Shown piece by piece: positions 1 through 64,000 of a stretch of DNA of 64,000 nt. Positions within the stretch are counted from its first letter, which is position 1. Each line of letters starts with the position of its first letter. Origin of the DNA: Acidobacteriota bacterium (GTDB lineage Bacteria > Acidobacteriota > Holophagae > Acanthopleuribacterales > Acanthopleuribacteraceae); contig JAGQSC010000036.1 of the NCBI GenBank assembly GCA_020439745.1, forward strand, positions 62,001 to 126,000, given 5' to 3'. The notes under the pieces are model-generated. The model worked only from the letters and a program-made list of their open reading frames with translations, searched no databases and was not told where the DNA came from. A program made the translations under genes and the position numbers.

Positions 1-462
1 CGTATCGTACAGTGACCGAATGAGGGTGCGCATTTGAAACGGGTAATCCGCACCATCCAGGCGAATGTCTCCATAGCTTGGGTAGTCTACAGCTACAAAA
101 ACCAGGTCGGTTGGATGGCCCACGAGCTCCACAGCAGATCGTCCACGAGTCAAACCGCCGAGAAGGACCACCAAAGGCATTGAATCGCCGTCCCTGTTAC
201 GTGGAGACCTAATCGCAATCCGAACCACCAAGCCACTTGTTGACTGGATCTTTAGATAACGAGTTTCCGAAGTTTCCGCCCGCAAAGGTGGCCGATCCTC
301 ATAAACCTCTTTGATCACACCCCGACGCGTTTGCACGTACGACGAGAAATTGCCGCCCCACAAGCCGAATGGTGTTAGGAGTAAGTACAGAGCGATTGGG
401 GTAAACAGCAGGACACATGCTAGAACCACCCAAAACCGGCGGCGTTTGAAGACACCCATCAT
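1..462 (-). CDS. Alpha/beta hydrolase-like membrane-anchored protein, 5' part only
   Basis: The reading frame is open for 154 codons from ATG at 462 to the window edge, so the C-terminal part is missing. Residues 1-35 are a basic start followed by a hydrophobic stretch, either an uncleaved anchor or a signal peptide. The segment PLVVLLGGLTRG followed by VFVAVDYPSYGD fits the beta-strand, oxyanion-loop and second-strand pattern of alpha/beta hydrolases such as dienelactone hydrolase-type esterases. The catalytic Ser, Asp and His would lie outside the window, so activity cannot be judged. A second ATG at 459 is an alternative start; neither has a strong ribosome site. The gene runs in the same direction as the TRAP genes, which lie upstream of it. 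Confidence 0.6.
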   Translation of the reverse strand, partial: MMGVFKRRRFWVVLACVLLFTPIALYLLLTPFGLWGGNFSSYVQTRRGVIKEVYEDRPPLRAETSETRYLKIQSTSGLVVRIAIRSPRNRDGDSMPLVVLLGGLTRGRSAVELVGHPTDLVFVAVDYPSYGDIRLDGADYPFQMRTLIRSLYDT

Positions 463-511
463 AGATACAACCTTGGATTCGATTGTCGCACAGGGCGCGA
501 GCCGATAAGGG

Positions 512-1828
512 TTAGATCATGACTGTGACAAGCTCTGGGAACAAGATAATAACCCACAAACCAATTGCTTGGATGGCAATAAATGGGACCGCACCTTTAT
601 AGATATCGGTTGTTTTAACTTCTGCAGGGGCAACGCCTCGCAAGTAAAACAACGCAAACCCAAAGGGCGGCGTGAGAAACGAGGTTTGTAGGTTCATACC
701 GATCATCACCCCAAACCACACCATGTCGATACCTAGCGCTCTGGCTGCAGGCGCTAACAGAGGGAGGATGATGAAGGCAATCTCAAAAAAGTCGATAAAG
801 AACCCGAGTAGAAAGATCACCAGGTTTGCCACGACTAGGAGCCCAATCTTGCCACCTGGCAGATTGGTAAGGATATCTTGAATCCATATGTCTCCAAAAA
901 GGCCGCGAAAAACCAATGCAAAGGCAGTAGATCCGATCAGCAAGAACATCACCATCGACGTGAGCCGTGTGGTTTGATCCAATGAGTTCGTTAGCGTCTT
1001 TTTGTTTAGGCGTCGATTCAATAGCGCCAAGACCATGGCCCCAACCGCGCCCAAGGCACCTGCCTCAGTAGGCGTGGCAACACCGGCAAAAATACTGCCC
1101 AGCACCAATAAGATGAGCAGGAAGGGCGGCATCAGGACAAACAAGACGCGCTTGAACAATTGAAATCCTCTCGTTTTTCTTGCTTCAGGGGGTAGCGCAG
1201 GCATGGCGTCCGGTTTCAACCAAGCCACCAATATGGCAAACACAGCATACATACCGGCCAGCATCAGGCCTGGAACCAGGGCTCCACGAAAGAGATCGCC
1301 CACCGATATGCCCATCTGATCGGCCAACACCACCAAAACGACGCTGGGGGGAATGATTTGGCCTAAGGTTCCCGAAGCCGTGATCAGACCAGCGGAAAGT
1401 GTCTTTGAATAACCGTACTTCAACATCACAGGAAGTGAGATCATACCCATGGCAACCACACTGGCTCCCACCACGCCCGTGGCAGCGGCCAGCATGGCAC
1501 CCACCACGACCACGGCCAATCCCAAGCCGCCGCGCAGGCTACCAAACAACTCACCGACCGTTTTCAACAGGTCTTCGGCCAGTCGTGACTTTTCAAGCAC
1601 CGTACCCATGAATATGAAAAAGGGCACGGCTAAGAGTACGGTATTTGACATGATTCCCAACGTTCGGTCGGACATGGCGAACATCAAGTGCCAATCAAAG
1701 TAACCCAAAGCTATGCCGATTGCTGCGAAGATGAGTGCGGTGCCTCCAAGCGCAAAAGCGACCGGAAAACCACTGAATATGAGGATGAACGCCACGACAA
1801 ACATGAGTGGCCCCAGTGGATTATGCAT
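512..1828 (-). CDS. dctM: TRAP transporter large permease (DctM family)
   Basis: This 438-residue, very hydrophobic protein is the large membrane subunit of a tripartite ATP-independent periplasmic transporter, which imports organic acids using an ion gradient. The start (MHNPLGPLMF, then a conserved GFPVAFALGG segment), about 12 predicted membrane spans and the family-typical length of 425-440 residues support the call. Glycine-rich segments such as ATGVVGASVVAMGMISLP and TPTEAGALGA are typical of DctM. It overlaps the 3' end of the small-subunit gene by 8 bp, so the two are probably translated together. The substrate cannot be read from the membrane subunits. Confidence 0.93.
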   Translation of the reverse strand: MHNPLGPLMFVVAFILIFSGFPVAFALGGTALIFAAIGIALGYFDWHLMFAMSDRTLGIMSNTVLLAVPFFIFMGTVLEKSRLAEDLLKTVGELFGSLRGGLGLAVVVVGAMLAAATGVVGASVVAMGMISLPVMLKYGYSKTLSAGLITASGTLGQIIPPSVVLVVLADQMGISVGDLFRGALVPGLMLAGMYAVFAILVAWLKPDAMPALPPEARKTRGFQLFKRVLFVLMPPFLLILLVLGSIFAGVATPTEAGALGAVGAMVLALLNRRLNKKTLTNSLDQTTRLTSMVMFLLIGSTAFALVFRGLFGDIWIQDILTNLPGGKIGLLVVANLVIFLLGFFIDFFEIAFIILPLLAPAARALGIDMVWFGVMIGMNLQTSFLTPPFGFALFYLRGVAPAEVKTTDIYKGAVPFIAIQAIGLWVIILFPELVTVMI

Positions 1829-2327
1829 CCTTGTCCCTCAGTTTTCGGATGAGTTTGAGGACATTCGAAAACCCTTGAAGAATGAGCAACACAAAGGCCA
1901 GTGGCACCAGTGTCTTGATGGGATAACGAGGGAGTCCGCCCGGGTCGTTGGACTGTTCCCATTCTGCCCACGACGCATATGCAGCTGGAACCGTCACCCA
2001 GATCATCAAGACACAAAAAGGCATCAGAAAGGCCAGGGTACCTACCAGGTCCAACCACATTTTCGTGCGCTCGGAAAATCGACTGTAAATCACGTCTACG
2101 CGCACATGTTCATCCATTTTCAAAGTGTAGGCACCGCCCAATAGAAAAATGGCTGAGAACAAATACCACTGAAGTTCTATATACAAATTGGAACTGAGAT
2201 GCATACCGAGAGAACGACCCAGGTAGCGAGCGATGGCATTAAAAGCGCCAAATAACACCATGGCCAAAGTCAGCCATGATGTGGTGCGACCAATTTTTTC
2301 GGTGCATGTGTCGATGGATAATCGCAT
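1821..2327 (-). CDS. dctQ: TRAP transporter small permease (DctQ family)
   Basis: A 168-residue protein with four predicted membrane segments, the expected size and topology of the DctQ small subunit. The segment ELQWYLFSAIFLLGGAYTLK, followed by EHVRVDVIYSRFSER, matches the conserved core of the family (membrane helix, then a charged VDV loop). It precedes and overlaps dctM, the standard order. The third component, the periplasmic binding protein DctP, is not next to the pair: the upstream gene encodes an unrelated secreted protein. Either DctP lies elsewhere, or the pair works with a distant partner. Confidence 0.9.
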   Translation of the reverse strand: MRLSIDTCTEKIGRTTSWLTLAMVLFGAFNAIARYLGRSLGMHLSSNLYIELQWYLFSAIFLLGGAYTLKMDEHVRVDVIYSRFSERTKMWLDLVGTLAFLMPFCVLMIWVTVPAAYASWAEWEQSNDPGGLPRYPIKTLVPLAFVLLILQGFSNVLKLIRKLRDKDA

Positions 2328-2433
2328 GATTGGATACGTCGTTTTCCGGGCATCCTAGCATGAACCGACATACCCAATGCAAGAAAGCCCCACCGACCTG
2401 AAGCCGATGAGGCAGGATTCGAGGCGATGTCTT

Positions 2434-3264
2434 TTAGAGCGTGGCGTAGATGATGCGTGCACCGTGGAAGGATGTATTGCCAAATCCGGAAATCTCAACA
2501 AACAGCATTTCGTTGAAGTTGTCGACCGTATGGTTGGCCGGCGTGCCCTGCACCTGCCATCGACCTTCCTGGGTCAGGTTGGTAGATGACGCGGTTGTCA
2601 GTTTTTCCACTTGACCGTCAAAAGAGGTCTCGGCAATCAAATGGCCATGAACGCCCGTGTAGGCCTTACCTTCGTCACGGACATCCAATTCAAAACCCAG
2701 AATCAAGGCGTTATCGGGAAGCTGGAGCGGTGCGTACAACTCAAAGTTTGCATCCCACATGTCATATACTTCGGTCGCGGTGCGATTGAAAGCGGTGCTG
2801 GCGCTTTTGACTTGAAAGCTTGCCGCAGGAAGAACGGTGGCTTGGAGGGGAATAAACCCGAAAACCGTACCATTCAGACCTTCAAGGCGAGCGGTTTGAC
2901 GGTCAATGGCTCGATAGGCAACGCCCAGCCAAGCACCGGATACTCCGATTGCGCCATCGAACAAATCGGCGTTGTAGGAAGGGGGAATGGTGAGGTCTCG
3001 TGGCGACATAAGCGATTGAAAAGAGGTGTCATGCGATTCGGTGTTGCGCAGAATAAGGTCGTCGTAAGGTGAGCTGAAATCGATGATGAAGGTGGCCACC
3101 CGTGTGTCTTGGGCCGCGACAACCAAGTACTTGCCGACCGAGCGGTTCAGTTCTATTTGGTTGGTGATGAATGTGGCGTTTGCCGCCAGTTGGTATCGTG
3201 CGTTGTTGGCATGGCCCAGTGTGGCCAGCAAAAGGATCGAAGTGAAGAAGACGATGTTTTTCAT
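2434..3264 (-). CDS. Secreted protein of unknown function
   Basis: I do not recognise a family. The 276-residue product starts at ATG 3264 (MKNIVFFTSILL), preceded by an AAGGAG ribosome site 6 bp away; longer in-frame starts lack one. A signal peptide with a likely cleavage after GHA is followed by a beta-rich, mostly hydrophilic body with few charged clusters and no cysteine-rich or metal motif. The C-terminal half (from about residue 165) has alternating hydrophobic residues and ends NTSFHGARIIYATL, consistent with a beta-sandwich such as an extracellular or surface protein. It stands alone between the TRAP genes and the ATP-grasp gene, with gaps of roughly 100 bp on both sides. Confidence 0.7.
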   Translation of the reverse strand: MKNIVFFTSILLLATLGHANNARYQLAANATFITNQIELNRSVGKYLVVAAQDTRVATFIIDFSSPYDDLILRNTESHDTSFQSLMSPRDLTIPPSYNADLFDGAIGVSGAWLGVAYRAIDRQTARLEGLNGTVFGFIPLQATVLPAASFQVKSASTAFNRTATEVYDMWDANFELYAPLQLPDNALILGFELDVRDEGKAYTGVHGHLIAETSFDGQVEKLTTASSTNLTQEGRWQVQGTPANHTVDNFNEMLFVEISGFGNTSFHGARIIYATL

Positions 3265-3389
3265 GGTGAACTCCTTGGTTTTTTCGTTCGTCAAAAGGGT
3301 TCGCGCCGTCTCGTCGAAAATGGGCCAAGCTTCGCCCCGTTGTGTGACCTAGAGCACGCAAAAAGGCCTATTCGCGATCAAGATGGACC

Positions 3390-4607
3390 CTAGCGAGTGG
3401 TCTGAATCCTGAAAAAAGCTTTCGTCTTGCTAAAGTCTTCCTTGCGTTGTTCTGGGGACGGGCTGCTTGCGATGAGGTGGCCTACGTCCTGGCCCAGGCC
3501 CAGTCTCTCTTGAATGACGTCACCAATGCCTACGTTTATTTTGAATGCCTTTACATGCGCCATGTTGCGTAGGGTATCTTGCCCTGATATCTGCGTTACA
3601 GTGCCTTCGCCTGGATGGAATACCTCTACGGATACATATCTCCGTTCCCTTTCTGGAAATGAGAAAGGCTCACCTAATTCAATGGCCACAAACGCCTCCC
3701 AGGGATCAAATCCATATGCATACTTAAGGGCGTCCATGATGTATCCCCCGGGCGGTCGCAAGGCAATTTCGCCAAAGATGGGGCCCTTGTCGGTCAAGTA
3801 GACCTCCAGGTGTGTCAATCCCCATTGAATCTTCAGGGCACTTACAACTGTTTTGTTGAGCGTCTGAATGGCGTTTACAGTGGTTTCGTCAAAGCAGGCT
3901 GGAACAAAATTTACTTGGCCTTTCGTCACATATTGCGTAATGTTGGTGAAGGCGATTTCGCCGTGCTGGATGAATGTCTCAATGCTGGCTTCCGGAAAAT
4001 CGATATACTGCTCGAGCAGGTTGCGGCCTCCGGGCCGCAAATCGAGCGAGCTTCCCTTGTCAATAAAGGCAATACCTCGGCTCCCGCTAGATTTACGCTT
4101 CTTCTTGACGACGGGTGATCCCAGGTAATCGAAGATTGCTTGTTCGCTAAGGGTCGTATATTCGGGCAGGAATCGAGTCATGGGCACATCGAAACGACTG
4201 AGGAACTGTTTCATGGAAAGTTTGTCCCGGCACCTTAGTGCAGTGGTCGCAAAGGAGCGTCGGGCCTGAAAAACTCGTCTGGCTATGGCTGCGGGGTGAA
4301 CGCCGTTCTCGGTTCCCGCAATGACGTGGCTGTAATTGCGTTGAGAAAACGGTGCCAGTGCTTTTCGGATGCTTACAGGTTTCTGGGGGAAAGGCATGAG
4401 CAGGTCAAGTCCTGCGGTAGTCACCTTTCTTCCCTTTTTCTCGCGCCATATATCGAACGCAATTCCGCGTTTTGACAACACTCGGACCAAATCGGGTCGT
4501 GGACCTACGACCAATACCCGCAAGTCGTTCAATTCCGTGCCTTTGCAGCGAGCATGGACAAGTCTATCACGGCTGCCATTCGATGAGATGATCCAGGTAT
4601 TGCTCAT
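3390..4607 (-). CDS. ATP-grasp domain protein (carboxylate-amine ligase type)
   Basis: The product (405 residues from ATG 4607; an in-frame ATG at 4679 would give 429) has the layout of ATP-grasp ligases. An N-terminal pre-grasp domain (VLVVGPRPDLVRVL) is followed by RDKLSMKQFLSRFDVP, the usual lead-in to the fold, an ATP-binding strand-loop PVVKKKRKSSGSRGI, and the metal/nucleotide segment GPIFGEIALRPPGGY. These enzymes activate a carboxylate as an acyl-phosphate and join it to an amine or thiol. The substrate is not predictable; members of this type make dipeptides or modified amino acids. It is divergent from the TPR gene, whose start lies only about 25 bp away, so at least one promoter must lie inside the other gene's 5' end. 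Neither start has a convincing ribosome site. Confidence 0.78.
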   Translation of the reverse strand: MSNTWIISSNGSRDRLVHARCKGTELNDLRVLVVGPRPDLVRVLSKRGIAFDIWREKKGRKVTTAGLDLLMPFPQKPVSIRKALAPFSQRNYSHVIAGTENGVHPAAIARRVFQARRSFATTALRCRDKLSMKQFLSRFDVPMTRFLPEYTTLSEQAIFDYLGSPVVKKKRKSSGSRGIAFIDKGSSLDLRPGGRNLLEQYIDFPEASIETFIQHGEIAFTNITQYVTKGQVNFVPACFDETTVNAIQTLNKTVVSALKIQWGLTHLEVYLTDKGPIFGEIALRPPGGYIMDALKYAYGFDPWEAFVAIELGEPFSFPERERRYVSVEVFHPGEGTVTQISGQDTLRNMAHVKAFKINVGIGDVIQERLGLGQDVGHLIASSPSPEQRKEDFSKTKAFFRIQTTR

Positions 4608-4631
4608 GATATGCTGCGTCAGGGAGGCAGT

Positions 4632-6170
4632 TTGCGCGAGATCGTCATGTTGCTGGTTGTGGCATTCGGGCTGGGTCAAAGCGACACCCTACCGCTCAAG
4701 GTAACGGGGTTGGTCCCGGTTCCAAAGCCTGATTTGACTCAATTCGAGCTCGTCGTACAGACCCAGCTAGGTCAAGTGGAGGCCGGACTTCAAGGTACCG
4801 ACGATCCGACCCAGTTGTCCTTGTATTTGGGTGAAGCTGGTCGTCACTATCATGCATACCAGTTAATGGCGTCTGCCAAGGCGTGTTACCAAAATGCGAT
4901 TTTGCTGGATCCCAACAATGCAAAGTGGGTTTACCTGTTGGCCAGCCTTTATCGGCAAGAAGGCCTGTTTGACCTGGCCCGGCATTATTTCGTGGAGTCG
5001 CTCCAATTGGCACCCGATTACACGTCTGCCTGGATCCAGTTGGGTGATATTTCCATGGAGCAAGGCAAGATAGATGATGCAGAGGCAGTCTTCAAACGTG
5101 CATTGGAGTTGGATCCTGAGGCCGTGGCCGCAGAGGTTGGATTAGGGCGTGTGGCCATGGAGCAAGATCGGCCGAAAGATGCCATTGCGTTATTTGAAAG
5201 AGCCCTTGCGCAAGTACCTCGTGCCGACCGACTCCATTACTTGATTGGCACTGCTTATCGCGCCATGGGTGATCGCGAACAGGCAAATCGTCATCTGGCT
5301 CAAGCTGGGCGCATTGGGGTTCGAACTCCGGATCCCGTTCTGGATGCGCTCAGAGAACTAGTGATCAGTGTGAGCGGTTACATGACCGAAGGTAAGAAAG
5401 CCTTTGGTGCGGGCGACTATGACTCGGCCATCCAATTCTTCACAAAAGTCATCGAAATCGACAACACCAATGCGGAAGCGCATGTGAATTTGGGAAGTGC
5501 CCTCACGCTCGCAAATCGCTCTGACGAAGCGTTCAAGGTGTTTCTGGCCGCAACCGAATTAAACAACCCGCCAGCTGAGCTCTTTTACAACCTCGGGTTT
5601 CTGTTTGCTCAGAAAGGGGATTTTTCCTCGGCGGAAAAACAGTTCAAAACCGTGTTGAACATGGAGCCTACAGACCAGGCAGCAGCTTTGTTGCTGGGTC
5701 AAGTTCTTGAAGCGCAGCAAAAAACCGATGAGGCCAAGTCCCATTACAGAATCCAAATGGAAGCATTTCCGACCAATTTGGATATCACGTTCAGGTTGGG
5801 GTTCTTACTGTTGCAAGACGATGATTTCGCAGGCTTCTCCCAACTCATTGCGTCACTTTCAGATGAATCACTGCGTACCCACATGGATCTGGCACATCTG
5901 GCTGCCCGTTTTTGGGCCACCAGTCCAGATGAATCGCTGAGAGACGGGGCACGTGCCGTCGCCACGATGCGATGGGTATTGACCCAAAGTCAGGCACCTA
6001 AGGCATTGGAATCCATGGCACTTGCTTGCGCCGTAACGGGAGAATGTGATCTGGCTATTATTTGGATTAAGAAGGCGATTGCTGCCGTAGATGAGCAAGA
6101 TCCGCTCAGTCAACGATTTCGCCTAGTGCTCCGTCAGTTCCAAGCTACTAATTGTCAGCAAGGCGGTTAA
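4632..6170 (+). CDS. Exported TPR-repeat protein
   Basis: The protein is about 512 residues from the in-frame TTG at 4632, which has GGAGG 4 bp upstream; ATG at 4611 or 4647 are alternatives. A hydrophobic N-terminus (IVMLLVVAFGLGQS) suggests a signal peptide. The body has at least nine tetratricopeptide repeats, with clear units such as AKWVYLLASLYRQEGLFDLA and TSAWIQLGDISMEQGKIDDA and the repeated LDP/LELDP turns between helices. TPRs mediate protein-protein contacts; no catalytic domain is present. The partner is unknown. The gene is divergent from the ATP-grasp gene and convergent with the hemolysin III gene, so its function is not suggested by an operon. Confidence 0.85.
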   Translation: MREIVMLLVVAFGLGQSDTLPLKVTGLVPVPKPDLTQFELVVQTQLGQVEAGLQGTDDPTQLSLYLGEAGRHYHAYQLMASAKACYQNAILLDPNNAKWVYLLASLYRQEGLFDLARHYFVESLQLAPDYTSAWIQLGDISMEQGKIDDAEAVFKRALELDPEAVAAEVGLGRVAMEQDRPKDAIALFERALAQVPRADRLHYLIGTAYRAMGDREQANRHLAQAGRIGVRTPDPVLDALRELVISVSGYMTEGKKAFGAGDYDSAIQFFTKVIEIDNTNAEAHVNLGSALTLANRSDEAFKVFLAATELNNPPAELFYNLGFLFAQKGDFSSAEKQFKTVLNMEPTDQAAALLLGQVLEAQQKTDEAKSHYRIQMEAFPTNLDITFRLGFLLLQDDDFAGFSQLIASLSDESLRTHMDLAHLAARFWATSPDESLRDGARAVATMRWVLTQSQAPKALESMALACAVTGECDLAIIWIKKAIAAVDEQDPLSQRFRLVLRQFQATNCQQGG

Positions 6171-6180
6171 TCAGGACAAC

Positions 6181-6825
6181 TTAATTGGGAACCACATAGC
6201 GCAGGATCATAAAGAAATGCAAAACGCTTCCAAGCAAGACGAAACTGTGCCAAATGGCGTGGTTAAAGCGGAGTCTGCGCCAGACATAGAAAAAGACGCC
6301 AAGCGTATAGGCCAGCCCACCAGCGAACATCCACACCAAGCCGCCGGTGCCTACTGTTTTGTACAGTGGGAAGATGGCCGCAACGCCTGCCCAGCCCATA
6401 ACCACATAGAGAACCGTAGAGAATTTAGAATTGCGAGCCCCAATCACGGATTTAACAGCGATGCCACATACCGCACAGGCCCAAATCACCCCAAACATGA
6501 TCCAGCCACCGTGCTGGCGCAGGGGTCCTAGAGCCAGGGGCGTATAAGTGCCCGCGATCAGTAAATAGATCGCTGCATGGTCAAGGGTTCTCAAAACCCG
6601 CTTGGCAACGGGATGTGTAATTGCGTGGTACAAAGTTGAAGCCGTGTACAGTAAGATCAAGGTGGTCGAAAAAATACTACAACTTACGATATGCCAGGCA
6701 TTTCCATTTAAGCTGGCGAATGCTGTGAGTACACCGAGTCCTGCGATGGAAAGAACAATGCCCAGCCCGTGAATGACGCTATTGGCGATTTCTTCACCCA
6801 GTGTTTCTTTCTGAACAGCGCCCAT
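6181..6825 (-). CDS. Hemolysin III / PAQR-family membrane protein
   Basis: A 214-residue integral membrane protein with seven predicted spans. It carries the family's conserved metal-site pattern: STLYHAITHP in an early helix, DHAAIYLLIAGTYTPL in the middle, and HAIWHSFVLLGSVLHFF near the C-terminus. These histidines and the aspartate form the zinc site of the PAQR superfamily. Bacterial members (YqfA, hemolysin III) were named from a haemolytic homologue, but most appear to be housekeeping proteins affecting membrane lipid balance. It lies 38 bp downstream of trpA on the same strand and may be read from the trp transcript. Confidence 0.92.
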   Translation of the reverse strand: MGAVQKETLGEEIANSVIHGLGIVLSIAGLGVLTAFASLNGNAWHIVSCSIFSTTLILLYTASTLYHAITHPVAKRVLRTLDHAAIYLLIAGTYTPLALGPLRQHGGWIMFGVIWACAVCGIAVKSVIGARNSKFSTVLYVVMGWAGVAAIFPLYKTVGTGGLVWMFAGGLAYTLGVFFYVWRRLRFNHAIWHSFVLLGSVLHFFMILRYVVPN

Positions 6826-6863
6826 ACAAAAGTATGTCGCATCGCGGCATAATCGTCAAGATG

Positions 6864-7658
6864 TCAGGTCGCCTCCACCATGGATTGCGTGAATGCCCGT
6901 AAGGCTGTAAGCGTGGATTCTCCCAGCCAGGGATCCAATTGAGCCACAATGGCTGAGCCAGATATGGCGCCTGACGCACCTGAGGCGATGGCCATTTTTA
7001 CTGCGTTCGGGTTACTGATACCAAAACCCATTAAGCTGGGTGCCGCGTTGCGGTGGCGTAGCGCATGGAGTAGGTCCGTGTGTCGCAGTTCAATGGATTG
7101 GCGTGCCCCAGTGACGCCGAATCTGGTGACTACATAGGTGTAGCCACTACCCAGCTCGGCAATGATGTCTAATTGCTGATGGGTGGCATTGATGGGTGCG
7201 ATCATGACGGGATCAATACCAGCGGTACGAGCAGCTCGCACATAAGGTCCGGCTTCCAGGCTTGGGACATCCGCCATCAAAATGGAATCCACACCAGCGT
7301 CGGCGGCTCGCAAATAGAAAGACTCAATCCCAGTGCCGGCGGCTAGATTGGCATAGGTCAACAGTCCAATGGGGATGTGCTGGTTCCGTGCTCGTATTCG
7401 GGCCAACAGGGACCAACAGATTTCTGGAGTTGTCCCAGCACGTAGGGCGCGTTGAGCCGATGCCTGAATGACTGGACCATCGGCGATCGGATCAGAGAAG
7501 GGAATCCCTAATTCCAAAGCGTCGGCACCACCGTCGATGAGCGCTTGTACGACGTTGAGGCTGTCGTCGGGGCTAGGGTCACCGAGCACCGTGAAGGGAA
7601 CGAATGCGCCGCGTCCTTGCGACTTGAGTTGGTCAAACATTTGTTGATATCGATTCAT
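6864..7658 (-). CDS. trpA: Tryptophan synthase alpha chain
   Basis: TrpA cleaves indole-3-glycerol phosphate to indole and glyceraldehyde 3-phosphate; indole passes through a tunnel to TrpB. The 264-residue product has [16 protein letters not shown] near the start, [21 protein letters not shown] with the catalytic Glu and Asp, and the phosphate-binding GFGISNP and GAISGSAIV loops. I place the start at ATG 7658, which has AGGAG 7 bp upstream and overlaps the trpB stop as ATGA; the frame is open further upstream, but those starts lie deep inside trpB. It is the last biosynthetic gene of the operon. Confidence 0.96.
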
Positions 7659-8830
7659 GGATTGGCTCCTGTTTGATGCGCTCGTACGGTAGCTAGATCC
7701 TTGTCGCCGCGACCTGAAAGATTGACCACGATACATTGATCCCCTGCCTGGGCCATTTTCAAGGCATGGGCTAAGGCGTGCGAGGATTCCAGCGCTGGGA
7801 TAATCCCTTCACTTCGGCTGAGCAAATGGAGCGCTGCCAAGGCTTCTTCGTCGGTAACGCCCACGTATTGCGCGCGTCCGATTTCCTGCAAATAGGCGTG
7901 TTCGGGTCCTATCCCCGGATAATCCAGACCTGCAGAAATGCTGTGGCTTTCTTTGATCTGGCCATGTGCATCCTGTAGCACGAGTGTGTGGGCGCCATGC
8001 AGGACGCCTGGATGGCCCTTGATCAGCGTTGCACCGTGTTTTTCGGTGTGCAATCCCTCTCCGGCGGGTTCCGCACCTATCAGTCTTACCGCTTCGTCGG
8101 GAACAAAGTCTGTAAAGATGCCAATGGCGTTGGAGCCACCGCCCACACACGCTACCACTGCGTCAGGAAGTCGACCGTGCTGCTGCAGTATCTGATGCCG
8201 AGCTTCAGTGCCAATCACCCTCTGAAATTGACGTACCATGAGCGGGAAGGGGTGTGGCCCTGCCACGGTGCCCAACATGTAGTGGGTGTCGTGGAAACTC
8301 CCTGCCCAATCGCGGAGGGCTTCGTTGATGGCATCTTTCAGGGTGGCTGACCCGCTATGCACAGGCACTACGCGTGCACCGAGCAACTCCATGCGAAACA
8401 CGTTCGGTTGTTGGCGCGCCACATCCACGGCACCCATGTAGACGACGGTCTCCATTTGAAGTAGTGCACCGATCAAGGCGGTCGCCACGCCGTGTTGACC
8501 GGCCCCAGTCTCAGCGATGAGCCTGGTTTTGCCCATTCGTTTCGCCAAAAGTCCTTGGCCCAGAACTTGATTAGTCTTGTGGGCCCCGCCATGGACCAGG
8601 TCTTCGCGCTTCAAATAGAGGGTGGATCCGGTATTTTTGCCCAGATTGCGGCAACGGTAAAGCGGCGTGGGTCGGCCGGCGTAATGTGTGAGGAGATGTT
8701 GCAGCTCTTCCACAAAATGGGGGTCTTGTTCTGCCTCAAGAAAGGCCGACTCCAGTTGTTCCAGGGCTGGCACAAGGATTTCTGGCACATACACGCCACC
8801 AAAGCGGCCAAAGTAGCCTGTTTGTTTCAT
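7655..8830 (-). CDS. trpB: Tryptophan synthase beta chain
   Basis: TrpB condenses indole with L-serine to L-tryptophan using PLP. The 391-residue product (family usual about 395-400) begins with the conserved [15 protein letters not shown]. It contains [16 protein letters not shown], whose Lys forms the PLP Schiff base, [13 protein letters not shown] around the catalytic Glu, and the glycine-rich phosphate-cup motif GGGSNAIG. It is the TrpB1 type that pairs with TrpA. Both junctions are ATGA overlaps, with trpCF upstream and trpA downstream, so the subunits are probably made in equal amounts by translational coupling. Confidence 0.97.
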
Positions 8831-10218
8831 GATCTCCTCCGTTTTCCGCGTCCGCGGCGTGCACCAAAGAACTGCTTAAGCAGATCGCCATCCTTGTGGC
8901 CGGGCTTGGTCTCGACGCCCGAATTCACATCCAAGGCCCATGTACCTAGGATGTCCGCCGCCGCCGCGTTTTCTGGTTTTAGACCACCCGCAACGATGAG
9001 GTGGTTTTTGCTTTTCAAGCCTACCAATACGTCCCAGTCAAAAGTGATACCGGTACCGCCTAACTTCAGCTTGGATTTTGGGTCGCACACCAATTTGTCG
9101 ACGGGTTCGGGACAGGTGCTCGGCGGCGCTTCTCCGTCCGGCACCCACCGCGACCATATAGCTGTGGTGGTTGGTAACTGGGCGTAAATGCGTTGGATGG
9201 CCCACTGGTCGTAATTGCCATGAAGCTGAACCGCGTCAAGGGACAGTTGGTTCGCAATGCTAGCCACCTCATCGGGTGAATGATCTACAAACACACCGGC
9301 CCAAAGCAGTTTGGGCTCTGCAGAGCAGATTTTTTGTGCTTGCAGAACCGACACGGCTCGAGGTGAGCCCGAATAGAAGATGACACCGCCCCAGCATGCC
9401 CCTGAGTTGTAGGCCAATCGCGCCGCTTCTGGGTTCGTGAGCCCGCAGACTTTCGTTCGACCGAATATGAGTTCTCTTACGGCTTGGTCGAGATCTGGTC
9501 GGGCCATGAGCGAACTGCCCACCAGAAAGCCATCTACCTTGTCTCGGAAAAGAATGATGTCCTTGTGATCATGAATGCCTGATTCACAAACGACCAGGCG
9601 ATCGGGTTCGACCAGTTGCGCAAGACGTTTGGTGTTTTGCATATCGACTTTTAGCGTTGCCAAGTTGCGGTTATTGATACCGATAATGGCTGCGCCCAAT
9701 TGATGTGCGCGTTCCAATTCGTCCTGATCGTGAACTTCAGTCAATACATCCATGTTCAGTTCGTTAGCGATGCGGGCACAATTGGCATAGACCGCGTCAT
9801 CAAGGACGGACAACATGAGCAGTATGGCATCGGCACCATGCCACCGGGCCTCCACCACTTGATACGGGTCAACCACGAAGTCTTTACACAAAACTGGCTG
9901 CGTGACTTGATTGCGAATACCACTGATATATTCCAGACGTCCCCCAAAAAACGGTTCGTCGGTGATCACCGATATGGCATCTGCGAACGGGGCATAGGCT
10001 GATGCGATCTCGTCCAAATTGAACTGAGGGCGAATGATGCCTTTGGAAGGGGAGCCCTTTTTGCATTCCAGTATGAACGAGGTGTGTTCGCGTCGAAGGG
10101 CGGCTTTTAGGCTACGATCGCTGGGGCCCAGACCCAAACGTAAGGTAGATTCGGGAATGAGTGATTGACGCGTGGCGACATCAACTCGCTTCCTGGCGAT
10201 GATATCAGCGAGTGCCAT
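8827..10218 (-). CDS. trpCF: Bifunctional indole-3-glycerol-phosphate synthase / phosphoribosylanthranilate isomerase
   Basis: Two TIM-barrel enzymes are fused in one 463-residue chain. The N-terminal half (about 1-255) is Trp[15 protein letters not shown] carries the catalytic Lys, [12 protein letters not shown] the second Lys and GINNRNL the phosphate region. The C-terminal half (about 256-450) is Trp[15 protein letters not shown] has the catalytic Cys, AVQLHGN follows, and the chain ends [13 protein letters not shown] with ALDVNSGVE. This is the domain order of the enterobacterial TrpC protein; most other bacteria encode separate trpC and trpF. A very basic tail ([12 protein letters not shown]) closes the protein. 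It overlaps trpD by 14 bp and trpB by ATGA. Confidence 0.97.
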
Positions 10219-11215
10219 GGCTCACCTCCGCCCAATGACGAATTGTTTGCCAAGCTCGGTCCGTGCTCAAGATGTCCAAAGCCGTTTGAATGCCGGCCTT
10301 GACGGTGGGCGCGCGGTTGGCGACCCAAAGCAGCGCCCCGGCATTGAAGGCGACTGCTTCGCGGTGGGCTGGAGGCGCAGTTCCACAAAAGATAGCCTTT
10401 AGAGCCAATGTGTTCTCTTCGGGCGTACCACCCACAATGGAACTGCGTGGATGTTCGGTTAGGCCGAAGTCCGTTGCGTGCCACTGTTCGTGTTTCACCC
10501 CACCGTCTTCGGTTATCCAGACATCGTTTAGACCGTCCAGACACAACTCGTCCATGCCTGATCCATGAACCACCAATGCGGATCGACAGCCCAACTGCCG
10601 TAAGACCTGGGCCATGGCGGGTCCCAATTGTGGGTCATACACGCCCATTAACTGGAAGGTGGGTTGTGCCGGATTGACCAGCGGGCCCAATACATTAAAG
10701 ATGGTGCGAACCCCCAATGCACGCCGGGCCGGCATGGCGTAACGGATCCCGCTGTGATAGTTGGGTGCAAACAGAAAGCAAATCCCCGCTTCGCAAACCG
10801 ACCTGTATGATTCCTGCGGTGTGCATTGAAGGTTTACACCCAGTGCTTCCAATACATCGGCAGATCCGCATTGGGATGAGACACTGCGATTGCCGTGTTT
10901 GACCATGGCCAAACCTGCCGAGGCTGCCACAACCGCTGCCGCCGTTGAAATATTGATCGAATGTGAACCGTCGCCGCCTGTGCCGCAATTGTCGGCGGTT
11001 TCAAATTCGGTGGTCGGAAAATGCGTCGCTGCTTGGCGTAATGCTTGGGCTGCTCCGGCGATTTCAGAACTGGCTTCGCCACGGGTTTTCATAGCCATCA
11101 ACATGCCGCCTATCTGAATATCGGTCAGTTCGCCTGCCATAAGTTGACCGAATAAACGCCTACTTTCGTCTACCTGCAACACCTGCCCTTGCAGCACCTT
11201 GTCTAGCGGATTCAT
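10205..11215 (-). CDS. trpD: Anthranilate phosphoribosyltransferase
   Basis: TrpD transfers phosphoribose from PRPP to anthranilate, the second committed step. The 336-residue protein has the PRPP-binding CGTGGDGSHSINIST loop, KHGNRSVSSQCGSADVLEALG for the anthranilate and magnesium sites, and the conserved R-x3-GVRTIFNVLGPLVNP segment. Length fits the family (about 335-345). It is a stand-alone TrpD rather than the TrpG-D fusion of Escherichia coli. The start is an ATGA overlap with the trpG stop, and the 3' end overlaps trpCF. Confidence 0.97.
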   Translation of the reverse strand: MNPLDKVLQGQVLQVDESRRLFGQLMAGELTDIQIGGMLMAMKTRGEASSEIAGAAQALRQAATHFPTTEFETADNCGTGGDGSHSINISTAAAVVAASAGLAMVKHGNRSVSSQCGSADVLEALGVNLQCTPQESYRSVCEAGICFLFAPNYHSGIRYAMPARRALGVRTIFNVLGPLVNPAQPTFQLMGVYDPQLGPAMAQVLRQLGCRSALVVHGSGMDELCLDGLNDVWITEDGGVKHEQWHATDFGLTEHPRSSIVGGTPEENTLALKAIFCGTAPPAHREAVAFNAGALLWVANRAPTVKAGIQTALDILSTDRAWQTIRHWAEVSHGTR

Positions 11216-11802
11216 TGAAATACCTCCCGAGCAACGTTCAATGTCTCGTCAATCAACAAACCACCTCTGGGTGTCAAAATCGACTCAGGATGGAACTGAA
11301 CGCCAAAAATAGGCCGCTGGCGATGTTGCAAAGCCATCACAATGCCGTCCTCGGTCGCGGCAATCGCCTCGAGTGGATCGGGCATCTTTTGCGCCGCCAG
11401 CGAGTGGTAGCGTCCCACCAGCATGGGATTGGGGAGTGAACGGAAGATGGATTGTTTTTGGTGCACAATCCGCGATGTCTTGCCGTGAACCACTTGGCCA
11501 GCATATCCAACCTGACCACCAAACGCTTCCACCATTATCTGATGGCCTAAACACACTCCAAAGATGGGCCATTGCGGCGATGATTGACGAACGAGTTCTA
11601 TGCAACAGCCCGCATCCCTCGGGTGTCCCGGACCTGGCGATAGCACCAGCATCTTGGGGCCCGACAAATCCTCCATGCGCTGCAAGATCTCGGCAGTGGG
11701 TACGGAATGGCGCCAAACCTGGACGACACATTGTCGTTTTCTGAATTCGTCGACCAGGTTAAAGGTGAACGAATCGAAATTGTCGATGAACAGGATGTTC
11801 AT
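11212..11802 (-). CDS. trpG: Anthranilate synthase glutamine amidotransferase component
   Basis: The 196-residue class I glutamine amidotransferase releases ammonia for TrpE. The start MNILFIDNFDSFTFNLV is the family signature. The nucleophile Cys lies in FGVCLGHQIMVEAFGG, and the His/Glu pair in GVQFHPES. SPGPGHP marks the oxyanion region. Because trpE and trpG overlap by ATGA and the cluster is otherwise pure trp, I assign tryptophan rather than p-aminobenzoate synthesis, although PabA is very similar and the subunit may serve both. Confidence 0.95.
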   Translation of the reverse strand: MNILFIDNFDSFTFNLVDEFRKRQCVVQVWRHSVPTAEILQRMEDLSGPKMLVLSPGPGHPRDAGCCIELVRQSSPQWPIFGVCLGHQIMVEAFGGQVGYAGQVVHGKTSRIVHQKQSIFRSLPNPMLVGRYHSLAAQKMPDPLEAIAATEDGIVMALQHRQRPIFGVQFHPESILTPRGGLLIDETLNVAREVFQ

Positions 11803-13280
11803 AGCTCACCACCCAACGCACGAATCACGGCCCTTGCCTTCCGCTGTGTTTCTAGAGACTCTTCCTCTGGATCAGAATCAAAAACCACACCGGCTCCGGC
11901 GCGCACATAGGCATAACCATTGCGGACAAAGGCGGATCGAATGGCAATGGCTGTATCCATCTCGCCATCGCTTGTCAAATAGCCAACTGCCCCACCGTAT
12001 GGTCCGCGCTTTGTGCGCTCAAGTTGGCGCAACAGCGAGGCGGCCTTTATTTTAGGGGCACCAACCAGAGTGCCCATGTTCATGCAGGCCACATAGGCAT
12101 GCAATGCATCAAACTCATCCCTCAGTTCGCCTTCCACATAAGACACGAGGTGCATCACATGGGCATAGCGATCAACCGTGAGAATTTTCGGGACAAAACG
12201 CGTGCCGGGCTTGCTGACTCGGGCAATGTCGTTGCGGGCCAAATCAATCAACATCAGGTGTTCGGCCAGCTCCTTTTCGTCCAACCTCAATTCGGCTTCC
12301 AGGCGTGTGTCGAGATCGCGGTCAATGCTTCCATCTGCCGCAAATCCTCGGGGCTTCGTTCCAGCAATTGGGCGGATCTCCACTTTATGCGGGTTACCGG
12401 AAACTTTGACGGCGGTTTCAGGCGATGCGCCCAGCAAGACACCGCTCGGAGTATCAAACACAAACATGTAGGGACTCGGATTGGACTGCCGCAAACGAGC
12501 GTATGCCCCAAGTGGGTCTTCGCATGGCACGGTGTAGGTGCGTGATGGAACGGCCTGGAAAATGTCGCCCGCAATGATGTTTTGCTTGAGTTGACTGACC
12601 CATGACTGGTAGGTGACATCATCCACATCACAAGTGACGGGCTGTACACCAGGAAGCACCGCGTTTCGCGGTCGCATATCGCGCGCCTTTCGGCACGTAT
12701 CTTCAAGGGCACCCAAAAGTTCATAATCTTCCGATTCAGAAGACAGATGATAGATTTGAGTCGCCTGCTTCTGGTGATGGATCTCGATGAAAAGGTCTGG
12801 CAGCACGAAATGGTAGTCAGGGAACGCTAATGCATCGTGTTCGGGGCGAGGTAGGTGCTCGTAGGTGTCGATAAAATCGTAGGCAAAGGTTCCTGCAATG
12901 AGTGTGCGGTCTTCAGTGCCCAGATTCAATGCAGCGCGCAACACCGATATGGGCGACTGGGTCAATAATCGCTGTACCTCCTCGGCATTGGCATCGATTT
13001 CGGGGAAAAAAAGTTCTTGGCCATCAGAGAAGGCGGACAATCGTTCATGAATCGTTGCGGCAATTTGTGTACCGAGTGGATTGTGGCTGCGTATTCGAAC
13101 ACGATTTCCCCGACAGGTCATGTCCAGGCAGGCACGGACCCCAACCAGGCTCATTTCTCCTTGTTTGGTGGTGATATCGGCGGACTCCAGTAGAAAAGTG
13201 CCGGGATGTCTATGGTGCACCAATTCATACAGACTCAAAGGGTCAGGCGCATAGGGGATGTGTCTTTTGGTTAGTTGCAT
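11799..13280 (-). CDS. trpE: Anthranilate synthase component I
   Basis: TrpE makes anthranilate from chorismate. The 493-residue protein has the N-terminal tryptophan-feedback motif FLLESADI, in which LLES binds Trp, so the enzyme is probably feedback inhibited. The C-terminal chorismate-binding domain shows NPSPYMFVF, GASPETAVKV, PIAGTKPRG, the magnesium-binding DLARNDIARV and GAPKIKAA, and ends YVRAGAGVVFDSDPEEE. It is the first structural gene, 16 bp after the attenuator hairpin, with only a weak GGA-type ribosome site. Expression is likely set by the leader at 13296-13418 together with the promoter at 13425-13453. Confidence 0.97.
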   Translation of the reverse strand: MQLTKRHIPYAPDPLSLYELVHHRHPGTFLLESADITTKQGEMSLVGVRACLDMTCRGNRVRIRSHNPLGTQIAATIHERLSAFSDGQELFFPEIDANAEEVQRLLTQSPISVLRAALNLGTEDRTLIAGTFAYDFIDTYEHLPRPEHDALAFPDYHFVLPDLFIEIHHQKQATQIYHLSSESEDYELLGALEDTCRKARDMRPRNAVLPGVQPVTCDVDDVTYQSWVSQLKQNIIAGDIFQAVPSRTYTVPCEDPLGAYARLRQSNPSPYMFVFDTPSGVLLGASPETAVKVSGNPHKVEIRPIAGTKPRGFAADGSIDRDLDTRLEAELRLDEKELAEHLMLIDLARNDIARVSKPGTRFVPKILTVDRYAHVMHLVSYVEGELRDEFDALHAYVACMNMGTLVGAPKIKAASLLRQLERTKRGPYGGAVGYLTSDGEMDTAIAIRSAFVRNGYAYVRAGAGVVFDSDPEEESLETQRKARAVIRALGGEL

Positions 13281-13295
13281 TGTGTATCCAAAATG

Positions 13296-13324
13296 AAAAA
13301 GCCCGCCGTGTAGGCGGGCTTTTT
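13296..13324 (-). terminator. trp attenuator (intrinsic terminator hairpin)
   Basis: On the minus strand a 12-bp stem (AAAAAGCCCGCC paired with GGCGGGCTTTTT) closes a 5-nt loop and ends in a U-run, just before trpE. The first arm, GCCCGCC, can instead pair with GGUGGGC at 13366-13360 inside the leader ORF (7 bp, one G-U), giving an antiterminator. That is the classical region 2:3 versus 3:4 choice of ribosome-mediated attenuation. Confidence 0.88.
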
Positions 13325-13349
13325 CGAGTAATCGTTCGTCGTCCGAGCG

Positions 13350-13418
13350 CTAGACGGAGGCCCACCTGTTACGTTGAGTCTTCCACCACCACTTATGAGT
13401 TACGACGTTGGTCATCAT
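13350..13418 (-). CDS. trpL: trp operon leader peptide with three tandem Trp codons
   Basis: A 22-codon ORF, ATG at 13418 to TAG at 13350, encodes MMTNVVTHKWWWKTQRNRWASV. Trp is at codons 10, 11, 12 and 19, far above chance. The ORF lies between a consensus-like promoter and the attenuator. A ribosome stalled at codons 10-12 leaves region 2 (13366-13360, codons 18-20) free to form the antiterminator; a ribosome reaching the stop covers region 2, so the terminator forms. No ribosome site is visible, and the predicted transcription start is at or next to the first ATG, so the leader may be translated as a leaderless message. Confidence 0.85.
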   Translation of the reverse strand: MMTNVVTHKWWWKTQRNRWASV

Positions 13419-13424
13419 GGGCGC

Positions 13425-13453
13425 AGCATAGTTAGCCCATCGTGGCATGTCAA
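13425..13453 (-). promoter_or_regulatory. Sigma-70-type promoter of the trp operon
   Basis: On the minus strand, TTGACA (13453-13448, perfect -35) is followed after exactly 17 bp by TATGCT (13430-13425, -10). Six bases later comes the trpL ATG at 13418, so initiation 7 nt after the -10 would place the RNA 5' end on the start codon. No clear TrpR-type operator is present. Confidence 0.8.
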
Positions 13454-13513
13454 GCATGATTTTTGTGTCGCCTGCCAGGGGCGGTATGATGGCAACCTGC
13501 TATGGAGGTGGAA

Positions 13514-14155
13514 ATGGAGCCCGTGGCAATCATCGGCGATGTACATGGTTGCATTGATGAATTGGAACACCTTTTAGATCAATTAGATGGCCGACCGGTT
13601 GTGTTTGTGGGAGATTTGATCAACAAGGGACCGGACTCGTTGGCGGTGCTTGAGCGCGTGTTGTCCCTTCAAGCGCGTGCGGTGATCGGCAATCATGAGC
13701 TCGGGTTTTTGTCGTACCTAAAGAGCAAACGCCACCATGTAGATTTCGAGGAAGTTGAACGCCAGTTGGGGATACATTGTGCAAATTGGGCCCGTTGGAT
13801 ACAAGCATTACCCACGTTCATCGAAACGCCAGATTGGTTGGTGGTCCACGCCGGACTGGTACCTGGCCAACACCCAGCTGAATCCGATCCGCGTGTTTTG
13901 ACACGGATCAGGACTTGGGATGGTACGGGGAAACGCCTGAACAATCCCGCGGATCCTCCGTGGTTTGATTTGTATGATGGACAGAAACTGGTCGTATTTG
14001 GACACTGGGCGGTTCGGGGTTTAGTCATGGAAGATCGTGTCATTGGTCTCGATACGGGTTGCGTTTATGGAGGTCAACTTACCGCTGTGCTGTTGCCGGA
14101 ACGCAGGCTGGTGCAGGTGGCGGCAAAACGCGCGTATTGCCCAATCTCATCATGA
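13514..14155 (+). CDS. Metallophosphoesterase, PrpE/ApaH-like (calcineurin type)
   Basis: The 213-residue protein has the dinuclear-metal motifs of calcineurin-like phosphoesterases in order: GDVHG near residue 8, VGDLINKGPDS around 35, GNHE around 63, a His in VVHAG and a C-terminal VFGHW followed by GLDTGCVYGGQLTAV. This set matches symmetrical diadenosine tetraphosphatase and the related protein Ser/Thr phosphatases PrpE and PrpA, so the substrate may be Ap4A or a phosphoprotein. I choose ATG 13514 because GGAGGTGG at 13504-13511 forms its ribosome site; ATG 13502 overlaps that site. The gene is divergent from the trp operon. Confidence 0.9.
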   Translation: MEPVAIIGDVHGCIDELEHLLDQLDGRPVVFVGDLINKGPDSLAVLERVLSLQARAVIGNHELGFLSYLKSKRHHVDFEEVERQLGIHCANWARWIQALPTFIETPDWLVVHAGLVPGQHPAESDPRVLTRIRTWDGTGKRLNNPADPPWFDLYDGQKLVVFGHWAVRGLVMEDRVIGLDTGCVYGGQLTAVLLPERRLVQVAAKRAYCPISS

Positions 14156-14348
14156 CACGCCAATTGTGTTAAACTCACCTCGTTTCCCGCATTGGATCTC
14201 CGTGTGAATGTGCACGGAAACGCCCATCGTTTATGTGATGCCGTTTATTTTGGTTCTGTGCTCGTTTCCACCCGTGCTTCTTGGAATGGAACTTGCCCTG
14301 AAACTGTTTGGGTCGTGGAAACTAAGATCAATACCAAGGAGTGACGAC

Positions 14349-16913
14349 ATGAAGTTGTTGCGAGTCGCGAGCCTTGCGTTGCTTGCGAGTAATTTATGGG
14401 CTGGAGAGCAGGATCTGCGCCTGGCCCAGGCCTTTGTGGCGCAAAAACAGGTACCTGTGCCCGAGCAGGCGTTTGAAGGATCCGGATTTCAGGTTGACCT
14501 GATGACGCTTCACCAGGTGCGTACTTCTTATCCAGAGCGCATTGTGATGCCGCTTGTCGGACATGAACTCACCTTCACTCGTGATTATGTACGTGATCAC
14601 GGCAAAACTACCACTTGGCGGGGATTTCATATTGAATCGGGCACGCGAGTGGTATTGACAGTGTCGGAAAGCAGCTTTTACGCAACCTACTATGCCGGCC
14701 TGGAAAAATACACAACCAGACCCAGCGATCAGGAAGGGCTGTTTTACGTCTATCGCATGGACGATTCCAAGATGCAACCCATGGTGGGATGCTCCATTGA
14801 CGAAGCCGAAAACCAGGCAGCAGCCCATATTCACGACGATGATAGTGAGAAGACGGCGGCTTGTGATGCGAGTGCACAAATTGACGTGATGATTGTCTAT
14901 ACCAATGGATTGGCAACCCGTCTGGGCAATAACTTGGATGCGCGTTTGCAACATCTGGTTGATCTGACCAACGACGCATACAACAGTAGCCAAGTAGATG
15001 CGGAACTTCGATTGGTACACACAATGGCGGTAGACTACCCAGACAACACCGATATCGGTGATGCTTTGTCGGATATCACCAATAACACCGGTGTTTTTTC
15101 CGACATGGAAAGTCTGCGTGACCAACACGGTGCCGATCAGGTCACCATCGTCCGTAACCTAAACGCCAGTGGCGGATTAATTACCTGTGGTATTGCCTGG
15201 TTGGTGACCACAAGCGGTATTCAAAGTGGCGCTCGTTCGGCCTATGCTGCCGTGGACGATCACAACTTCCAGTGTTTTGACTTGGCATATGCCCATGAAG
15301 TGGGTCACAACTTAGGTCTGGCCCATGATCGCAACACGTCCATGGAGTTTGGCGGCGGCGGCGGCAAGTTCTCCTACTCCTTCGGTTATCAACAGCCACA
15401 GCGCAAGTTTGTCACCGTGATGGGCTACGACTTTACAGGTGTCTGCCCCTGTGGATACACGCCCAATTTTTCCAACCCCAACGTGAGTGTTCAGGGCTCG
15501 CCAACCGGCGTACCCGAAGGTGATCCTGAGTCTGCTGACAATGCAAAAACGTTGGGCGTCACCCGATTGAACATGGCGCAGTATCGAGCCACGTTGAAAG
15601 GTTCTTCGTTAGCTAACAAATACTATGTACCAGAAGTACAACTCACAGGCGGTACGAACACTTACGTGGGACTGGTGAACAACAACAATGCAACGGCTTC
15701 AGTGGAAGTGTTCGCTTTCTCAAGTACAGGAGATCAGTTGGCCAAATTGAGTTCCGTAACTCAGATTCCTGCAAATAACCGCGTATGGATCAATGTGAAC
15801 GCTGCGTTTCCCAGCATGTCAAATTTGATCGGCTGGATCCAAGTCGGCAGCAACCGCACCATTCAGGTATTTGCGGAGTTGCAAAGTGCAAAAGTGCGCT
15901 CAGCCTACTGGTCGAACCCAGGATTGGATTCCATTCAATTTGTGCCTCACGTTGCAAAGAACACGGCTCAGTTCGAGACCATCATTTCAACGGTGAATGG
16001 CACCGGCGGTGAAGCTTCGGCCTACATAGCACCTGAACCGTTTGGGGACCAGTACAATTTCAGCGATCTGGATTGCGGCTACACACAAACTGCAGGTAAC
16101 GCAGTGGAATATTTTGGGTCCGACCTGATTGAGATCGTAGATTGGGCTAGTATCATGAGTGCGACCAGTTCGGTGGCTTCGATGGAGTACTTCTCATATC
16201 TTCCAGATCGCGACCGAGTCGCATCGCTTGGACTGAACGGCCAAACGACAGAGCGTCTTCGTTTCTTACATGTTGCCGCCGATGTCACTCAATTTTGGAC
16301 GGGCCTTGTCTATATGAACGTAGGTAATGGGACCCTAAACGTCACAGAGCGCTACTACAATGCGAGTGGTGATGTGCTTTCCGAGAATCCCGTAAGTCTC
16401 ATTCGTGGACAGAAGCGGACGCTTCTGTTCGATGCGGCCAACAACGAACCTGCGGGTACCGTATGGGTGGATGTTGAAGTGGATAATGGGCTCAAAGACT
16501 TAGTGGGCTATGAACTGTTTGGTTCGGCAAATGGGTCGCCTCACAAGTTCTTTGCTGGGCTCCAAGGCAGCACCAAAGAGGGACGTACCCTGGTTTATCC
16601 CCATGCTCGTCAAACCAACGGCGAGTGGACGGGTCTTGTGGCGTTGAATGTGGGCGGATCTAACGCCAATATCACATTTGAGGGCGTCAACGATCAGGGT
16701 AACGTGGTCGCATCCAAAACCATCTCTGCCGTGGCTCCCAACGTGAAGTATGTGGCAACTACCGATAGCCTGTTCGATGCGGCTAACCTGAGCCAGATAA
16801 CTTGGGTCAGAGCGACAACCACTGGCTCACAGTGGGCTGGATTCTCACTTTGGGGTGATCTTGGTGAATTGCGCGAACACCTTTCGGGGTTGGTAGCGCC
16901 CGTCTCCCAATAA
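14349..16913 (+). CDS. Secreted metzincin metalloprotease (reprolysin-like) with C-terminal PHV/LFG repeats
   Basis: ATG 14349 has AAGGAG 8 bp upstream and begins a signal peptide (MKLLRVASLALLASNLWA). Of 854 residues, about 1-165 look like a propeptide. A metzincin catalytic domain follows, with the zinc motif HEVGHNLGLAHD near residue 316, a downstream VMGYDF Met-turn and FSNPNV, the arrangement seen in M12B-like bacterial enzymes. After residue 420 come beta-rich modules containing PHVA or LHVA, W-T/G-L, and YELFG-type segments, also found in two other secreted proteins of this window (30032-34669 and 46580-47287). It probably degrades extracellular protein; the repeats may anchor or sort it. 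A bidirectional terminator follows immediately. Confidence 0.9.
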   Translation: MKLLRVASLALLASNLWAGEQDLRLAQAFVAQKQVPVPEQAFEGSGFQVDLMTLHQVRTSYPERIVMPLVGHELTFTRDYVRDHGKTTTWRGFHIESGTRVVLTVSESSFYATYYAGLEKYTTRPSDQEGLFYVYRMDDSKMQPMVGCSIDEAENQAAAHIHDDDSEKTAACDASAQIDVMIVYTNGLATRLGNNLDARLQHLVDLTNDAYNSSQVDAELRLVHTMAVDYPDNTDIGDALSDITNNTGVFSDMESLRDQHGADQVTIVRNLNASGGLITCGIAWLVTTSGIQSGARSAYAAVDDHNFQCFDLAYAHEVGHNLGLAHDRNTSMEFGGGGGKFSYSFGYQQPQRKFVTVMGYDFTGVCPCGYTPNFSNPNVSVQGSPTGVPEGDPESADNAKTLGVTRLNMAQYRATLKGSSLANKYYVPEVQLTGGTNTYVGLVNNNNATASVEVFAFSSTGDQLAKLSSVTQIPANNRVWINVNAAFPSMSNLIGWIQVGSNRTIQVFAELQSAKVRSAYWSNPGLDSIQFVPHVAKNTAQFETIISTVNGTGGEASAYIAPEPFGDQYNFSDLDCGYTQTAGNAVEYFGSDLIEIVDWASIMSATSSVASMEYFSYLPDRDRVASLGLNGQTTERLRFLHVAADVTQFWTGLVYMNVGNGTLNVTERYYNASGDVLSENPVSLIRGQKRTLLFDAANNEPAGTVWVDVEVDNGLKDLVGYELFGSANGSPHKFFAGLQGSTKEGRTLVYPHARQTNGEWTGLVALNVGGSNANITFEGVNDQGNVVASKTISAVAPNVKYVATTDSLFDAANLSQITWVRATTTGSQWAGFSLWGDLGELREHLSGLVAPVSQ

Positions 16914-16948
16914 CAAAAAAAGGCCCGCCGAAGCGGGCCTTTTTTTTG
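16914..16948. terminator. Bidirectional intrinsic terminator
   Basis: A perfect inverted repeat, A-run plus GGCCCGC, loop CGAA, GCGGGCC plus a T-run, lies between the convergent metalloprotease and lipoprotein genes. The A- and T-tracts let it act on both strands. Confidence 0.92.
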
Positions 16949-16962
16949 ACTAGTGGGACGAA

Positions 16963-17277
16963 TTAGTGGTCGTCGCCCGCTTCATCTGTAGCTTCTTCAA
17001 CGGCTTCAGTTGCCGCGTCTACCGCTTCGCCAGCGGTATCCATAGCTTTGTCAGCTGCATCCATGGCTTCGTCAGCCATTTCGCCTGCTGCGTCTGCGAC
17101 TTCACCTGCAGCTTCTTCAACTGCATCGGTGGCCGCAGGTTCAGCGGCGGGCTCAGCGGCTGGTTGAGCCGGAGCGGGTTTTGCTGCCGGTTGAGCCGGA
17201 GCGCTATCAGCTTTGTTGCCACAAGCAACTGCAAACAACATGATCAGGGCGGCGAGAACCGCCATTGTCTTTTTCAT
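16963..17277 (-). CDS. Small Ala/Glu-rich lipoprotein
   Basis: The 104-residue product starts at ATG 17277 with AGGAGG about 11 bp upstream. A signal peptide MKKTMAVLAALIMLFAVAC ends in a lipobox (AVAC), so the mature protein should carry lipid on its Cys. The rest is low complexity: a Pro-Ala stretch (residues 25-47), then a repeated Glu/Asp-Ala pattern (about 50-100) with variants of DAAGEMADEAMDAADKA, which would form a long amphipathic helix or coiled coil like those of Lpp-type or stress-linked helical lipoproteins. I cannot give a specific function. It shares the terminator at 16914-16948. Confidence 0.8.
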   Translation of the reverse strand: MKKTMAVLAALIMLFAVACGNKADSAPAQPAAKPAPAQPAAEPAAEPAATDAVEEAAGEVADAAGEMADEAMDAADKAMDTAGEAVDAATEAVEEATDEAGDDH

Positions 17278-17356
17278 TTTAGAGAAACCCTCCTTGAGAT
17301 GACACATTCCTTATCCACGACAGGTCGTGATGTACCTCGATGACTGGTCGCTGGAT

Positions 17357-17563
17357 TCAGTCGAGTGTGAAACCAATTTTCATGGAAACTTGGTAGTGCG
17401 CGACTTTTCCGTCGTCGATGTGCCCACGGATGCCCGTTACTTCAAACCAACGCATGTTGCGTACAGTCTTCGACGTGCGAGCTATTGCGTTTTGGATTGC
17501 ATCTTCAATTGAGGTTGGAGATGAACCCGTTAATTCGATTTGTTTGTAGACGTGATCCGACAT
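17357..17563 (-). CDS. Dodecin-family flavin-binding protein
   Basis: The 68-residue protein, from ATG 17563 with GGAGG 6 bp upstream, matches dodecin over its full length: [15 protein letters not shown], then [25 protein letters not shown], with the flavin-stacking Trp, and a final strand [12 protein letters not shown]. Dodecins assemble as hollow dodecamers that store or buffer riboflavin, FMN or FAD, and sometimes coenzyme A. It is monocistronic by position, between the lipoprotein gene and the winged-helix/STAND gene, all on the minus strand. Confidence 0.94.
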
Positions 17564-17648
17564 GGCATCCTCCAGTCGATGGATTCGAGATGGAAGTTGG
17601 CGCATTCTAGCATGACTTTGTGAACAGATGTGCAAGCCACCTTGGGCA

Positions 17649-20270
17649 TCATTGTCTATTGAGCGCTTTGGCGCGCCAAGACCAGGTCACGATGATACCA
17701 AAAATCCACACCTCTATAGCCGACTCCAAGTAGGACAGTATTTGATAATTGGGGTTCATTTGGTCAATCAAGGATGCTTGGACACCGGTCATGGAAGCGG
17801 TCACGGCACTGATGGAGTCGGCGAGACCCGCAAATCCCATAAGCTTCAAGGAAATGCCAATGATCACGCAGGCCAAGGACACTCGGACAAAGGCGAATGA
17901 TTGCCAGCGAGAGACCACTGCCAGGGTGCCAGCCACAACAGCTCCCGGCAGCCAGCCAGTTGTCTGAATATCCTGGGCGCTCCAGAATGCAGTTGCGACG
18001 GCATCTGCCGCCTTTTCGAAGGCAAAACCACTCAAGCCGCCCGCACCCGTTGTGGCCAGTACACTCCAAATGGGGTGATGACGTGCGCTCAAAACTTCAA
18101 CCGAGGTCTTGGCCAGGGTGATGGTCATGGCATACAACATGAAAATGGCGGTAGCTGAAGAGGATAATGCGAACCAAAGTGCCGGCAGCGGCGTTTCCAG
18201 TTGGGCGTGCGTCGTCGCGGCCAAAAGCGCTAACGTCGATCCAACAATCAACCCTGAAATGCCCCCAGAAATCGCGGCAAATGCGCTGCACTGCCAAATC
18301 CAGGTGCGGGCGCGGTTGAGTCGCACGCTCGCCAAGGCAAACACAATCGGAACCCATTCTGACGGCGTCCGGCGAAGCGACAAAAAACCTCTTCCGGCAT
18401 CTCGCAAGGTCGCCAAGGCTCGGGTGTACTCAAGTCTACCTCTAATGCTTTGGTCTGCGTATTGACTCAAAACAGAAGAGGTTTCATCGCCGTATTTTTC
18501 GTAAAGCATGAGTAGCGCTTGGCGCTGAGCTGTTCGGTCAGGATCTGAAAGGGCGAGCCTGGCCAGTGGCAGTAACAGGGTTTCGCTTTCAAACCATCTT
18601 GAAGATGAGACTGCATTCAGACGCACGGGAACGCGATCCGAACTCATGGCTTTACTCACCATGTCGACGGCTGAAGCTCCGTGTTCGGCGAGCCATTCCG
18701 GCACCGCCACTGCGCGTGCCAAAGCGGTTTTGATGAGAAACAAGCGCGCCTCATCCGATAAGTGGATTCTAGTGCCACAGCTCAGCACAAGTTCCAAGGC
18801 CTCTTTTGAGAGCAGCATTCCGTTGAAGTTGTAATCATTGAGACCTTGAGACATGATTTTTTGCGCGCGTTTGATGAGCTGGTGTTCATGCGAAAGCCAC
18901 GGAGCGATGCTGGGTACAATCCAGTCGTGTACTAATTCAAAGCTGGACGTACCGCCACTGGTGAGACAGTGCACCAGTCTTGTGTCACAGAGTTCAGCGA
19001 GGATCGTCTCCAGATCGGTTCCCTTGATGTGTGTTTGCTGTTCAATCTGTTGAAGACTCAATCGATTCCTCGTTCGCGCGTCCTGGATCAACGCAAGCAG
19101 AACGGTTTTTACCTGGTCCAGCTGTTGAGAGGGGAACCGCAGTAACACCCGTTGCAAGTACCCGTCCAGAACGCCCTTGACGCCGCCTATTTCTTGCAGC
19201 GAGGCCACATTGAGGATCCCTTCCGGTGTGCGTCGGTTGTACAACTCATCGCATACGATTTGGAGCGCAGGTGGTTCGATGTAATCGTTTTGAATGAGCG
19301 CTTCGATCAACTCGTCCACAAGTCCGGGCTCAAATCCCAAACCCAAGCGCTTCAACGGCTGTTCAATCGCTTGGTGAGCCTGGTCTCGAGTCAGTGGCAT
19401 CAGGCGAAACTCGTGAACGAAGATACTTGGCAATTGCTGTTTGAGTTGATTTAGCTCGGCAAACTTGTCCTCCCTAACCACCAAAAGCCAGTGCACCCGT
19501 TGGCCGTCAGGCAAGCGATTAACCTGGTCCATGAGCGATGTCAGCCGATCTAATGCCAATTTCTCAGTGGGGTGCAACCACAATTCGAACTGATCTACAG
19601 CAATCACAACAGCACCCTTACTTTGAGACATTGCCAAACGCAGGTTTTGAAATGGTTCGCCTTCAACGGCAGAAAGAAGACGAGTAAACTCATTGGGATG
19701 GTCCACTAAGGACGTGATATGACCCATGCTCTTGAGATGGGGCAACAAACCGGCTGAGACGAGTGAACTCTTTCCGACACCAGATCGACCGTAAAGAACC
19801 ATGCTCTGCTCGTTGAGAATGCGTGGCAAAAGCGCTTGTATTTCCTGTTCCCGGCCAAAGAAGAGATCGCGCTCTCGGTCCGTATAGGTTGCCAGGAATC
19901 TGAATGGTCGACGTGTGCCATGGTTTTGCCAGGGTAGCTCGGTACTGCTGTTGAGACGTTCCGTTTCGGCGATGAACATATACCCGCGTTTGGGTAGTGT
20001 TTTAATGTATTTGGGGTCGTCAGCTCGGTCACCCAAGACTCGGCGTATATCTTTGATGGACTGGGTGATCGCTGAATCGGTGACAAACACATCCCGCCAT
20101 AATGTTTCGAACATGTCATCCTTGGTGACGAGCTCATGTGCATGCTCAATCAAATACGCAAGTACGTCGAAGTACTTCGGATTTAGTGAAATAGCCTCGC
20201 CACCACGGCACAGCGATTTGTTGCGTGTGTCCAACACGAAATCGTCAAACCGATACCCTTGTTCAGGCAT
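17649..20270 (-). CDS. Winged-helix (OmpR/CadC type) STAND ATPase membrane regulator
   Basis: The 873-residue protein has three parts. Residues 1-103 are an OmpR/PhoB-type winged helix ([10 protein letters not shown]... [19 protein letters not shown]... [14 protein letters not shown]). Residues 125-450 are an nSTAND-like ATPase with Walker [10 protein letters not shown] at 161-169 and a Walker B-like VIAVDQFE. The C-terminal 220 residues have about five or six membrane spans. There is no receiver domain. Such proteins, frequent in Acidobacteriota, are thought to couple signal binding at or in the membrane to DNA binding and ATP-dependent oligomerisation. A perfect tandem 11-bp repeat overlaps its start codon and may be its own binding site. 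No target gene is obvious nearby. Confidence 0.88.
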
Positions 20271-20291
20271 TTCTCACCGTTTTCTCACCGT
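20270..20291 (-). repeat. Perfect tandem 11-bp direct repeat at the regulator start, possible autoregulatory site
   Basis: ACGGTGAGAAA occurs twice head to tail on the minus strand, the second copy ending on the A of the ATG. OmpR/PhoB-type winged helices bind direct repeats spaced by one helical turn, about 11 bp. The second copy also contains GGTGAG, the only ribosome-site-like sequence, so occupancy would block both transcription and translation. Confidence 0.5.
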
Positions 20292-20356
20292 ACGCTCATG
20301 GATTGCCATATCAGTTGGGCCACCATATCACAACCACAAAGCACGGAGCGTGAAGC

Positions 20357-21064
20357 ATGAGGTTGGAGCACATCGCAGTGATTATGGATGGAAATGGTCG
20401 ATGGGCGCAACGCCAGGGGCTGTCGAGAAGCGAAGGCCATGTTGCCGGCATTGAGGCTTTGAAACGAGCGGTTGATGTGATTTATCAAAAGAACATTCCC
20501 TACCTGACCGTGTATGCATTTTCCACCGACAATTGGAAACGTCCGCAGGCTGAAGTGTCGACGCTGATGCATTTGATGAAGAACTACCTCCAGCACGAGA
20601 CTGATTCCTGTGTGCAGAAAGGGGTTCGTATCAATGTCATTGGGCGGCGCGACCGATTGGCACCTGATATTAGGCATGAGATCGAAAAGTCCGAACAGGC
20701 TACGGCGGCTGGTCATCGGCTCCTGTTTCGGTTTGCCGTGGATTACGGGGCGCGCGATGTCATCGAGCGGGCAGCCAAACTGAGTAAGCGATTGGCCTGC
20801 AAACCTTTTCGCGCCCTGATTGAACGGGCCAGTCACTCGGTTGCGGGGGTTCCAGACGTGGATCTGATGATACGAACAGGTGGCGAGAAGCGGCTTAGCG
20901 ACTTTCTTTTGTGGGAAAACGCCTATGCTGAGCTGTACTTCTTGGATGGTATGTGGCCTGATTTTGGCGCCCAAGATGTGGATCAGGCACTCGACTGGTA
21001 TTCTCAGCGTAAACGCAGATTTGGCGGGTTACTGACGGACCATGTGGCGGTAAATTCGGCTTGA
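20357..21064 (+). CDS. uppS: Isoprenyl transferase (undecaprenyl diphosphate synthase family)
   Basis: This cis-prenyltransferase adds isopentenyl diphosphate units to farnesyl diphosphate to make the C55 lipid carrier for peptidoglycan. The 235-residue product starts HIAVIMDGNGRWAQRQG (catalytic Asp in DGNGRW) and contains YLTVYAFSTDNWKRP. Near the C-terminus RTGGEKRLSDFLLWENAYAELYF is the conserved substrate-binding segment. An SD-like GGAG lies 8 bp before the ATG. Unusually, it is not followed by cdsA. Its 3' end overlaps the convergent beta-lactamase-like gene by 36 bp. Confidence 0.96.
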   Translation: MRLEHIAVIMDGNGRWAQRQGLSRSEGHVAGIEALKRAVDVIYQKNIPYLTVYAFSTDNWKRPQAEVSTLMHLMKNYLQHETDSCVQKGVRINVIGRRDRLAPDIRHEIEKSEQATAAGHRLLFRFAVDYGARDVIERAAKLSKRLACKPFRALIERASHSVAGVPDVDLMIRTGGEKRLSDFLLWENAYAELYFLDGMWPDFGAQDVDQALDWYSQRKRRFGGLLTDHVAVNSA

Positions 21065-21880
21065 TATTTGCCGAGCAGCCTGGATTGCCAGTTCTCTGTT
21101 TGACCCAAAGTCTGAGGTAAAGATCACCAACACATAGGCACTTCCGTCGGGCAATTCGATGTATGCTGCATCGTGTTGAACGGTGGAAATAGACCCAGTT
21201 TTGTTGGCAATGACAACGCCAGCATCTTCAGGGATTCCGGCTGGGATCATGTCGCGATAATGCTGTTGCGCGAGAATCCTAAGCATCGCCTGCTTGCTTC
21301 CTTCGGAGAAACGAGTCGATCGGGCGCAGGCCTCCATCACGCGCATCATATCTGCTGCATGGCACTCATTGTTCAAATGAAGCTCATAAGCTTTGATATC
21401 GAACACCCCGCGCCGAACCTTGATATCTGTGCATCCGATCTCGGTCATCAAAGCCATAATTTCCTTGGGGTCGGCAATCTCGATCAATAGGTTGGTTGCC
21501 AAATTACTCGAATAGATGATCATGGGCCCAATCAATTCAACCAAAGGCACATCATGGCCCAACTTCTCAAACATGGGATCGTCTGGATCATCGTCCAGGG
21601 TAAACGTGGATCCATCCACAATGCTGGTGAATTGATTGCGAACCCTTACAGTTTGCTGCAGATCCAATTCTCCCAGCTCAGCCTTATGGAACAGGGTCAT
21701 CATCACCGGCACCTTCATGGTGGATGCAGCATGCATGATGCGGTTCTCGTCGATAAGCAGGGTTTCGCCACTCTGCAGATCTTTGAAAGCCACGGAAATA
21801 TGGGCAGGTTGTTTGTCTATAATGGCGCGAATCTCGGAAGTTAGGTCCCCTATGATGACCATACTTACAAATATCAACAT
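21029..21880 (-). CDS. Class A beta-lactamase-like serine hydrolase
   Basis: The 283-residue protein has all class A motifs in the right order: STMK (Ser70 and Lys73 equivalents) around residue 54, SSN (the SDN-loop equivalent) around 127, ELHLN (Glu166-x-x-Leu-Asn in the omega loop) and KTG near 228. A true beta-lactamase is therefore possible, though related enzymes act on other esters or amides. Oddly, the N-terminus (MLIFVSMVIIGDLTSE) is too short and lacks the positive charge of a normal signal peptide, so export is unclear. ATG 21862 is an alternative start. It starts back to back with the plsC frame and overlaps uppS at the 3' end. Confidence 0.85.
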   Translation of the reverse strand: MLIFVSMVIIGDLTSEIRAIIDKQPAHISVAFKDLQSGETLLIDENRIMHAASTMKVPVMMTLFHKAELGELDLQQTVRVRNQFTSIVDGSTFTLDDDPDDPMFEKLGHDVPLVELIGPMIIYSSNLATNLLIEIADPKEIMALMTEIGCTDIKVRRGVFDIKAYELHLNNECHAADMMRVMEACARSTRFSEGSKQAMLRILAQQHYRDMIPAGIPEDAGVVIANKTGSISTVQHDAAYIELPDGSAYVLVIFTSDFGSNRELAIQAARQISSRIYRHMVRQ

Positions 21881-21925
21881 ATGTGCTCCATACCACCAAT
21901 CTTATCAGGCTCAGGTCGGTCGCCA

Positions 21926-22537
21926 ATGACCCTAACATTTTATCGCCTGCTGGCCTGGCTCACGCGCGCTACTTTGGGCCGATACTTGATGATCACGACC
22001 AGAGGGGCAGAGCACATTCCCGCTGACGCGCCCTTTATCCTCGCCTCCAATCATAAGTCGACGCTGGATCCCATTTTGTTGGTGGCCTATACCATCGCGA
22101 AGACTCAATTACCGGTAGCGCCCGCAGCGACGCAAGGGTTGTTTGTGGGTCCATTGGGGTGGTTTCTTCGTGGGTTGGGTGCCGTTGATATTGATCGGGT
22201 CAATAATCGCAACATTGCTTCAGTCAGGCAGCTCCTGAGGGCTTTGAAACAGCGGCCCATTCTTATCTTCCCGGAAGGGGGTATCCATGCGGAAGAGGGA
22301 TTGCGGGAGGCCAAGGAAGGTGTGGGCTTCTTGGCGCAACACGCCGCAGTACCCGTTATTCCGGTAGCTGTGGTAGGCACCGACCAATCATTACCTTCGG
22401 GTGGTCGGTGGATACGAAGGACCCGTGTGACCCTAATCTTTGGCAAACCCTGTACTTATGAGACCTCGCGCGACTATCAAGGAACGGCCGATGCCATCAT
22501 GAAAGAAATCAACCAGCTTTGCCTTGCGTCTGACTAG
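21926..22537 (+). CDS. plsC: 1-acyl-sn-glycerol-3-phosphate acyltransferase family protein
   Basis: PlsC-type enzymes acylate lysophosphatidic acid to phosphatidic acid at the inner membrane. The 203-residue product has a hydrophobic N-terminus, the catalytic NHKSTLD (an H-x4-D motif), then VDIDRVNN, FPEGGIHAEEG (phosphate-binding block III) and VPVIPVAVVGTD (block IV). I prefer ATG 21926 (MTLTFYRLLAW), which gives the normal family start; an upstream ATG at 21881 would add 15 residues unlike the family. The stop overlaps the convergent thioredoxin gene by 4 bp. Confidence 0.92.
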   Translation: MTLTFYRLLAWLTRATLGRYLMITTRGAEHIPADAPFILASNHKSTLDPILLVAYTIAKTQLPVAPAATQGLFVGPLGWFLRGLGAVDIDRVNNRNIASVRQLLRALKQRPILIFPEGGIHAEEGLREAKEGVGFLAQHAAVPVIPVAVVGTDQSLPSGGRWIRRTRVTLIFGKPCTYETSRDYQGTADAIMKEINQLCLASD

Positions 22538-23280
22538 TAAGATTGCATCAGTTCAGCAACCGTCATCCAGACCTGATCTTGTTGACGTCTAACTTGCCAC
22601 CCACGCATGATGCGACCGCCCAGCATCATGGCACGTATGTCTTCCAAACTGAGTGGTCCGGTTTCGCCTTGAGGCGAAGTGACGTACCAAACCTGCTCCA
22701 GTCGTGGGTCAGAGGCATAGGCATCTTTGCGCGCTGTGTGGTGGGCTTCCAGATCCACTGCGGTCCTGCGTTCGCGGCGTCCGGCCACAGCAAAACCCAC
22801 AATACCCAACACAAATAAGACCAGACAGACCACGGCAATAGCTGGCAGGATACGAAAACCTCCACCACCTGAAGCTGCATTGGCGCTCAACGCGCTGAAG
22901 GACTTGCCGCCCAACGCCTTCTCCAAGTCTCCCAGTACCTTACGCGCGCCGCCCTGGCTGATGAGATTGCCGTCTTCATCGAATAATTTGAGGTGGGGGA
23001 TCGAGTTGATGCCGTATTGCTGCGTGACGGGCGTGTTCCAATTGACGATATCCACTTTCTTAATGACCAGTTGCGATGCATACTCACTGCCGATGGATTT
23101 GAGATGCGGTTCTAGTTGGCGGCATGGTCCGCACCAATCGGCATAAAAATCAAACAGAACCAGGCGTCCCGGCTCCAAGTGATCGGTCAAATCCACGCGA
23201 TCGGCGTGTGTGACCACTTCAAATCCGCTGCCCCAAACCAGGGACGACGATGCGATTGCAATGAGTATTAGTTTCTTCAT
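22534..23280 (-). CDS. Thioredoxin-fold protein with C-terminal GYF_2-like domain
   Basis: A 248-residue protein from ATG 23280, preceded by GAGGGG. A signal peptide or anchor (MKKLILIAIASSSLVWGSG) leads to a thioredoxin domain (about 25-125) with FYADWCGPCRQLEPHL, the CGPC redox pair, and the cis-Pro in INSIPHLKLF. A membrane helix follows (about 150-170, ILPAIAVVCLVLFVLGIVGF). The last 55 residues, WYVTSPQGETGPLSLEDIRAM, match the GYF_2 fold, a peptide-binding module. The thioredoxin domain is probably periplasmic, with the GYF-like tail on the opposite side of the membrane. The partner is unknown. Confidence 0.88.
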   Translation of the reverse strand: MKKLILIAIASSSLVWGSGFEVVTHADRVDLTDHLEPGRLVLFDFYADWCGPCRQLEPHLKSIGSEYASQLVIKKVDIVNWNTPVTQQYGINSIPHLKLFDEDGNLISQGGARKVLGDLEKALGGKSFSALSANAASGGGGFRILPAIAVVCLVLFVLGIVGFAVAGRRERRTAVDLEAHHTARKDAYASDPRLEQVWYVTSPQGETGPLSLEDIRAMMLGGRIMRGWQVRRQQDQVWMTVAELMQSY

Positions 23281-23346
23281 GACCCCTCTTTTCACGTAGT
23301 CTTTATCTTTAGTACCACAGATTTCTCGTTAAGACACGCACAAGTG

Positions 23347-24204
23347 CTATGCCGCTCGCAATGTGAGGCTATTCAATCTGCGAATACGTTCGCGGGTGGG
23401 TGGGTGCGAGTCGTGCGGCGTAGGTGTTGATCGGCGCATGTAAGGCGCAAAGATGCGTGCCCAGATGCTGGTGTCTTGTCGTTCAATTTTAGCAAGGGCG
23501 GATGCTAGCCCCATGGGATCTCCTGTCAAGTAGGCTGCGTCCATGTCCGCACGGAACTCACGTGTCCGCGAAAACGCCATCTGCAGTAATTGACTGAAAT
23601 GCGGTGCCGCAATCAACAATGCGATGGCCAGCAGCGAAATGGAGGCCTCACCCGACCACAGAAAGGGGATGTTGAGGAAGAGTAGGATGTAGCCCATCAT
23701 TGACAGCGAATGTGTCAATCGCGAGGTTAGGCCCACCAAAAACATGGCCCGGGTATCGTTGTTGGCGATGTGGCTCACTTCGTGAGCGAGCACGCCCATC
23801 AGTTCTCGTTGATGCATCTGGTTCAATAATCCATGAGTCATGGCAATGGCAGCGCGATTTCGGTCACCTACGGTGAAAGCATTGGCCTGGCCGTTGGGAA
23901 TCAAGAACAACGCGGGCATTCGCTCCAGACCTGCCCTTTGGGCCAGATGCTGGACCATTTGGTAGAGGGCTGGTGCTTCGTGAGGTTGAATATGCCGTGC
24001 ACGGAACATGCGCAACACACTGAATGGGTCGAGCTTTGAAGCAAACAACATCATCACAACGACAGCAGAGCCAATCCACCACACCAGATCAGAGCCAAAC
24101 AGCAGCCATCCCACGCCGACCAACAGAGCCAGCATGGCACCAATCTGGACCAGCGAATGAATGTTGTTGAGGAACCGGTGTTCCCTATAGTGCTCGCGAT
24201 TCAT
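23347..24204 (-). CDS. htpX: Zinc metalloprotease HtpX (M48B)
   Basis: HtpX is an inner-membrane protease that degrades misfolded membrane proteins. The 285-residue product from ATG 24204 (GGGAG site upstream) has two N-terminal membrane helices, the zinc motif AHEVSHIANND and the third-ligand region FSRTREFRADMDAA, with another hydrophobic pair between them. The segment FLIPNGQANAFTVGDRNRAAIA before the active site is also conserved in M48. It lies alone on the minus strand and borders the accessory region starting at 24205. Confidence 0.93.
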   Translation of the reverse strand: MNREHYREHRFLNNIHSLVQIGAMLALLVGVGWLLFGSDLVWWIGSAVVVMMLFASKLDPFSVLRMFRARHIQPHEAPALYQMVQHLAQRAGLERMPALFLIPNGQANAFTVGDRNRAAIAMTHGLLNQMHQRELMGVLAHEVSHIANNDTRAMFLVGLTSRLTHSLSMMGYILLFLNIPFLWSGEASISLLAIALLIAAPHFSQLLQMAFSRTREFRADMDAAYLTGDPMGLASALAKIERQDTSIWARIFAPYMRRSTPTPHDSHPPTRERIRRLNSLTLRAA

Positions 24205-24492
24205 GGGCACTCCCTTCTTCCCCCTTTTATACGCACAAAGCACAGTTTTTATTCATCCCCAGCGGATCCGAACATTTGTTGGCCTTCAGAACGGGTTGGA
24301 ACACTGAGCCAAACGCGCCGGAGCCAAGAATAGAAGCAATCGGAAACGATTTCCGTCTAACGTTCATTGTTATTGCGTGTCGATTTAAAGCGTTCAAAGA
24401 AGTCTGAAGAGCGTGCGATTGGTGCTCTCCGTTTCATACTTTCGCGGCGACACATTTGAGTGTATCGTGTGGAAATGTGTGGCAGAAAAAAC
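24205..24492. other. Non-coding stretch between htpX and the cassette-like region
   Basis: No reading frame here looks like a gene. A short perfect hairpin (CGGAAA, loop CGA, TTTCCG) sits at 24341-24355 but has no T-run after it. This is where gene density drops and the small plus-strand accessory genes begin; it could hold the promoter for them, but I see no convincing -35/-10 pair. Confidence 0.4.
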
Positions 24493-24549
24493 CGCCAACA
24501 ATACGCGCCAGTGGCCAGCTTCGCCGGTTGCTAAGCTCAAACGTTAGCT
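24493..24549 (+). other. attC-like recombination site, candidate 1
   Basis: The segment begins CGCCAAC and ends GTTAGCT, near-matches to the integron R'' (RYYYAAC) and R' (GTTRRRY) core sites, over 57 bp, the lower end of attC sizes. Inside, GGCCAGC and GCCGGTT can pair around a TTC loop (one mismatch), continuing into TG and CA pairs. A start codon follows 15 bp later, as in cassettes. Both core sites deviate from consensus by one base. Confidence 0.3.
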
Positions 24550-24564
24550 TGCTTTGAGAGAACC

Positions 24565-24993
24565 ATGATCGAGGAAATAGCCAAGAACCTGACACTCATA
24601 AGTGTCTTCGATACGCTCCGTCCGTACGGTCTGGAGCACGTCAATCATTGGAAGCAGGGCGAGTTCCACCACGATTTCGTGGTGCGCATTACCAACCCAC
24701 CACCGGAACTCGAAAGCGATGTGCTTGTCATTAGCACGAACTGCAATGGCGGGGTTAAGGAGGTACTCTGTCTCGCAGGCGTACCTGAGCGCTGGGCTTT
24801 GTGGAATTATCGGTGCCCAGAAAATCCGGATTTTGAAGGGGAGCTTCCCACAATTATTGGCTATGCTCGTTCCGTGCACTGGTTCGATCCATGTGAACTT
24901 CTCAAGCCTGGTACTAGGAGCGAATATGGGGAGGAGTTCCGTAGGCGGCAAAGAGGAGGCGGTTGGGTTCCAATCAACTCAAATGAAGAGTGA
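24565..24993 (+). CDS. Hypothetical protein in cassette-like region
   Basis: I do not recognise the family. The 142-residue acidic, soluble protein has no signal peptide or membrane span. Visible features are a His/Trp-rich segment (residues 26-37), VLVISTNCNGGVKEVLCLAGVP in the middle, a conserved-looking ELPTIIGYARSVHWFDPCELL and a basic EEFRRRQRGGGW near the end. GAGAG upstream is a possible ribosome site. Size, orientation and the neighbouring attC-like sequence fit a gene-cassette ORF; immunity-type proteins often look like this, but no evidence singles that out. Confidence 0.6.
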   Translation: MIEEIAKNLTLISVFDTLRPYGLEHVNHWKQGEFHHDFVVRITNPPPELESDVLVISTNCNGGVKEVLCLAGVPERWALWNYRCPENPDFEGELPTIIGYARSVHWFDPCELLKPGTRSEYGEEFRRRQRGGGWVPINSNEE

Positions 24994-25196
24994 GGCAGCA
25001 ATCCAAAATATAGCCCTTCGCTTCGCTCCCTGGCACCTCTGCAAGCAGACCCTTTGCTTGGCGTTTTATGCCACGGTGATCGCGTGCTGAGAACTGTTCA
25101 AGATGAGTTACTAATCGCCAATGCTAATATCACGTCACAGCGGAACCGGGCAACGGCCATACGTCCGTCAGATTCTAGACGTGAGGCATACTTCAG

Positions 25197-25619
25197 ATGC
25201 CCAGCTTAACCGGCATTTATGAGTTCGCCCCGGCCCTTGGAACCGACGGGAATCGGGTTCGCAGGGATGGTTCAACCACCGATTGGTGGCTCATCATACG
25301 ATGCGACCGGGATGTGGGTAAGTATCTGCGCCACCTCTACAAACTAGAGTCACCTGCGACATCCGAGATCAGCGAACCGCTTTGGGGTGCGCATGTTTCG
25401 ATCGTCCAAGATGAAAGGCCGCCAAACATCGAGCACTGGAAGGACCGGGAAGGGGCCGAAGTGGTGCTTGAGTACGATCAGGAACCCCAAGAGACCGATG
25501 GGTACATCTACCTTCCTGTGCACTGCCCGGAGGCCCTGGATTACCGGGAGTTGCTCGGTCTACCGAGGCGGCCCAAATGGCCCTTGCATCTAACGATTGG
25601 GAACCGCAAGAATGCTTGA
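25197..25619 (+). CDS. Putative 2H-phosphoesterase-like small protein
   Basis: The 140-residue protein has two H-x-S/T-x motifs, HVSI at 66-69 and HLTI at 131-134, each at the end of a predicted beta strand and 65 residues apart. That is the signature of the 2H phosphoesterase fold (RNA ligase/cyclic phosphodiesterase superfamily), whose members open cyclic phosphates or repair RNA ends. The second motif lies unusually close to the C-terminus, so a circularly shifted or reduced fold is possible. No other catalytic motif is visible. It stands in the plus-strand accessory region, with an attC-like segment beginning 7 bp after its stop. A role in RNA repair or defence is only a suggestion. Confidence 0.55.
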   Translation: MPSLTGIYEFAPALGTDGNRVRRDGSTTDWWLIIRCDRDVGKYLRHLYKLESPATSEISEPLWGAHVSIVQDERPPNIEHWKDREGAEVVLEYDQEPQETDGYIYLPVHCPEALDYRELLGLPRRPKWPLHLTIGNRKNA

Positions 25620-25625
25620 TATGTT

Positions 25626-25720
25626 GCTTAACTGGACATCGGCACGCTTCGCGCTTCGTTGCCCATTGGCTTGTCGTAGGGCGACAACTGGCTTGCACGG
25701 ATACCGTGTAAGCGTTAAAA
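25626..25720 (+). other. attC-like recombination site, candidate 2
   Basis: The segment starts GCTTAAC, an exact RYYYAAC R'' match, 7 bp after a stop codon, and ends GTTAAAA, one base off GTTRRRY, 8 bp before the likely GTG start of higB. The 95-bp length is in the attC range. Inside, TTGTCG and CGACAA form a hairpin around TAGGG, and the outer arms share an interrupted complementarity. Position between two same-strand accessory genes is as expected for a cassette junction. Confidence 0.35.
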
Positions 25721-25727
25721 TGTGTGC

Positions 25728-26021
25728 GTGATTGAATCTTTTGGTGATCGAACGACATCAGATTTGTTTCATGGTATTGCAAGCAGTCGGGTTCGAAGAT
25801 TGCCACCGCAGATACGCACCTCGGCTCTGTATAAACTTGACTGCATTAATGCCGCTAGAGCTCTTGAAGATTTAAGATCTCCACCAGGTAACCGGCTAGA
25901 GGCTTTAAAAGGCAATTACCATGGTTTCCACAGTATCCGCATTAACCAACAATGGCGCATCATCTTTCGTTGGGAAGATTCGAGCGCGTACGATGTACAA
26001 ATAATTGATTACCATGCCTGA
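25728..26021 (+). CDS. higB: HigB-type toxin (RelE superfamily)
   Basis: The 97-residue product from GTG 25728 (MIESFGDRTTSDLFHG) matches host-inhibition toxin HigB: the N-terminal strand and helix, LPPQIRTSALYKLDCINAA, then PGNRLEALKGNYHGFHSIRINQQWRIIFRW, the RNase core with the conserved Arg and Trp-Arg-Ile, and a final VQIIDYH. HigB cleaves mRNA on the ribosome. An in-frame GTG at 25722 is less likely. Toxin first, antitoxin second, with 15 bp between them, is the usual hig order. Toxin-antitoxin pairs are common passengers in gene-cassette arrays, where they stabilise the array. Confidence 0.93.
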   Translation: MIESFGDRTTSDLFHGIASSRVRRLPPQIRTSALYKLDCINAARALEDLRSPPGNRLEALKGNYHGFHSIRINQQWRIIFRWEDSSAYDVQIIDYHA

Positions 26022-26036
26022 TCAACGAGGTGACAG

Positions 26037-26327
26037 ATGATTCCAAAAAATCGAATAGCCACACACCCAGGCGTCATCCTGCTAAAGGAATTCTTGGAAC
26101 CTATGGGGCAAACTCAGGTCGCTTTAGCCAAACATCTGGGTATTCCGATTCAACGTATTAATGAAATTGTTAAAGGGAAGCGAGGTGTCTCTCCTCAAAC
26201 AGCCTGGCTATTTGCTGAGGCACTTGATACAACACCCGAGTTTTGGTTAAACCTGCAAAACATCCATGATTTATCGGCTAACCGGCCCGATGTTCACGTG
26301 ACCAGATTTGAAACGAAATCCGCATAA
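26037..26327 (+). CDS. higA: HigA-type antitoxin
   Basis: The 96-residue helix-turn-helix antitoxin neutralises HigB and represses the operon. It begins with the family's THPGVILLKEFLEPMGQTQ; the helix-turn-helix spans QVALAKHLGIPIQRINEIVKGKRG, and the C-terminal TAWLFAEALDTTPEFWLNLQN is the conserved XRE-HigA tail. The start ATG has GAGG about 10 bp upstream, just after the higB stop. No operator is obvious upstream, though an attC-like segment occupies that position. Confidence 0.95.
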   Translation: MIPKNRIATHPGVILLKEFLEPMGQTQVALAKHLGIPIQRINEIVKGKRGVSPQTAWLFAEALDTTPEFWLNLQNIHDLSANRPDVHVTRFETKSA

Positions 26328-26713
26328 CCAATCGTTGCGCCCGGTCGCAGCTTCTACGTAACATGTCCCCAATTTTCCTACATACCAAATGGTGTTCGTA
26401 GTTCATGACCACTCCTTTCTCTCCAAGAATGCGAATGCATTCGCATCTCTTTCAAGCGTCTTGGCCGTCGCGCCGGAGGCGCGGTGTGAAATTAGCCGGG
26501 CGTGCCAACCCCCAGTTAATGGAAAAAAATCCGATCCAACCCCGGATGGGGTGACGTAGAAGACGCCGAACTCGGGAAGTTTTCCCAAACTGGCATATTA
26601 GGCACACGACTGGTGTTCTCAGGACTTATGGATCACTGCTTGAGGTTTCAACCCCAAACAAATCGCTTGTATCTCATCTTGGAATGCCGGTTGATGATTG
26701 GCGATTTCGGGGT
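26328..26713. other. Non-coding stretch after higA with a perfect 18-bp palindrome
   Basis: No convincing gene. At 26429-26446 ATGCGAATGCATTCGCAT is a perfect palindrome. A GC hairpin (CGCGCC, GGA, GGCGCG) follows at about 26471-26485, and then AAATTAGCCGGGCG, which faintly recalls an attC right end. Nothing here supports a promoter or a terminator for higBA with confidence. Confidence 0.4.
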
Positions 26714-27229
26714 CTAAAAGAGTTTTTTGGCGAAGTTCAAAACGTCGTCGGCTACATTGCCATCGCCGTCCTGGTCCAGCAGGGATCCCAACATACCGCC
26801 AAGAGATGAGTTGTCCTTCTTGTGTTTCTTGCTCAGCGAGCCCATGGCCAGGTTTGCAACGACCGGAAGCATCTGTTTCAACAGCCCCTCGGATAGTCCG
26901 GTGGCTTGCGACGTCTGCTTGGCGACCTCGCGACTTTTCTCTTTGGAGCCCAACAGATGGCCCAAGATTTTCTTACCGTCTTCGACGGATGCCGCCTGCG
27001 TAAGCACGGAGGGTTGGTCCAGGTAGCGCTGATGGTTGCCCTTATCAAGCGCACCCAGCAGTGATTCCAGACCGCCCTTGTTTTGGGTGTTTTGTTGAAG
27101 TCCCTGCGACAGCGATGGCAGCAGCCCCTTCAGCGCCGATTGCGCCTGCCCTTCATCCAGATTAAATGCCCGGGCCAACTCGCCCACCATGTTACCGCCC
27201 TGCGCTTTCAAAAGTTCATCAAACATCAT
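26714..27229 (-). CDS. DUF937-family protein
   Basis: The 171-residue protein matches DUF937/YidB-like proteins. An N-terminal helical pair (GELARAFNLDEGQAQSALKGLLPSLSQGL) resembles their alternating helix pattern. GLESLLGALDKGNH and ASVEDGKKILGHLLGSK are family-typical, and a second helical half (GLSEGLLKQMLPVVANLAMGSL) ends in the Ca-loop-like DQDGDGNVADDV. Function of the family is unknown; it is a small, soluble, repeat-like fold. The gene is isolated from its neighbours; a large inverted repeat at 27304-27340 lies upstream. Confidence 0.85.
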   Translation of the reverse strand: MMFDELLKAQGGNMVGELARAFNLDEGQAQSALKGLLPSLSQGLQQNTQNKGGLESLLGALDKGNHQRYLDQPSVLTQAASVEDGKKILGHLLGSKEKSREVAKQTSQATGLSEGLLKQMLPVVANLAMGSLSKKHKKDNSSLGGMLGSLLDQDGDGNVADDVLNFAKKLF

Positions 27230-27303
27230 TCGCCTCCGTTCCTCGATGCGTTCTAAGGGGCAAGACCCGTGCCAGCCCTTTCTCCCTCAAAAACGCCAAT
27301 AAT

Positions 27304-27340
27304 GATGAATATTCAGCATCGCGATAGTTGAATATTCATC
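27304..27340. repeat. 12-bp inverted repeat built from TGAATATTCA palindromes
   Basis: GATGAATATTCA and its reverse complement are separated by 13 bp. Each half contains the self-complementary TGAATATTCA, giving a pair of palindromes centred about 25 bp (2.4 helical turns) apart. It lies between the DUF937 start and the kinase-gene stop, so it could be an operator for the DUF937 gene. No T-run follows. Confidence 0.55.
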
Positions 27341-27409
27341 TATAGGTGGTTTTTCATCAGGACCCTTTCAGACCTTGATGCCTTTGTTGGTTGGACCCAG
27401 TTTGGGACG

Positions 27410-30022
27410 TTAGTTTTTGAGATCGTTGATTTTTTGTTGGATGGTTTTTAGGTCGGGGTGGTTGGGGTCAGCGGTTTGGAGGTCTGCGATCAACGCTTGG
27501 TAGGATTCAAGTGCCGCTTCCTTTTGGCCGTTGTGGGCCAGGGACCGGGCAGCTTCCTGGCGGAAGGTGATCACTTGCGGGTGCGTGGCACCCATGGACT
27601 GGATACCCCGTTTAACGGCCTTTTGGAAGTAGCCCAGTGCATCGGCGGGTCGGTTGGCCTTGTCGCACACCATGGCTAGGTTGAATAGGTTGATGACCGT
27701 CGAAGGGTGTTCAGCGCCAAATGTGTGTTCTTGTTGGGTCACAATGTCTTGATAAAGGGGAATGGCCCGGTCATAGTCACCTTCTGCCTGATACACAAAA
27801 GCCAAATTGCCGAGCGTCTGCAGCGTTTCTGGATGATTGGGCCCCCGACTCACCTCGAGCACTTTCAGTATGTCAAGGTATAGGTCTTTGGCTTCGCTCA
27901 ATTCGCCATGGTATCCAAGTGCCAGTGCGAGATTGTTTTTCGCCGCCAAGGTTTGTCCGTGGTCTGGACCCATGACGACGGCCGTTGCATCCGCCAGTTC
28001 GCGGAATATGCCAATGGCGCGGCTCAGTTGTTTGCGTTGCACATAGACCCAGGCAAGATTGTTCCGGGTACCCAATGTGTGGGGATGTGCCGGGCCCAGG
28101 TGCTCCTCCTGAGTAGTCAATAGGTTTTGGTACATCGATTCGGCTTCATCCAAAAGGCCTGCGGAAACCAAAGCGCCGGCCAGGTTGTTGATTGTGGCCA
28201 ACGTGTTGAAGTGCTCCGGCCCAAGTATCTGCTCCTTTTTGGAGAGCACACTGCGGTACAGATCAATGGCGGCTTGAGTGTTGCCGGAGGCCTCCAGCAT
28301 GGAAGCCAGGTTGTCTCTGAACAGCAGGGTCATGGGATGGTCTGCTCCAAGAGATGCTTCCGCGAGCTCTATGGCGCGTCTTTGATGTTGCTGCGCTTCG
28401 TCCCATTTGCCGCGGCTAGCAAGGATACTGGCCAGCGTGTTGCGCGTAGCCAAAGTGTCATTATGTCCTTCGCCTAGTTGCTGGGATTGCAGATCAAGTA
28501 GATTTGTGATCAAGCCCTGTGCTTTGTCAAAGTCATCGGCAGAGCTGAGCATGGAGGCCATGGAACTGGTGATTCTCATGCTAAGTGGGTCAAGGGGTCC
28601 ACGGGCCCTCAGGGCCGTTTTGTAGACCTCTTCGATCTCAACAATTGCCTCCTCGTTTTTCCCTAGATCAGATAGAATGCCGGCTTTCTCGTGTCTCGAC
28701 TCGAGCAGGTCTTCGTGCTCTGGTCCAAGGTGCTCAAGCTGCCAAGTGCTGGCGCGTTGTGCATGCTCGAGCGCTTTGTCCAGTTGGCCGAGTGAATGGA
28801 AGGTGGCTGCCAGGGTGTGATCCAAGGCGGCTCTGACTGCACCTGGTAATGCCAGAGTTTCTGGATCATTCTCAAAGCGTTCCAGCAAATCGATTACCCG
28901 AACCTCGCGGCCCGACTCGGAGGGGTCAGCGGACGTGAGCATGTTTTGCAACATCTGCAGCGTCGCCTGAGCTTTTTCGGCTTCGGCCAGTGCTGCGGCT
29001 TCGCTGGCCAGTGCAGCCTTTCGTTGTGTGGTTGCTTGGTAAAAACCCATGGTGGAAAGTGCGGTGCCGGCAACAAGGGTTGCGATAAGGGCCCACCACA
29101 TCCTCTTTCTGCGGCGCTGCGCGGGCTTGGCTGCTATGGCCATAATGGCGTTGCGTGTTTCAAAAGCCGTGGGCCGAATATTAGGATCGACGTTCTTGAG
29201 ACGGTTTATGAGTTGGGCCAGGTCTTTATCCAATCCTGTCACGGGTAGTGTCTCGCCTTGCCGTGCCAACGCCAAGATTTCCCTGCCATCGAGGCCTAGG
29301 GGGTAGGGGGGCTTGTTGGTAAAGAGCCATTGCAGAAACAAACCGAATGAGTACATGTCTGTTGCCACTGTAATGGCACGACCATTGGCTTGTTCGGGGC
29401 TCATGAAACTGGGTGTGCCAGCCACAGACCCCGACACAGCGGAGGAACCTGACCCAATGCGAACGCGAGTCAGCGTCTCGGAATCTGCTGCCAACGTATT
29501 GTCGTGGTCTATTGGCTCTTGGGGCACTTGTTGAACCTCAGTAATGGTACCTAAGGCAAATGCCAGCCCAAAATCCAAGACCTTAATGTCATCTCGAGGA
29601 TCCAGCATGACATTAGCTGGCTTGATGTCGCGATGCACAATTTGGCGCTCATGGGCCGCAACCAGTACTTCGGCCATCTGGTGGGCAATTCGCCATTTGA
29701 CGGGTTCCTTGATCTTTGCAGGATTCAGATGGCTGAGCGGTGAACCTCGGATGAACTCCATGATCAGGTAGTCCCGTTCATCGTGTTCCACCAACTCGTA
29801 GATTCGGCAGATATGCGGATGCTCCAGTTGGGACAATAATTGTGCTTCCTGCAACAAACGCAGGCGGTCTTTGGTTTTCAGACGACGGTCTCCCGAGAGG
29901 ACCTTAATGGCGACTTTTCGCCGAAGCACGGTATCCATGCCAAGGTAGACTTCACCCATGCCGCCCTTTCCAATGGGATCTTGGAGGCGAATGTGACCAA
30001 CCTCAGTCCCAGTGAGATTCAT
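27410..30022 (-). CDS. Membrane Ser/Thr protein kinase with TPR sensor domain
   Basis: The 870-residue PknB-type kinase has GKGGMGEVY (P-loop) at about 18-26, the VAIK Lys at 40, HRDIKPANVM around 134, DFGLA around 154 and GTPSFMSPEQA in the activation segment; all catalytic residues are present. One membrane helix (about 308-328, WWALIATLVAGTALSTMGFYQ) separates it from a C-terminal array of about ten kinesin-light-chain-type TPRs (repeats of NNLAxxLxxxGxxxEAxxLY). The topology places the TPRs outside. TAAGGAA gives the ribosome site. It begins 9 bp after the stop of the 1545-residue PKD gene, so the two are one operon, and that protein is a candidate ligand or target. Confidence 0.94.
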   Translation of the reverse strand: MNLTGTEVGHIRLQDPIGKGGMGEVYLGMDTVLRRKVAIKVLSGDRRLKTKDRLRLLQEAQLLSQLEHPHICRIYELVEHDERDYLIMEFIRGSPLSHLNPAKIKEPVKWRIAHQMAEVLVAAHERQIVHRDIKPANVMLDPRDDIKVLDFGLAFALGTITEVQQVPQEPIDHDNTLAADSETLTRVRIGSGSSAVSGSVAGTPSFMSPEQANGRAITVATDMYSFGLFLQWLFTNKPPYPLGLDGREILALARQGETLPVTGLDKDLAQLINRLKNVDPNIRPTAFETRNAIMAIAAKPAQRRRKRMWWALIATLVAGTALSTMGFYQATTQRKAALASEAAALAEAEKAQATLQMLQNMLTSADPSESGREVRVIDLLERFENDPETLALPGAVRAALDHTLAATFHSLGQLDKALEHAQRASTWQLEHLGPEHEDLLESRHEKAGILSDLGKNEEAIVEIEEVYKTALRARGPLDPLSMRITSSMASMLSSADDFDKAQGLITNLLDLQSQQLGEGHNDTLATRNTLASILASRGKWDEAQQHQRRAIELAEASLGADHPMTLLFRDNLASMLEASGNTQAAIDLYRSVLSKKEQILGPEHFNTLATINNLAGALVSAGLLDEAESMYQNLLTTQEEHLGPAHPHTLGTRNNLAWVYVQRKQLSRAIGIFRELADATAVVMGPDHGQTLAAKNNLALALGYHGELSEAKDLYLDILKVLEVSRGPNHPETLQTLGNLAFVYQAEGDYDRAIPLYQDIVTQQEHTFGAEHPSTVINLFNLAMVCDKANRPADALGYFQKAVKRGIQSMGATHPQVITFRQEAARSLAHNGQKEAALESYQALIADLQTADPNHPDLKTIQQKINDLKN

Positions 30023-30031
30023 GTGCGTTCC

Positions 30032-33000
30032 TTAAGGAGTGAGGGCCAGGATGCCGGCCATTTGTTCGCCGAGCGTGCCGTTATCGTCCAGGCTGCCGAA
30101 GAGTTCGAAACCGACCAGCGATTTTTGCCCAGCGGTGACCTTGAGGTAGGTGGTACCTGCTGGTAAACCCGCTCCGAAGATGGATTCGGCGACCCGAACG
30201 AATTTGGTTCTACCCGCCATGTCCTCGTTGTGGGTGGCTAATAGGGCGCCATTGTCGGCAAAAGCTTCGATGGTGATGGGTACACTATTAGCGGAGAGAT
30301 TTAGGAGGGCAATGCCGGTCCAAGCTTGGTTGGGCTGTACCTGAACGTGGGGGAAGTAGAGTAGGTCCGTGGTAAATCGCGGAGCCTCGAATCCAGCCAA
30401 CCTGCGACCCTGATGGTCGCCAAAGAGTTCGAACCCTTCGAGCACCTCGTTGGTCTCGATTTTCAGCCATGAAATACCTTCTGTATTGGGGAACAGGCCA
30501 GTGACCGTGTTAAGAATCTTCCCACCTGCCGTCATCGTCTGTGCTTGTCTGGCCAGTTCCGCGCCTGCATCGTCATAGGCGACGATTTCCAGCGATGCGG
30601 GATTGGCGGTGGGATTAATAATGGCTATTCCAGTCCAGAAATTCACCGTATCCTTGGCCACATGGGGGAAGATCAACTGACGTTCCAACTGGAAGAAGTT
30701 GGGATTGGATCCCCGGTCATAGATCATGTTGAGACCGGCCACCTGCTTCACCCCGTCCACACGGCCGAATAGCTCGACACCAGCAAGCCCCGCCTCCTTG
30801 TCACGAGTGGTGAATCGCCCCCACTCGGGGAGCTGACTAAACAGGTCTTTGAAACGGAAATCAACCTGAGCGTTGGCACTGGCACGCGACGCAATCTCGG
30901 TGGTTGCGGTGCTGCTGGAGAAATCGATGGCCCGGGGGTTCTCGGCCGCATTGATGGTAATGGCCCGTGTGTACCACTGGTCGGTCCGCACGGCGATGTG
31001 GGGTACCAGGATGGAGGGCATCAGGGCACTGATGCCGCTGGTAGCCATCAATTGGCTGGCATCGTTGGTCTCGGCCGTGGTGTAACCCACAATGCGTCGC
31101 GAAGCCTGAACGCGCATCCAAACGATGGATCTCGCCTTCTCTACACGGTCCTGCACGCCAAAAAAGGTCAAACTTTCTGCAGAGAAGCGGCATCCTGGCT
31201 CAATGGTCACGGTTTTTAGGTCTACGGTTCGTCCACTGCTGTCCAATCCGGCAATGGCGATGTCTACCGGGTCATCGTAGGGATTGATGAGTCCAAATTG
31301 GGACGAGAGAAAGCCGTCCTCCACCAGGAAAGGCAGGTAAACAGAAGGCTGCACGGTGGTCACGCCAAAGCCGTAGGGGATGCCGTCCCGTCGTTTGGAA
31401 GCATCTGCACGGATCTCCACGGCGTAGCGCCCAGACTGAAGGTTTTCCGCCACAAAGGTGTCCGATGCGAGCGGTGTCTGGCCAAAACCGAATGAGACCC
31501 ATTGAGCGGCATCTCGGCGATACAGCTCGGCATACAAGGGTGTTCCAGGGGTCGTCGTATTGAGTTTGATACGCAGATCGCGACCATCCTCGTCCACCTC
31601 AAACACGAACACGTCGGCACTGTCCGATTCATCCAGACTCAATTGAGAGTAGGAGCCCTTTTGGATCTCGGATGCCTGTTCAAAGGTGTCATTGGGCTCG
31701 AAATCCTCGTCTTGATACTGTTTGACCGTCACGCGGACTGTGGCTGGCGAAGGGTCGGTGGTCAATAGCGTGCTTGCCGTGAATTCTACGATATAGGGTT
31801 GGCCGGGCGGCGATTCCTGGTTGTAGATCACCGGGTACACGGCATCACCCGATGCACTAGAAATGTTGGCTTCGGGACCGAAGGTCCATCGATAGGTGAG
31901 TTCCAGTTCGTTGGGATCTTCGCCATAGCCGTAGAAGTACAGTTCTTCGCCGGGTTCCACCGTGATATCGCCATCCGGCCAGGCAATGTAGGACTGGGGT
32001 TTCAGGTTGGGATCTACGGCGTGTATGGTGCGTTCATCGGGAAACGGATCATCCAGATACATCGAATCGGTTACATAGAAGCTGATACTGTGGAACCCCT
32101 TTTCGTTGAAAACCAAGGGTGGCGGGGTCAAAGACGTGCTGTAGGGTTCACCATCCACCCACCAACGTGTAGATAAAGGAAAGTTGCCATCGGGGTCGTC
32201 GGCCCGGGCTTCGAGCCGAACCTGTTGGCCGAGGAGCACCGGTATAGTTCTGCGTTCAAATTGATCGGGGTGATCGCGCAAAGGAGGATCCACAATCTCA
32301 CCTTGCGGTGGGACATTGGCCCCGTAGATGTAGATCACCCAATAAACGGGATAGGGGGACCAAAGCTGATTCTGATTCTGCGCAAAGGCCCGTACCAGTT
32401 GGAAGCCGGGCTGGTTGAAGGTGATCGAGCCTGGATTTTGTAAGCTGGATGTTTGGCCATTACCGAAGTCCCAGTGCCATGCGGTGATCGGCTCATCATA
32501 TCCGGGGTCAATGCGCGCGCCGAAATTGAATCGCGTTCCGGGGGGGCCTATGAGTTCTTCTTCCAATGGAGATGCCGCCAGTACATTGGGTGGATAAGTT
32601 TCCAACGGATCGAATTGGGGATAAACCACAACATATCGCCGCAGCGGGTCCCGGCCCTCACTGTTGGGCTCCCCGTCTCTGACAATCAGATCCACAGTGT
32701 AGAGGCCAGGTTGGGGAAAAGTGACCTCGGCCACGTAATCGCCGGAGAAACGCCGGCCATCGGAGATGGCCCACTCGAAGGTCAAGGAGTCGCCGTCTTC
32801 GTCTTCGCCGTAGCCGGAAAATTCCAGCGTTTCACCTTGAAAAATCGCCACGTCCCAGCCCGGCTGGAGGATGGTCGCGGTGGGTTCGCGATTGGAATCG
32901 CGGGCCCAGACATAAATGGAGTCGGGGATGGGGTCTTCAAGGCCGGATTGGCTGCGTACGTGGAAATAGATTTCATAAAATCCGGCCGCTGGAAAATCTT

Positions 33001-34669
33001 CGAAAGCGATCGGTGCAGGCTCGAATCCGGTCAACTGGGTGATCAACCCGCCATCACCGTAAATGTGCCAATAGGCAAAGGCGCCGTCGCGTGACCCTTC
33101 AATTAGATCACCTGATAATTGAAATGATTGACCGGGTCTCACTTCAAAAAAACCTTCGTCGTATTCGCCCGGTTCGATTTCGGGCGAGACGATCACGCCG
33201 TTGGGTGGTTTTTCGCCTCGGTACACGCCGTAGATGGGCGCATCGCCGTACCATGAATACCAACCATCCGCATCTTGAGCGAACAATTCAAATTGGCGTA
33301 CGCAGGTTGGGTCGTCGTCACACATAAGTGACCGGGTCACCGTTTGATTCTGAGAGACTGACCCATCGTCAAAGACCCAAAAAAAGTTAGTAGGCGTTTG
33401 TTCCACATCGTAGGCGTAGGCTTCGAAGGTGATGGGTACGCCTTCTTGGAAAACACTGCCGGAAACAGGTGAGATCACGGCTGGATAGGGGGGTTGGTTT
33501 GAGGATTCTAGATTGGGGTTGATGAGCGCCCATACCGAGTATGGGGGGGCCTCTGCCCCCAGGGCATCCACGCCCATCAATGTAACTAGATAGTGCCCGG
33601 TTCGTGGATAGGATACTTCGATTACGGGTCCGCTCATGGTGCGACCATCACCGAGATCCCAGGTAAACGTCATATCGTCGTTTTCTGGATCATCCCACCC
33701 CGCTTCAAACGTCATGGTCTCGTTCTCCAGCACGGTTTGTGATCCCGATTGGTTCCAAACTATGGGTGCTTGGTTGCCTTCTCGAATGTAGACCAAAGCT
33801 TCGGGCGGGTAGGGGTCGTAACCCTCCTGCTCATCGATGGCCGTACAAAACACCCAGTAAATGCCCAACTCGTCAATCGTCAGACTGAGCTCTGGAGGAC
33901 CGTTGAATTCCTCATAACCATGGGGTGTTTCCACACCCCAATAGAACTGGGTTGGCGTGGGGCCATCCGGGTCGCTGGCCTCTGCCCGAAACACCACCAC
34001 CTCATTGGGTTGCGCTTCGTAGTAGCCGTTTTCGTCTAGTTGCGGTGAGGTGAACCAGGTGTCAGGTGGCACATTTGATTCGTACACGTAGACGGGTCGA
34101 TTATCGGGATATTCTGTGGCAAAGCCATCTTGGTTGATGGTGTATAGGTCTACGTAGTAAAAGAAATCGTCCACCCCTTCGGGTATCTGGAGTGTGAATG
34201 TGGGGCCCGTGCTCATGATGGGTGTGCCGTACACGTGCCACAGATAGGTTGCATTGGGGGTTGGCGAATCGGCGGCAAAGTTCACTTGCGTGCCCGCTTG
34301 GTGGATCAATTGCGTGGAGGTGGGTTCGGCTATGTACCCCTCGACGCTGGGGTTTCCGGTGCTGGGATTCACAAACAGGATCAGTCCATATTCCTGGGAC
34401 CTGACACCTTGCGTGGTGGTGCCGAATACGGTCACTAAGTAGGGGCCCGAAGCCGAATAGCTGTGTGTGACCGTGGCGCCTGTGGCTGTGGTGCCATCGC
34501 CAAAATCCCATGAAAAGGTAAGGGATTGACCGTCAAAGCCGTTGACGGCTTCGAAAGTAATGACCTCTCCAATATTGAATAGCCTGTTTGCCGGTGACCA
34601 TGAGACATACAAGTAGATATCTTGCGCCCATCCCATGGTCGCAATCAGAAGGACCCCGATTAATCGCAC
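30032..34669 (-). CDS. Giant secreted PKD/PPC-domain protein with C-terminal PHV/LFG repeats
   Basis: The 1545-residue protein has a signal peptide (MRLIGVLLIATMGWAQ) and then about nine PKD-like beta-sandwiches up to residue 1020, with tell-tale FSWDFGDGTT, FTWDLGDGRT, FFWVFDDGS and WHWDFGNGQT strands. Next is a bacterial pre-peptidase C-terminal (PPC) domain (EPNDTFEQASEI... DVFVFEVDEDG). The last 430 residues hold four copies of a beta module with PHVA and LFG segments, shared with the metzincin at 14349-16913 and the protein at 46580-47287. No enzymatic domain is seen; an adhesive or cell-surface structural role is likely. It precedes the kinase in one operon. Confidence 0.9.
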   Translation of the reverse strand: MRLIGVLLIATMGWAQDIYLYVSWSPANRLFNIGEVITFEAVNGFDGQSLTFSWDFGDGTTATGATVTHSYSASGPYLVTVFGTTTQGVRSQEYGLILFVNPSTGNPSVEGYIAEPTSTQLIHQAGTQVNFAADSPTPNATYLWHVYGTPIMSTGPTFTLQIPEGVDDFFYYVDLYTINQDGFATEYPDNRPVYVYESNVPPDTWFTSPQLDENGYYEAQPNEVVVFRAEASDPDGPTPTQFYWGVETPHGYEEFNGPPELSLTIDELGIYWVFCTAIDEQEGYDPYPPEALVYIREGNQAPIVWNQSGSQTVLENETMTFEAGWDDPENDDMTFTWDLGDGRTMSGPVIEVSYPRTGHYLVTLMGVDALGAEAPPYSVWALINPNLESSNQPPYPAVISPVSGSVFQEGVPITFEAYAYDVEQTPTNFFWVFDDGSVSQNQTVTRSLMCDDDPTCVRQFELFAQDADGWYSWYGDAPIYGVYRGEKPPNGVIVSPEIEPGEYDEGFFEVRPGQSFQLSGDLIEGSRDGAFAYWHIYGDGGLITQLTGFEPAPIAFEDFPAAGFYEIYFHVRSQSGLEDPIPDSIYVWARDSNREPTATILQPGWDVAIFQGETLEFSGYGEDEDGDSLTFEWAISDGRRFSGDYVAEVTFPQPGLYTVDLIVRDGEPNSEGRDPLRRYVVVYPQFDPLETYPPNVLAASPLEEELIGPPGTRFNFGARIDPGYDEPITAWHWDFGNGQTSSLQNPGSITFNQPGFQLVRAFAQNQNQLWSPYPVYWVIYIYGANVPPQGEIVDPPLRDHPDQFERRTIPVLLGQQVRLEARADDPDGNFPLSTRWWVDGEPYSTSLTPPPLVFNEKGFHSISFYVTDSMYLDDPFPDERTIHAVDPNLKPQSYIAWPDGDITVEPGEELYFYGYGEDPNELELTYRWTFGPEANISSASGDAVYPVIYNQESPPGQPYIVEFTASTLLTTDPSPATVRVTVKQYQDEDFEPNDTFEQASEIQKGSYSQLSLDESDSADVFVFEVDEDGRDLRIKLNTTTPGTPLYAELYRRDAAQWVSFGFGQTPLASDTFVAENLQSGRYAVEIRADASKRRDGIPYGFGVTTVQPSVYLPFLVEDGFLSSQFGLINPYDDPVDIAIAGLDSSGRTVDLKTVTIEPGCRFSAESLTFFGVQDRVEKARSIVWMRVQASRRIVGYTTAETNDASQLMATSGISALMPSILVPHIAVRTDQWYTRAITINAAENPRAIDFSSSTATTEIASRASANAQVDFRFKDLFSQLPEWGRFTTRDKEAGLAGVELFGRVDGVKQVAGLNMIYDRGSNPNFFQLERQLIFPHVAKDTVNFWTGIAIINPTANPASLEIVAYDDAGAELARQAQTMTAGGKILNTVTGLFPNTEGISWLKIETNEVLEGFELFGDHQGRRLAGFEAPRFTTDLLYFPHVQVQPNQAWTGIALLNLSANSVPITIEAFADNGALLATHNEDMAGRTKFVRVAESIFGAGLPAGTTYLKVTAGQKSLVGFELFGSLDDNGTLGEQMAGILALTP

Positions 34670-34792
34670 ACGATTCCCTCAAAGTTGGCGTTGCATGTGA
34701 AATATGGGGTGTGATTGCGAAAGATGCCAAGATTTCTGCACATTTCGTGGGTCACGTCACCAATCGGCTGTGAGCTGGACATCTGTTGTCGT

Positions 34793-35710
34793 TCAATGGC
34801 CCCAGCGCGCACGAAACCCGCGCACGTCGACATGGACAAAGGGGCCGTGGCTACTGGTCTTCTTGTATTGGCCCAACCCACCGATCATCGGCTTGTATCC
34901 GTCCTTGAACGATTCATCATCAAAAAGGCGATATAACACGGCCGCATCTCTCACATCGATCACGCCATCACGGTTCAGGTCGTCCATCACACCATCCTTA
35001 GGGTTACTGTCTATAAAGATGTCTGCGGCACCGCCCCACTGGTGTCGGCTGTAGCGCACGTTTCCGATGGCGTCGTTGTAGTAAGGGGTTCGAAATCCAC
35101 TCATCACGTAGAAAGTGTCCGTCGCAAACCCTTTATGATTCACCAGTTCGAGCAGGTACTCCAGTTTGATCAATAGACCTGTACGAACCAATAAGAACTT
35201 GGGGTAATCCCCTGCCTGTTTACACATGAACTGCCCCAAGGTGAAGTGCGGAGACAAAGGCAGGACCAACATCTCGGGATCGACGCGAATCAAACCCCTA
35301 GGCGGTTTGTAGATACCCAGGCCCTTGAGTGGTATATCAGGATATTTGCCAATTCGATAACCCTGCATCGTCCCTTTGCTGTCGATTTTGAGCGGAACCA
35401 TCACAATGAGGTTAATCACCATCTGTTGATGATCCAGGAGCACAGCGAATGGGTGGACTCCCGCCGTACCCGACCCGGGCCAAACCCAGCGATGACCAGA
35501 AAGCGATTCCAACGTGCCGTCTGGGTGCCTTACTGAGATCTTGCTTTTGTCGGGCACATGGTGAAAGGTCATTTCAAACGATTCATTGGGCATCAATGAA
35601 TAAGTCATGATCTTGTAGTTGTGTTCCCAACCATGGGCATGCACCGAAAATGACACTTTACCGGCATCAAAAACACTTGGTGCCTGAAGCAAAAGGAGCA
35701 TGGAAATCAT
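34793..35710 (-). CDS. Peptidase M15-type D,D-carboxypeptidase-like protein
   Basis: The 305-residue exported protein (short hydrophobic N-terminus MISMLLLLQAPSVF) has a beta-rich N-terminal half and a C-terminal M15 fold. MSGFRTPYYN, SRHQWGGAADIFID (zinc His and Asp) and the final VHVDVRG (zinc His) are the family motifs of peptidoglycan D,D-carboxypeptidases. Inserted between the zinc Asp and the last His is DLNRDGVIDVRDAAVL, which looks like a dockerin or EF-hand calcium loop. Its ATG overlaps the stop of the L,D-transpeptidase gene (ATGA), so the pair is translationally coupled. Together they would trim and cross-link peptidoglycan. Confidence 0.85.
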   Translation of the reverse strand: MISMLLLLQAPSVFDAGKVSFSVHAHGWEHNYKIMTYSLMPNESFEMTFHHVPDKSKISVRHPDGTLESLSGHRWVWPGSGTAGVHPFAVLLDHQQMVINLIVMVPLKIDSKGTMQGYRIGKYPDIPLKGLGIYKPPRGLIRVDPEMLVLPLSPHFTLGQFMCKQAGDYPKFLLVRTGLLIKLEYLLELVNHKGFATDTFYVMSGFRTPYYNDAIGNVRYSRHQWGGAADIFIDSNPKDGVMDDLNRDGVIDVRDAAVLYRLFDDESFKDGYKPMIGGLGQYKKTSSHGPFVHVDVRGFRARWGH

Positions 35711-37293
35711 GGTTGATCCTCGATTTGGGATGTGACCTTTTTGAGGCTTTCGATAAGAATCTGATCGCGTCCATAGAGATCCTGAAGAAAATAGACTTCC
35801 TCATCTTGAACCAACACGGTCCAGTACAGGAGTAGTACTTGAATCGGACGTGTCAGTGTGATCGTGGTTTCCTGTCGGGCTGCAATCACCGAATCGATAC
35901 GTTCAGGGGTCCATTCAGGTTGATCCTGCAACAGGTATTGAGCAAGCCTCATCGGTTCACTGACACGTATGCAGCCCGAACTGAGTCCGCGCTGGGCCTT
36001 CTTGAAGAGTTCGCGAGCAGGTGTGTCGTGAAGATAGACGTTGTACTCGTTTGGGAACATGAATTTCACCTGACCTAGTGCGTTTTGCGGCCCCGGGTCC
36101 TGTCGTAGTCGGTAAGGCATGGATGTTTTCATGGCCTTCCAGTTGATGCTCATGGGATCCAGCTCAGTAGCGTGAACACCCCATCCATCGAAAACCCTGA
36201 AACCCAGGTCTATCAACTTCTGGGGGTCTTGCTTGAAATCCGGCAATTTGTCTTGGTTGGCAAGCATGGGAGGAACATGCCAGTAAGGGCTGAGTACCAG
36301 ATATCGCATGGTGGCGGTGAACACGGGCGTTTGCCGAAAGGGTCGACCCACAATGACATCCATGGCTAACACGGTCTCGTTCCGATCAATGACTTTGAGA
36401 TCAAATCCGGCAATGTTGATATCAATATGAGTTTCAGCGAATGTGCGCGGTAACCATCTCCAACGCTCCAGGTTGGCTTTGATTTGCGCCACCTTCATCG
36501 CGGGCGTCAGGTTGAGAACAGCTCGAGTCTGGTCGCCGATCTTGCCATCTGCTTCCAGGTAATGTCTTTTTTGAAAATCTTTGATGATGCTAATCAGTGG
36601 TTCGTCGTAGTTTTCTGTTTCTGGAGTTACGGCGAATCTGCGTTTGATCAGGGCAACTTGGGGATGTTTGCCGCCCGGTTTGATGATGGGTCCCGACTCC
36701 AATTGGTCCCAATGACCCTCAACTTGACGGCTTTGCCACAATTTGAGTGCTTTCTGCAGACGCCGATATTGCGGGCTTTGCGGGGCCAGCCCTTCAAAAA
36801 GTCGGCTTAGATTGCCTTCCAGTTGCTGAAGCAACATTCTTGGGTCTTGTTCAGATCGTTCAATGTGCCATTCAGGGTCGAGTGTCTTGGGATCCACGCT
36901 GCCAGATACCAGATGACTGGCATAGCTCAAGAAGGCATCAGAGGCCAGGAGTTCCATATCTACGGCCAACCTGGCGCTAGGACCCTTTGCAAAAGCCTCC
37001 AAGAACGATGAAAGCTGATGGACGTGGTAGTCATTGGGATCGAGGCCATGATCGGATGCCTTTTTGAGGCAGTCGATGAGCTGATGGAACTTATCTTTGG
37101 GCTGATCGATCTCCATCCATCGAGGCTCAAAATCGTGGGTCATGTAGAAGTCGGTGAGGTGTGAGCCGTGCATCAATTGTTCGTCGCCGCAGTCATAGAT
37201 GCCGTTGGCCAGTGCGTTTTCGACACGATTCCGCAGCGATTCTGCAAGTGGCGAAATCTCACCTGGTCCTAGCAAAAGAAGCATCCAGATCAC
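35707..37293 (-). CDS. L,D-transpeptidase, YcbB/LdtD-like
   Basis: The 528-residue exported protein begins with a short signal sequence (MIWMLLLLGPGEISP). The middle holds a peptidoglycan-binding-1 motif (LISIIKDFQKRHYLEADGKIGDQTRAVLNL). The C-terminus carries the YkuD catalytic signature: HDTPARELFKKAQRGLSSGCIRV, with the catalytic Cys, His and Ser. The long N-terminal region and total length match the YcbB-type enzymes, which form 3-3 cross-links bypassing penicillin-binding proteins. The M15 gene follows directly with an ATGA overlap. Confidence 0.93.
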   Translation of the reverse strand: MIWMLLLLGPGEISPLAESLRNRVENALANGIYDCGDEQLMHGSHLTDFYMTHDFEPRWMEIDQPKDKFHQLIDCLKKASDHGLDPNDYHVHQLSSFLEAFAKGPSARLAVDMELLASDAFLSYASHLVSGSVDPKTLDPEWHIERSEQDPRMLLQQLEGNLSRLFEGLAPQSPQYRRLQKALKLWQSRQVEGHWDQLESGPIIKPGGKHPQVALIKRRFAVTPETENYDEPLISIIKDFQKRHYLEADGKIGDQTRAVLNLTPAMKVAQIKANLERWRWLPRTFAETHIDINIAGFDLKVIDRNETVLAMDVIVGRPFRQTPVFTATMRYLVLSPYWHVPPMLANQDKLPDFKQDPQKLIDLGFRVFDGWGVHATELDPMSINWKAMKTSMPYRLRQDPGPQNALGQVKFMFPNEYNVYLHDTPARELFKKAQRGLSSGCIRVSEPMRLAQYLLQDQPEWTPERIDSVIAARQETTITLTRPIQVLLLYWTVLVQDEEVYFLQDLYGRDQILIESLKKVTSQIEDQP

Positions 37294-37392
37294 AGCGACC
37301 TCCGTTAATGAGTGCTCCTATCCTAACTGAGTCTACATATCCTTGAAATGCGCTACGACATGCACGTCCAGTAATTTCAATCAGAAGTGTTG

Positions 37393-37401
37393 TGTTATAA
37401 T
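37393..37401 (+). promoter_or_regulatory. Extended -10 promoter for the secreted protein at 37434
   Basis: TGTTATAAT is an exact extended -10 (TGn plus TATAAT). No good -35 is visible at 17 bp, which extended -10 promoters tolerate. The start codon lies 32 bp downstream, after an AGGTG ribosome site. Confidence 0.6.
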
Positions 37402-37433
37402 GCCGTGCATCAATTAACGATTGAGGTGTTCAC

Positions 37434-37979
37434 ATGTCCCCTAGAATCGCAACTATGGTAGTTGGACTGGCGATAGGATCACAGTTCGGTCTTTCCCAAG
37501 TTACCGTGCAATACGATTCTGGCGGCACAGCTGTCATTCAAGACCTGACCCCATTGGGTCTGGGTGGCAACGGTCTGGCCGGTAACTACTTCACGGGTTT
37601 AGGGGTCAGTGCAGCGGTGACCCAAATCACAGTTTACTTGGATTCCGTCATGGGTGCTCATGGGTTTCGCCTTCAGGACGCACTCACGGTGACCACGCCA
37701 GCACTTGCGTCCATGCTTGTTACGTCTCCCGTGAGCGGCTTCAATACCGTCAACTTTGCTCCAGTGAGCTTCACGGGCACGGACTTGTTTGTGGGATTCA
37801 GGGACTATAGCGGTTTCGGCATTGCGTTGGATCCGGTGACAGGCGGAAACGGTTCTCATGCGTTTGCGGTGAGCACTATTGGGGGGGGCGCAACTTCTGC
37901 CTTGACCGGGAATTTCGTCTTGCGCATTACGGGACCCACTGGACTACCCGCAGAACTCATACAGTTTTCCGTTCAATAA
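37434..37979 (+). CDS. Secreted protein of unknown function
   Basis: I do not recognise a family. The 181-residue product starts at ATG 37434, behind AGGTG. A signal peptide (MSPRIATMVVGLAIGSQFGLSQ) leads to a small, Gly/Thr-rich beta body without cysteines, with repeated short strands such as AAVTQITVYLDSVMG and FAVSTIGGGATSALTG, as in small beta-sandwich surface or matrix proteins. It has its own extended -10 promoter and lies 16 bp before the sulfatase-like gene, so it may lead that operon. Confidence 0.75.
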   Translation: MSPRIATMVVGLAIGSQFGLSQVTVQYDSGGTAVIQDLTPLGLGGNGLAGNYFTGLGVSAAVTQITVYLDSVMGAHGFRLQDALTVTTPALASMLVTSPVSGFNTVNFAPVSFTGTDLFVGFRDYSGFGIALDPVTGGNGSHAFAVSTIGGGATSALTGNFVLRITGPTGLPAELIQFSVQ

Positions 37980-37995
37980 TTTCTAGGTCTAATTG

Positions 37996-40083
37996 ATGCG
38001 CAAGCCAGTTTGGTTTGCTCTGTTGACGTTGGGAGTCCTGGCCCTGTTCTTGGTGCGTCGACAAGGTTCTCCACCCAATTTGGTGGTGATTACCATCGAC
38101 ACGACCCGCACGGATTTTCTGGGTTGTTACGGCGGTGAGACGCCTCTGACGCCGAATATCGATAGGTTGGCTCGAGAGGGCGTTCGTTTTGACCGAGCCT
38201 TTTCTGCCATTCCACTCACGACGCCATCGCATGCAAGCATTTTCACGGGCCGGTACCCCTTCAATCACGGGGTTCGTGACAATGGCTCGTTCATCTTGCC
38301 TGAATCACAAATCACTTTGGCCGAAGTACTAAAGCGAAAGGGATATGCCACGGGCGCAGCTGTTGGATCCTTTCCGTTGGTCCGTACGTTTGGTCTGAAT
38401 CAGGGTTTTGATTTTTACGACGATGCCTTTGTGGATGATAAAGCGGCTAACAAGGGGCTCTTTTTTGCCGATCGGCCTGCTGGCCGAGTTAATGACGCCA
38501 TTTTGCCTTGGATCGAACAGCACGCAAATAAGCCCTTTTTTGCCTGGATTCATTATTACGATCCCCATCATCCCCATCATCCACCTGCGCCTTACGATGA
38601 ACTCTATGCCGAGAATCCCTACGCTGGCGAAATCGCATACATGGACGAAGCGATAGGCATTGTTATGGAAAGGCTTGGACAGTGGGGGCTCAGTGAAAAG
38701 ACGATTGTGGTGGTGGTTGCAGACCACGGAGAAGGACGCGGTGAACACCGCGAGGAAACCCATAGCCACTTGCTATATAACACCACGCAGCATGTGCCTT
38801 GGATCATCTGGCAGCCCGGTACCATCGAGCCCAAAGTTGTGGATGATTGGGTATCGCTGGTCGATGTGATGCCCACGCTTTTGGACTTGCTGCATGTGGG
38901 TTCGCCTAAAATGGACGGTCGAAGCACAACGCAGTTGATGCGTGGCATTAAGGAGACAGATGGCCGAATCCTGTATGCTGAAACACTGTCACCGCGCCTG
39001 AGCCATGGTTGGGGTGAATTGCGTGCGGTGTATCAACGACCATGGAAATACATTCACGGTCCGCGTCCAGAACTGTATGAAATAGACCAAGACCTTTCTG
39101 AACGCCACAATCAGGTAGAAACTGGCCCTGCCGATCAGCTTCGTGCGGTTTTGGCGCAACTTTTGGAAACCTGGCCGGAACCAGATCTCGAAATGGTTTT
39201 GAACCAAAACCGCGATGATCTCGAATTGCTGCAATCGTTGGGTTACGTGTCAAGTGGTAGTAGTGCTTGGACGGGCGAGTCTCTTTCAGAGGAAGGGGTA
39301 CCGCCACAGGATTTTGCCGCTGATGTGAGTAATTGGAGTCTTGCTCGGCAATTTCTGTACGAAGGAAATGCATGGGATGCCAAGCAACTGATTGAACCTT
39401 TGTTGCGGAAAAACCCAGAGAGCCGCACCTATCTGGAATTGATGGCTGCAACCTATATTCAGTTAGGACAACCCACTGAAGCTCGCACCGTGTACGAGAC
39501 GTTGTTGAACCATCACCCGTTGTCGACCTTGAACCCTGCCATTCCTCATGGATTGGGGGTGTTGATGTTGATGCATCAACAACAAGATGAAGCATTGAGA
39601 TTTTTGAATCTCTCCATCCAAATAGAACCGAATGTGGATATCCTCTACGGCATCGCGAAACTTCACCAAGTGCGTGGGGATCAGCCCAGATACGTGGATA
39701 CCTTAGTCACGTGCACGGACCTGGATCCAACCCATGTGCAGTCACATCTTGATTTGGGTATTGAGCGTGCCAAGGCAAATGACTTGGATGCGGCTGAAGA
39801 GCTATTCATTCAGGTGACACGGATCAACCCATTGGATGCACGCGGCTGGTACAATCTGGGTGCCATCCGTATCAATCTTCAGGATAATTTGGGGGCCATT
39901 CCTTTTTTGGAAAAGGCATTGTTTCTAGACAAGCATTATCTGCAAGCGCAGTTAGGTCTAGTCGCTGTGTGGGTGAACTTGGGCGACAGGGAGAGGGCCG
40001 CTTCGGCCTGTTCCAAAGTGGAGGCTATGGACCCTGACGGTCAAGCAACTACACAAGCGCGATCACTCTTGGAGAGCATGTGA
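37996..40083 (+). CDS. Sulfatase-like (alkaline phosphatase superfamily) enzyme with C-terminal TPRs
   Basis: The 695-residue product has an N-terminal membrane anchor (WFALLTLGVLALFLV), then a sulfatase-fold domain (about 30-430): ITIDTTRTDFLGCYG carries the metal Asp pair and VVADHGEGRGEH the second metal site. At the nucleophile position the motif is TTPSHAS, not C/S-x-P-S-R, so Thr replaces the formylglycine Cys. That fits a phosphohydrolase or phosphotransferase rather than a sulfatase; acidobacterial relatives also carry LTTPSHAS. The C-terminal 230 residues are TPRs. It overlaps the next gene by 4 bp (GTGA), so the two form one operon. Confidence 0.85.
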   Translation: MRKPVWFALLTLGVLALFLVRRQGSPPNLVVITIDTTRTDFLGCYGGETPLTPNIDRLAREGVRFDRAFSAIPLTTPSHASIFTGRYPFNHGVRDNGSFILPESQITLAEVLKRKGYATGAAVGSFPLVRTFGLNQGFDFYDDAFVDDKAANKGLFFADRPAGRVNDAILPWIEQHANKPFFAWIHYYDPHHPHHPPAPYDELYAENPYAGEIAYMDEAIGIVMERLGQWGLSEKTIVVVVADHGEGRGEHREETHSHLLYNTTQHVPWIIWQPGTIEPKVVDDWVSLVDVMPTLLDLLHVGSPKMDGRSTTQLMRGIKETDGRILYAETLSPRLSHGWGELRAVYQRPWKYIHGPRPELYEIDQDLSERHNQVETGPADQLRAVLAQLLETWPEPDLEMVLNQNRDDLELLQSLGYVSSGSSAWTGESLSEEGVPPQDFAADVSNWSLARQFLYEGNAWDAKQLIEPLLRKNPESRTYLELMAATYIQLGQPTEARTVYETLLNHHPLSTLNPAIPHGLGVLMLMHQQQDEALRFLNLSIQIEPNVDILYGIAKLHQVRGDQPRYVDTLVTCTDLDPTHVQSHLDLGIERAKANDLDAAEELFIQVTRINPLDARGWYNLGAIRINLQDNLGAIPFLEKALFLDKHYLQAQLGLVAVWVNLGDRERAASACSKVEAMDPDGQATTQARSLLESM

Positions 40084-41726
40084 AAAGGGGGTGGTTGTGC
40101 GCCCTTTTGATGGTGGTATCGTGCCATGTGGGCCGTGACACGGCTTTGGCAACCTACGATGGTGGTTCAATTGACGATGATATGTTGATGCGAAGCTTGA
40201 TGCAGGAGGCCCTTACCCAGGATGCCTCAGATTGGCACAACAGTATTCGAGAAAGATTGCGGCAAATGGTGGTTGACCGCGCGCTTCGAGAGACAGTCTT
40301 GCGTCAATCAGATCTGGCCAAACGTCTCGGACAAGTGAAAAACCAATGGTTGCGGACAACTGCCATGGAGCGGTTGATCGCCGAAACGGCAGAACAATTG
40401 CCAGAACCCGATGACCGTGAATTACACGCCGCGTTCGATGCGGCGAAAGCTCATGATGACCGAGTACGCAGGCGCACCGCACGCCACATCTTCAAACGAC
40501 GTCTCCCCGGAGTTAGTGATGAAGCGCTTATGGCCATCGGCAACGAAATCCGTGCGCGCATTCAAAGCGGAGAAGCGTTTGTTGCTGTTGCAGCTGAAAC
40601 ATCCGATTCCCAATCACGTCATTTTTCGGGCAATTTAGGGTGGTTTCGCGAAGATGACGCTTCGGATCTTGCAAAAACCGTGTTTGGCCTTCAGTTGGGT
40701 GTTTTGAGCAAACCCATCGTGACAGCTGAAGGCGTGCACCTTTTTGAAGTTACCGACGAACGCGTGCCAGAACCCATGACATTTGAAAGTCGGCGCAATG
40801 AGTGGATTGTGGAAGCAAAACGAGCCAGTCTAATCAATGCGGTTCGAGAACGTCTCCAATCGGCGAGTGCCACTTATCGTTTTGAGTTGGATGCCGATGA
40901 AATTGAATCTGGGCTGCAAAATAAACGCGATGACGTCGTGGTGATGTCGGCCCAGGATTTCGTGGTGACCATAGGTAACTTTCGAACATTACGACAACCA
41001 TCAAATCAACTTGGGTTAGGTTCGGGTGTTCGGGCAATCCTTGACTACTTGGATCTGCGTGAGCGAGCTGTTCAATGGTATTTAGATAGGATGGGCGAGC
41101 CAGATCGCATTGAGATGGAACGGGTGGAATGGGATATCGTACGTCGCCTAGGCATGCCATTTTTGGTTGGACAATTATTGGAAGAGGAGACACTGAAACA
41201 ATTCTATCTGGATCATCAGCAGCGCTTTACGTCGCATGTTGAGCTGCAATTGGTCCATTTCAAGCTTCCGATCGCTGATTTGGAAGATGTCAATCAAACG
41301 ATGGCCGAACTCGAAGCCTTCCACGACGCCCCTCATTCGCTTGAGGATTTTCACCATTTGCAGGCTGTCTATGGCGGAGAAATCACAGATTTGGGTTGGG
41401 CCAATCACCAGGTTATTGGGTCCGTCTTTCCTGCCGCCTTGAACTTGGTTTTGAGCTTGAAGTCGAATGAAACGTCCCCTCCCATTCTTGATCGAGATGC
41501 GATCATCATGATGTTTGCCGTGGCTCGCAAAGAACCTGAGATCAAGAACTACGAAGATTCTGTAGATGAAGTGCGACAGATGTATATGAACGCGAATGCT
41601 GGATCACTGGAACGGGCCGCTGAAGCCAAACTTCTGGCCTCCGTCCACATCACGATCAATCAGAGCCGGGTGGATGCATTTGTCAGAGCCATGAACACGC
41701 CGGGTTTAACTTCAGCGAAGCAATAG
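40080..41726 (+). CDS. Parvulin-type peptidyl-prolyl isomerase lipoprotein
   Basis: The 548-residue product starts at GTG 40080, overlapping the sulfatase-like stop, and has a lipoprotein signal (MKRGWLCALLMVVSC). A SurA/PrsA-like helical region follows, then a PpiC rotamase (about 135-245) with RRTARHIFKRRL, FSGNLGWFREDD and VFGLQLGVLSKPIVTAEGVHLFEV, which carry the family's phenylalanines and histidines. A second, weaker rotamase-like stretch (about 375-495) may be degenerate. It would fold secreted proteins. Coupled expression with the sulfatase-like gene suggests it assists that protein. Confidence 0.87.
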   Translation: MKRGWLCALLMVVSCHVGRDTALATYDGGSIDDDMLMRSLMQEALTQDASDWHNSIRERLRQMVVDRALRETVLRQSDLAKRLGQVKNQWLRTTAMERLIAETAEQLPEPDDRELHAAFDAAKAHDDRVRRRTARHIFKRRLPGVSDEALMAIGNEIRARIQSGEAFVAVAAETSDSQSRHFSGNLGWFREDDASDLAKTVFGLQLGVLSKPIVTAEGVHLFEVTDERVPEPMTFESRRNEWIVEAKRASLINAVRERLQSASATYRFELDADEIESGLQNKRDDVVVMSAQDFVVTIGNFRTLRQPSNQLGLGSGVRAILDYLDLRERAVQWYLDRMGEPDRIEMERVEWDIVRRLGMPFLVGQLLEEETLKQFYLDHQQRFTSHVELQLVHFKLPIADLEDVNQTMAELEAFHDAPHSLEDFHHLQAVYGGEITDLGWANHQVIGSVFPAALNLVLSLKSNETSPPILDRDAIIMMFAVARKEPEIKNYEDSVDEVRQMYMNANAGSLERAAEAKLLASVHITINQSRVDAFVRAMNTPGLTSAKQ

Positions 41727-41727
41727 T

Positions 41728-42645
41728 TCAATCGCGCCTGAACAGGCCACGTAAGCTGTGTCGGTCTTGTGGTACGCGAACCCTGATGCCCAGATAGCCT
41801 TCTTGAACCATGGGATCGATGGTGATTCGGTCGCGTTTGCCTAGATTGATTCGCACCACTTTTCTACCAATAAAGAAGCCAATGGCCGCTCCAGCCGCCA
41901 CATCCGAGGCGTAATGAGCGTCCCCTTGCACGCGTGACAAGCCCACCAACGAAGCCAAGCCGAAGCTGATGCTCCTGGCCCATACATTCGGGTAGTGCTC
42001 TGAGATCACGCTGGCTACCGCAAATGCTTGGGTGGTGTGGCCGGAAGGAAATGAATGATTGCCACTGAATGGTTGGAAGTTGACGTCGGCCGGAAGCCCA
42101 GCCCATTCATCCCGTGGACGAACCCGCCCACTTGCTTCTTTAATCAATGGCGTCACGATGCCTGCTGCCAATAAACTTGCAATGAGACCATCTTTGGCCA
42201 CGTTGACTGGTTTTTCATCTCGAAAGACCTTACCAGCTAGATAGAATGCGGCCAACGTAGCAAAGGAGTATTCCTCTCCAAATTTGGCGAACTCAATGGA
42301 TACGGTGTTAATCGCGGAGTTGTTATGGTTGCGTGCAAATTGGGTTACTTGATCGTCGAATTGGTTCACCGCGGCGAAGCTGGCGATCAGGTATCCCATT
42401 TCCTGCCAATTACGGCGATTCCACCGTAACGGTGTGGAAAAGACTTCTTTGCTGTCCTGCCATAACATGCTGCCAAACGACAGTTCAGTGGATTGAATCG
42501 CCGATTCATCGGTTTCGGGACGAAACGGATCAGAAAACTTAAATGACAGTCCGGATTCGGATGCTCGATTGCGAAAGTCTTCGTGGACATCGTTGGAGAC
42601 CATGGGTGACGATGTTTGCACGAGAAAGATCAACAGGATAATCAT
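41728..42645 (-). CDS. PAP2-family phosphatase
   Basis: The 305-residue protein has a short N-terminal hydrophobic signal and the three PAP2 motifs: KEASGRVRPRDEW (KxxxxxxRP), FPSGHTTQAF (PSGH) and SRVQGDAHYASD (SRxxxxxHxxxD). Between them are about three membrane helices. PAP2 enzymes dephosphorylate lipid phosphates such as undecaprenyl diphosphate, phosphatidic acid or lysophospholipids. It is convergent with the parvulin gene (the two stops are 2 bp apart) and downstream of nothing on its own strand. Confidence 0.9.
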   Translation of the reverse strand: MIILLIFLVQTSSPMVSNDVHEDFRNRASESGLSFKFSDPFRPETDESAIQSTELSFGSMLWQDSKEVFSTPLRWNRRNWQEMGYLIASFAAVNQFDDQVTQFARNHNNSAINTVSIEFAKFGEEYSFATLAAFYLAGKVFRDEKPVNVAKDGLIASLLAAGIVTPLIKEASGRVRPRDEWAGLPADVNFQPFSGNHSFPSGHTTQAFAVASVISEHYPNVWARSISFGLASLVGLSRVQGDAHYASDVAAGAAIGFFIGRKVVRINLGKRDRITIDPMVQEGYLGIRVRVPQDRHSLRGLFRRD

Positions 42646-42784
42646 TTGGGACCCCCTTGGGCTTTTGGGTCAACCTAGAGGGATCTTATGAATATTGAAT
42701 GAAGATGGCACTTTACAAGAAGTTAATAATGCCTAGTGATGTAGCAAGTTCGGGGTGTCTTATCAAATGCGGATACGGTGGCTT

Positions 42785-43336
42785 TTAGATCTGGTCCGCT
42801 AATTGATGGGTGAGCAGGTCGTAGACTTGGGTGATCCGTTGAAGGGAAGGCCGACATTCCGAAACAAGCCCCAATATGACGCCAGCACCCAGTTCTTGGT
42901 TCAGCTGAAGCAATAAACCCACATGCCAGAAACGACCCTTTTTTAGCAATACGGCCTGGGTAGGGTCGAAGGCTGATGCCCGTTGAAGGTTGATTAATGC
43001 ATGAGCCAGTTGGGAGGCCGCTTCCTCGATCAAGTGTGTTTCGTTTTGACCTGAATCAGCAATGACAAGACCGCGCTCATCGCTGAGGAATGCCCACTCA
43101 GATTCCAATTCTTCCAGGCTCCAATCCAGCAACACCCGCCAAGTTTGATCGCGGTAGATATCGCGATCCGTGAAATTGAGGACCGGCAGAGTGAGGGTGG
43201 CTGGTTCTTGGGATGCAGCCATCGGAGGATCTGCGGGCGCGGGTACCTGCCGATGCTTGCCACGAGTTAGCTTCTGGGCCAGTTGTATGGCCAGGAGGTG
43301 GTCATAGGAGATGTCGTATTTCTTCTTCGCTTCCAT
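42785..43336 (-). CDS. Roadblock/LC7-like protein, divergent, last gene of the ParA operon
   Basis: The 183-residue soluble protein has a helical charged N-terminus (MEAKKKYDISYDHLL), a proline-rich linker, then a domain from about 70 with ELESEWAFLSDERGLVIADSG, a strand-turn-strand typical of roadblock/LC7 domains, followed by a long helix (EEAASQLAHALINLQRA) and VLLKKGRFWHVGLLLQLNQELGAGVILGLV. I rate the roadblock assignment likely but not certain. It overlaps the parA 3' end by 35 bp, the strongest coupling in the operon, and may be its partner or regulator. Confidence 0.6.
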   Translation of the reverse strand: MEAKKKYDISYDHLLAIQLAQKLTRGKHRQVPAPADPPMAASQEPATLTLPVLNFTDRDIYRDQTWRVLLDWSLEELESEWAFLSDERGLVIADSGQNETHLIEEAASQLAHALINLQRASAFDPTQAVLLKKGRFWHVGLLLQLNQELGAGVILGLVSECRPSLQRITQVYDLLTHQLADQI

Positions 43337-44099
43337 CGGGTTCTCCCTGCAGTGTGTTCAGGACTTCCTGCGCTAGCGCGGTGAATCGTCGTCCCTCTGG
43401 ATGGGTCTTTTTGGATAGGAACGCCAATGGCACACCCAACTCAGATGCCCGTAGATAGACGTCAGAACGCGGAATCGTCGTCTCGAACACTTGAGGAAAA
43501 TCACGCCAGAGGTCACCCGCCACTTTGTAGGAGTGGGCTTGTTCCTTCTCAAACATGGTTACCACAAATCCCAGCAGGCTCGGTCCTCCTTCTTCAGCCA
43601 ACGCATCGATGACCTGTAAGACCTGGTGTACCGAACGGAGACTGAGAAAGTCTGCCTTGGTAGGCACCATGACATCGCTTGCTGCGCGCATGCACGCCTG
43701 GGTGATCATGCCCATGCCTGCAGGTGTGTCCATAAGAATGAAATCATATTTGGGATCGCACGCGTCCACTAATGCGGGCCAAGCCTTGTCGACGAAAATC
43801 AGCTGCTCGTATTGAGGCACCTTCGACATGGCCAAGCGGCCCTTGGGGAGCAGCGACAATCCAGGACTCTTCGTTTGAATCAAGACATCGGTGAGTTTTG
43901 CTTTCTTGTTCAATACGTCGACCAGTCCAGCGAACTCCGAATGCCCTTTCTTAAGAGAGAGGTTGATCGCGCCTTGGGGATCGGTATCGATAAGCAATAC
44001 GCGGTAGCCAAGTTCTGAAAGAGCGACCGAAAGATTCATAGCACAGGTGGTTTTCCCGACCCCGCCTTTTTGGCTGGCGATGGCGATTCGAATACTCAT
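43302..44099 (-). CDS. parA: ParA/MinD-type ATPase
   Basis: The 265-residue P-loop ATPase begins with MSIRIAIASQKGGVGKTTCAMNL, a deviant Walker A with the signature Lys, then LLIDTDPQGAINLSL and YDFILMDTPAG (Walker B region). ParA-type ATPases position chromosomes, chemoreceptor arrays or motility complexes by ATP-dependent dimerisation. No parB or centromere sequence is nearby; the partners here are a response regulator, an ODP-like protein and roadblock proteins, so protein or organelle positioning is more likely than DNA segregation. It starts by ATGA overlap with the response-regulator stop. Confidence 0.9.
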   Translation of the reverse strand: MSIRIAIASQKGGVGKTTCAMNLSVALSELGYRVLLIDTDPQGAINLSLKKGHSEFAGLVDVLNKKAKLTDVLIQTKSPGLSLLPKGRLAMSKVPQYEQLIFVDKAWPALVDACDPKYDFILMDTPAGMGMITQACMRAASDVMVPTKADFLSLRSVHQVLQVIDALAEEGGPSLLGFVVTMFEKEQAHSYKVAGDLWRDFPQVFETTIPRSDVYLRASELGVPLAFLSKKTHPEGRRFTALAQEVLNTLQGEPDGSEEEIRHLL

Positions 44100-44986
44100 A
44101 CATCCTCCGATGTAGGTTCAGCGGGTTGCACGCCCATTTCCTCGAGACGGTTGATATTGGCTAGCACCGCGGAGTGATTTGGGTCCAATTTCAAAGCGCG
44201 GTAAAAGATGGCCAATGCCATGGGGTAGTCGCGTTCAAGCAGTGATTCGCGTGCCTGCTTATAGACTTGGTCGAAATCATTTTCGTGGGGTCTACCGTTT
44301 TCGCGCTCGGCCTCTTCCACTTCAAAGACAGCGTTTAACATCAGGTTTTCAAGCGATGCGAAGATGTTGCGAGGACCGGTTTGGCCGTCTAACACACGCT
44401 TGCAGTTCATCTGACCGCCCGCCCCATAGATTTCACTGCGTACAATCATGCGTTTTAGGGCTGGCTCACCGAGGCCCCCCCGGTCTTTGGCTGACCACAG
44501 TTGGCCTTGTTTGATCAGAATCTCGCCGAAGGGATTCCAAACGATGCGTACCGAGTGCATGCCGATGCAAGCAAGTTGAAGGTACTCTGTGAGCTTGAAG
44601 TTGAAGTCGGTACCTTCTTCGTCCATCAGTCTCTTGCCTTCTTCCCATATGGTCTGGAGGCTGACCGGCTTTTGTAGGGTGCGCACCTGGTGCGATGAGG
44701 GGATGTCTGCCTGATACCGATCGTAGAAGCCAGTTACAAATAAGATGCCCGGTTTCGGGCTCATGGAATCAAGGATGGGAAGCAGTTCCAGGCCGCTTCC
44801 ATCAGGTAAGCCAATGTCCGAGATCACCAGGCTAGGTTGGATCTGAGCGAGCGATGCTTTGGCTTCGCCAAGCGTGGCGAACCCTCGTACGAGGATATGA
44901 GGTTTATGGCTCAGGAAATGTTCCAATGAGTGAAGCACAAAGGGCTCATCCTCAAGAATGAGTATGGTTTTCTCTTGCTCAGACAT
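44096..44986 (-). CDS. Response regulator with PATAN/DUF4388 and TPR domains
   Basis: The 296-residue protein has an N-terminal receiver domain (about 8-120, phospho-acceptor Asp near 57 in VISDIGLPDGSG and Lys in LQKPVS), a DUF4388/PATAN domain (about 128-225, FKLTEYLQLACIGMHSVRIVW) and a short TPR stretch (about 243-285, ALAIFYRALKLDPNHSAVLA). PATAN domains are known in cyanobacterial regulators of phototaxis and heterocyst patterning. It has no DNA-binding domain, so it probably acts through protein contacts. It follows the ODP-like gene by 2 bp and precedes parA. Confidence 0.9.
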   Translation of the reverse strand: MSEQEKTILILEDEPFVLHSLEHFLSHKPHILVRGFATLGEAKASLAQIQPSLVISDIGLPDGSGLELLPILDSMSPKPGILFVTGFYDRYQADIPSSHQVRTLQKPVSLQTIWEEGKRLMDEEGTDFNFKLTEYLQLACIGMHSVRIVWNPFGEILIKQGQLWSAKDRGGLGEPALKRMIVRSEIYGAGGQMNCKRVLDGQTGPRNIFASLENLMLNAVFEVEEAERENGRPHENDFDQVYKQARESLLERDYPMALAIFYRALKLDPNHSAVLANINRLEEMGVQPAEPTSEDV

Positions 44987-44988
44987 GA

Positions 44989-45744
44989 CTAGGCGCGGGC
45001 AGGTACTTTGAATACGCTCTCAATGAGGTCCAGGCCACATGCAAGATTGTCGCACCAGTCAATGAACTGCTGGACCAGTTCCCTACCCTTGAACGCAGCA
45101 CCGTGTTGTGGGGCGATGATGTCAATATCCAGCGTTCGTACCATCTTCGCCCAGGCCTTTAAGGCGCGGTTGGCCGTCATGTAGCGCTGGTGAAAACCTT
45201 CCATGTAAGGCACATGGGTCATGAAATCTGTAACGAAGGCATAGTCCATGCCTAACGATGCACCTAGATCTCCAGAATACAAGATTTTAGAGGTGGGGTC
45301 GTACAGATGAAAATTACCCACGGAATGTAGAAAATGGGCAGGCAAGATCACTAACTCGCAACCACCCAAGTTCACCCACATGCCGTCATCGGGGATCGGT
45401 TTCAGGCGGTGTTCTACTAATCGGTCAACACCGAAGTGAGGCACAAAACGAATCCAAAGCTTGGAACACAGCGCTTCCGCATCGGTGGTCATCAGCCATC
45501 CATTGACGGCAGCGACGATGTCGGGGTCTTGGTGGGAAAGAAACAGGTACTTGAGGTCGTTGACCTTGATCAGTCCTGCAACCTGCGTGATGGTCTGTTT
45601 GTAAGCTTTATGGCCCCCTGGGTCCAATATCAGTCCTTGGCCCTTGTGCACGATCATGTGTTGATTAGCCTGTACGGCAAGGCCATGCCCATAGTCTTCA
45701 AGCCAAATATTCTTGTGGTCGTCTTGGTTGAAAAGTACTTCCAT
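44989..45744 (-). CDS. ODP-like diiron metallo-beta-lactamase-fold protein
   Basis: The 251-residue protein is a flavodiiron-type metallo-beta-lactamase fold without flavodoxin. Metal ligands can be followed: HQDPD at 71-75 (H-x-D-x-D; canonical H-x-E-x-D-H), H140 in AHFLHSVGNFH, D159 in SGDLGAS and H214 in PQHG. Such stand-alone oxygen-binding diiron proteins (ODP of Treponema) act as O2 sensors in chemotaxis. Replacement of Glu by Asp and of the last His by Ile may tune or remove oxygen chemistry. AGGAGGG is 5 bp before the ATG. Its operon neighbours are roadblock and receiver proteins. Confidence 0.82.
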   Translation of the reverse strand: MEVLFNQDDHKNIWLEDYGHGLAVQANQHMIVHKGQGLILDPGGHKAYKQTITQVAGLIKVNDLKYLFLSHQDPDIVAAVNGWLMTTDAEALCSKLWIRFVPHFGVDRLVEHRLKPIPDDGMWVNLGGCELVILPAHFLHSVGNFHLYDPTSKILYSGDLGASLGMDYAFVTDFMTHVPYMEGFHQRYMTANRALKAWAKMVRTLDIDIIAPQHGAAFKGRELVQQFIDWCDNLACGLDLIESVFKVPARA

Positions 45745-45753
45745 GATGCCCTC

Positions 45754-46119
45754 CTATAGAACCTTTCTGATCTGGTCGACACAGCGGCGCATGTCCAGAA
45801 AGATCAGTCCCAATTTGGCATGCTCGCTTGTAAGCACCATGAATACAGTGCCCTCGGAGGCCTGCGTGACGATCACATAACCCTTGTCGCCTTTCACAAA
45901 CACTTGTTCCATCTGGCCACGATTCAGTTCTTCGGCGGTTCGTGAACCCAGACTGAGCAGCGTCGATGTCATCCCCGCGATGCGGCCCTCATCGAAACTC
46001 GACGGGAAGGCCGAAGCAATCATGAGCCCGTCCTCGGACACGATGGCACAACCTTCCACGTCAGGCGTACCCGATTGCATAAAACGCAAAATATCGTTAA
46101 CTTGGTCGATTCGGCTCAT
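45754..46119 (-). CDS. Roadblock/LC7-domain protein (MglB-like)
   Basis: A 121-residue protein composed of one roadblock domain: helix SRIDQVNDILRFMQ, then DVEGCAIVSEDGLMIASAFP, a long helix (IAGMTSTLLSLGSRTAEEL), and VFVKGDKGYVIVTQASEGTVFMVL, a complete family pattern. Roadblock proteins such as MglB are GTPase-activating partners in polarity, or signal scaffolds; no mgl-type GTPase is in the window. First gene of the operon, with a strong AGGAGG 6 bp before the ATG and 460 bp of upstream non-coding sequence for its control. Confidence 0.92.
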   Translation of the reverse strand: MSRIDQVNDILRFMQSGTPDVEGCAIVSEDGLMIASAFPSSFDEGRIAGMTSTLLSLGSRTAEELNRGQMEQVFVKGDKGYVIVTQASEGTVFMVLTSEHAKLGLIFLDMRRCVDQIRKVL

Positions 46120-46579
46120 GTGAATCCTCCTGGATCAAAAGGTGCCAAGTGAGCGAATCGAGGAATGCCATGTGAGATGATTGAATCGAAATTCGGTCCT
46201 CATTCACTTTAGTTCAAGAGAGTTCCCGGTTCAAGTTGTATCGGTACGTTTATGACGAACTTGAGCATTTTTCCTTAATAACCGTCTTTTTAACAAACAG
46301 GAAACCATTACTTGACAATTTATTGGACGTGAAGCGAATTCGATCATTTGTTCTGGCCAAGGCGGAATTGACCGGGCGGTAACGCACTACTACATGTTAT
46401 TGGCGTGCTTATGCCCGTCATTGAAGACTGCATCGCACACGAAGTCTTTCATATACATGGTTTTCCACGCACACCAAAGAGCGGCTACGAGGTCTGACAG
46501 AATCCGTTGCATGATCCGAAATATGAAGACGGTTATGTCTTCATTCGCGCTTATTTTCGGTTGAAGGTGGTGAAGGGAT
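46120..46579. other. 460-bp non-coding stretch upstream of the roadblock operon
   Basis: It lies between the roadblock start and the 3' end of the secreted-protein gene at 46580. I see no gene. A possible minus-strand promoter is TTGAAC and TAAAGT with 17-bp spacing around 46195-46225, only a moderate match. A TTGACA on the plus strand at about 46312 has no fitting -10. The long regulatory space is unusual here and suggests controlled expression of the operon. Confidence 0.45.
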
Positions 46580-47287
46580 TCAGTAGCTGATGCTGCCGCT
46601 GGAGGGGATTGCTGGGTTTTGCCACAGGAAATTGACGTCGGACCCAGGGTAGGAACCCCGCAAAGCAGTTAGCGCAATGGGTTGGTCTGCGATCACCTCG
46701 AAATAGGAGGCACCGATTTCGGCTTCGCTGAGAAAGCCTGCATCTTTCAAGACCACCAATGTTTTCGTCATGGACGCAAGCGAGGTGGACACCTGCACAG
46801 CCATACGCTCCGTGCCGGAAGCATCGAACTGCGCTACCAAAACTGTGGTGGGAACGGTGCCTACGTTGACGATCGCCAATCCGTCAAAGACGTGGTCCCA
46901 GTTCCCGGGAAACAAACGCCAACGCTTCGACTGTTGACCGTACTCACTGACATGTGCAGGGCTACCGGTGCCTTTTGATGCATAAGCCACGCTCACCACG
47001 ACATTGTCATCGCCTTCAATGACCATATGCGACACATCATCGGTTTTGAACAAATCGTCTAAGGAATAGAAGCTCGAAACATTGGCAGTCATGGTACCGC
47101 GAAACGCAATCTGGCCTCCGGTACTTGTATATGCGGTAATGGTGCAATCCATATCCGCATTGTTCAAGTTGGAGATAACGACGGAAGTGGTAAATCCACC
47201 ATTCGGTGCCGTCACATGGGGAATGATCCTCATTTGGGCAAAGGCACTGAAACTCATCAATAGACCCAAAAAACACCGTATGTTCAT
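46580..47287 (-). CDS. Small secreted protein composed of PHV/LFG-type modules
   Basis: The 235-residue product from ATG 47287 (AGGAG-type site upstream) has a signal peptide (MNIRCFLGLLMSFSAFA) and two beta modules of about 100 residues. The first begins IIPHVTAPNGGFTTSVVISN and continues CTITAYTSTGGQI; the second contains FDGLAIVNVGTVPTTVLVAQF. The pattern (PHV, W/F-x-S/G-L/I-V-I-x-N, then a Gly turn) matches the C-termini of the metzincin at 14349 and the PKD protein at 30032. It is a free-standing version of that module. Function unknown. Confidence 0.75.
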   Translation of the reverse strand: MNIRCFLGLLMSFSAFAQMRIIPHVTAPNGGFTTSVVISNLNNADMDCTITAYTSTGGQIAFRGTMTANVSSFYSLDDLFKTDDVSHMVIEGDDNVVVSVAYASKGTGSPAHVSEYGQQSKRWRLFPGNWDHVFDGLAIVNVGTVPTTVLVAQFDASGTERMAVQVSTSLASMTKTLVVLKDAGFLSEAEIGASYFEVIADQPIALTALRGSYPGSDVNFLWQNPAIPSSGSISY

Positions 47288-47391
47288 GTCAGGCTCCTTT
47301 ATGATCAAATTGTCTGAGGGGGAGACTAGCTAAATCATAACGCCGATCACCCTTGTCAGGTCAAGAAGTGGCGATTTGGGGGTTAACTGAA

Positions 47392-48204
47392 TTAGGCAGC
47401 GGTTCCCTGGACCGATCTACCTTTGATGGCCCATGCACGTGCTTTGAGACTTATCTGACCATGAGCGTTGGGTTGAAGGCGCTGTTTCAGATTTTCAATG
47501 AGGCGTTCACGGCCAGCTTGATCCAGCGAAGCCACATATGCTGGGGCGGGTCCTGTCCCGCCCAGGAATGGTTGCCAGTAATCATCGAAGCTATTGAAGT
47601 TTGTGACTATGGATATGGGCTCACACATCACATCCTTCAATCCGGCTCTGTTGAAAAGGTCGATTAGGGCGCTGCGGCGGCAGAGGGGAAAGCGGGTACC
47701 CTCATCCACGTCATGGGCAGATTCGTCCTCTGACGTGGCTGCATCCCAAAAATGGCGCAGAAACGACATACCCACGCTGTAATCCCAAACACATGCTGAG
47801 ACCATGCCTTGCGTGGCTGTGACGGATCGCATTTGATTGATGGCAGCCAGTGGGTCTGACATGAAATTCAAGGCAAGCAACGAGGATACTCAGTCAAAAC
47901 CGCCCGGGAATCGAGGCAGATTATCGGTTCCCCCAACCACAAACGATTGCCGAGCATCGCTCTGTCTGGCTTGAGCAAAGGCGATGAATGGCGCGGCGGG
48001 GTCACATCCGACCACGGCTTTTGGTTGGGCCACATCACAAATGGCCTGAGTGAGGGCACCGGTGCCGCAACCCACATCTAACCAATTGAGTGCTGGAGGA
48101 AGTTGAAGCCATGACACGAATGCTGGTGCCAGACACCGACTCCAACGACCCATGAACTGCTCGTAGCTGGTACTGGTCTTCCATGAGTCATTGTGTTCGG
48201 GCAT
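47392..48204 (-). pseudogene. Class I SAM-dependent methyltransferase with an in-frame TGA
   Basis: From ATG 48204 (GGAGGAA site) the frame encodes a typical methyltransferase: NWLDVGCGTGALTQAI (SAM-binding glycine loop), VGCDPAAPFIAFA, then FPGGFD, after which TGA at 47892-47890 interrupts. In the same frame it continues VSSLLALNFMSDPLAAINQMRSVT, exactly the expected next motif (FDxVVSxLxLNF), and runs to 47392 without another stop. One base change could have created the stop; the site normally has a small residue. The rest is intact, so it is a young pseudogene, an assembly error or, less likely, a recoded codon. It lies downstream of the cluster ending at 48717, on the same strand. Confidence 0.75.
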
Positions 48205-48440
48205 ATTCAGTTCCTCCAAAGCGATTATCTTGGTCTACCGTCAGTCAGATGCAAAGGTGCATGCACGCTCATTGTAAGTCGAGTCGAGTTTTAGCGCCTA
48301 AAAGGCACGCTCGCTGTGATACACGCAACCGATGGGTGGTGCAAGTTGCCGACCCATTAGAATTCCATAAAGAAATGGTTACAGGCGACAATGATCGCTC
48401 AATCTGCGCTAAAAGGGTTGCTGAACCGGAAGGAGGTTCT

Positions 48441-48713
48441 ATGCATTCAAGTTGGTCTTCAATGGATCCTGGCTTGTTCACTTTGAAGCCAGGTAATGAC
48501 GCGATGTATGCAGCATTGATGTCATTTTTTCAGATGCGCCCGTCTACTAGGTGGACCGCAGATGGACGCTGGTTTCGCTGGAGTATATGTCCTGATGAAT
48601 ACGATGGTCGCATTCAGGAACTCATTGATTTCCTTGGCCATGCCGTCGCTCCAATTGACAACCACATCACTAAGAATCATGGACAATCGTTGTGTGCTGA
48701 GCCCGCTGCCTGA
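48441..48713 (+). CDS. Small hypothetical protein
   Basis: A 90-residue frame from ATG 48441 has a strong AGGAGG ribosome site 4 bp upstream. The product (MHSSWSSMDPGLFTLKPG, then RWFRWSICPDEYDGRIQELIDFLGHAV) is Trp- and His-rich, soluble and without recognised motifs. No family is recognised. It lies in a 230-bp gap and ends 3 bp from the stop of the GH3-type gene, head-on. Confidence 0.4.
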   Translation: MHSSWSSMDPGLFTLKPGNDAMYAALMSFFQMRPSTRWTADGRWFRWSICPDEYDGRIQELIDFLGHAVAPIDNHITKNHGQSLCAEPAA

Positions 48714-48716
48714 TCG

Positions 48717-50249
48717 TTAGTGCGGTTCTGGCGCTGCGAGCGCCAGGACCTTGACACCACCCCGTACGCGATTGGATGCTACCGCATCCGACAAGGCGCG
48801 TTTTTGTGGGTGATAATCAATGTGTTTCACGGACAAAGGCTTCAGTTGTCCTTGGTTTCGAGCCTGTGCATAGTATGGGTTGTCGCTTAAGAGTAGGTCC
48901 AAATGATGGCCGATGTCGGGATGAGTTGGCGACCCTAGCAATAGCCTGTAATGGGGTGGGTCAAGAACGGGCGCCAAGACTGACCGGTCATCTAAGCCTG
49001 CTTTGCGCATGGCGTCCGCCACAAACGCCTCATTTAGTTTCTCGCCAACCAAGTCTGACGTGTGGTCTGTTTTGCCGTTGAAGCGAATGGACGGAGTTTG
49101 ACCGAGAAAACCTGTGACGCGTACTTGATCGAACATCCGGTAACGATAAAGGCCTCCACGCGTGGTGATGATCAAGGAATACGCCTTATCCTCTTCCAAT
49201 TGGTGTGCGAGGAAGACCTGATCTTTTTCATCCATGAACTCAAAGAAGGCACCAAACAGAGCGAGCGGCCAACACCCTTGAAAGGGTAGAGATACGCAGG
49301 CTTCGGTGGCCAAAATGCCCTTGGGTACCAACCTGGATTTTGGGAACAGTGTGTGCAAGTGTTCGGCAGCTCCGCGAGCGTGCCCATCGGCCCAGCAGGA
49401 AATATGCGCCAATTGAGGCCAGATCCTCTGGGGTTGATTAGGATCCCGTTGGCCCAAGCGTTTGGCAGCCGCCATGTTTTTGACTCGAACCGAGCGGCCA
49501 TGCACGTGGTACGTTTTCCCCTCCCGCAAGATCATCATCAAATGATCCCATTGACTGACCATGGCTTCGCACAATTGTGAGAAAAAGCTGGGGTGCCACA
49601 CACTGACTAGGGAAAGTTGGTGAGCCTGTAATAGGTGGAGCAATGTGAGTTCTTGGAAATCGGAGCCCGCATGCTGGATCCATGATGGCACGGGCCATAT
49701 CCTCTGTATGAATGGGCGCAGCCAACCGCCGTAGGCGGCATCATCCTCAAATCCTAAAGGGACGGCCGACGCAATATCCGGCATCGTGATGGCTGGCGAG
49801 ATCGACCAATATGCAGGTCCTGCCATGACCTCTGGCTGCTGAGTAAAGATATCGGCCATCCACAAATTTGCCAGTGTCTTGAAGCTGGCGAGCTGGGATT
49901 TGGTCATCGGAATCCATTTGACGGCGTTCGTGCTACCGGACGTAGGTACGAGTCGTGTCACGTCGTCGCGCGTAAGCACGCGGCGATTGCCGGTGCGAAT
50001 CCGGTCGATGGCACCAACATAGTCATCATATTGTGTAAGCGGCACCGAACGCTGATAGTCATCGACACTCTTGATTCTTTCGAATCCATGTTGCTTGCCA
50101 AAGTCTGTTTGGCAATTCGCCTGCACAATTTCAAAGAGTAATTTGGCTTGAACCTTTTTTGGCCGTAACAAGTCGCGTTCAAACGTCCTTTGCTGGCGTT
50201 GTCCAAGCCATCGCCAGGCTCGATTGATCCATCTGCAAGTCTGCGTCAT
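48717..50249 (-). CDS. GH3-family acyl-adenylating enzyme
   Basis: The 510-residue product starts at ATG 50249, overlapping the previous stop (ATGA). It is GH3-like (plant-type acyl acid-amido synthetase superfamily): LVPTSGSTNAVKWIPMTKSQL is the ATP-phosphate loop, LGFEDDAAYGGWL and RGGLYRYRMFDQVRVTGFLG hold the acyl/AMP contacts, and FNGKTDHTSDLVGEKLNEAFV is the conserved C-terminal hinge (Asp-Leu-x-Gly-Glu-Lys). GH3 proteins activate carboxylic acids as acyl-AMP and couple them to amines. As the last gene of the nine-gene cluster it probably tailors an acid made by the others. Confidence 0.92.
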   Translation of the reverse strand: MTQTCRWINRAWRWLGQRQQRTFERDLLRPKKVQAKLLFEIVQANCQTDFGKQHGFERIKSVDDYQRSVPLTQYDDYVGAIDRIRTGNRRVLTRDDVTRLVPTSGSTNAVKWIPMTKSQLASFKTLANLWMADIFTQQPEVMAGPAYWSISPAITMPDIASAVPLGFEDDAAYGGWLRPFIQRIWPVPSWIQHAGSDFQELTLLHLLQAHQLSLVSVWHPSFFSQLCEAMVSQWDHLMMILREGKTYHVHGRSVRVKNMAAAKRLGQRDPNQPQRIWPQLAHISCWADGHARGAAEHLHTLFPKSRLVPKGILATEACVSLPFQGCWPLALFGAFFEFMDEKDQVFLAHQLEEDKAYSLIITTRGGLYRYRMFDQVRVTGFLGQTPSIRFNGKTDHTSDLVGEKLNEAFVADAMRKAGLDDRSVLAPVLDPPHYRLLLGSPTHPDIGHHLDLLLSDNPYYAQARNQGQLKPLSVKHIDYHPQKRALSDAVASNRVRGGVKVLALAAPEPH

Positions 50250-50947
50250 GACTGGTGCGTGAAGAGGGGCGATCGACCAAAGACCATGCGATGCCCTGCG
50301 GGCGTCAGATTGTCTATGGAAATTTGTGTCAGACACACAAGTTCGTCTCCAAGGTAGTGTTTCGGATTGACGGTCTCGAAAAAACGAACAAAGGGGTCTC
50401 GAGCTAATCGCGCTGGAACATCGCGCAAATGGGTACGCAACACCTGCGGATTGTCAAATACGACCAAGCCAGTGTTGGGATCGTATTTTCTGCCAAACAA
50501 CTCAAGCGCAAGAGCTGCGGATTTGTCTTTCAGAAATGGCGATTCCTGCTCTGGGTGGGGATAGAATCGTTGCCAAAATGTGGGCAGAAATCGATAGGTT
50601 CGGATACCTGACGAGATCAACAACCAGTAAAGTGAAGTGTTATCCGTATGCAGGTTCAGTACGGACTTGATCCAGCATCGCGCCATGGCAGAGCTGTTCC
50701 ATACGCTGGGGTCCATAATCGTGTCACCTGAATAGATAAAGGCGGAGGTGTGTTCCTGGCGATACAGCATGGTAGAAAATCCCACCAGTTTTCCCTTGTC
50801 TTCAATCAACAGTGCGCCAGTCTTAGCATCCAGGTCGCTCTTAAACTTGTGTGGTGACACGCCGTCAAAATGGCTGCACATGAGCTTGTACATGTTATTG
50901 ACTTGGGCAGACGACAGTTCATTGATCTTGAGGAAGTGTCCAATCAC
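50246..50947 (-). CDS. GNAT-like protein, second of two
   Basis: The 233-residue protein has an N-terminal acyltransferase-like segment: an EDKGKLVGFSTMLY strand pair and SGDTIMDPSVWNSSAMARCWI, reminiscent of GNAT motifs A and B, though the CoA-binding R/Q-x-x-G-x-G/A loop is not clear. The middle segment ISSGIRTYRFLPTFWQRFYP and the C-terminus (VCLTQISIDNLTP) are not assigned. It overlaps the upstream 357-residue gene by 4 bp. Weak family call; acyl transfer is consistent with the cluster. Confidence 0.55.
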   Translation of the reverse strand: MIGHFLKINELSSAQVNNMYKLMCSHFDGVSPHKFKSDLDAKTGALLIEDKGKLVGFSTMLYRQEHTSAFIYSGDTIMDPSVWNSSAMARCWIKSVLNLHTDNTSLYWLLISSGIRTYRFLPTFWQRFYPHPEQESPFLKDKSAALALELFGRKYDPNTGLVVFDNPQVLRTHLRDVPARLARDPFVRFFETVNPKHYLGDELVCLTQISIDNLTPAGHRMVFGRSPLFTHQS

Positions 50948-52017
50948 AGGGTTGCGACCTCCAAATGAACAAGTCCGCTAGCAGGCGGATTAGCTGAGGG
51001 CTCGTAGGCCACTGTGTAAATGTGGCTTTCAATCGTCCGAGCATGAAGACGCTTGGCGGCTACCTGTGCCAACGCTCTTCGTGCGTCCAATCCCAAGACC
51101 AGGTATTGCAGTCCCTTGCGACGGGCAATTGCTTTCAGACGGCTAATCATTTCCATGAACACATCCTCGTTTTCGTCTTGAACGGCTAAAAGGGATACGT
51201 ACCCCAGATTCAGTTGTCTACCTGCTGATGGCAATGTGGGCTTTCCCGCGACCGTTAAGCCGAGGTTGATAAACCCACGAAAACGAGCGACCAAAGGCGC
51301 ATAGCCTGTCACGGTCGTTTGCTTAAAGGCTCGTTGGTCCCACACTGCACCCGTGGCCACAGGAACGCCGCCATCTTCGATCATGGTGCAAGATTCTGCA
51401 TCCACGCCTTTCAGTAGGTGACTGCCAAAATCAGACTCCTGCCAGGCAGGTGCAAAGTCAAAACGGCGATTGGTCTGATTAATGAAGCTTATGAACCTGG
51501 GTAATTCCTCAGGCTGGAGTTTGGCTCCTTTGCATCGGCTTTTTCCTGTGGTCATGACGAAGGTTTTGAATGGAGCAACAGCTCGGTATTTTGGCAGATG
51601 AGACAGGTTTCTTTCCAATAGGCGACGTGCTTCGCGATTGTCGCTGAGGATGGATGTGATGTCGTAAGGCAGCTCTTGGGCCTGGTGATCGTCACGGCAA
51701 GCCCTAAATCCTGCGGCTAGGGGTTTTATGCGTCCCTTGAGGCAACCATGCACACGCAGACTGCCCAAGTATCCCAAGGCGCACACTTCTCCGTCGACCC
51801 AAACCGGTCGGACCGATCTGCAACACATGCCGATCACTTCGTGGCGTTCATTTTTGGCCACGAAAACGCTGTTTCGGACGCCCTCCACGCTCAAGGCATC
51901 GAAAAACGAGGGTCGGCGCTCAAGTGCCAATGAGATTCTGCCTTTCATGGCCTTGTCCGACTGCAGGGCGCAAATGGCTGCGTTGTCGTCGGCATTTGCC
52001 GATTCAACCTGCCACAT
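50944..52017 (-). CDS. GNAT-superfamily protein, first of two
   Basis: The 357-residue product from ATG 52017 (AAGGAG 7 bp upstream) resembles a duplicated GNAT fold. The first half shows VFVAKNERHEVIGMCCRSV and ALGYLGSLRVHGCLKGRIKPL, the motif A area with a Leu-Arg-Val-x6-Gly CoA loop; the second half has a second acyltransferase-like core (LGYVSLLAVQDENEDVFMEMI, GLQYLVLGLDARRALAQVA). GNATs acylate amines or hydroxyls. It overlaps the radical SAM stop by 14 bp. Confidence 0.65.
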   Translation of the reverse strand: MWQVESANADDNAAICALQSDKAMKGRISLALERRPSFFDALSVEGVRNSVFVAKNERHEVIGMCCRSVRPVWVDGEVCALGYLGSLRVHGCLKGRIKPLAAGFRACRDDHQAQELPYDITSILSDNREARRLLERNLSHLPKYRAVAPFKTFVMTTGKSRCKGAKLQPEELPRFISFINQTNRRFDFAPAWQESDFGSHLLKGVDAESCTMIEDGGVPVATGAVWDQRAFKQTTVTGYAPLVARFRGFINLGLTVAGKPTLPSAGRQLNLGYVSLLAVQDENEDVFMEMISRLKAIARRKGLQYLVLGLDARRALAQVAAKRLHARTIESHIYTVAYEPSANPPASGLVHLEVATL

Positions 52018-53395
52018 GCACCAACTCCTTGGCCATGTCACTTTTGAGGATGGTCCCTTGCCAGTTCATGTCGCCCATGGGTAGCCCATTTCGCCCAGAT
52101 ATATCCCGTTGGTGCATCCAATTGATCATGAAGTAATTGAATAACATACGTGGGTTTTGCCATTGGACGCGATGTTTGCATCGCTGCAGTATGCTCGGCC
52201 AGCTGTAGAAATTCGTCCGCGCCTCAACGCATAAATGCGCGAGTTCTTCGCGCGACATCTGAGCCGGTTCAAAGGGGATGTCGTTGTAGCGATAGCGATC
52301 ATCAAGCCACCAGGCATCGTACAAAAGACGGCGTTCTTCGACCATGCGCCGGTAAAGAGGGGTACCGGGAAATGGCGTAATGTGGTTGAACGCGGCGATG
52401 AACAGGCCCTGCTGCCGTGCGAAACACACAGTTTCTTCGATCGAAGAACGGCTATCACCGTCGTAGCCGAAGACGAAGGTACCGTATACGCGAAGACCCG
52501 CTTTTCGGAGGTTCTCAAGTGCCGTGGCAGCACCGCCCTGCATGAGATTGAAACCCTTATGCATGGTCTTAAGGGTGGCAGGATTCAACGACTCCAATCC
52601 CACCAACACGCCTTGGCAGCCGGATTCGCGCATCAATTGAAGTGCTTCGTGATCGTGCGCCACATGAATGGCGGTTTGGCTAACCCATCGGATACCCAAC
52701 GGCCGAATGGCCCGCATGAATTCCTTAGCTGCCTCCAGGTTGCAGGTCATGTTGTCGTCAATAAAGAAGATGAGTCGTTTGGGTGAGATGGCGCGGATTT
52801 CAGCCACTACTTGGTCTATGGGTCGATGTTGATGTTGCGACTGATGAAAGCTCATGACCGCACAGAAGTCACAACGGAATCGACAACCTCGAGCGAATTC
52901 GATTAGATGTAACGGCAAATATTTCTTGTCGCGGTAGATGGCTCGATCTGGAATTATGTGGGGTGTGGAACCCATTGCTCGGTAGAGCGGTTTCGCTGTG
53001 CTATGTCGGTAGTCGTCCACCAGTTCCGCAAACACAGATTCAGCCTCTCCCAAAACCAGCGTTTCACAATACTGCCGAACCTCGTCGGGGCAAAGTGTAG
53101 CGTGATAACCACCCATAACCACGGGGACACCGCGGACGCGGTAACTAGAGGCAATCTGATAGGCGCGTTTCGCGGTGTAGGTCTCCACAGAGATGCAAAC
53201 AAGGTCTGTGGGTTGGTCGAATGGAATGGATTCCAGGCGGTCGTCATAGAACCGGGCCGATACGTCGCCGGGTAAGAGAGCGGCCAGGGTGGCTACTGGT
53301 AGGGGCTCCATTAGCCAGGTACGAATGTAGGCTGTCATGCCCAAGTGACGGCCTACGCAAGGGTGGATAAAGGTTACGCGGAAAGGTTTGGCCAT
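52004..53395 (-). CDS. B12-binding radical SAM protein, second of two
   Basis: The 463-residue protein has an N-terminal cobalamin-binding-like Rossmann domain (PVVMGGYHATLCPDEVRQY), then the radical SAM core with CRFRCDFC (C-x3-C-x2-C, the 4Fe-4S site), FFIDDNMTCNL and GVLVGLESLNPATLKTMHKG. Such enzymes methylate unreactive carbons or build rings in natural-product and lipid pathways. It overlaps the first radical SAM gene by 22 bp, with a GGAGC ribosome site. Substrate unknown. Confidence 0.92.
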   Translation of the reverse strand: MAKPFRVTFIHPCVGRHLGMTAYIRTWLMEPLPVATLAALLPGDVSARFYDDRLESIPFDQPTDLVCISVETYTAKRAYQIASSYRVRGVPVVMGGYHATLCPDEVRQYCETLVLGEAESVFAELVDDYRHSTAKPLYRAMGSTPHIIPDRAIYRDKKYLPLHLIEFARGCRFRCDFCAVMSFHQSQHQHRPIDQVVAEIRAISPKRLIFFIDDNMTCNLEAAKEFMRAIRPLGIRWVSQTAIHVAHDHEALQLMRESGCQGVLVGLESLNPATLKTMHKGFNLMQGGAATALENLRKAGLRVYGTFVFGYDGDSRSSIEETVCFARQQGLFIAAFNHITPFPGTPLYRRMVEERRLLYDAWWLDDRYRYNDIPFEPAQMSREELAHLCVEARTNFYSWPSILQRCKHRVQWQNPRMLFNYFMINWMHQRDISGRNGLPMGDMNWQGTILKSDMAKELVHVAG

Positions 53396-54720
53396 GGCAG
53401 CTCCGGCGGAATCATTGCATCACAGGTGTAATATCGATTTAGGTGATACCCGTAGTGGCGGTAGGCGAGATTCGTGGCAAGTGATGTGAAAAAGGGCGCA
53501 GCCGTGTGACGAATCCTCCTAGCAAGGTTTGGGATTGAATAGGCCATTCGCCAAGCGAACTCCGTGCCTTGCTGTAGGGTTTGGACAGACATGTTCGCTG
53601 GCTGGAAAACAACGTGCTGGCCGTCGTATTGCGACCAGTCTCGGTGGAGGATACGACCGTCACTGTCGAGATCCTGGAATAGACGAGTACCGGGGAATGG
53701 CGTCAAAACGGCGAATCGAGGGAGGTCAATGGCTAGGTCCACACAGAGTTGGGCGGTCTTCTTGAAGACATCCTCGGTATCGGAGTCCAAGCCGAAGACA
53801 AAACAGGCTTGAAGCGAAATTCTGTGACGGTGCAAAGCTTCCACCACTTCGCGGTAGGCCTCTGGCCGATTGAATGATTTGCCAGTACGTCGCAAAGCGG
53901 TTGCCGAAATCGACTCAAAACCCATCAACAGTCCCCGACAGCCAGATCGAGCCGCTAATGCGAGTAGTGCCCGGTCTTGACAAAGCAGAGTTGTAGCGAG
54001 ACCGTACCAATGCAGGCGGAGGGGTATGAGTGCTTCAAATAATGAGGCAGCGTAATCGCGGTCCGCGATCAGGTTGAGATCCACGAAAATGGCCCGCCGT
54101 GCGCGGTTTCGTTTCAAATCGTCCACCACCACAGCGACGGGCTTTTGAAATGGTTTGCGGCCCCAAGCGTGAGGGACCACACAGAAGTGGCAATTATGGA
54201 TGCATGCGCGCGTGGCTTCATAAACCTGGTGGGTCAGAAATCGGCTTTTGGGCAGTACAGATCGATCCGGAAGTGGGTATCCGCTCAGTGTGAATGCCGC
54301 AGCCTGTTCATACCGACACTTGAGTTCGCCAGTGGCGAAATCGCGAAGTAGCTGTGGCCAGGATTCTTCGGCATACCCCGTAACTATGGCGTCTGCATGG
54401 GGTTGGGCATCGTCGGGCACAAGCGTTACGTGGGGTCCCCCCAGCACCACGGGGACGCCTTGCCTTCGAAATTGGGCTGAAAGTTCGTAACAACGTGAGG
54501 CCGTGCCCGTGATTACGGTCATACCTATCAGGTCCGCCTCCAGGTGTTGCGGAATCTCTTGGATGCCTTCGTCAAGACAAACCACGTCGGCGTTCAGTTC
54601 GGCGGGAACCAACGCTGCTAAGGTGGGTAGTGTCAACGGCATGTAGCGCAGAGATTTCTTAAAGATTCCCTTGCGATGGCGGTATAGCGGGCCCTTAGGT
54701 GAGATCAGTACAATCTTCAT
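53374..54720 (-). CDS. B12-binding radical SAM protein, first of two
   Basis: The 448-residue protein is a paralogue-like partner of the next gene: VPVVLGGPHVTLVPDDAQPH (cobalamin-type domain), ATRACIHNCHFCVVPHAW (C-x3-C-x2-C) and GLLMGFESISATALRRTGKS. It differs in the residues after the cluster-binding cysteines and in most of the C-terminus, so it probably has its own step. The start is ATG 54720 with AAGGAAG upstream; it overlaps the previous fusion gene by 26 bp. Confidence 0.92.
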   Translation of the reverse strand: MKIVLISPKGPLYRHRKGIFKKSLRYMPLTLPTLAALVPAELNADVVCLDEGIQEIPQHLEADLIGMTVITGTASRCYELSAQFRRQGVPVVLGGPHVTLVPDDAQPHADAIVTGYAEESWPQLLRDFATGELKCRYEQAAAFTLSGYPLPDRSVLPKSRFLTHQVYEATRACIHNCHFCVVPHAWGRKPFQKPVAVVVDDLKRNRARRAIFVDLNLIADRDYAASLFEALIPLRLHWYGLATTLLCQDRALLALAARSGCRGLLMGFESISATALRRTGKSFNRPEAYREVVEALHRHRISLQACFVFGLDSDTEDVFKKTAQLCVDLAIDLPRFAVLTPFPGTRLFQDLDSDGRILHRDWSQYDGQHVVFQPANMSVQTLQQGTEFAWRMAYSIPNLARRIRHTAAPFFTSLATNLAYRHYGYHLNRYYTCDAMIPPELPWPNLSA

Positions 54721-56119
54721 GAAAGACTTCCTTTTCGATCTCTATAGGTTGCGGCCGTTGGTATTTGGCGATGCTATTCAGGAATGGTTTGAGGGTTCGC
54801 ACCGTTTTCTTGTCCGGAAATGAAAGCGCTTGAGCCTGGGCGCGGGCCAATGCCTCCAACGCGTTGTGTTGGAATGGGAAATACCATGCCACGAAATGAG
54901 GGTTGTCCAGGCACTGTTGCCAAGTGTTGGGTGGCTCCGAGAAACTGACCCAGACCGATCTTGGAATGTTGATCAGTCCTTGATGCAAATCGTCTTCGAG
55001 GTCACGCGCTACTGAACACCAGCCAAGAGCAGTAACCAAGTCGGACCAATCTGCGGAGCGACTTTGACATCCACTAAATATTAAGAGTAACTCCAGGCTT
55101 AGGCTGAAGGTAGTCGTCACGTGGCTCGCCAGGTCTTCTAGATCCCATGTCTGCCGATTCACTCGTCTGTGGTAGTCACGGGACATCGTGTAAATGAGTG
55201 ATCCAAACGAGGCACGAGCTTCGTCGGGACGGTCGAGCATTTCGCATGCTTGATACACCATCGAAGCGAGAAAAGAGAGGTTGTCGTTCTCGAAAGTGCC
55301 TGAACCCCATTGCTTTTCCAAGGACATAACCACGTCCAGTGGATTTACTGCAGGCCAGTCACCATCCACCAAATCGTCTACCCACTGAATGCAGCAATAG
55401 CCATAGCGGGCCAGACGGCTGCCCTTCCATGAAATGAGACTTTGCAATGTCAAGACGAGCCAAATAAAGGCATAGCGCCTATGGCGGCGTGCGAATCGAG
55501 CCTGAGCACGGTGACACACCATCTCAGCTCGGAGATGGTGCCAAAAGAGGTCCTGCATGGCGGGGCGGAACACGGCGAAATGGGTGACGACTGCTAGTAA
55601 CGCGCCAGCTGCAATATCAAAAAGATGATGTTGGTGTGTGAAAAGGGCGGCGAGTGAAACGCCGACGGCCCAGATGAGGACAAACCAGCGCCATCTGCGA
55701 TAGGCCTGAACCAGGGCAAATGCGATGCCCATGGCGAAGGAAACGTGAAGCGACGGGATCAGGTTATAGGTCAGGTTGAGCAAGTCGGCAATTCGAAATA
55801 GGGCGTCATGGGTCACAGGTGACGAATAGGCGACGTGATAGGGCCATGCTAGAAAGCAACATCCTGCAATGAGCACTTGCAGCGCGAGCGTTAGAGCCAG
55901 GGCGCGCAGGTACCTGTGCGGCATGCGCCAGGCAATCCAGGCAAATACCGGAAGAATACTGAGGTAGATCCAGGCTGCTTGAGGAAAGAACGGAATCCCC
56001 AACTCCCAGTTGAAGTGGGGCACTACTTCGGCTCTGCCGTCTGCGAACGTGTCGGATGCCATATAGACCAAACCGAACCAGAATGCGAAGGCCATCACGA
56101 TTCGCCAACGGCTAGACAT
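54695..56119 (-). CDS. Fusion of a PAP2-type phosphatase and a squalene/phytoene-synthase-like domain
   Basis: The 474-residue product begins with about five membrane helices carrying PAP2_3-type motifs: IPSLHVSFAMG at 121-131 and HQHHLFDIAAG at 162-172. After a basic linker (204-218), the C-terminal half resembles trans-isoprenyl (squalene/phytoene) synthases: YGYCCIQWVDDLVDGDW has the first Asp motif, DDLVD, at 248-252, and VARDLEDDLHQGLINIP has the second, D373-D377, matching the RDxxED...GR-IYLP motif. A phosphatase and a diphosphate-condensing domain in one chain is striking. GGAGGGGG precedes the ATG. It overlaps the desaturase by 8 bp. Confidence 0.78.
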   Translation of the reverse strand: MSSRWRIVMAFAFWFGLVYMASDTFADGRAEVVPHFNWELGIPFFPQAAWIYLSILPVFAWIAWRMPHRYLRALALTLALQVLIAGCCFLAWPYHVAYSSPVTHDALFRIADLLNLTYNLIPSLHVSFAMGIAFALVQAYRRWRWFVLIWAVGVSLAALFTHQHHLFDIAAGALLAVVTHFAVFRPAMQDLFWHHLRAEMVCHRAQARFARRHRRYAFIWLVLTLQSLISWKGSRLARYGYCCIQWVDDLVDGDWPAVNPLDVVMSLEKQWGSGTFENDNLSFLASMVYQACEMLDRPDEARASFGSLIYTMSRDYHRRVNRQTWDLEDLASHVTTTFSLSLELLLIFSGCQSRSADWSDLVTALGWCSVARDLEDDLHQGLINIPRSVWVSFSEPPNTWQQCLDNPHFVAWYFPFQHNALEALARAQAQALSFPDKKTVRTLKPFLNSIAKYQRPQPIEIEKEVFHEDCTDLT

Positions 56120-57035
56120 GTTCCCCCTCCGGAAAGGGCCGAGGACCTCGCCACATGGAAAGGTAAATGCTCAAGAAGGACGGATCTTTGGTTTGGTCAC
56201 CTACGAATTTGGGGAGGTGAATCCAACTTAGGTCCGGTTGTTGATGATGTACGCGGTGATAGTGGTAGTTGAGATACATCCAACGGATAAGTGGTTGGAT
56301 GCGCAGATTCCAAGCGCCGTTCCGCACGTCCAATGGGCTGAATGCATGATCTGCATACTGTAATGAACTCCAGAAGACGGCAAAACAAGCGTAACAAGCC
56401 ATCCATGCCACGTAGTTGAAACCGGTCAACCACAACAACGTCGTTTGAACACTCAACGCAATGATCAGATCGGCTCTCAGAGTCCAGAGGCTGATGCGAT
56501 CAAGGCCAGAGAACATCGCCTGGGCACTGGTTTGCTTGCCGCTTAGGGTTTGGGTAAACATAGGGAGCCGCGTTAACCCGGGCCAGATCGCAATTAAGAC
56601 GGCACCCAGCGCGACGAAGACCCAGTAGAATCCCGTAAGAATGCAATACCATTGTGCTCGTTTTAACCAGGCCTTTTCTCCGGGACGGATGTAGTCGAAT
56701 TGTTCGACCTCTGTACGGTTGCGGGCGTGGTGCCCCAAATGGAACACGCGCTGCATAGCGAAGCCGGTCGGAAAGAAGGCCGCAAAAAGGCGCCCCCAAG
56801 CATCATTGCGGGACCGTTGCGGATGGAAGTTGCCGTGGACACTTTCGTGGAGCATGGAAAACAGGGTGTTGTTGGTCAAGCCGAAAGCCGTTGCAGGCAA
56901 GAGGATCCACCAACCTGACACTTGGGCGGTGAGCCAAATCCAGAATGCACACAGAAGCAGAACCAGCGCACCCAGAAACAGATTGAGCCTTCTGGGTATG
57001 GGGTGATTTTCCATGCTGGTCCCGAGATCGGTCAC
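56112..57035 (-). CDS. Membrane fatty acid desaturase-type enzyme
   Basis: The 307-residue membrane protein has the three His boxes of the diiron desaturase/hydroxylase superfamily: HESVHG, HLGHHAR and HYHRVHHQQP, between pairs of membrane helices. It could desaturate, hydroxylate or oxygenate a lipid or carotenoid-like chain. I choose GTG 57035, which overlaps the NTF2-like stop (GTGA) and has AAAAGGA 8 bp upstream; ATG 57014 is an alternative. The closest superfamily relatives by motif spacing are fatty-acid and beta-carotene-type enzymes, which cannot be told apart here. Confidence 0.9.
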   Translation of the reverse strand: MTDLGTSMENHPIPRRLNLFLGALVLLLCAFWIWLTAQVSGWWILLPATAFGLTNNTLFSMLHESVHGNFHPQRSRNDAWGRLFAAFFPTGFAMQRVFHLGHHARNRTEVEQFDYIRPGEKAWLKRAQWYCILTGFYWVFVALGAVLIAIWPGLTRLPMFTQTLSGKQTSAQAMFSGLDRISLWTLRADLIIALSVQTTLLWLTGFNYVAWMACYACFAVFWSSLQYADHAFSPLDVRNGAWNLRIQPLIRWMYLNYHYHRVHHQQPDLSWIHLPKFVGDQTKDPSFLSIYLSMWRGPRPFPEGEHV

Positions 57036-57646
57036 TGCTTGCGTCCTTTTCCAATGAAGAACCCGATCATGCCGCCAATAAGCAGGGCAATGCCGGTCAC
57101 GCCAAAACCCAGTTTTGGAAGCATCTCTTTGTAGGAGTCCAAAATGGGGTTGTTGAAGATATTGGCGGAATAGTGGAATGCGCTGATCTTCCATTCATCG
57201 CCTTGCTTCACGATGACACAAGTCCAGCGACCTTGGATCTCGAACGTTTCGCCATTGTTGAGTACGTATGAGTCCTTGGAATAGCCGTAAGCCATACCCG
57301 TCGTCTCAGAGTAGAGGCGCGTGAGTGCATCAGCTTCGAAAGACACTTTTAGATCTTTAACGATCGCGTTGGGCCCGGAGAGCATTTTGTGGAAGTAGGC
57401 CTTGATCTCTTCGGCACCCTTGCAGACATCACTGTTCATCGTCGTGAACACCACGTCGTCGGTCACGTGTTGCGCCAATGTATCCAGATCGCGATCATTG
57501 AGCGCTTGGGCCATGGTTCGTTTCAAGGCACGTAAAGCTTCGTGCACCTCGTCTTCGACATTGACAGCTTGAATGGATTCAGATTCGGGGACAGGTGATT
57601 CGTCAACCTGCAGCATAAGCAATGCGATACAAACAGAAATCATCAT
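57032..57646 (-). CDS. SnoaL/NTF2-like protein with a C-terminal membrane anchor
   Basis: The 204-residue product has a short hydrophobic N-terminus (MMISVCIALLMLQ), an NTF2/DUF4440-like alpha+beta domain (about 32-155: ALKRTMAQALNDRDLDTLAQHV, DDVVFTTMNSDVCKGAEEI, WTCVIVKQGDEWKISAFHYS), and a membrane helix (GFGVTGIALLIGGMIGFFIG) followed by a basic tail KGRKQ. SnoaL-like proteins are often cyclases or isomerases in natural-product pathways, or scaffold domains. The ATG overlaps the Rieske gene by 4 bp and the stop overlaps the desaturase start. Confidence 0.8.
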   Translation of the reverse strand: MMISVCIALLMLQVDESPVPESESIQAVNVEDEVHEALRALKRTMAQALNDRDLDTLAQHVTDDVVFTTMNSDVCKGAEEIKAYFHKMLSGPNAIVKDLKVSFEADALTRLYSETTGMAYGYSKDSYVLNNGETFEIQGRWTCVIVKQGDEWKISAFHYSANIFNNPILDSYKEMLPKLGFGVTGIALLIGGMIGFFIGKGRKQ

Positions 57647-58563
57647 ATGGCAACCTCTTTGGATTCAATGAATGGTAAGTGAAACAAGAAATCGAGAAAC
57701 CTGCGCAAGGTTTCGTCTTTTTCGTTTAGTTGGTCCGTCCGAAAGCGAATTCCGTCTAGGATTTGGATGTCTTTGCGCAGAAATGATTGAAAAAGATATT
57801 TGGCAATGCGCACAGCCCACCAGGCTCTAAGGCCGTTGCCCTCGATCCCATAAAAGGGCTGAAGACTCACGCCTGTCTCGGTGGGCCGAAAGCCCATCAT
57901 CATACAGGTCTTATAGCGGCCGATAACAGTCTCGGCGATCAAAGTGGTGCCACCGTGACACGCCATGTAGATGTGGATCTCGTTTCCTGAAAGCCATGCC
58001 ATCATGCGATCGGACCAATTCCCTCCGCAAACATGGGAGGTGTAAGAAATGCTGTACGTCCAGGGGTTCAGAATCTGGATCGTGGGTTCTTTTGTGAGTT
58101 GACGTTGGTGAATCGTTTCCAGGTGACTCATGTCGAAAGCGTTGACCAAGGGCACATACCAAGGTACTTCAAAATGAATGGACTTACCGGGTACGAAACG
58201 TCGCGGGCGATCACTGCGAAACTGAGGGGGTCCGTGCGTCGGACTGTCGCCTAAGTAGGCAAACAACATGTCGTACATGACTGAAGACTGAACGGTTGGA
58301 TGACACGATGCGTCTATGACCTTATGGTGAAGTGGGCATCTGAGGCCGTCCTTGACGACGGTTCCGTGTTTCAGATGTACACCCATGTGTGGACAGTGTC
58401 CGTTTACCACCACCGGCAGAGATTCGTTGGATCGGTACCAGGCTAGGCTTCGCTGTGGAAAATCAAAATGGCGCACTTCACCGGGCGCCATTCGACTTGG
58501 CCCCAAGAGATACCAGGACTGAGGACACTCAGGGAGCGCAGGCGTCAGGTGTCGTCTTTTCAA
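57643..58563 (-). CDS. Rieske non-heme iron oxygenase
   Basis: From TTG 58563, with AGGAGG 7 bp upstream, the product is 306 residues. The Rieske site is C57-P-H59 and C76-x2-H79 (CPHMG and CPLHH), followed by the catalytic iron site D144-x2-H147-x4-H152 in FDMSHLETIHQ, the exact spacing of known Rieske oxygenases. The size suits the KshA/cholesterol-7-desaturase-type single-component terminal oxygenases of hydrophobic polycyclic or steroid-like substrates. First gene of the cluster; a TTG start may keep it low. No reductase partner gene is in the window. Confidence 0.9.
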   Translation of the reverse strand: MKRRHLTPALPECPQSWYLLGPSRMAPGEVRHFDFPQRSLAWYRSNESLPVVVNGHCPHMGVHLKHGTVVKDGLRCPLHHKVIDASCHPTVQSSVMYDMLFAYLGDSPTHGPPQFRSDRPRRFVPGKSIHFEVPWYVPLVNAFDMSHLETIHQRQLTKEPTIQILNPWTYSISYTSHVCGGNWSDRMMAWLSGNEIHIYMACHGGTTLIAETVIGRYKTCMMMGFRPTETGVSLQPFYGIEGNGLRAWWAVRIAKYLFQSFLRKDIQILDGIRFRTDQLNEKDETLRRFLDFLFHLPFIESKEVAI

Positions 58564-58631
58564 GTGCAGGCCTCCTGGTTTTTGGCCGGGCAAGCAACAT
58601 GCCGAATTGGATCTGGGATCGTCGTGTGCCG

Positions 58632-58660
58632 ATTATCGCTTGCCAGAAACCAATCTGCAA
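58632..58660 (-). promoter_or_regulatory. Possible promoter of the nine-gene cluster
   Basis: On the minus strand TTGCAG (58660-58655) and GATAAT (58637-58632) are 17 bp apart. The -10 is a good match, the -35 weak (first three bases only). It would give a 5' leader of about 60 nt before the Rieske gene. Confidence 0.4.
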
Positions 58661-58740
58661 AGTGACTTGCAGCAAAGTGAGTCGCCTAAGAAGAAAAGGG
58701 TGTTGCAGGATGTGTTCGTATAGGACGTAGAATGTCCTGC

Positions 58741-59667
58741 TTAAAAGTACTCGCTTGGATCTGCAGGTTCGGGGTGCGGCTCGGTGACTGGCGCTGCAAC
58801 TGCAGCACGCGGTGTCACATCCGTCATGAAACGAACTTCACTGCCCATCCAAGCCATGCGACCAAAGATGCGAAACAACACGGTCAACTGTCCGATCAAT
58901 AGTGGGCCCCACCAGGTTGTCAGTCCGGAGATATGGGATTGCGCCCATGCCATGGCACCTACCACCGCAACGACCACTCCCAAACCTGTGACCCACAGCG
59001 CCAATGTGGATAGGGGTTTTCGCCAGGTGAATGCCAGCCCTTTGACAAATGCAGACAAAGCTCGGCGTGGCTCACAAGAAACCACAGCCAGGCGGGCGTA
59101 ATCGGCCACCCGCAATACAAAGGTCGCCAGCAAAGCGAATATCGCGTAAAACGGCCAGGTGATCCAGAAGGGAAATTTTGGGCCCGAAGACCAGATCTCG
59201 ACGCGAGCCAACGTCCACTCCATGCCCCCGTAAAATAGGACCAAGACAAGGCCTCCAAAGAGAAAGGAGACGATGGTGACCCAAGACATGGACCAAAAGT
59301 ATTTGGCACAGTCGGCAAAGAATTCTGCGGTGGTGGGGCGCCGTTCGGCACTCAATGCGCCTAGCGTGCCACCTGCCAAGAACCAAGCCAGGAGCATGAA
59401 AACAATGACGCCACTCATGAGCGCCAAGTGAATGCTTGAGAATGCGCCGTCGTGATGGATGGTGAACTCGGTGTAGATATCGTAAGGTACGGTTTGCAGC
59501 AGCCGATCAGCTGAAAGACTGTGATCCAGGTCGTTTTGTAGCAATCCGGCGAAAGGTACCGTCAACATTGCAGCAAACAGCAAGTTATGGAGCCATTTGA
59601 TCAAGGCAATATGTGGCAGGGCCAGAGCTCGTGCCCATCCTTTCATGTAGGCAGTGAGGAAGTTCAT
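58741..59667 (-). CDS. Multi-span membrane protein of unknown function
   Basis: The 308-residue protein, from ATG 59667 by ATGA overlap with the peptidase gene, has about six predicted membrane helices separated by short loops (MLTVPFAGLLQ, VIVFMLLAWFLAGGTLGAL, TIVSFLFGGLVLVLFYGG, FYAIFALLATFVLRVADYARLAVV, ALWVTGLGVVVAVVGAMAW, LLIGQLTVLFRIFGRMAW) and a Pro-rich cytoplasmic tail. The VADYARLAVV segment recalls glycerophosphoryl diester phosphodiesterase-type membrane domains, but I cannot assign a family. Coupling to an M1 peptidase suggests a shared membrane complex. Confidence 0.75.
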   Translation of the reverse strand: MNFLTAYMKGWARALALPHIALIKWLHNLLFAAMLTVPFAGLLQNDLDHSLSADRLLQTVPYDIYTEFTIHHDGAFSSIHLALMSGVIVFMLLAWFLAGGTLGALSAERRPTTAEFFADCAKYFWSMSWVTIVSFLFGGLVLVLFYGGMEWTLARVEIWSSGPKFPFWITWPFYAIFALLATFVLRVADYARLAVVSCEPRRALSAFVKGLAFTWRKPLSTLALWVTGLGVVVAVVGAMAWAQSHISGLTTWWGPLLIGQLTVLFRIFGRMAWMGSEVRFMTDVTPRAAVAAPVTEPHPEPADPSEYF

Positions 59668-61793
59668 GACAGCACCCCACTCAGGGTTTGCAAGATATGT
59701 TGAATGGTAATCAACGACCGTATGGTCCAAGCCCGGGATGTGGTGTTGTCATATTTGCTGCGCCAGCTATTGTTGAGGGTGTTGACGTCTATGACCAGTT
59801 TCTCTGTGGGATCGATCACGACTTCCGTAACTTTAGCCGGTCTTGTGTATTTGAATTTGATCCAGGGATACGACCCGTCCCAGGAAACGGTTTCTTTGTG
59901 GTCATCATCGAATCGGATCTCAATGTCAACAGGATAAGATCCGGACCCTTTGTTTTGGATGGTTATTGTCGACAGAAATAGCGATGTGTCGTCTCCCGAC
60001 GTGTCGACAAACTCCCGCCCCTGATCCGTTTCCAAGTATCCGATCGCTTTACTCAGGTCGCGTGATGACACGGAGCGGACTGCATAATCGATGGTCTTGT
60101 GACCATAAATGAACTGATCAAAGAACCAGTCCAAATCGCGTCCGGCCACCTGTTCCAGGATTTCCTGATAGTCAGAAGAGGTGGGATGTTTGTAGCGGTA
60201 CTTGTTGGCGTAGATTCGCATGGCACGGGCAAACGTCTCTGCACCCAGCTCACGAGAGAGTTGATGGAGCATTGTAGCGGGCTTGCCATAGGAGTTTCTA
60301 CCGTAACTGGATCGGTTCAGGTACTCCCAGCCATTCCGCACCACAGCGTCCTGACCGTTGTCCCTTAGGAGCGAGACCCGTGTACGTTGTTCGTCGGTAT
60401 AGGGTTCAACGCGCGTCCAGCGATTGATATTGATGGGGACTTGATTGAATCGTGCATAGGTGACTCGTGGCGGATGGACCAAATCCATGATCAGACCGCT
60501 ACTATAGGTGTTGAACCCTTCGTCCAGCCATGACTCTTCGAACTCGTTATTCCCAACCAGGCCATACCAGTATTGGTGGCCAAACTCGTGAATGGTAACC
60601 CCTTCTGGACTGCGCGCATCGCTGGGTTGCAGCCAATGGCTGCCCATTGTGATCAGTGTGGGGTATTCCATGCCGCCAATGGCTCTGCCTTGCCCGTAGG
60701 GTGGGTCCACGCAGGTGAGTGTGGGGTAGGGATAAGCGCCGTACCATAAGCCGAAGTACTTCATGGCCAAGCACACGGCGCGAAAATGACGATCGAGTTG
60801 CGCTTCGTGTTCAGGCTGCATGAAGAAGATCAGATCTACCGGCGCAAGGGCGGCTTCTTCGCGGGTCATGCCGTGGGTGGTCATGATTGCTTGTAGTTCT
60901 GCGTCGGTCACCCATTGGTCGGGTTCAAATCGGCGTTCCACTCGAATCATCTCGGACGATGCAAGCCAGGCGACGTCATGCACCTTTTCGGCTGAAAAGG
61001 TGTAGGTTTTGGAGCCTGCTGCGTCATCCACACGCATGAGTCGGCCACTGCAGCCCACGTCAAAGTCGTCGGGTACGGCGATGACTACCTCGTACTCGCC
61101 ATAATCGGCATAGAACTCTGTATTTGCGTGGAACTGATGGCAATTCCAACCAGGTTCGTTGCGGTTGCGGAATCCTGTCGTTTCCCATACACCTAATTTG
61201 GGGAACCATTGGGCTGCGAAATAAGTGTCGTTGTGGAAGCCGGTACGGGCAATCGCTCTGGGCAGCTTAGTCACGAATGTACACGTAACTTCAACGGAGG
61301 AATCTGGCGCCAATGGTTCACTTAACACGAGGCGACCCACAGTTTGGTCATACGGGTTTTGGTCATCTGGCTGGATAAACGTCCATTGGCTCATGGCGTC
61401 CAATCCGTTCACTTTCATATCGAGTACGTCCACATAACCAAATGAGTGCTCGTCAATGGGGAGGGGTTGGTAGCTCTCGCTGTTTTCCAAAGCAAAAGTA
61501 CTGCGTTCGTTTTTGAAAGCGTTCATGTACAGGTGGAAATGGAGGTCGCTGATCGTATCTGGACTGGCGTTGTGGTAATTCAACACCCATTCGCCCTTGA
61601 TGGCTTTCATCTCGGTGTCCAGTTCCGCTCGGATTCGATACCTGACCCGACTTGAATCCGGCTCTTCCGTGTCCTGGTTGAGCGCCTGAACTAATTCAAT
61701 GATTGGGCTAAAACGCTGAGGCTCAACCTGTGTATCTTCTTGGGATGTTTCTTGGAGCGCAACCACGCAAATCAACCAACAGAACCAGGCCAT
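59664..61793 (-). CDS. M1-family zinc metallopeptidase
   Basis: The 709-residue product from ATG 61793 (AGGGGAG site) has a signal peptide (MAWFCWLICVVALQE), an N-terminal beta domain of the M1 fold and the catalytic HEFGHQYW-x18-E motif: HEFGHQYWYGLVGNNEFEE, in which the second Glu is the third zinc ligand. The exopeptidase motif appears as GGMEYPT, a relaxed GxMEN, so aminopeptidase or related activity is likely. The C-terminal part ends with an Ig-like region (IRFDDDHKETVSWDGSYPW). The 3' end overlaps the membrane-protein gene by 4 bp. Confidence 0.93.
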   Translation of the reverse strand: MAWFCWLICVVALQETSQEDTQVEPQRFSPIIELVQALNQDTEEPDSSRVRYRIRAELDTEMKAIKGEWVLNYHNASPDTISDLHFHLYMNAFKNERSTFALENSESYQPLPIDEHSFGYVDVLDMKVNGLDAMSQWTFIQPDDQNPYDQTVGRLVLSEPLAPDSSVEVTCTFVTKLPRAIARTGFHNDTYFAAQWFPKLGVWETTGFRNRNEPGWNCHQFHANTEFYADYGEYEVVIAVPDDFDVGCSGRLMRVDDAAGSKTYTFSAEKVHDVAWLASSEMIRVERRFEPDQWVTDAELQAIMTTHGMTREEAALAPVDLIFFMQPEHEAQLDRHFRAVCLAMKYFGLWYGAYPYPTLTCVDPPYGQGRAIGGMEYPTLITMGSHWLQPSDARSPEGVTIHEFGHQYWYGLVGNNEFEESWLDEGFNTYSSGLIMDLVHPPRVTYARFNQVPININRWTRVEPYTDEQRTRVSLLRDNGQDAVVRNGWEYLNRSSYGRNSYGKPATMLHQLSRELGAETFARAMRIYANKYRYKHPTSSDYQEILEQVAGRDLDWFFDQFIYGHKTIDYAVRSVSSRDLSKAIGYLETDQGREFVDTSGDDTSLFLSTITIQNKGSGSYPVDIEIRFDDDHKETVSWDGSYPWIKFKYTRPAKVTEVVIDPTEKLVIDVNTLNNSWRSKYDNTTSRAWTIRSLITIQHILQTLSGVLS

Positions 61794-61876
61794 CTCCAAC
61801 TCCCCTTTAGTGACGTTAAGCATCATCCTACTCGGCTTTGCTGGATGGGTTCAAGGACGATGTGAGTGCTGGCTAA

Positions 61877-62665
61877 CTAGCGGATATCGGCCAGTTGCCA
61901 GGTGTCGAGCGGTATATCACCCATGATGGACTGGCCGATTTGATGAAAATGAGCGCCTGAATCCGTGGTCCAAACGGTAATCGATCCGTCGCCTCGATCG
62001 GGCTGAATGTGGCCGTCCCGCAAATGCATGCCTATGCGATCGACTAACACATCGGCTGAATCAATGAGTCGAACCTTGGGTCCGACAATCTCACGGATCA
62101 CGCTTTTCAGCACGGGGTAGTGGGTACAACCGAGAATCAAGGTATCGGCACCGGATGCTAATGGCTCCGCTAGATACTCCATGAGAATTTCTCGGCTCAC
62201 GGGATGTGACTGCCATCCCTCTTCGACCAAGGGAACCAACAGTGGGCAGGCTTGTTGGAAACATGTGATGTCGGGGTCCAATGCATGTATCGCGTGTACG
62301 TAGGCGCCGCTGGTGACAGTTGCACGGGTCCCCAGGATACCAACGTGGCGATTCTTTGTGGCGGATACGGCGGCTAGCGCGCCCGGCCTAATGACGTCAT
62401 ATAACGGGATATCGCGCCAAAAATCACCTTCGACTACAGTCGATGCCGAGTTGCAGGCCACCACGATTGCTTTGATGGGAAAACTGAGTAGGAACGCCAC
62501 GTTTTGGGTCAGATAACGGCGGATGGTCTGAGGGGACTTGCTGCCGTAGGGCAAGCGGGCCGTGTCGCCCAAATAGATAAATGTCTCGTTGGGGAATGCG
62601 GACCTCAATGCCCGCAGCACCGTGATACCGCCCACACCTGAGTCAAAGATTCCAATTGCAGACAT
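61877..62665 (-). CDS. murI: Glutamate racemase
   Basis: MurI interconverts L- and D-glutamate for peptidoglycan. The 262-residue protein shows IGIFDSGVGGITVLRAL, with the catalytic Asp, LGDTARLPYGSKSPQTI, VACNSAST (first Cys) and LGCTHYPVLK (second Cys). All active-site residues are present, and length matches the family. It is preceded by the penicillin-acylase gene and is not in a cell-wall operon here. Confidence 0.96.
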   Translation of the reverse strand: MSAIGIFDSGVGGITVLRALRSAFPNETFIYLGDTARLPYGSKSPQTIRRYLTQNVAFLLSFPIKAIVVACNSASTVVEGDFWRDIPLYDVIRPGALAAVSATKNRHVGILGTRATVTSGAYVHAIHALDPDITCFQQACPLLVPLVEEGWQSHPVSREILMEYLAEPLASGADTLILGCTHYPVLKSVIREIVGPKVRLIDSADVLVDRIGMHLRDGHIQPDRGDGSITVWTTDSGAHFHQIGQSIMGDIPLDTWQLADIR

Positions 62666-62710
62666 GGCACCTCACCCGAGGCGCCATTCTAGCGGAATTG
62701 GCGAGTCTCG

Positions 62711-64000
62711 TCAGTTGAAGAGTGGGAATTGACGCATGTTGAAGTTGTCATAAAAAAGGGTCATGCCGAAGAACTGTGGGGCAAACAGCGGGATTCCTTG
62801 AGGCGAGGCTGTGATAAGGCCTGTCTCGCCAAGCGGGAACATGGACTGAATACGTACGGGACCATTTGGCCCCATCTCGACACAATGTGCGTAGGTAGAT
62901 CTGCTGGAAAATGGCGTGGTCCAAATGGCAGTGGGAAGGAGCGGATGAAAATAGTCGATTTGCCCCCGTGCGTCCGTGCCCCAGGGTCTTGGACCCAACT
63001 CAGCCAATGCCTCGTCAAGGGCTTGCAACACAATGTCGTTTACATTCTGGGGCGCACCACCATCGGCATTCGAAAACCAGTCATAACGTATCTCGAGGGT
63101 GGTGCCACCCAATGCGTGCAACAGTACCTGAAAGGCCTGCACGCGGCTGAAGGACCCGAGTTCGTCGGCAAACGTCTTATTCAAAACGTTTTTCACCCAC
63201 AGATCAGATAAGATCCAGGAGTCATCGCGATTCTGGCCGAGAACCCAGTGAAGTGGACCGCCAGACACGAAATGGCCGTCCCAGACATTGAGTAGATTCA
63301 CCGCATTGACCCGCTCGGCCGTTGGGTTGCCGTCCACGATGTCACTAAACGCGCTTGATACGAACGACCAGATGTTGCCGCCACCCCCAAACGAGTCGGT
63401 GGTTGCGATCGTGATTGCTGTGTCGCGCACATCATCAAAACGCATCAAATCAAAGGATTCGAGATGTTCCTGAATGACATGGGCACGGTGGGCCGGGCCA
63501 AAAGCAAAACTACTTCCGAATGGCGCATTGTCGTAGCCTAAGCTCGCTTTGTTGTTCCAGCCACCATAATAGCCCTGCGCCGGATTGCTGTCGTGCGCTA
63601 TCTCCTTGCGCAGGGTATTGCTGTACTCAATCGGTGTCCCGAATGTGCCTTGCGGAAAGCGGAAATCTCCATTTGGCCGTACCGGATCTCGGCCCGACAT
63701 CCAGTAGGCAATGTTGCCTTCGCGGTCGGCATAACAAAAATGCTGGCTAACACCCACATCCGCGACCGCATCGCCGAAATCGTCCATGGACTCGGCACGC
63801 GCCATGTTGAGAAATGCGTTGACCGTGTCAAACTCAAAGCCCCAGTGTGCGTATTTCCAAGCGACGATAGGCGCCTGACTGACCACCGGTCCATGATTCG
63901 TGCGATATACGTCTAGAACCACGTCGTCGCCTCCGCGTACCTGGATGGTGGTTTGGTGGTGGGGTCCCCCGCTGAGAGCGGACGGTGGTTCAATATACAA
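62711..64000 (-). CDS. Penicillin acylase family protein (S45), C-terminal part
   Basis: About 429 residues run from the window edge to a stop at 62711. The segment DVYRTNHGPVVS and the later QHFCYADREGNIAYWMSGRDPVRP are typical of the beta chain of N-terminal-nucleophile acylases (AHL acylase, penicillin or cephalosporin acylase). The region with the catalytic Ser after the autocleavage site lies outside the window, so activity cannot be judged. These periplasmic enzymes hydrolyse amides such as acyl-homoserine lactones. The 5' part is missing. Confidence 0.88.
   Translation of the reverse strand: MYIEPPSALSGGPHHQTTIQVRGGDDVVLDVYRTNHGPVVSQAPIVAWKYAHWGFEFDTVNAFLNMARAESMDDFGDAVADVGVSQHFCYADREGNIAYWMSGRDPVRPNGDFRFPQGTFGTPIEYSNTLRKEIAHDSNPAQGYYGGWNNKASLGYDNAPFGSSFAFGPAHRAHVIQEHLESFDLMRFDDVRDTAITIATTDSFGGGGNIWSFVSSAFSDIVDGNPTAERVNAVNLLNVWDGHFVSGGPLHWVLGQNRDDSWILSDLWVKNVLNKTFADELGSFSRVQAFQVLLHALGGTTLEIRYDWFSNADGGAPQNVNDIVLQALDEALAELGPRPWGTDARGQIDYFHPLLPTAIWTTPFSSRSTYAHCVEMGPNGPVRIQSMFPLGETGLITASPQGIPLFAPQFFGMTLFYDNFNMRQFPLFN

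Follow-up and report, generated by a model that had tools for sequence, protein, structure and literature searches.

In chlorophyll synthesis, the radical SAM enzyme BchE and the oxygen-dependent enzyme AcsF are mutually exclusive in one pathway. Among bacterial GH3 proteins, OlsH of Singulisphaera acidiphila makes N-acyl-ornithine, and its partner in the ornithine-lipid pathway is the alpha/beta-hydrolase acyltransferase OlsI (PMC12493201). The bacterial membrane-spanning lipid synthase Mss joins two fatty acid chains to each other (PMC11868695). The locus described here resembles OlsH/OlsI in that its GH3 enzyme would presumably turn a free acid into a fatty amide and that the operon carries an acyltransferase, a GNAT here and an alpha/beta hydrolase there. 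However, it lacks OlsG/OlsI-type genes and instead has two B12-type radical SAM enzymes and a tandem GNAT.

Nine overlapping genes on the minus strand

In the window, that is, the whole 64,000-nucleotide stretch of Acidobacteriota DNA analysed, nine co-directional minus-strand genes run from 58563 to 48717 and read as one operon (Table 1), in the order given by an earlier, sequence-only reading. The junctions overlap by 4, 4, 8, 26, 22, 38, 4 and 4 bp in gene order. The range of 4 to 26 bp proposed in that reading therefore stands for the other junctions but not for R2–G1, where the overlap amounts to 38 bp if G1 begins at its first GTG. The second 4-bp overlap assumes the GTG start of the desaturase gene, while the alternative ATG would leave a 17-bp gap at that junction instead. 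Gene 1 starts with TTG and is preceded by a perfect AGGAGG at 58576–58571, and a promoter and terminator scan returned nothing above shuffled sequences. As the GC content of the cluster (53.1%) equals that of the window (52.8%), there is no sign of recent import. Pfam searches agreed with the families assigned earlier (Rieske, DUF4440/SnoaL, FA_desaturase, PAP2 with SQS_PSY just short of its cut-off, B12-binding/radical SAM in two proteins, and GH3); for the GNAT-like label of genes 7 and 8, support came from structure models and not from Pfam searches of the window.

Table 1. Genes of the cluster, in order of transcription
Gene	Product	Coordinates	Strand	Evidence
1	Rieske non-haem iron oxygenase (RO)	57643..58563	-	Pfam Rieske, 35 bits; orthologue in L038, 59%
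2	NTF2/SnoaL-like protein with N-terminal signal-like and C-terminal membrane segment (segments assigned by eye)	57032..57646	-	Pfam DUF4440/SnoaL_3; L038, 68%
3	Membrane fatty-acid desaturase/hydroxylase; likely GTG start 57035, ATG 57014 possible	56112..57035	-	Pfam FA_desaturase, 87.9 bits
4	Fusion of PAP2 phosphatase/phosphotransferase (~residues 50-185) and squalene/phytoene-synthase-like domain (~240-440)	54695..56119	-	Pfam PAP2; SQS_PSY just short of its cut-off
5	B12-binding radical SAM enzyme R1 (rSAM1)	53374..54720	-	Pfam B12-binding 41.8, Radical_SAM 36.4
6	B12-binding radical SAM enzyme R2 (rSAM2)	52004..53395	-	Pfam; query of cross-phylum scan
7	G1, tandem GNAT with N-myristoyltransferase-like fold, putative long-chain N-acyltransferase	50944..52041	-	AlphaFold, Foldseek
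8	G2, divergent GNAT with C-terminal extension, pairs with GH3	50246..50947	-	AlphaFold, Foldseek
9	GH3-family putative acyl-acid amido synthetase, start ATG 50249	48717..50249	-	Pfam GH3, 135 bits

A five-gene core in at least 12 phyla

The sequence-only reading had named the absence of a conserved gene order from every relative as one result that would refute it, and it withstood this check. A second species of the genus carries all nine genes in the same order between different flanks, at 48–76% identity, and a scan of GTDB species with rSAM2 found at least 80 loci in at least 12 phyla. Because the nine genes recur in order in the sister species and their core recurs across these phyla, the operon is conserved far beyond chance. 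Common to the rSAM2 loci is a core of R1, R2, G1, G2 and GH3: in the 35 listed loci whose flanks extend 8 kb or more in each direction, R1 was present in 34, GH3 in 32, G1 in 30 and G2 in 28, and G1 was found in 77/87 listed cluster loci. R1–R2, R2–G1 and G2–GH3 are same-strand neighbours in 68, 62 and 54 of 77 listed loci, respectively. The distance matrices of the core genes correlate with one another (r 0.64–0.85), while desaturase distances correlate weakly with those of the core (r 0.21–0.40).

The distribution is patchy. The cluster-type GH3 occurs in 14 of 396 Acidobacteriota genomes, including all seven with a close rSAM2, and Acidobacteriota are scattered over the rSAM2 tree, forcing at least five changes. 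Most loci come from metagenome-assembled genomes; the core is also present in named isolates, including Halomonas campaniensis, Sulfitobacter algicola and the type strains of Budvicia and Leminorella (Budvicia aquatica and Leminorella grimontii are among the isolates), and on a complete, mobilisable Citrobacter plasmid. In Sulfitobacter the cluster is compact and runs G2-GH3-R1-R2-G1-NTF-RO-DES-PAP. The Citrobacter plasmid was the only plasmid record found to carry the core, and no match to the Citrobacter copy was found in E. coli genomes. Together, these data support a widespread, horizontally spread system that is inherited jointly as one functional unit, in line with the earlier view of the nine genes as one coordinated unit in which lipid-type enzymes dominate.

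Radical SAM enzymes R1 and R2

R1 and R2 both have B12-binding and radical SAM domains above the Pfam cut-offs, the B12-binding domain of R2 only barely (32.6 versus 32.1), and the CxxxCxxC motif is invariant in 66 homologues of R1 and 71 of R2. They share domain architecture and lipid context with the ladderane radical SAM family TIGR04072 and with HpnJ/HpnR, but score far under the curated cut-offs: 70.7 (R2) and 50.5 (R1) of 360 bits for TIGR04072, 102 and 57 of 578 for HpnJ, 48 and 42 of 650 for HpnR, and 89 and 67 of 481 for BchE. The ladderane analogy offered in the sequence-only reading fails at this model, and the surroundings of the clusters show no recurrent genes for hopanoids or polyketide-type fatty acids. 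Mss is a possible working analogy for R1/R2.

Genes predicted to form amides

Since profile searches gave weak GNAT/NMT matches for G1 (best E ~0.4 against N-myristoyltransferase chains, short of membership by sequence) and no matches in the PDB for G2, we turned to fold comparison. G1 was modelled as a confident tandem GNAT (AlphaFold pLDDT 94.4), with two GNAT folds in the arrangement of N-myristoyltransferases, which were its top Foldseek matches (E ~2e-13, TM 0.59–0.65). Despite this shared architecture, G1 is bacterial and only ~10% identical to these enzymes, and a protein substrate is not implied; the tandem GNAT MAB_4324 scores similarly against it. G1 is a putative long-chain N-acyltransferase on the strength of its modelled fold, which is no proof of a long-chain donor. 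The G2 model (pLDDT 94.3) matched GNATs at E ~3e-5 and TM 0.40.

Gene 9 scored 135.3 bits against Pfam GH3 (cut-off 23.6) and matched plant GH3 structures by profile at E 2.4e-39. The residues of the nucleotide motifs are kept in 52 cluster GH3s (TSGST-type, T-E, the R-Y and D of GLYRYRxxD, and GEK). By sequence, it belongs to the same superfamily as AtGH3.15 and JAR1 and is a putative acyl-acid amido synthetase, but the cluster GH3s form a distant subfamily inside a radical SAM/GNAT operon. GH3 and GNAT enzymes also use small soluble acids and amines.

Accessory genes and the alternation of Rieske oxygenase with R3/R4

The desaturase, PAP2, NTF2 protein and Rieske oxygenase are accessory to the five-gene core; the first three occur in 36–41 of 87 listed loci each (the NTF2 protein in 39), and an MMPL/RND exporter adjoins some copies of the cluster. 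Catalytic motifs are essentially invariant across cluster homologues. The cluster motif (C-x-H, C-x-x-H) and the iron site (D-x2-H-x4-H) of the Rieske oxygenase are invariant in 15/15 homologues, and the key histidines of the three desaturase boxes in 27. In gene 4, the PAP2 half keeps PSLH in 23/23 homologues, with H-x-H-H-x2-D nearly invariant, and the SQS-like half has DDxxD and RDxxxDxxxGLxNxP in 4/4; the Asp-rich motifs of the window protein are DDLVD and RDLEDDLHQGLINIP, with the Asp residues kept in all four.

This SQS-like half scored 24.9 bits against SQS_PSY (Pfam cut-off 26), compared with 30.9 for a homologous fusion in L118, and the two domains are separate genes in L088. We had considered the PAP2–SQS fusion as a phylum-wide marker, but the whole fusion was found in the sister species only, the remainder being lone PAP2 or SQS domains. 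An isoprenoid-centred reading was likewise set aside: the SQS-like domain occurs in only 4 of 87 listed loci, and a further SQS/PSY gene with a strong score (171.7 bits) lies elsewhere in the host genome. Because the domain is so rare, isoprenoid chemistry does not make up the core, and the diphosphate condensation that the sequence-only reading had made central gives way to R1–R2–G1–G2–GH3.

Among 57 listed whole genomes with the core, 20 carry the cluster-type Rieske oxygenase and 25 a second radical SAM pair, R3/R4, and none carries both (Fisher P = 2e-7). In tree-aware pairs, of which few were informative, the two always changed in opposite directions (0 same), with a borderline median P of 0.06–0.13. 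The best NCBIfam model of R3/R4 is BchE, at 92–97 bits (cut-off 481). We read the Rieske oxygenase and R3/R4 as the oxygen-dependent and the radical SAM alternative for one step, the shared step being what we infer from their exclusivity; alternatively, they could belong to separate steps and follow an aerobic or anaerobic way of life. The situation resembles BchE/AcsF in that one pathway contains mutually exclusive radical SAM and oxygen-dependent enzymes, but the substrate differs and the oxygen-dependent partner here is a Rieske oxygenase. That the Rieske oxygenase is one of two exclusive alternatives was not visible from the window.

Proposed pathway and alternative explanations

Our best explanation, to which we give a probability of roughly 0.6, is that the cluster makes an amide-linked, radically modified lipid of the cell envelope. 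From the gene content we infer the following substrates, product and order of steps. G1 would draw on acyl-CoA or acyl-ACP to acylate an amine with a long chain, and R1 and R2, acting as a pair, would carry out radical chemistry on unactivated carbons of this chain, such as methylation or C–C bond or ring formation. A second oxidation would fall to the Rieske oxygenase in the window and to the B12-type pair R3/R4 in other hosts, and the membrane desaturase may introduce an unsaturation or hydroxyl. A phosphate headgroup would be removed or transferred by the PAP2 domain, next to which the tail-anchored NTF2-like protein would act. GH3 would adenylate a free carboxylate and couple it to an amine, G2 acylating the partner. 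In the lineage of the window, the SQS-like domain fused to PAP2 probably contributes an additional building block in the form of a dephosphorylated prenyl alcohol. As the radical SAM and GNAT families are broad, the label 'lipid' rests on the neighbouring enzymes. A sphingolipid-like product, considered on account of the IPC-synthase-type PAP2, desaturase and GNAT, was set aside, as no serine palmitoyltransferase recurs in the clusters.

In place of a structural membrane lipid, the cluster could yield a small secreted specialised metabolite, for instance an antimicrobial amide or a signal of the N-acyl amino acid type. Amide formation is typical of GH3 and GNATs, the accessory oxygenases differ between hosts, and the patchy, transferred distribution seen on the Citrobacter plasmid and among Acidobacteriota is usual for specialised metabolism. 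We nevertheless regard this as doubtful, at perhaps one chance in a few, because the desaturase, PAP2, membrane-anchored NTF2 protein, fatty-acid-hydroxylase-type enzymes and MMPL exporter suggest a hydrophobic envelope product, and the cluster neighbours include no recurrent gene dedicated to resistance or regulation. A variant of the GH3-dependent OlsH/OlsI ornithine-lipid pathway is unlikely. In its favour, the product of OlsH is an N-acyl amino acid and its partner an alpha/beta-hydrolase acyltransferase (PMC12493201), an alpha/beta-hydrolase-like gene is present in 13 of 87 listed clusters, and OlsH (NF052613) is the sole NCBIfam match of the window GH3; but that match, at 64.9 bits, falls far short of the curated cut-off of 620, the Budvicia GH3 has no OlsH match at 1e-10, the window operon contains no hydrolase, alpha/beta-hydrolase O-acyltransferases included, and neither an N-methyltransferase nor the methyltransferase OlsG, and the R1–R2–G1 core has no counterpart in OlsH/OlsI.

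That separate known pathways (isoprenoid, fatty acid and amide) merely share an operon would suit the partly independent sub-modules, with G2–GH3 found apart from R1/R2 in L169 and L175, and the weak desaturase–core correlation. It is largely refuted by core adjacency across the phyla and by retention of the nine genes in the sister species while the flanks changed, and we consider it very improbable. Least credible of all is a variant of carotenoid, hopanoid or ladderane synthesis: the SQS/PSY-like domain and the HpnJ-, BchE- and ladderane-like radical SAM scores point that way, but all scores, that against HpnD (13 of 279 bits) included, are small fractions of the curated cut-offs, and the SQS-like domain is both rare in the clusters and accompanied by a separate host gene.

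Discussion

The sequence-only reading knew of no described pathway with this set of genes, and in the open-access literature (subscription journals being mostly outside it) we likewise found no described pathway or product. Judged on that literature, the novelty lies in the pathway and not in the enzyme superfamilies. We tentatively suggest, as a possibility rather than an expectation, that the cluster represents one undescribed lipid pathway, spread over at least 12 phyla and a mobilisable plasmid, that makes an unseen class of amide-linked, radical-SAM-remodelled lipid in interchangeable Rieske and R3/R4 forms and provides a second natural case of the BchE/AcsF type. If this is true, many bacteria would make an important envelope molecule that has escaped notice, and the use of either a Rieske oxygenase or a radical SAM pair would offer a testable example of a pathway adapting to oxygen.

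Conservation and gene families of the nine-gene operon

The operon (Table) lies on contig C17 of a 5.1-Mb Acidobacteriota genome, and its junctions overlap by 4–38 bp if the desaturase gene starts at GTG 57035, which was taken as the start and matches the GTGA overlap in a sister species of the same genus (G366). In G366, all nine genes are present in the order and orientation of the window with 48–76% amino-acid identity, while the flanking genes differ on both sides. The sequence-only reading of the operon as one unit is thus supported by a gene order kept despite changed flanks, as well as by recurring neighbours elsewhere. Among 396 Acidobacteriota genomes searched, close rSAM2 relatives (49–77%) occur in six besides the host, next to rSAM1, GNAT1, GNAT2, GH3 and varying subsets of the other operon genes. 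Of the 396, only 14 carry a cluster-type GH3, among them all seven genomes with a close rSAM2.

The family names first given to the operon genes agree with their Pfam identities. For the two proteins called GNAT-like (GNAT1 and GNAT2, hereafter G1 and G2), Pfam returned no match, and we therefore modelled both, using alignments of cluster homologues (42 and 38, respectively). The G1 model is a confident tandem GNAT (pLDDT 94.4), with N-myristoyltransferases (NMT) as the closest solved structures (E about 2e-13, TM about 0.6), and that of G2 is a divergent GNAT (E about 3e-5, TM 0.40, about 145 residues aligned). The original call is therefore borne out by predicted structures rather than by Pfam.

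Coordinates of the features (window unless another locus is named)
Feature	Position	Strand	Remarks
Nine-gene operon	58563 (TTG start) to 48717 (stop)	minus	AGGAGG upstream; Rieske, NTF2, desaturase, PAP2-SQS fusion, rSAM1 (R1), rSAM2 (R2), G1, G2, GH3
Methyltransferase-like frame (SAM-dependent)	47390–48219	minus	directly downstream of operon; one in-frame TGA (47892–47890); looks like a broken gene or sequencing error
Tryptophan operon	6864–13280		trpC-trpF apparently fused (8827–10218)
Thr tRNA (CGT)	23743–23844	plus	sole tRNA of the window (ARAGORN); unusual 102 nt; lies within the region of an opposite-strand protein-coding gene; possibly a false positive
Plasmid cluster, L162 (NZ_CP134684.1)	10349–22453		G2-GH3-R1-R2-G1-R3-R4-PAP2-NTF2, fifth radical SAM gene, desaturase
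GH3 gene and flank, L118	273–1931; 12562–14220		apparently one gene and flank present twice on a 16.8-kb contig; a duplication or assembly repeat
Other GH3 cluster, L170 (G009:C26)	5873–13817		also has Rieske and G2
Other GH3 cluster, L171 (G339:C77)

A five-gene core with exchangeable blocks

One scan of GTDB r220 (one genome per species) with an rSAM2 alignment gave at least 524 relatives, of which the best 80 were retained; these span 12 phylum-level groups. Since rSAM2 alone was the selection criterion, the neighbours in the 80 loci are informative. Among the loci from this best 80 with at least 8 kb on each of the two sides (n = 35), R1 was found in 34, GH3 in 32, G1 in 30, G2 in 28, and all five core genes in 25. 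Same-strand adjacency among the matches listed (77 loci) was 68 for R1-R2, 62 for R2-G1, 54 for G2-GH3 and 37 for G1-G2. With profiles rebuilt using cluster proteins, the complete core was present in 53/87 loci, the desaturase in 41, NTF2 in 39 and PAP2 in 36, again among the matches listed. Distance matrices of the core proteins also correlate (G2-GH3, r = 0.85; R1-R2, 0.76).

The adjacency suggests that the cluster is built of blocks: R1-R2-G1; G2-GH3, also seen without R1/R2 in two loci (L169 and L175); R3-R4-MEM1, comprising a second radical SAM pair and a membrane protein of 222 aa; a Rieske block that also holds NTF2 and an alpha/beta-hydrolase-like protein; desaturase-PAP2-NTF2; and a hexapeptide protein together with an AurF-like diiron protein. 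In the window and L118, PAP2 and the SQS-like part form a fusion; in L088 they are separate adjoining genes. The host has a strong, distinct SQS/PSY gene elsewhere, which makes the SQS part a lineage-specific addition. It retains both Asp motifs of head-to-head prenyl synthases and was seen only in Rieske-type clusters (4/4 among the matches listed). L170 and L171 carry a different GH3 cluster, with a hexapeptide protein and an FA_hydroxylase-type protein and without R1/R2, maybe a cousin pathway.

Named isolates with the cluster include Budvicia aquatica DSM 5075, Leminorella grimontii ATCC 33999, Halomonas campaniensis, Malikia spinosa, Sulfitobacter algicola and Neoroseomonas oryzicola. It is also present on a mobilisable IncF-type plasmid of Citrobacter portucalensis from a gull; a search of 5,426 complete E. 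coli genomes and of other plasmids found no close copy. On the rSAM2 tree, the window falls into a supported clade (98/96) together with L082 and L083; its other members are mainly Planctomycetota and Pseudomonadota. At least five changes are required for Acidobacteriota, which is consistent with horizontal transfer.

Mutual exclusion of Rieske and R3/R4

Among the matches listed, R3/R4 occurred in 35 of 87 neighbourhoods, Rieske in 19 and both in none (p 1e-5). Because neighbourhoods may be incomplete, exclusivity was re-tested on whole genomes. Three of seven Acidobacteriota genomes have the R3/R4 pair and the remaining four a cluster-type Rieske; in 50 further genomes, R3/R4 was present in 22, Rieske (threshold at least 130 bits) in 16 and both in none, among the matches listed. 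The pooled Fisher p of 2e-7 is inflated by kinship. Each trait changes 9–10 times on the rSAM2 tree, and in a tree-aware test the informative independent pairs were all opposite (0 same), although with about 4–6 pairs the median p was 0.06–0.13.

We read this pattern as one step with two ALTERNATIVES, which would be carried out by either oxygen-dependent or radical-SAM enzymes. Chlorophyll synthesis has such a pair for a single step, the oxygen-dependent AcsF and the radical-SAM BchE, and among NCBIfam models BchE is the best match for each of the two Budvicia R3/R4 proteins. Alternatively, Rieske and R3/R4 may perform different steps, with their distribution linked to lifestyle.

Relation to known pathways and predicted product

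The operon GH3 fell below the curated cut-off for OlsH (65/620 bits), as did the matches to the ladderane (71/360 bits) and HpnJ (102/578 bits) models, and operon proteins likewise failed those for HpnR, BchE and HpnD. A text search covering 5.39 million open-access papers found the gene set described nowhere. Within that search the pathway as a whole is new, and all its enzyme superfamilies are already known.

Judging from motifs, most cluster enzymes should be active. Homologues keep the radical SAM CxxxCxxC (66/66 and 71/71), the ligands of the Rieske cluster and of the mononuclear iron (15/15), the desaturase's key His residues (27/27), the PSLH of PAP2 (23/23), whose H-x-H-H-x2-D motif is nearly invariant, and T-E, R-Y, D and GEK of GH3 (52/52). 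An MMPL/RND-type exporter with a sterol-sensing-like domain adjoins the cluster in L146 and in five gammaproteobacterial loci, mostly Woeseiaceae (L140, L144, L147, L155 and L157), and is a candidate exporter of the product. From the desaturase, PAP2, the NMT-like GNAT, FA-hydroxylase-type neighbours and this exporter in some copies, we infer that the product would be a lipid; the presence of GH3 and of GNATs suggests that it would contain an amide, for which OlsH sets a precedent (PMC12493201).
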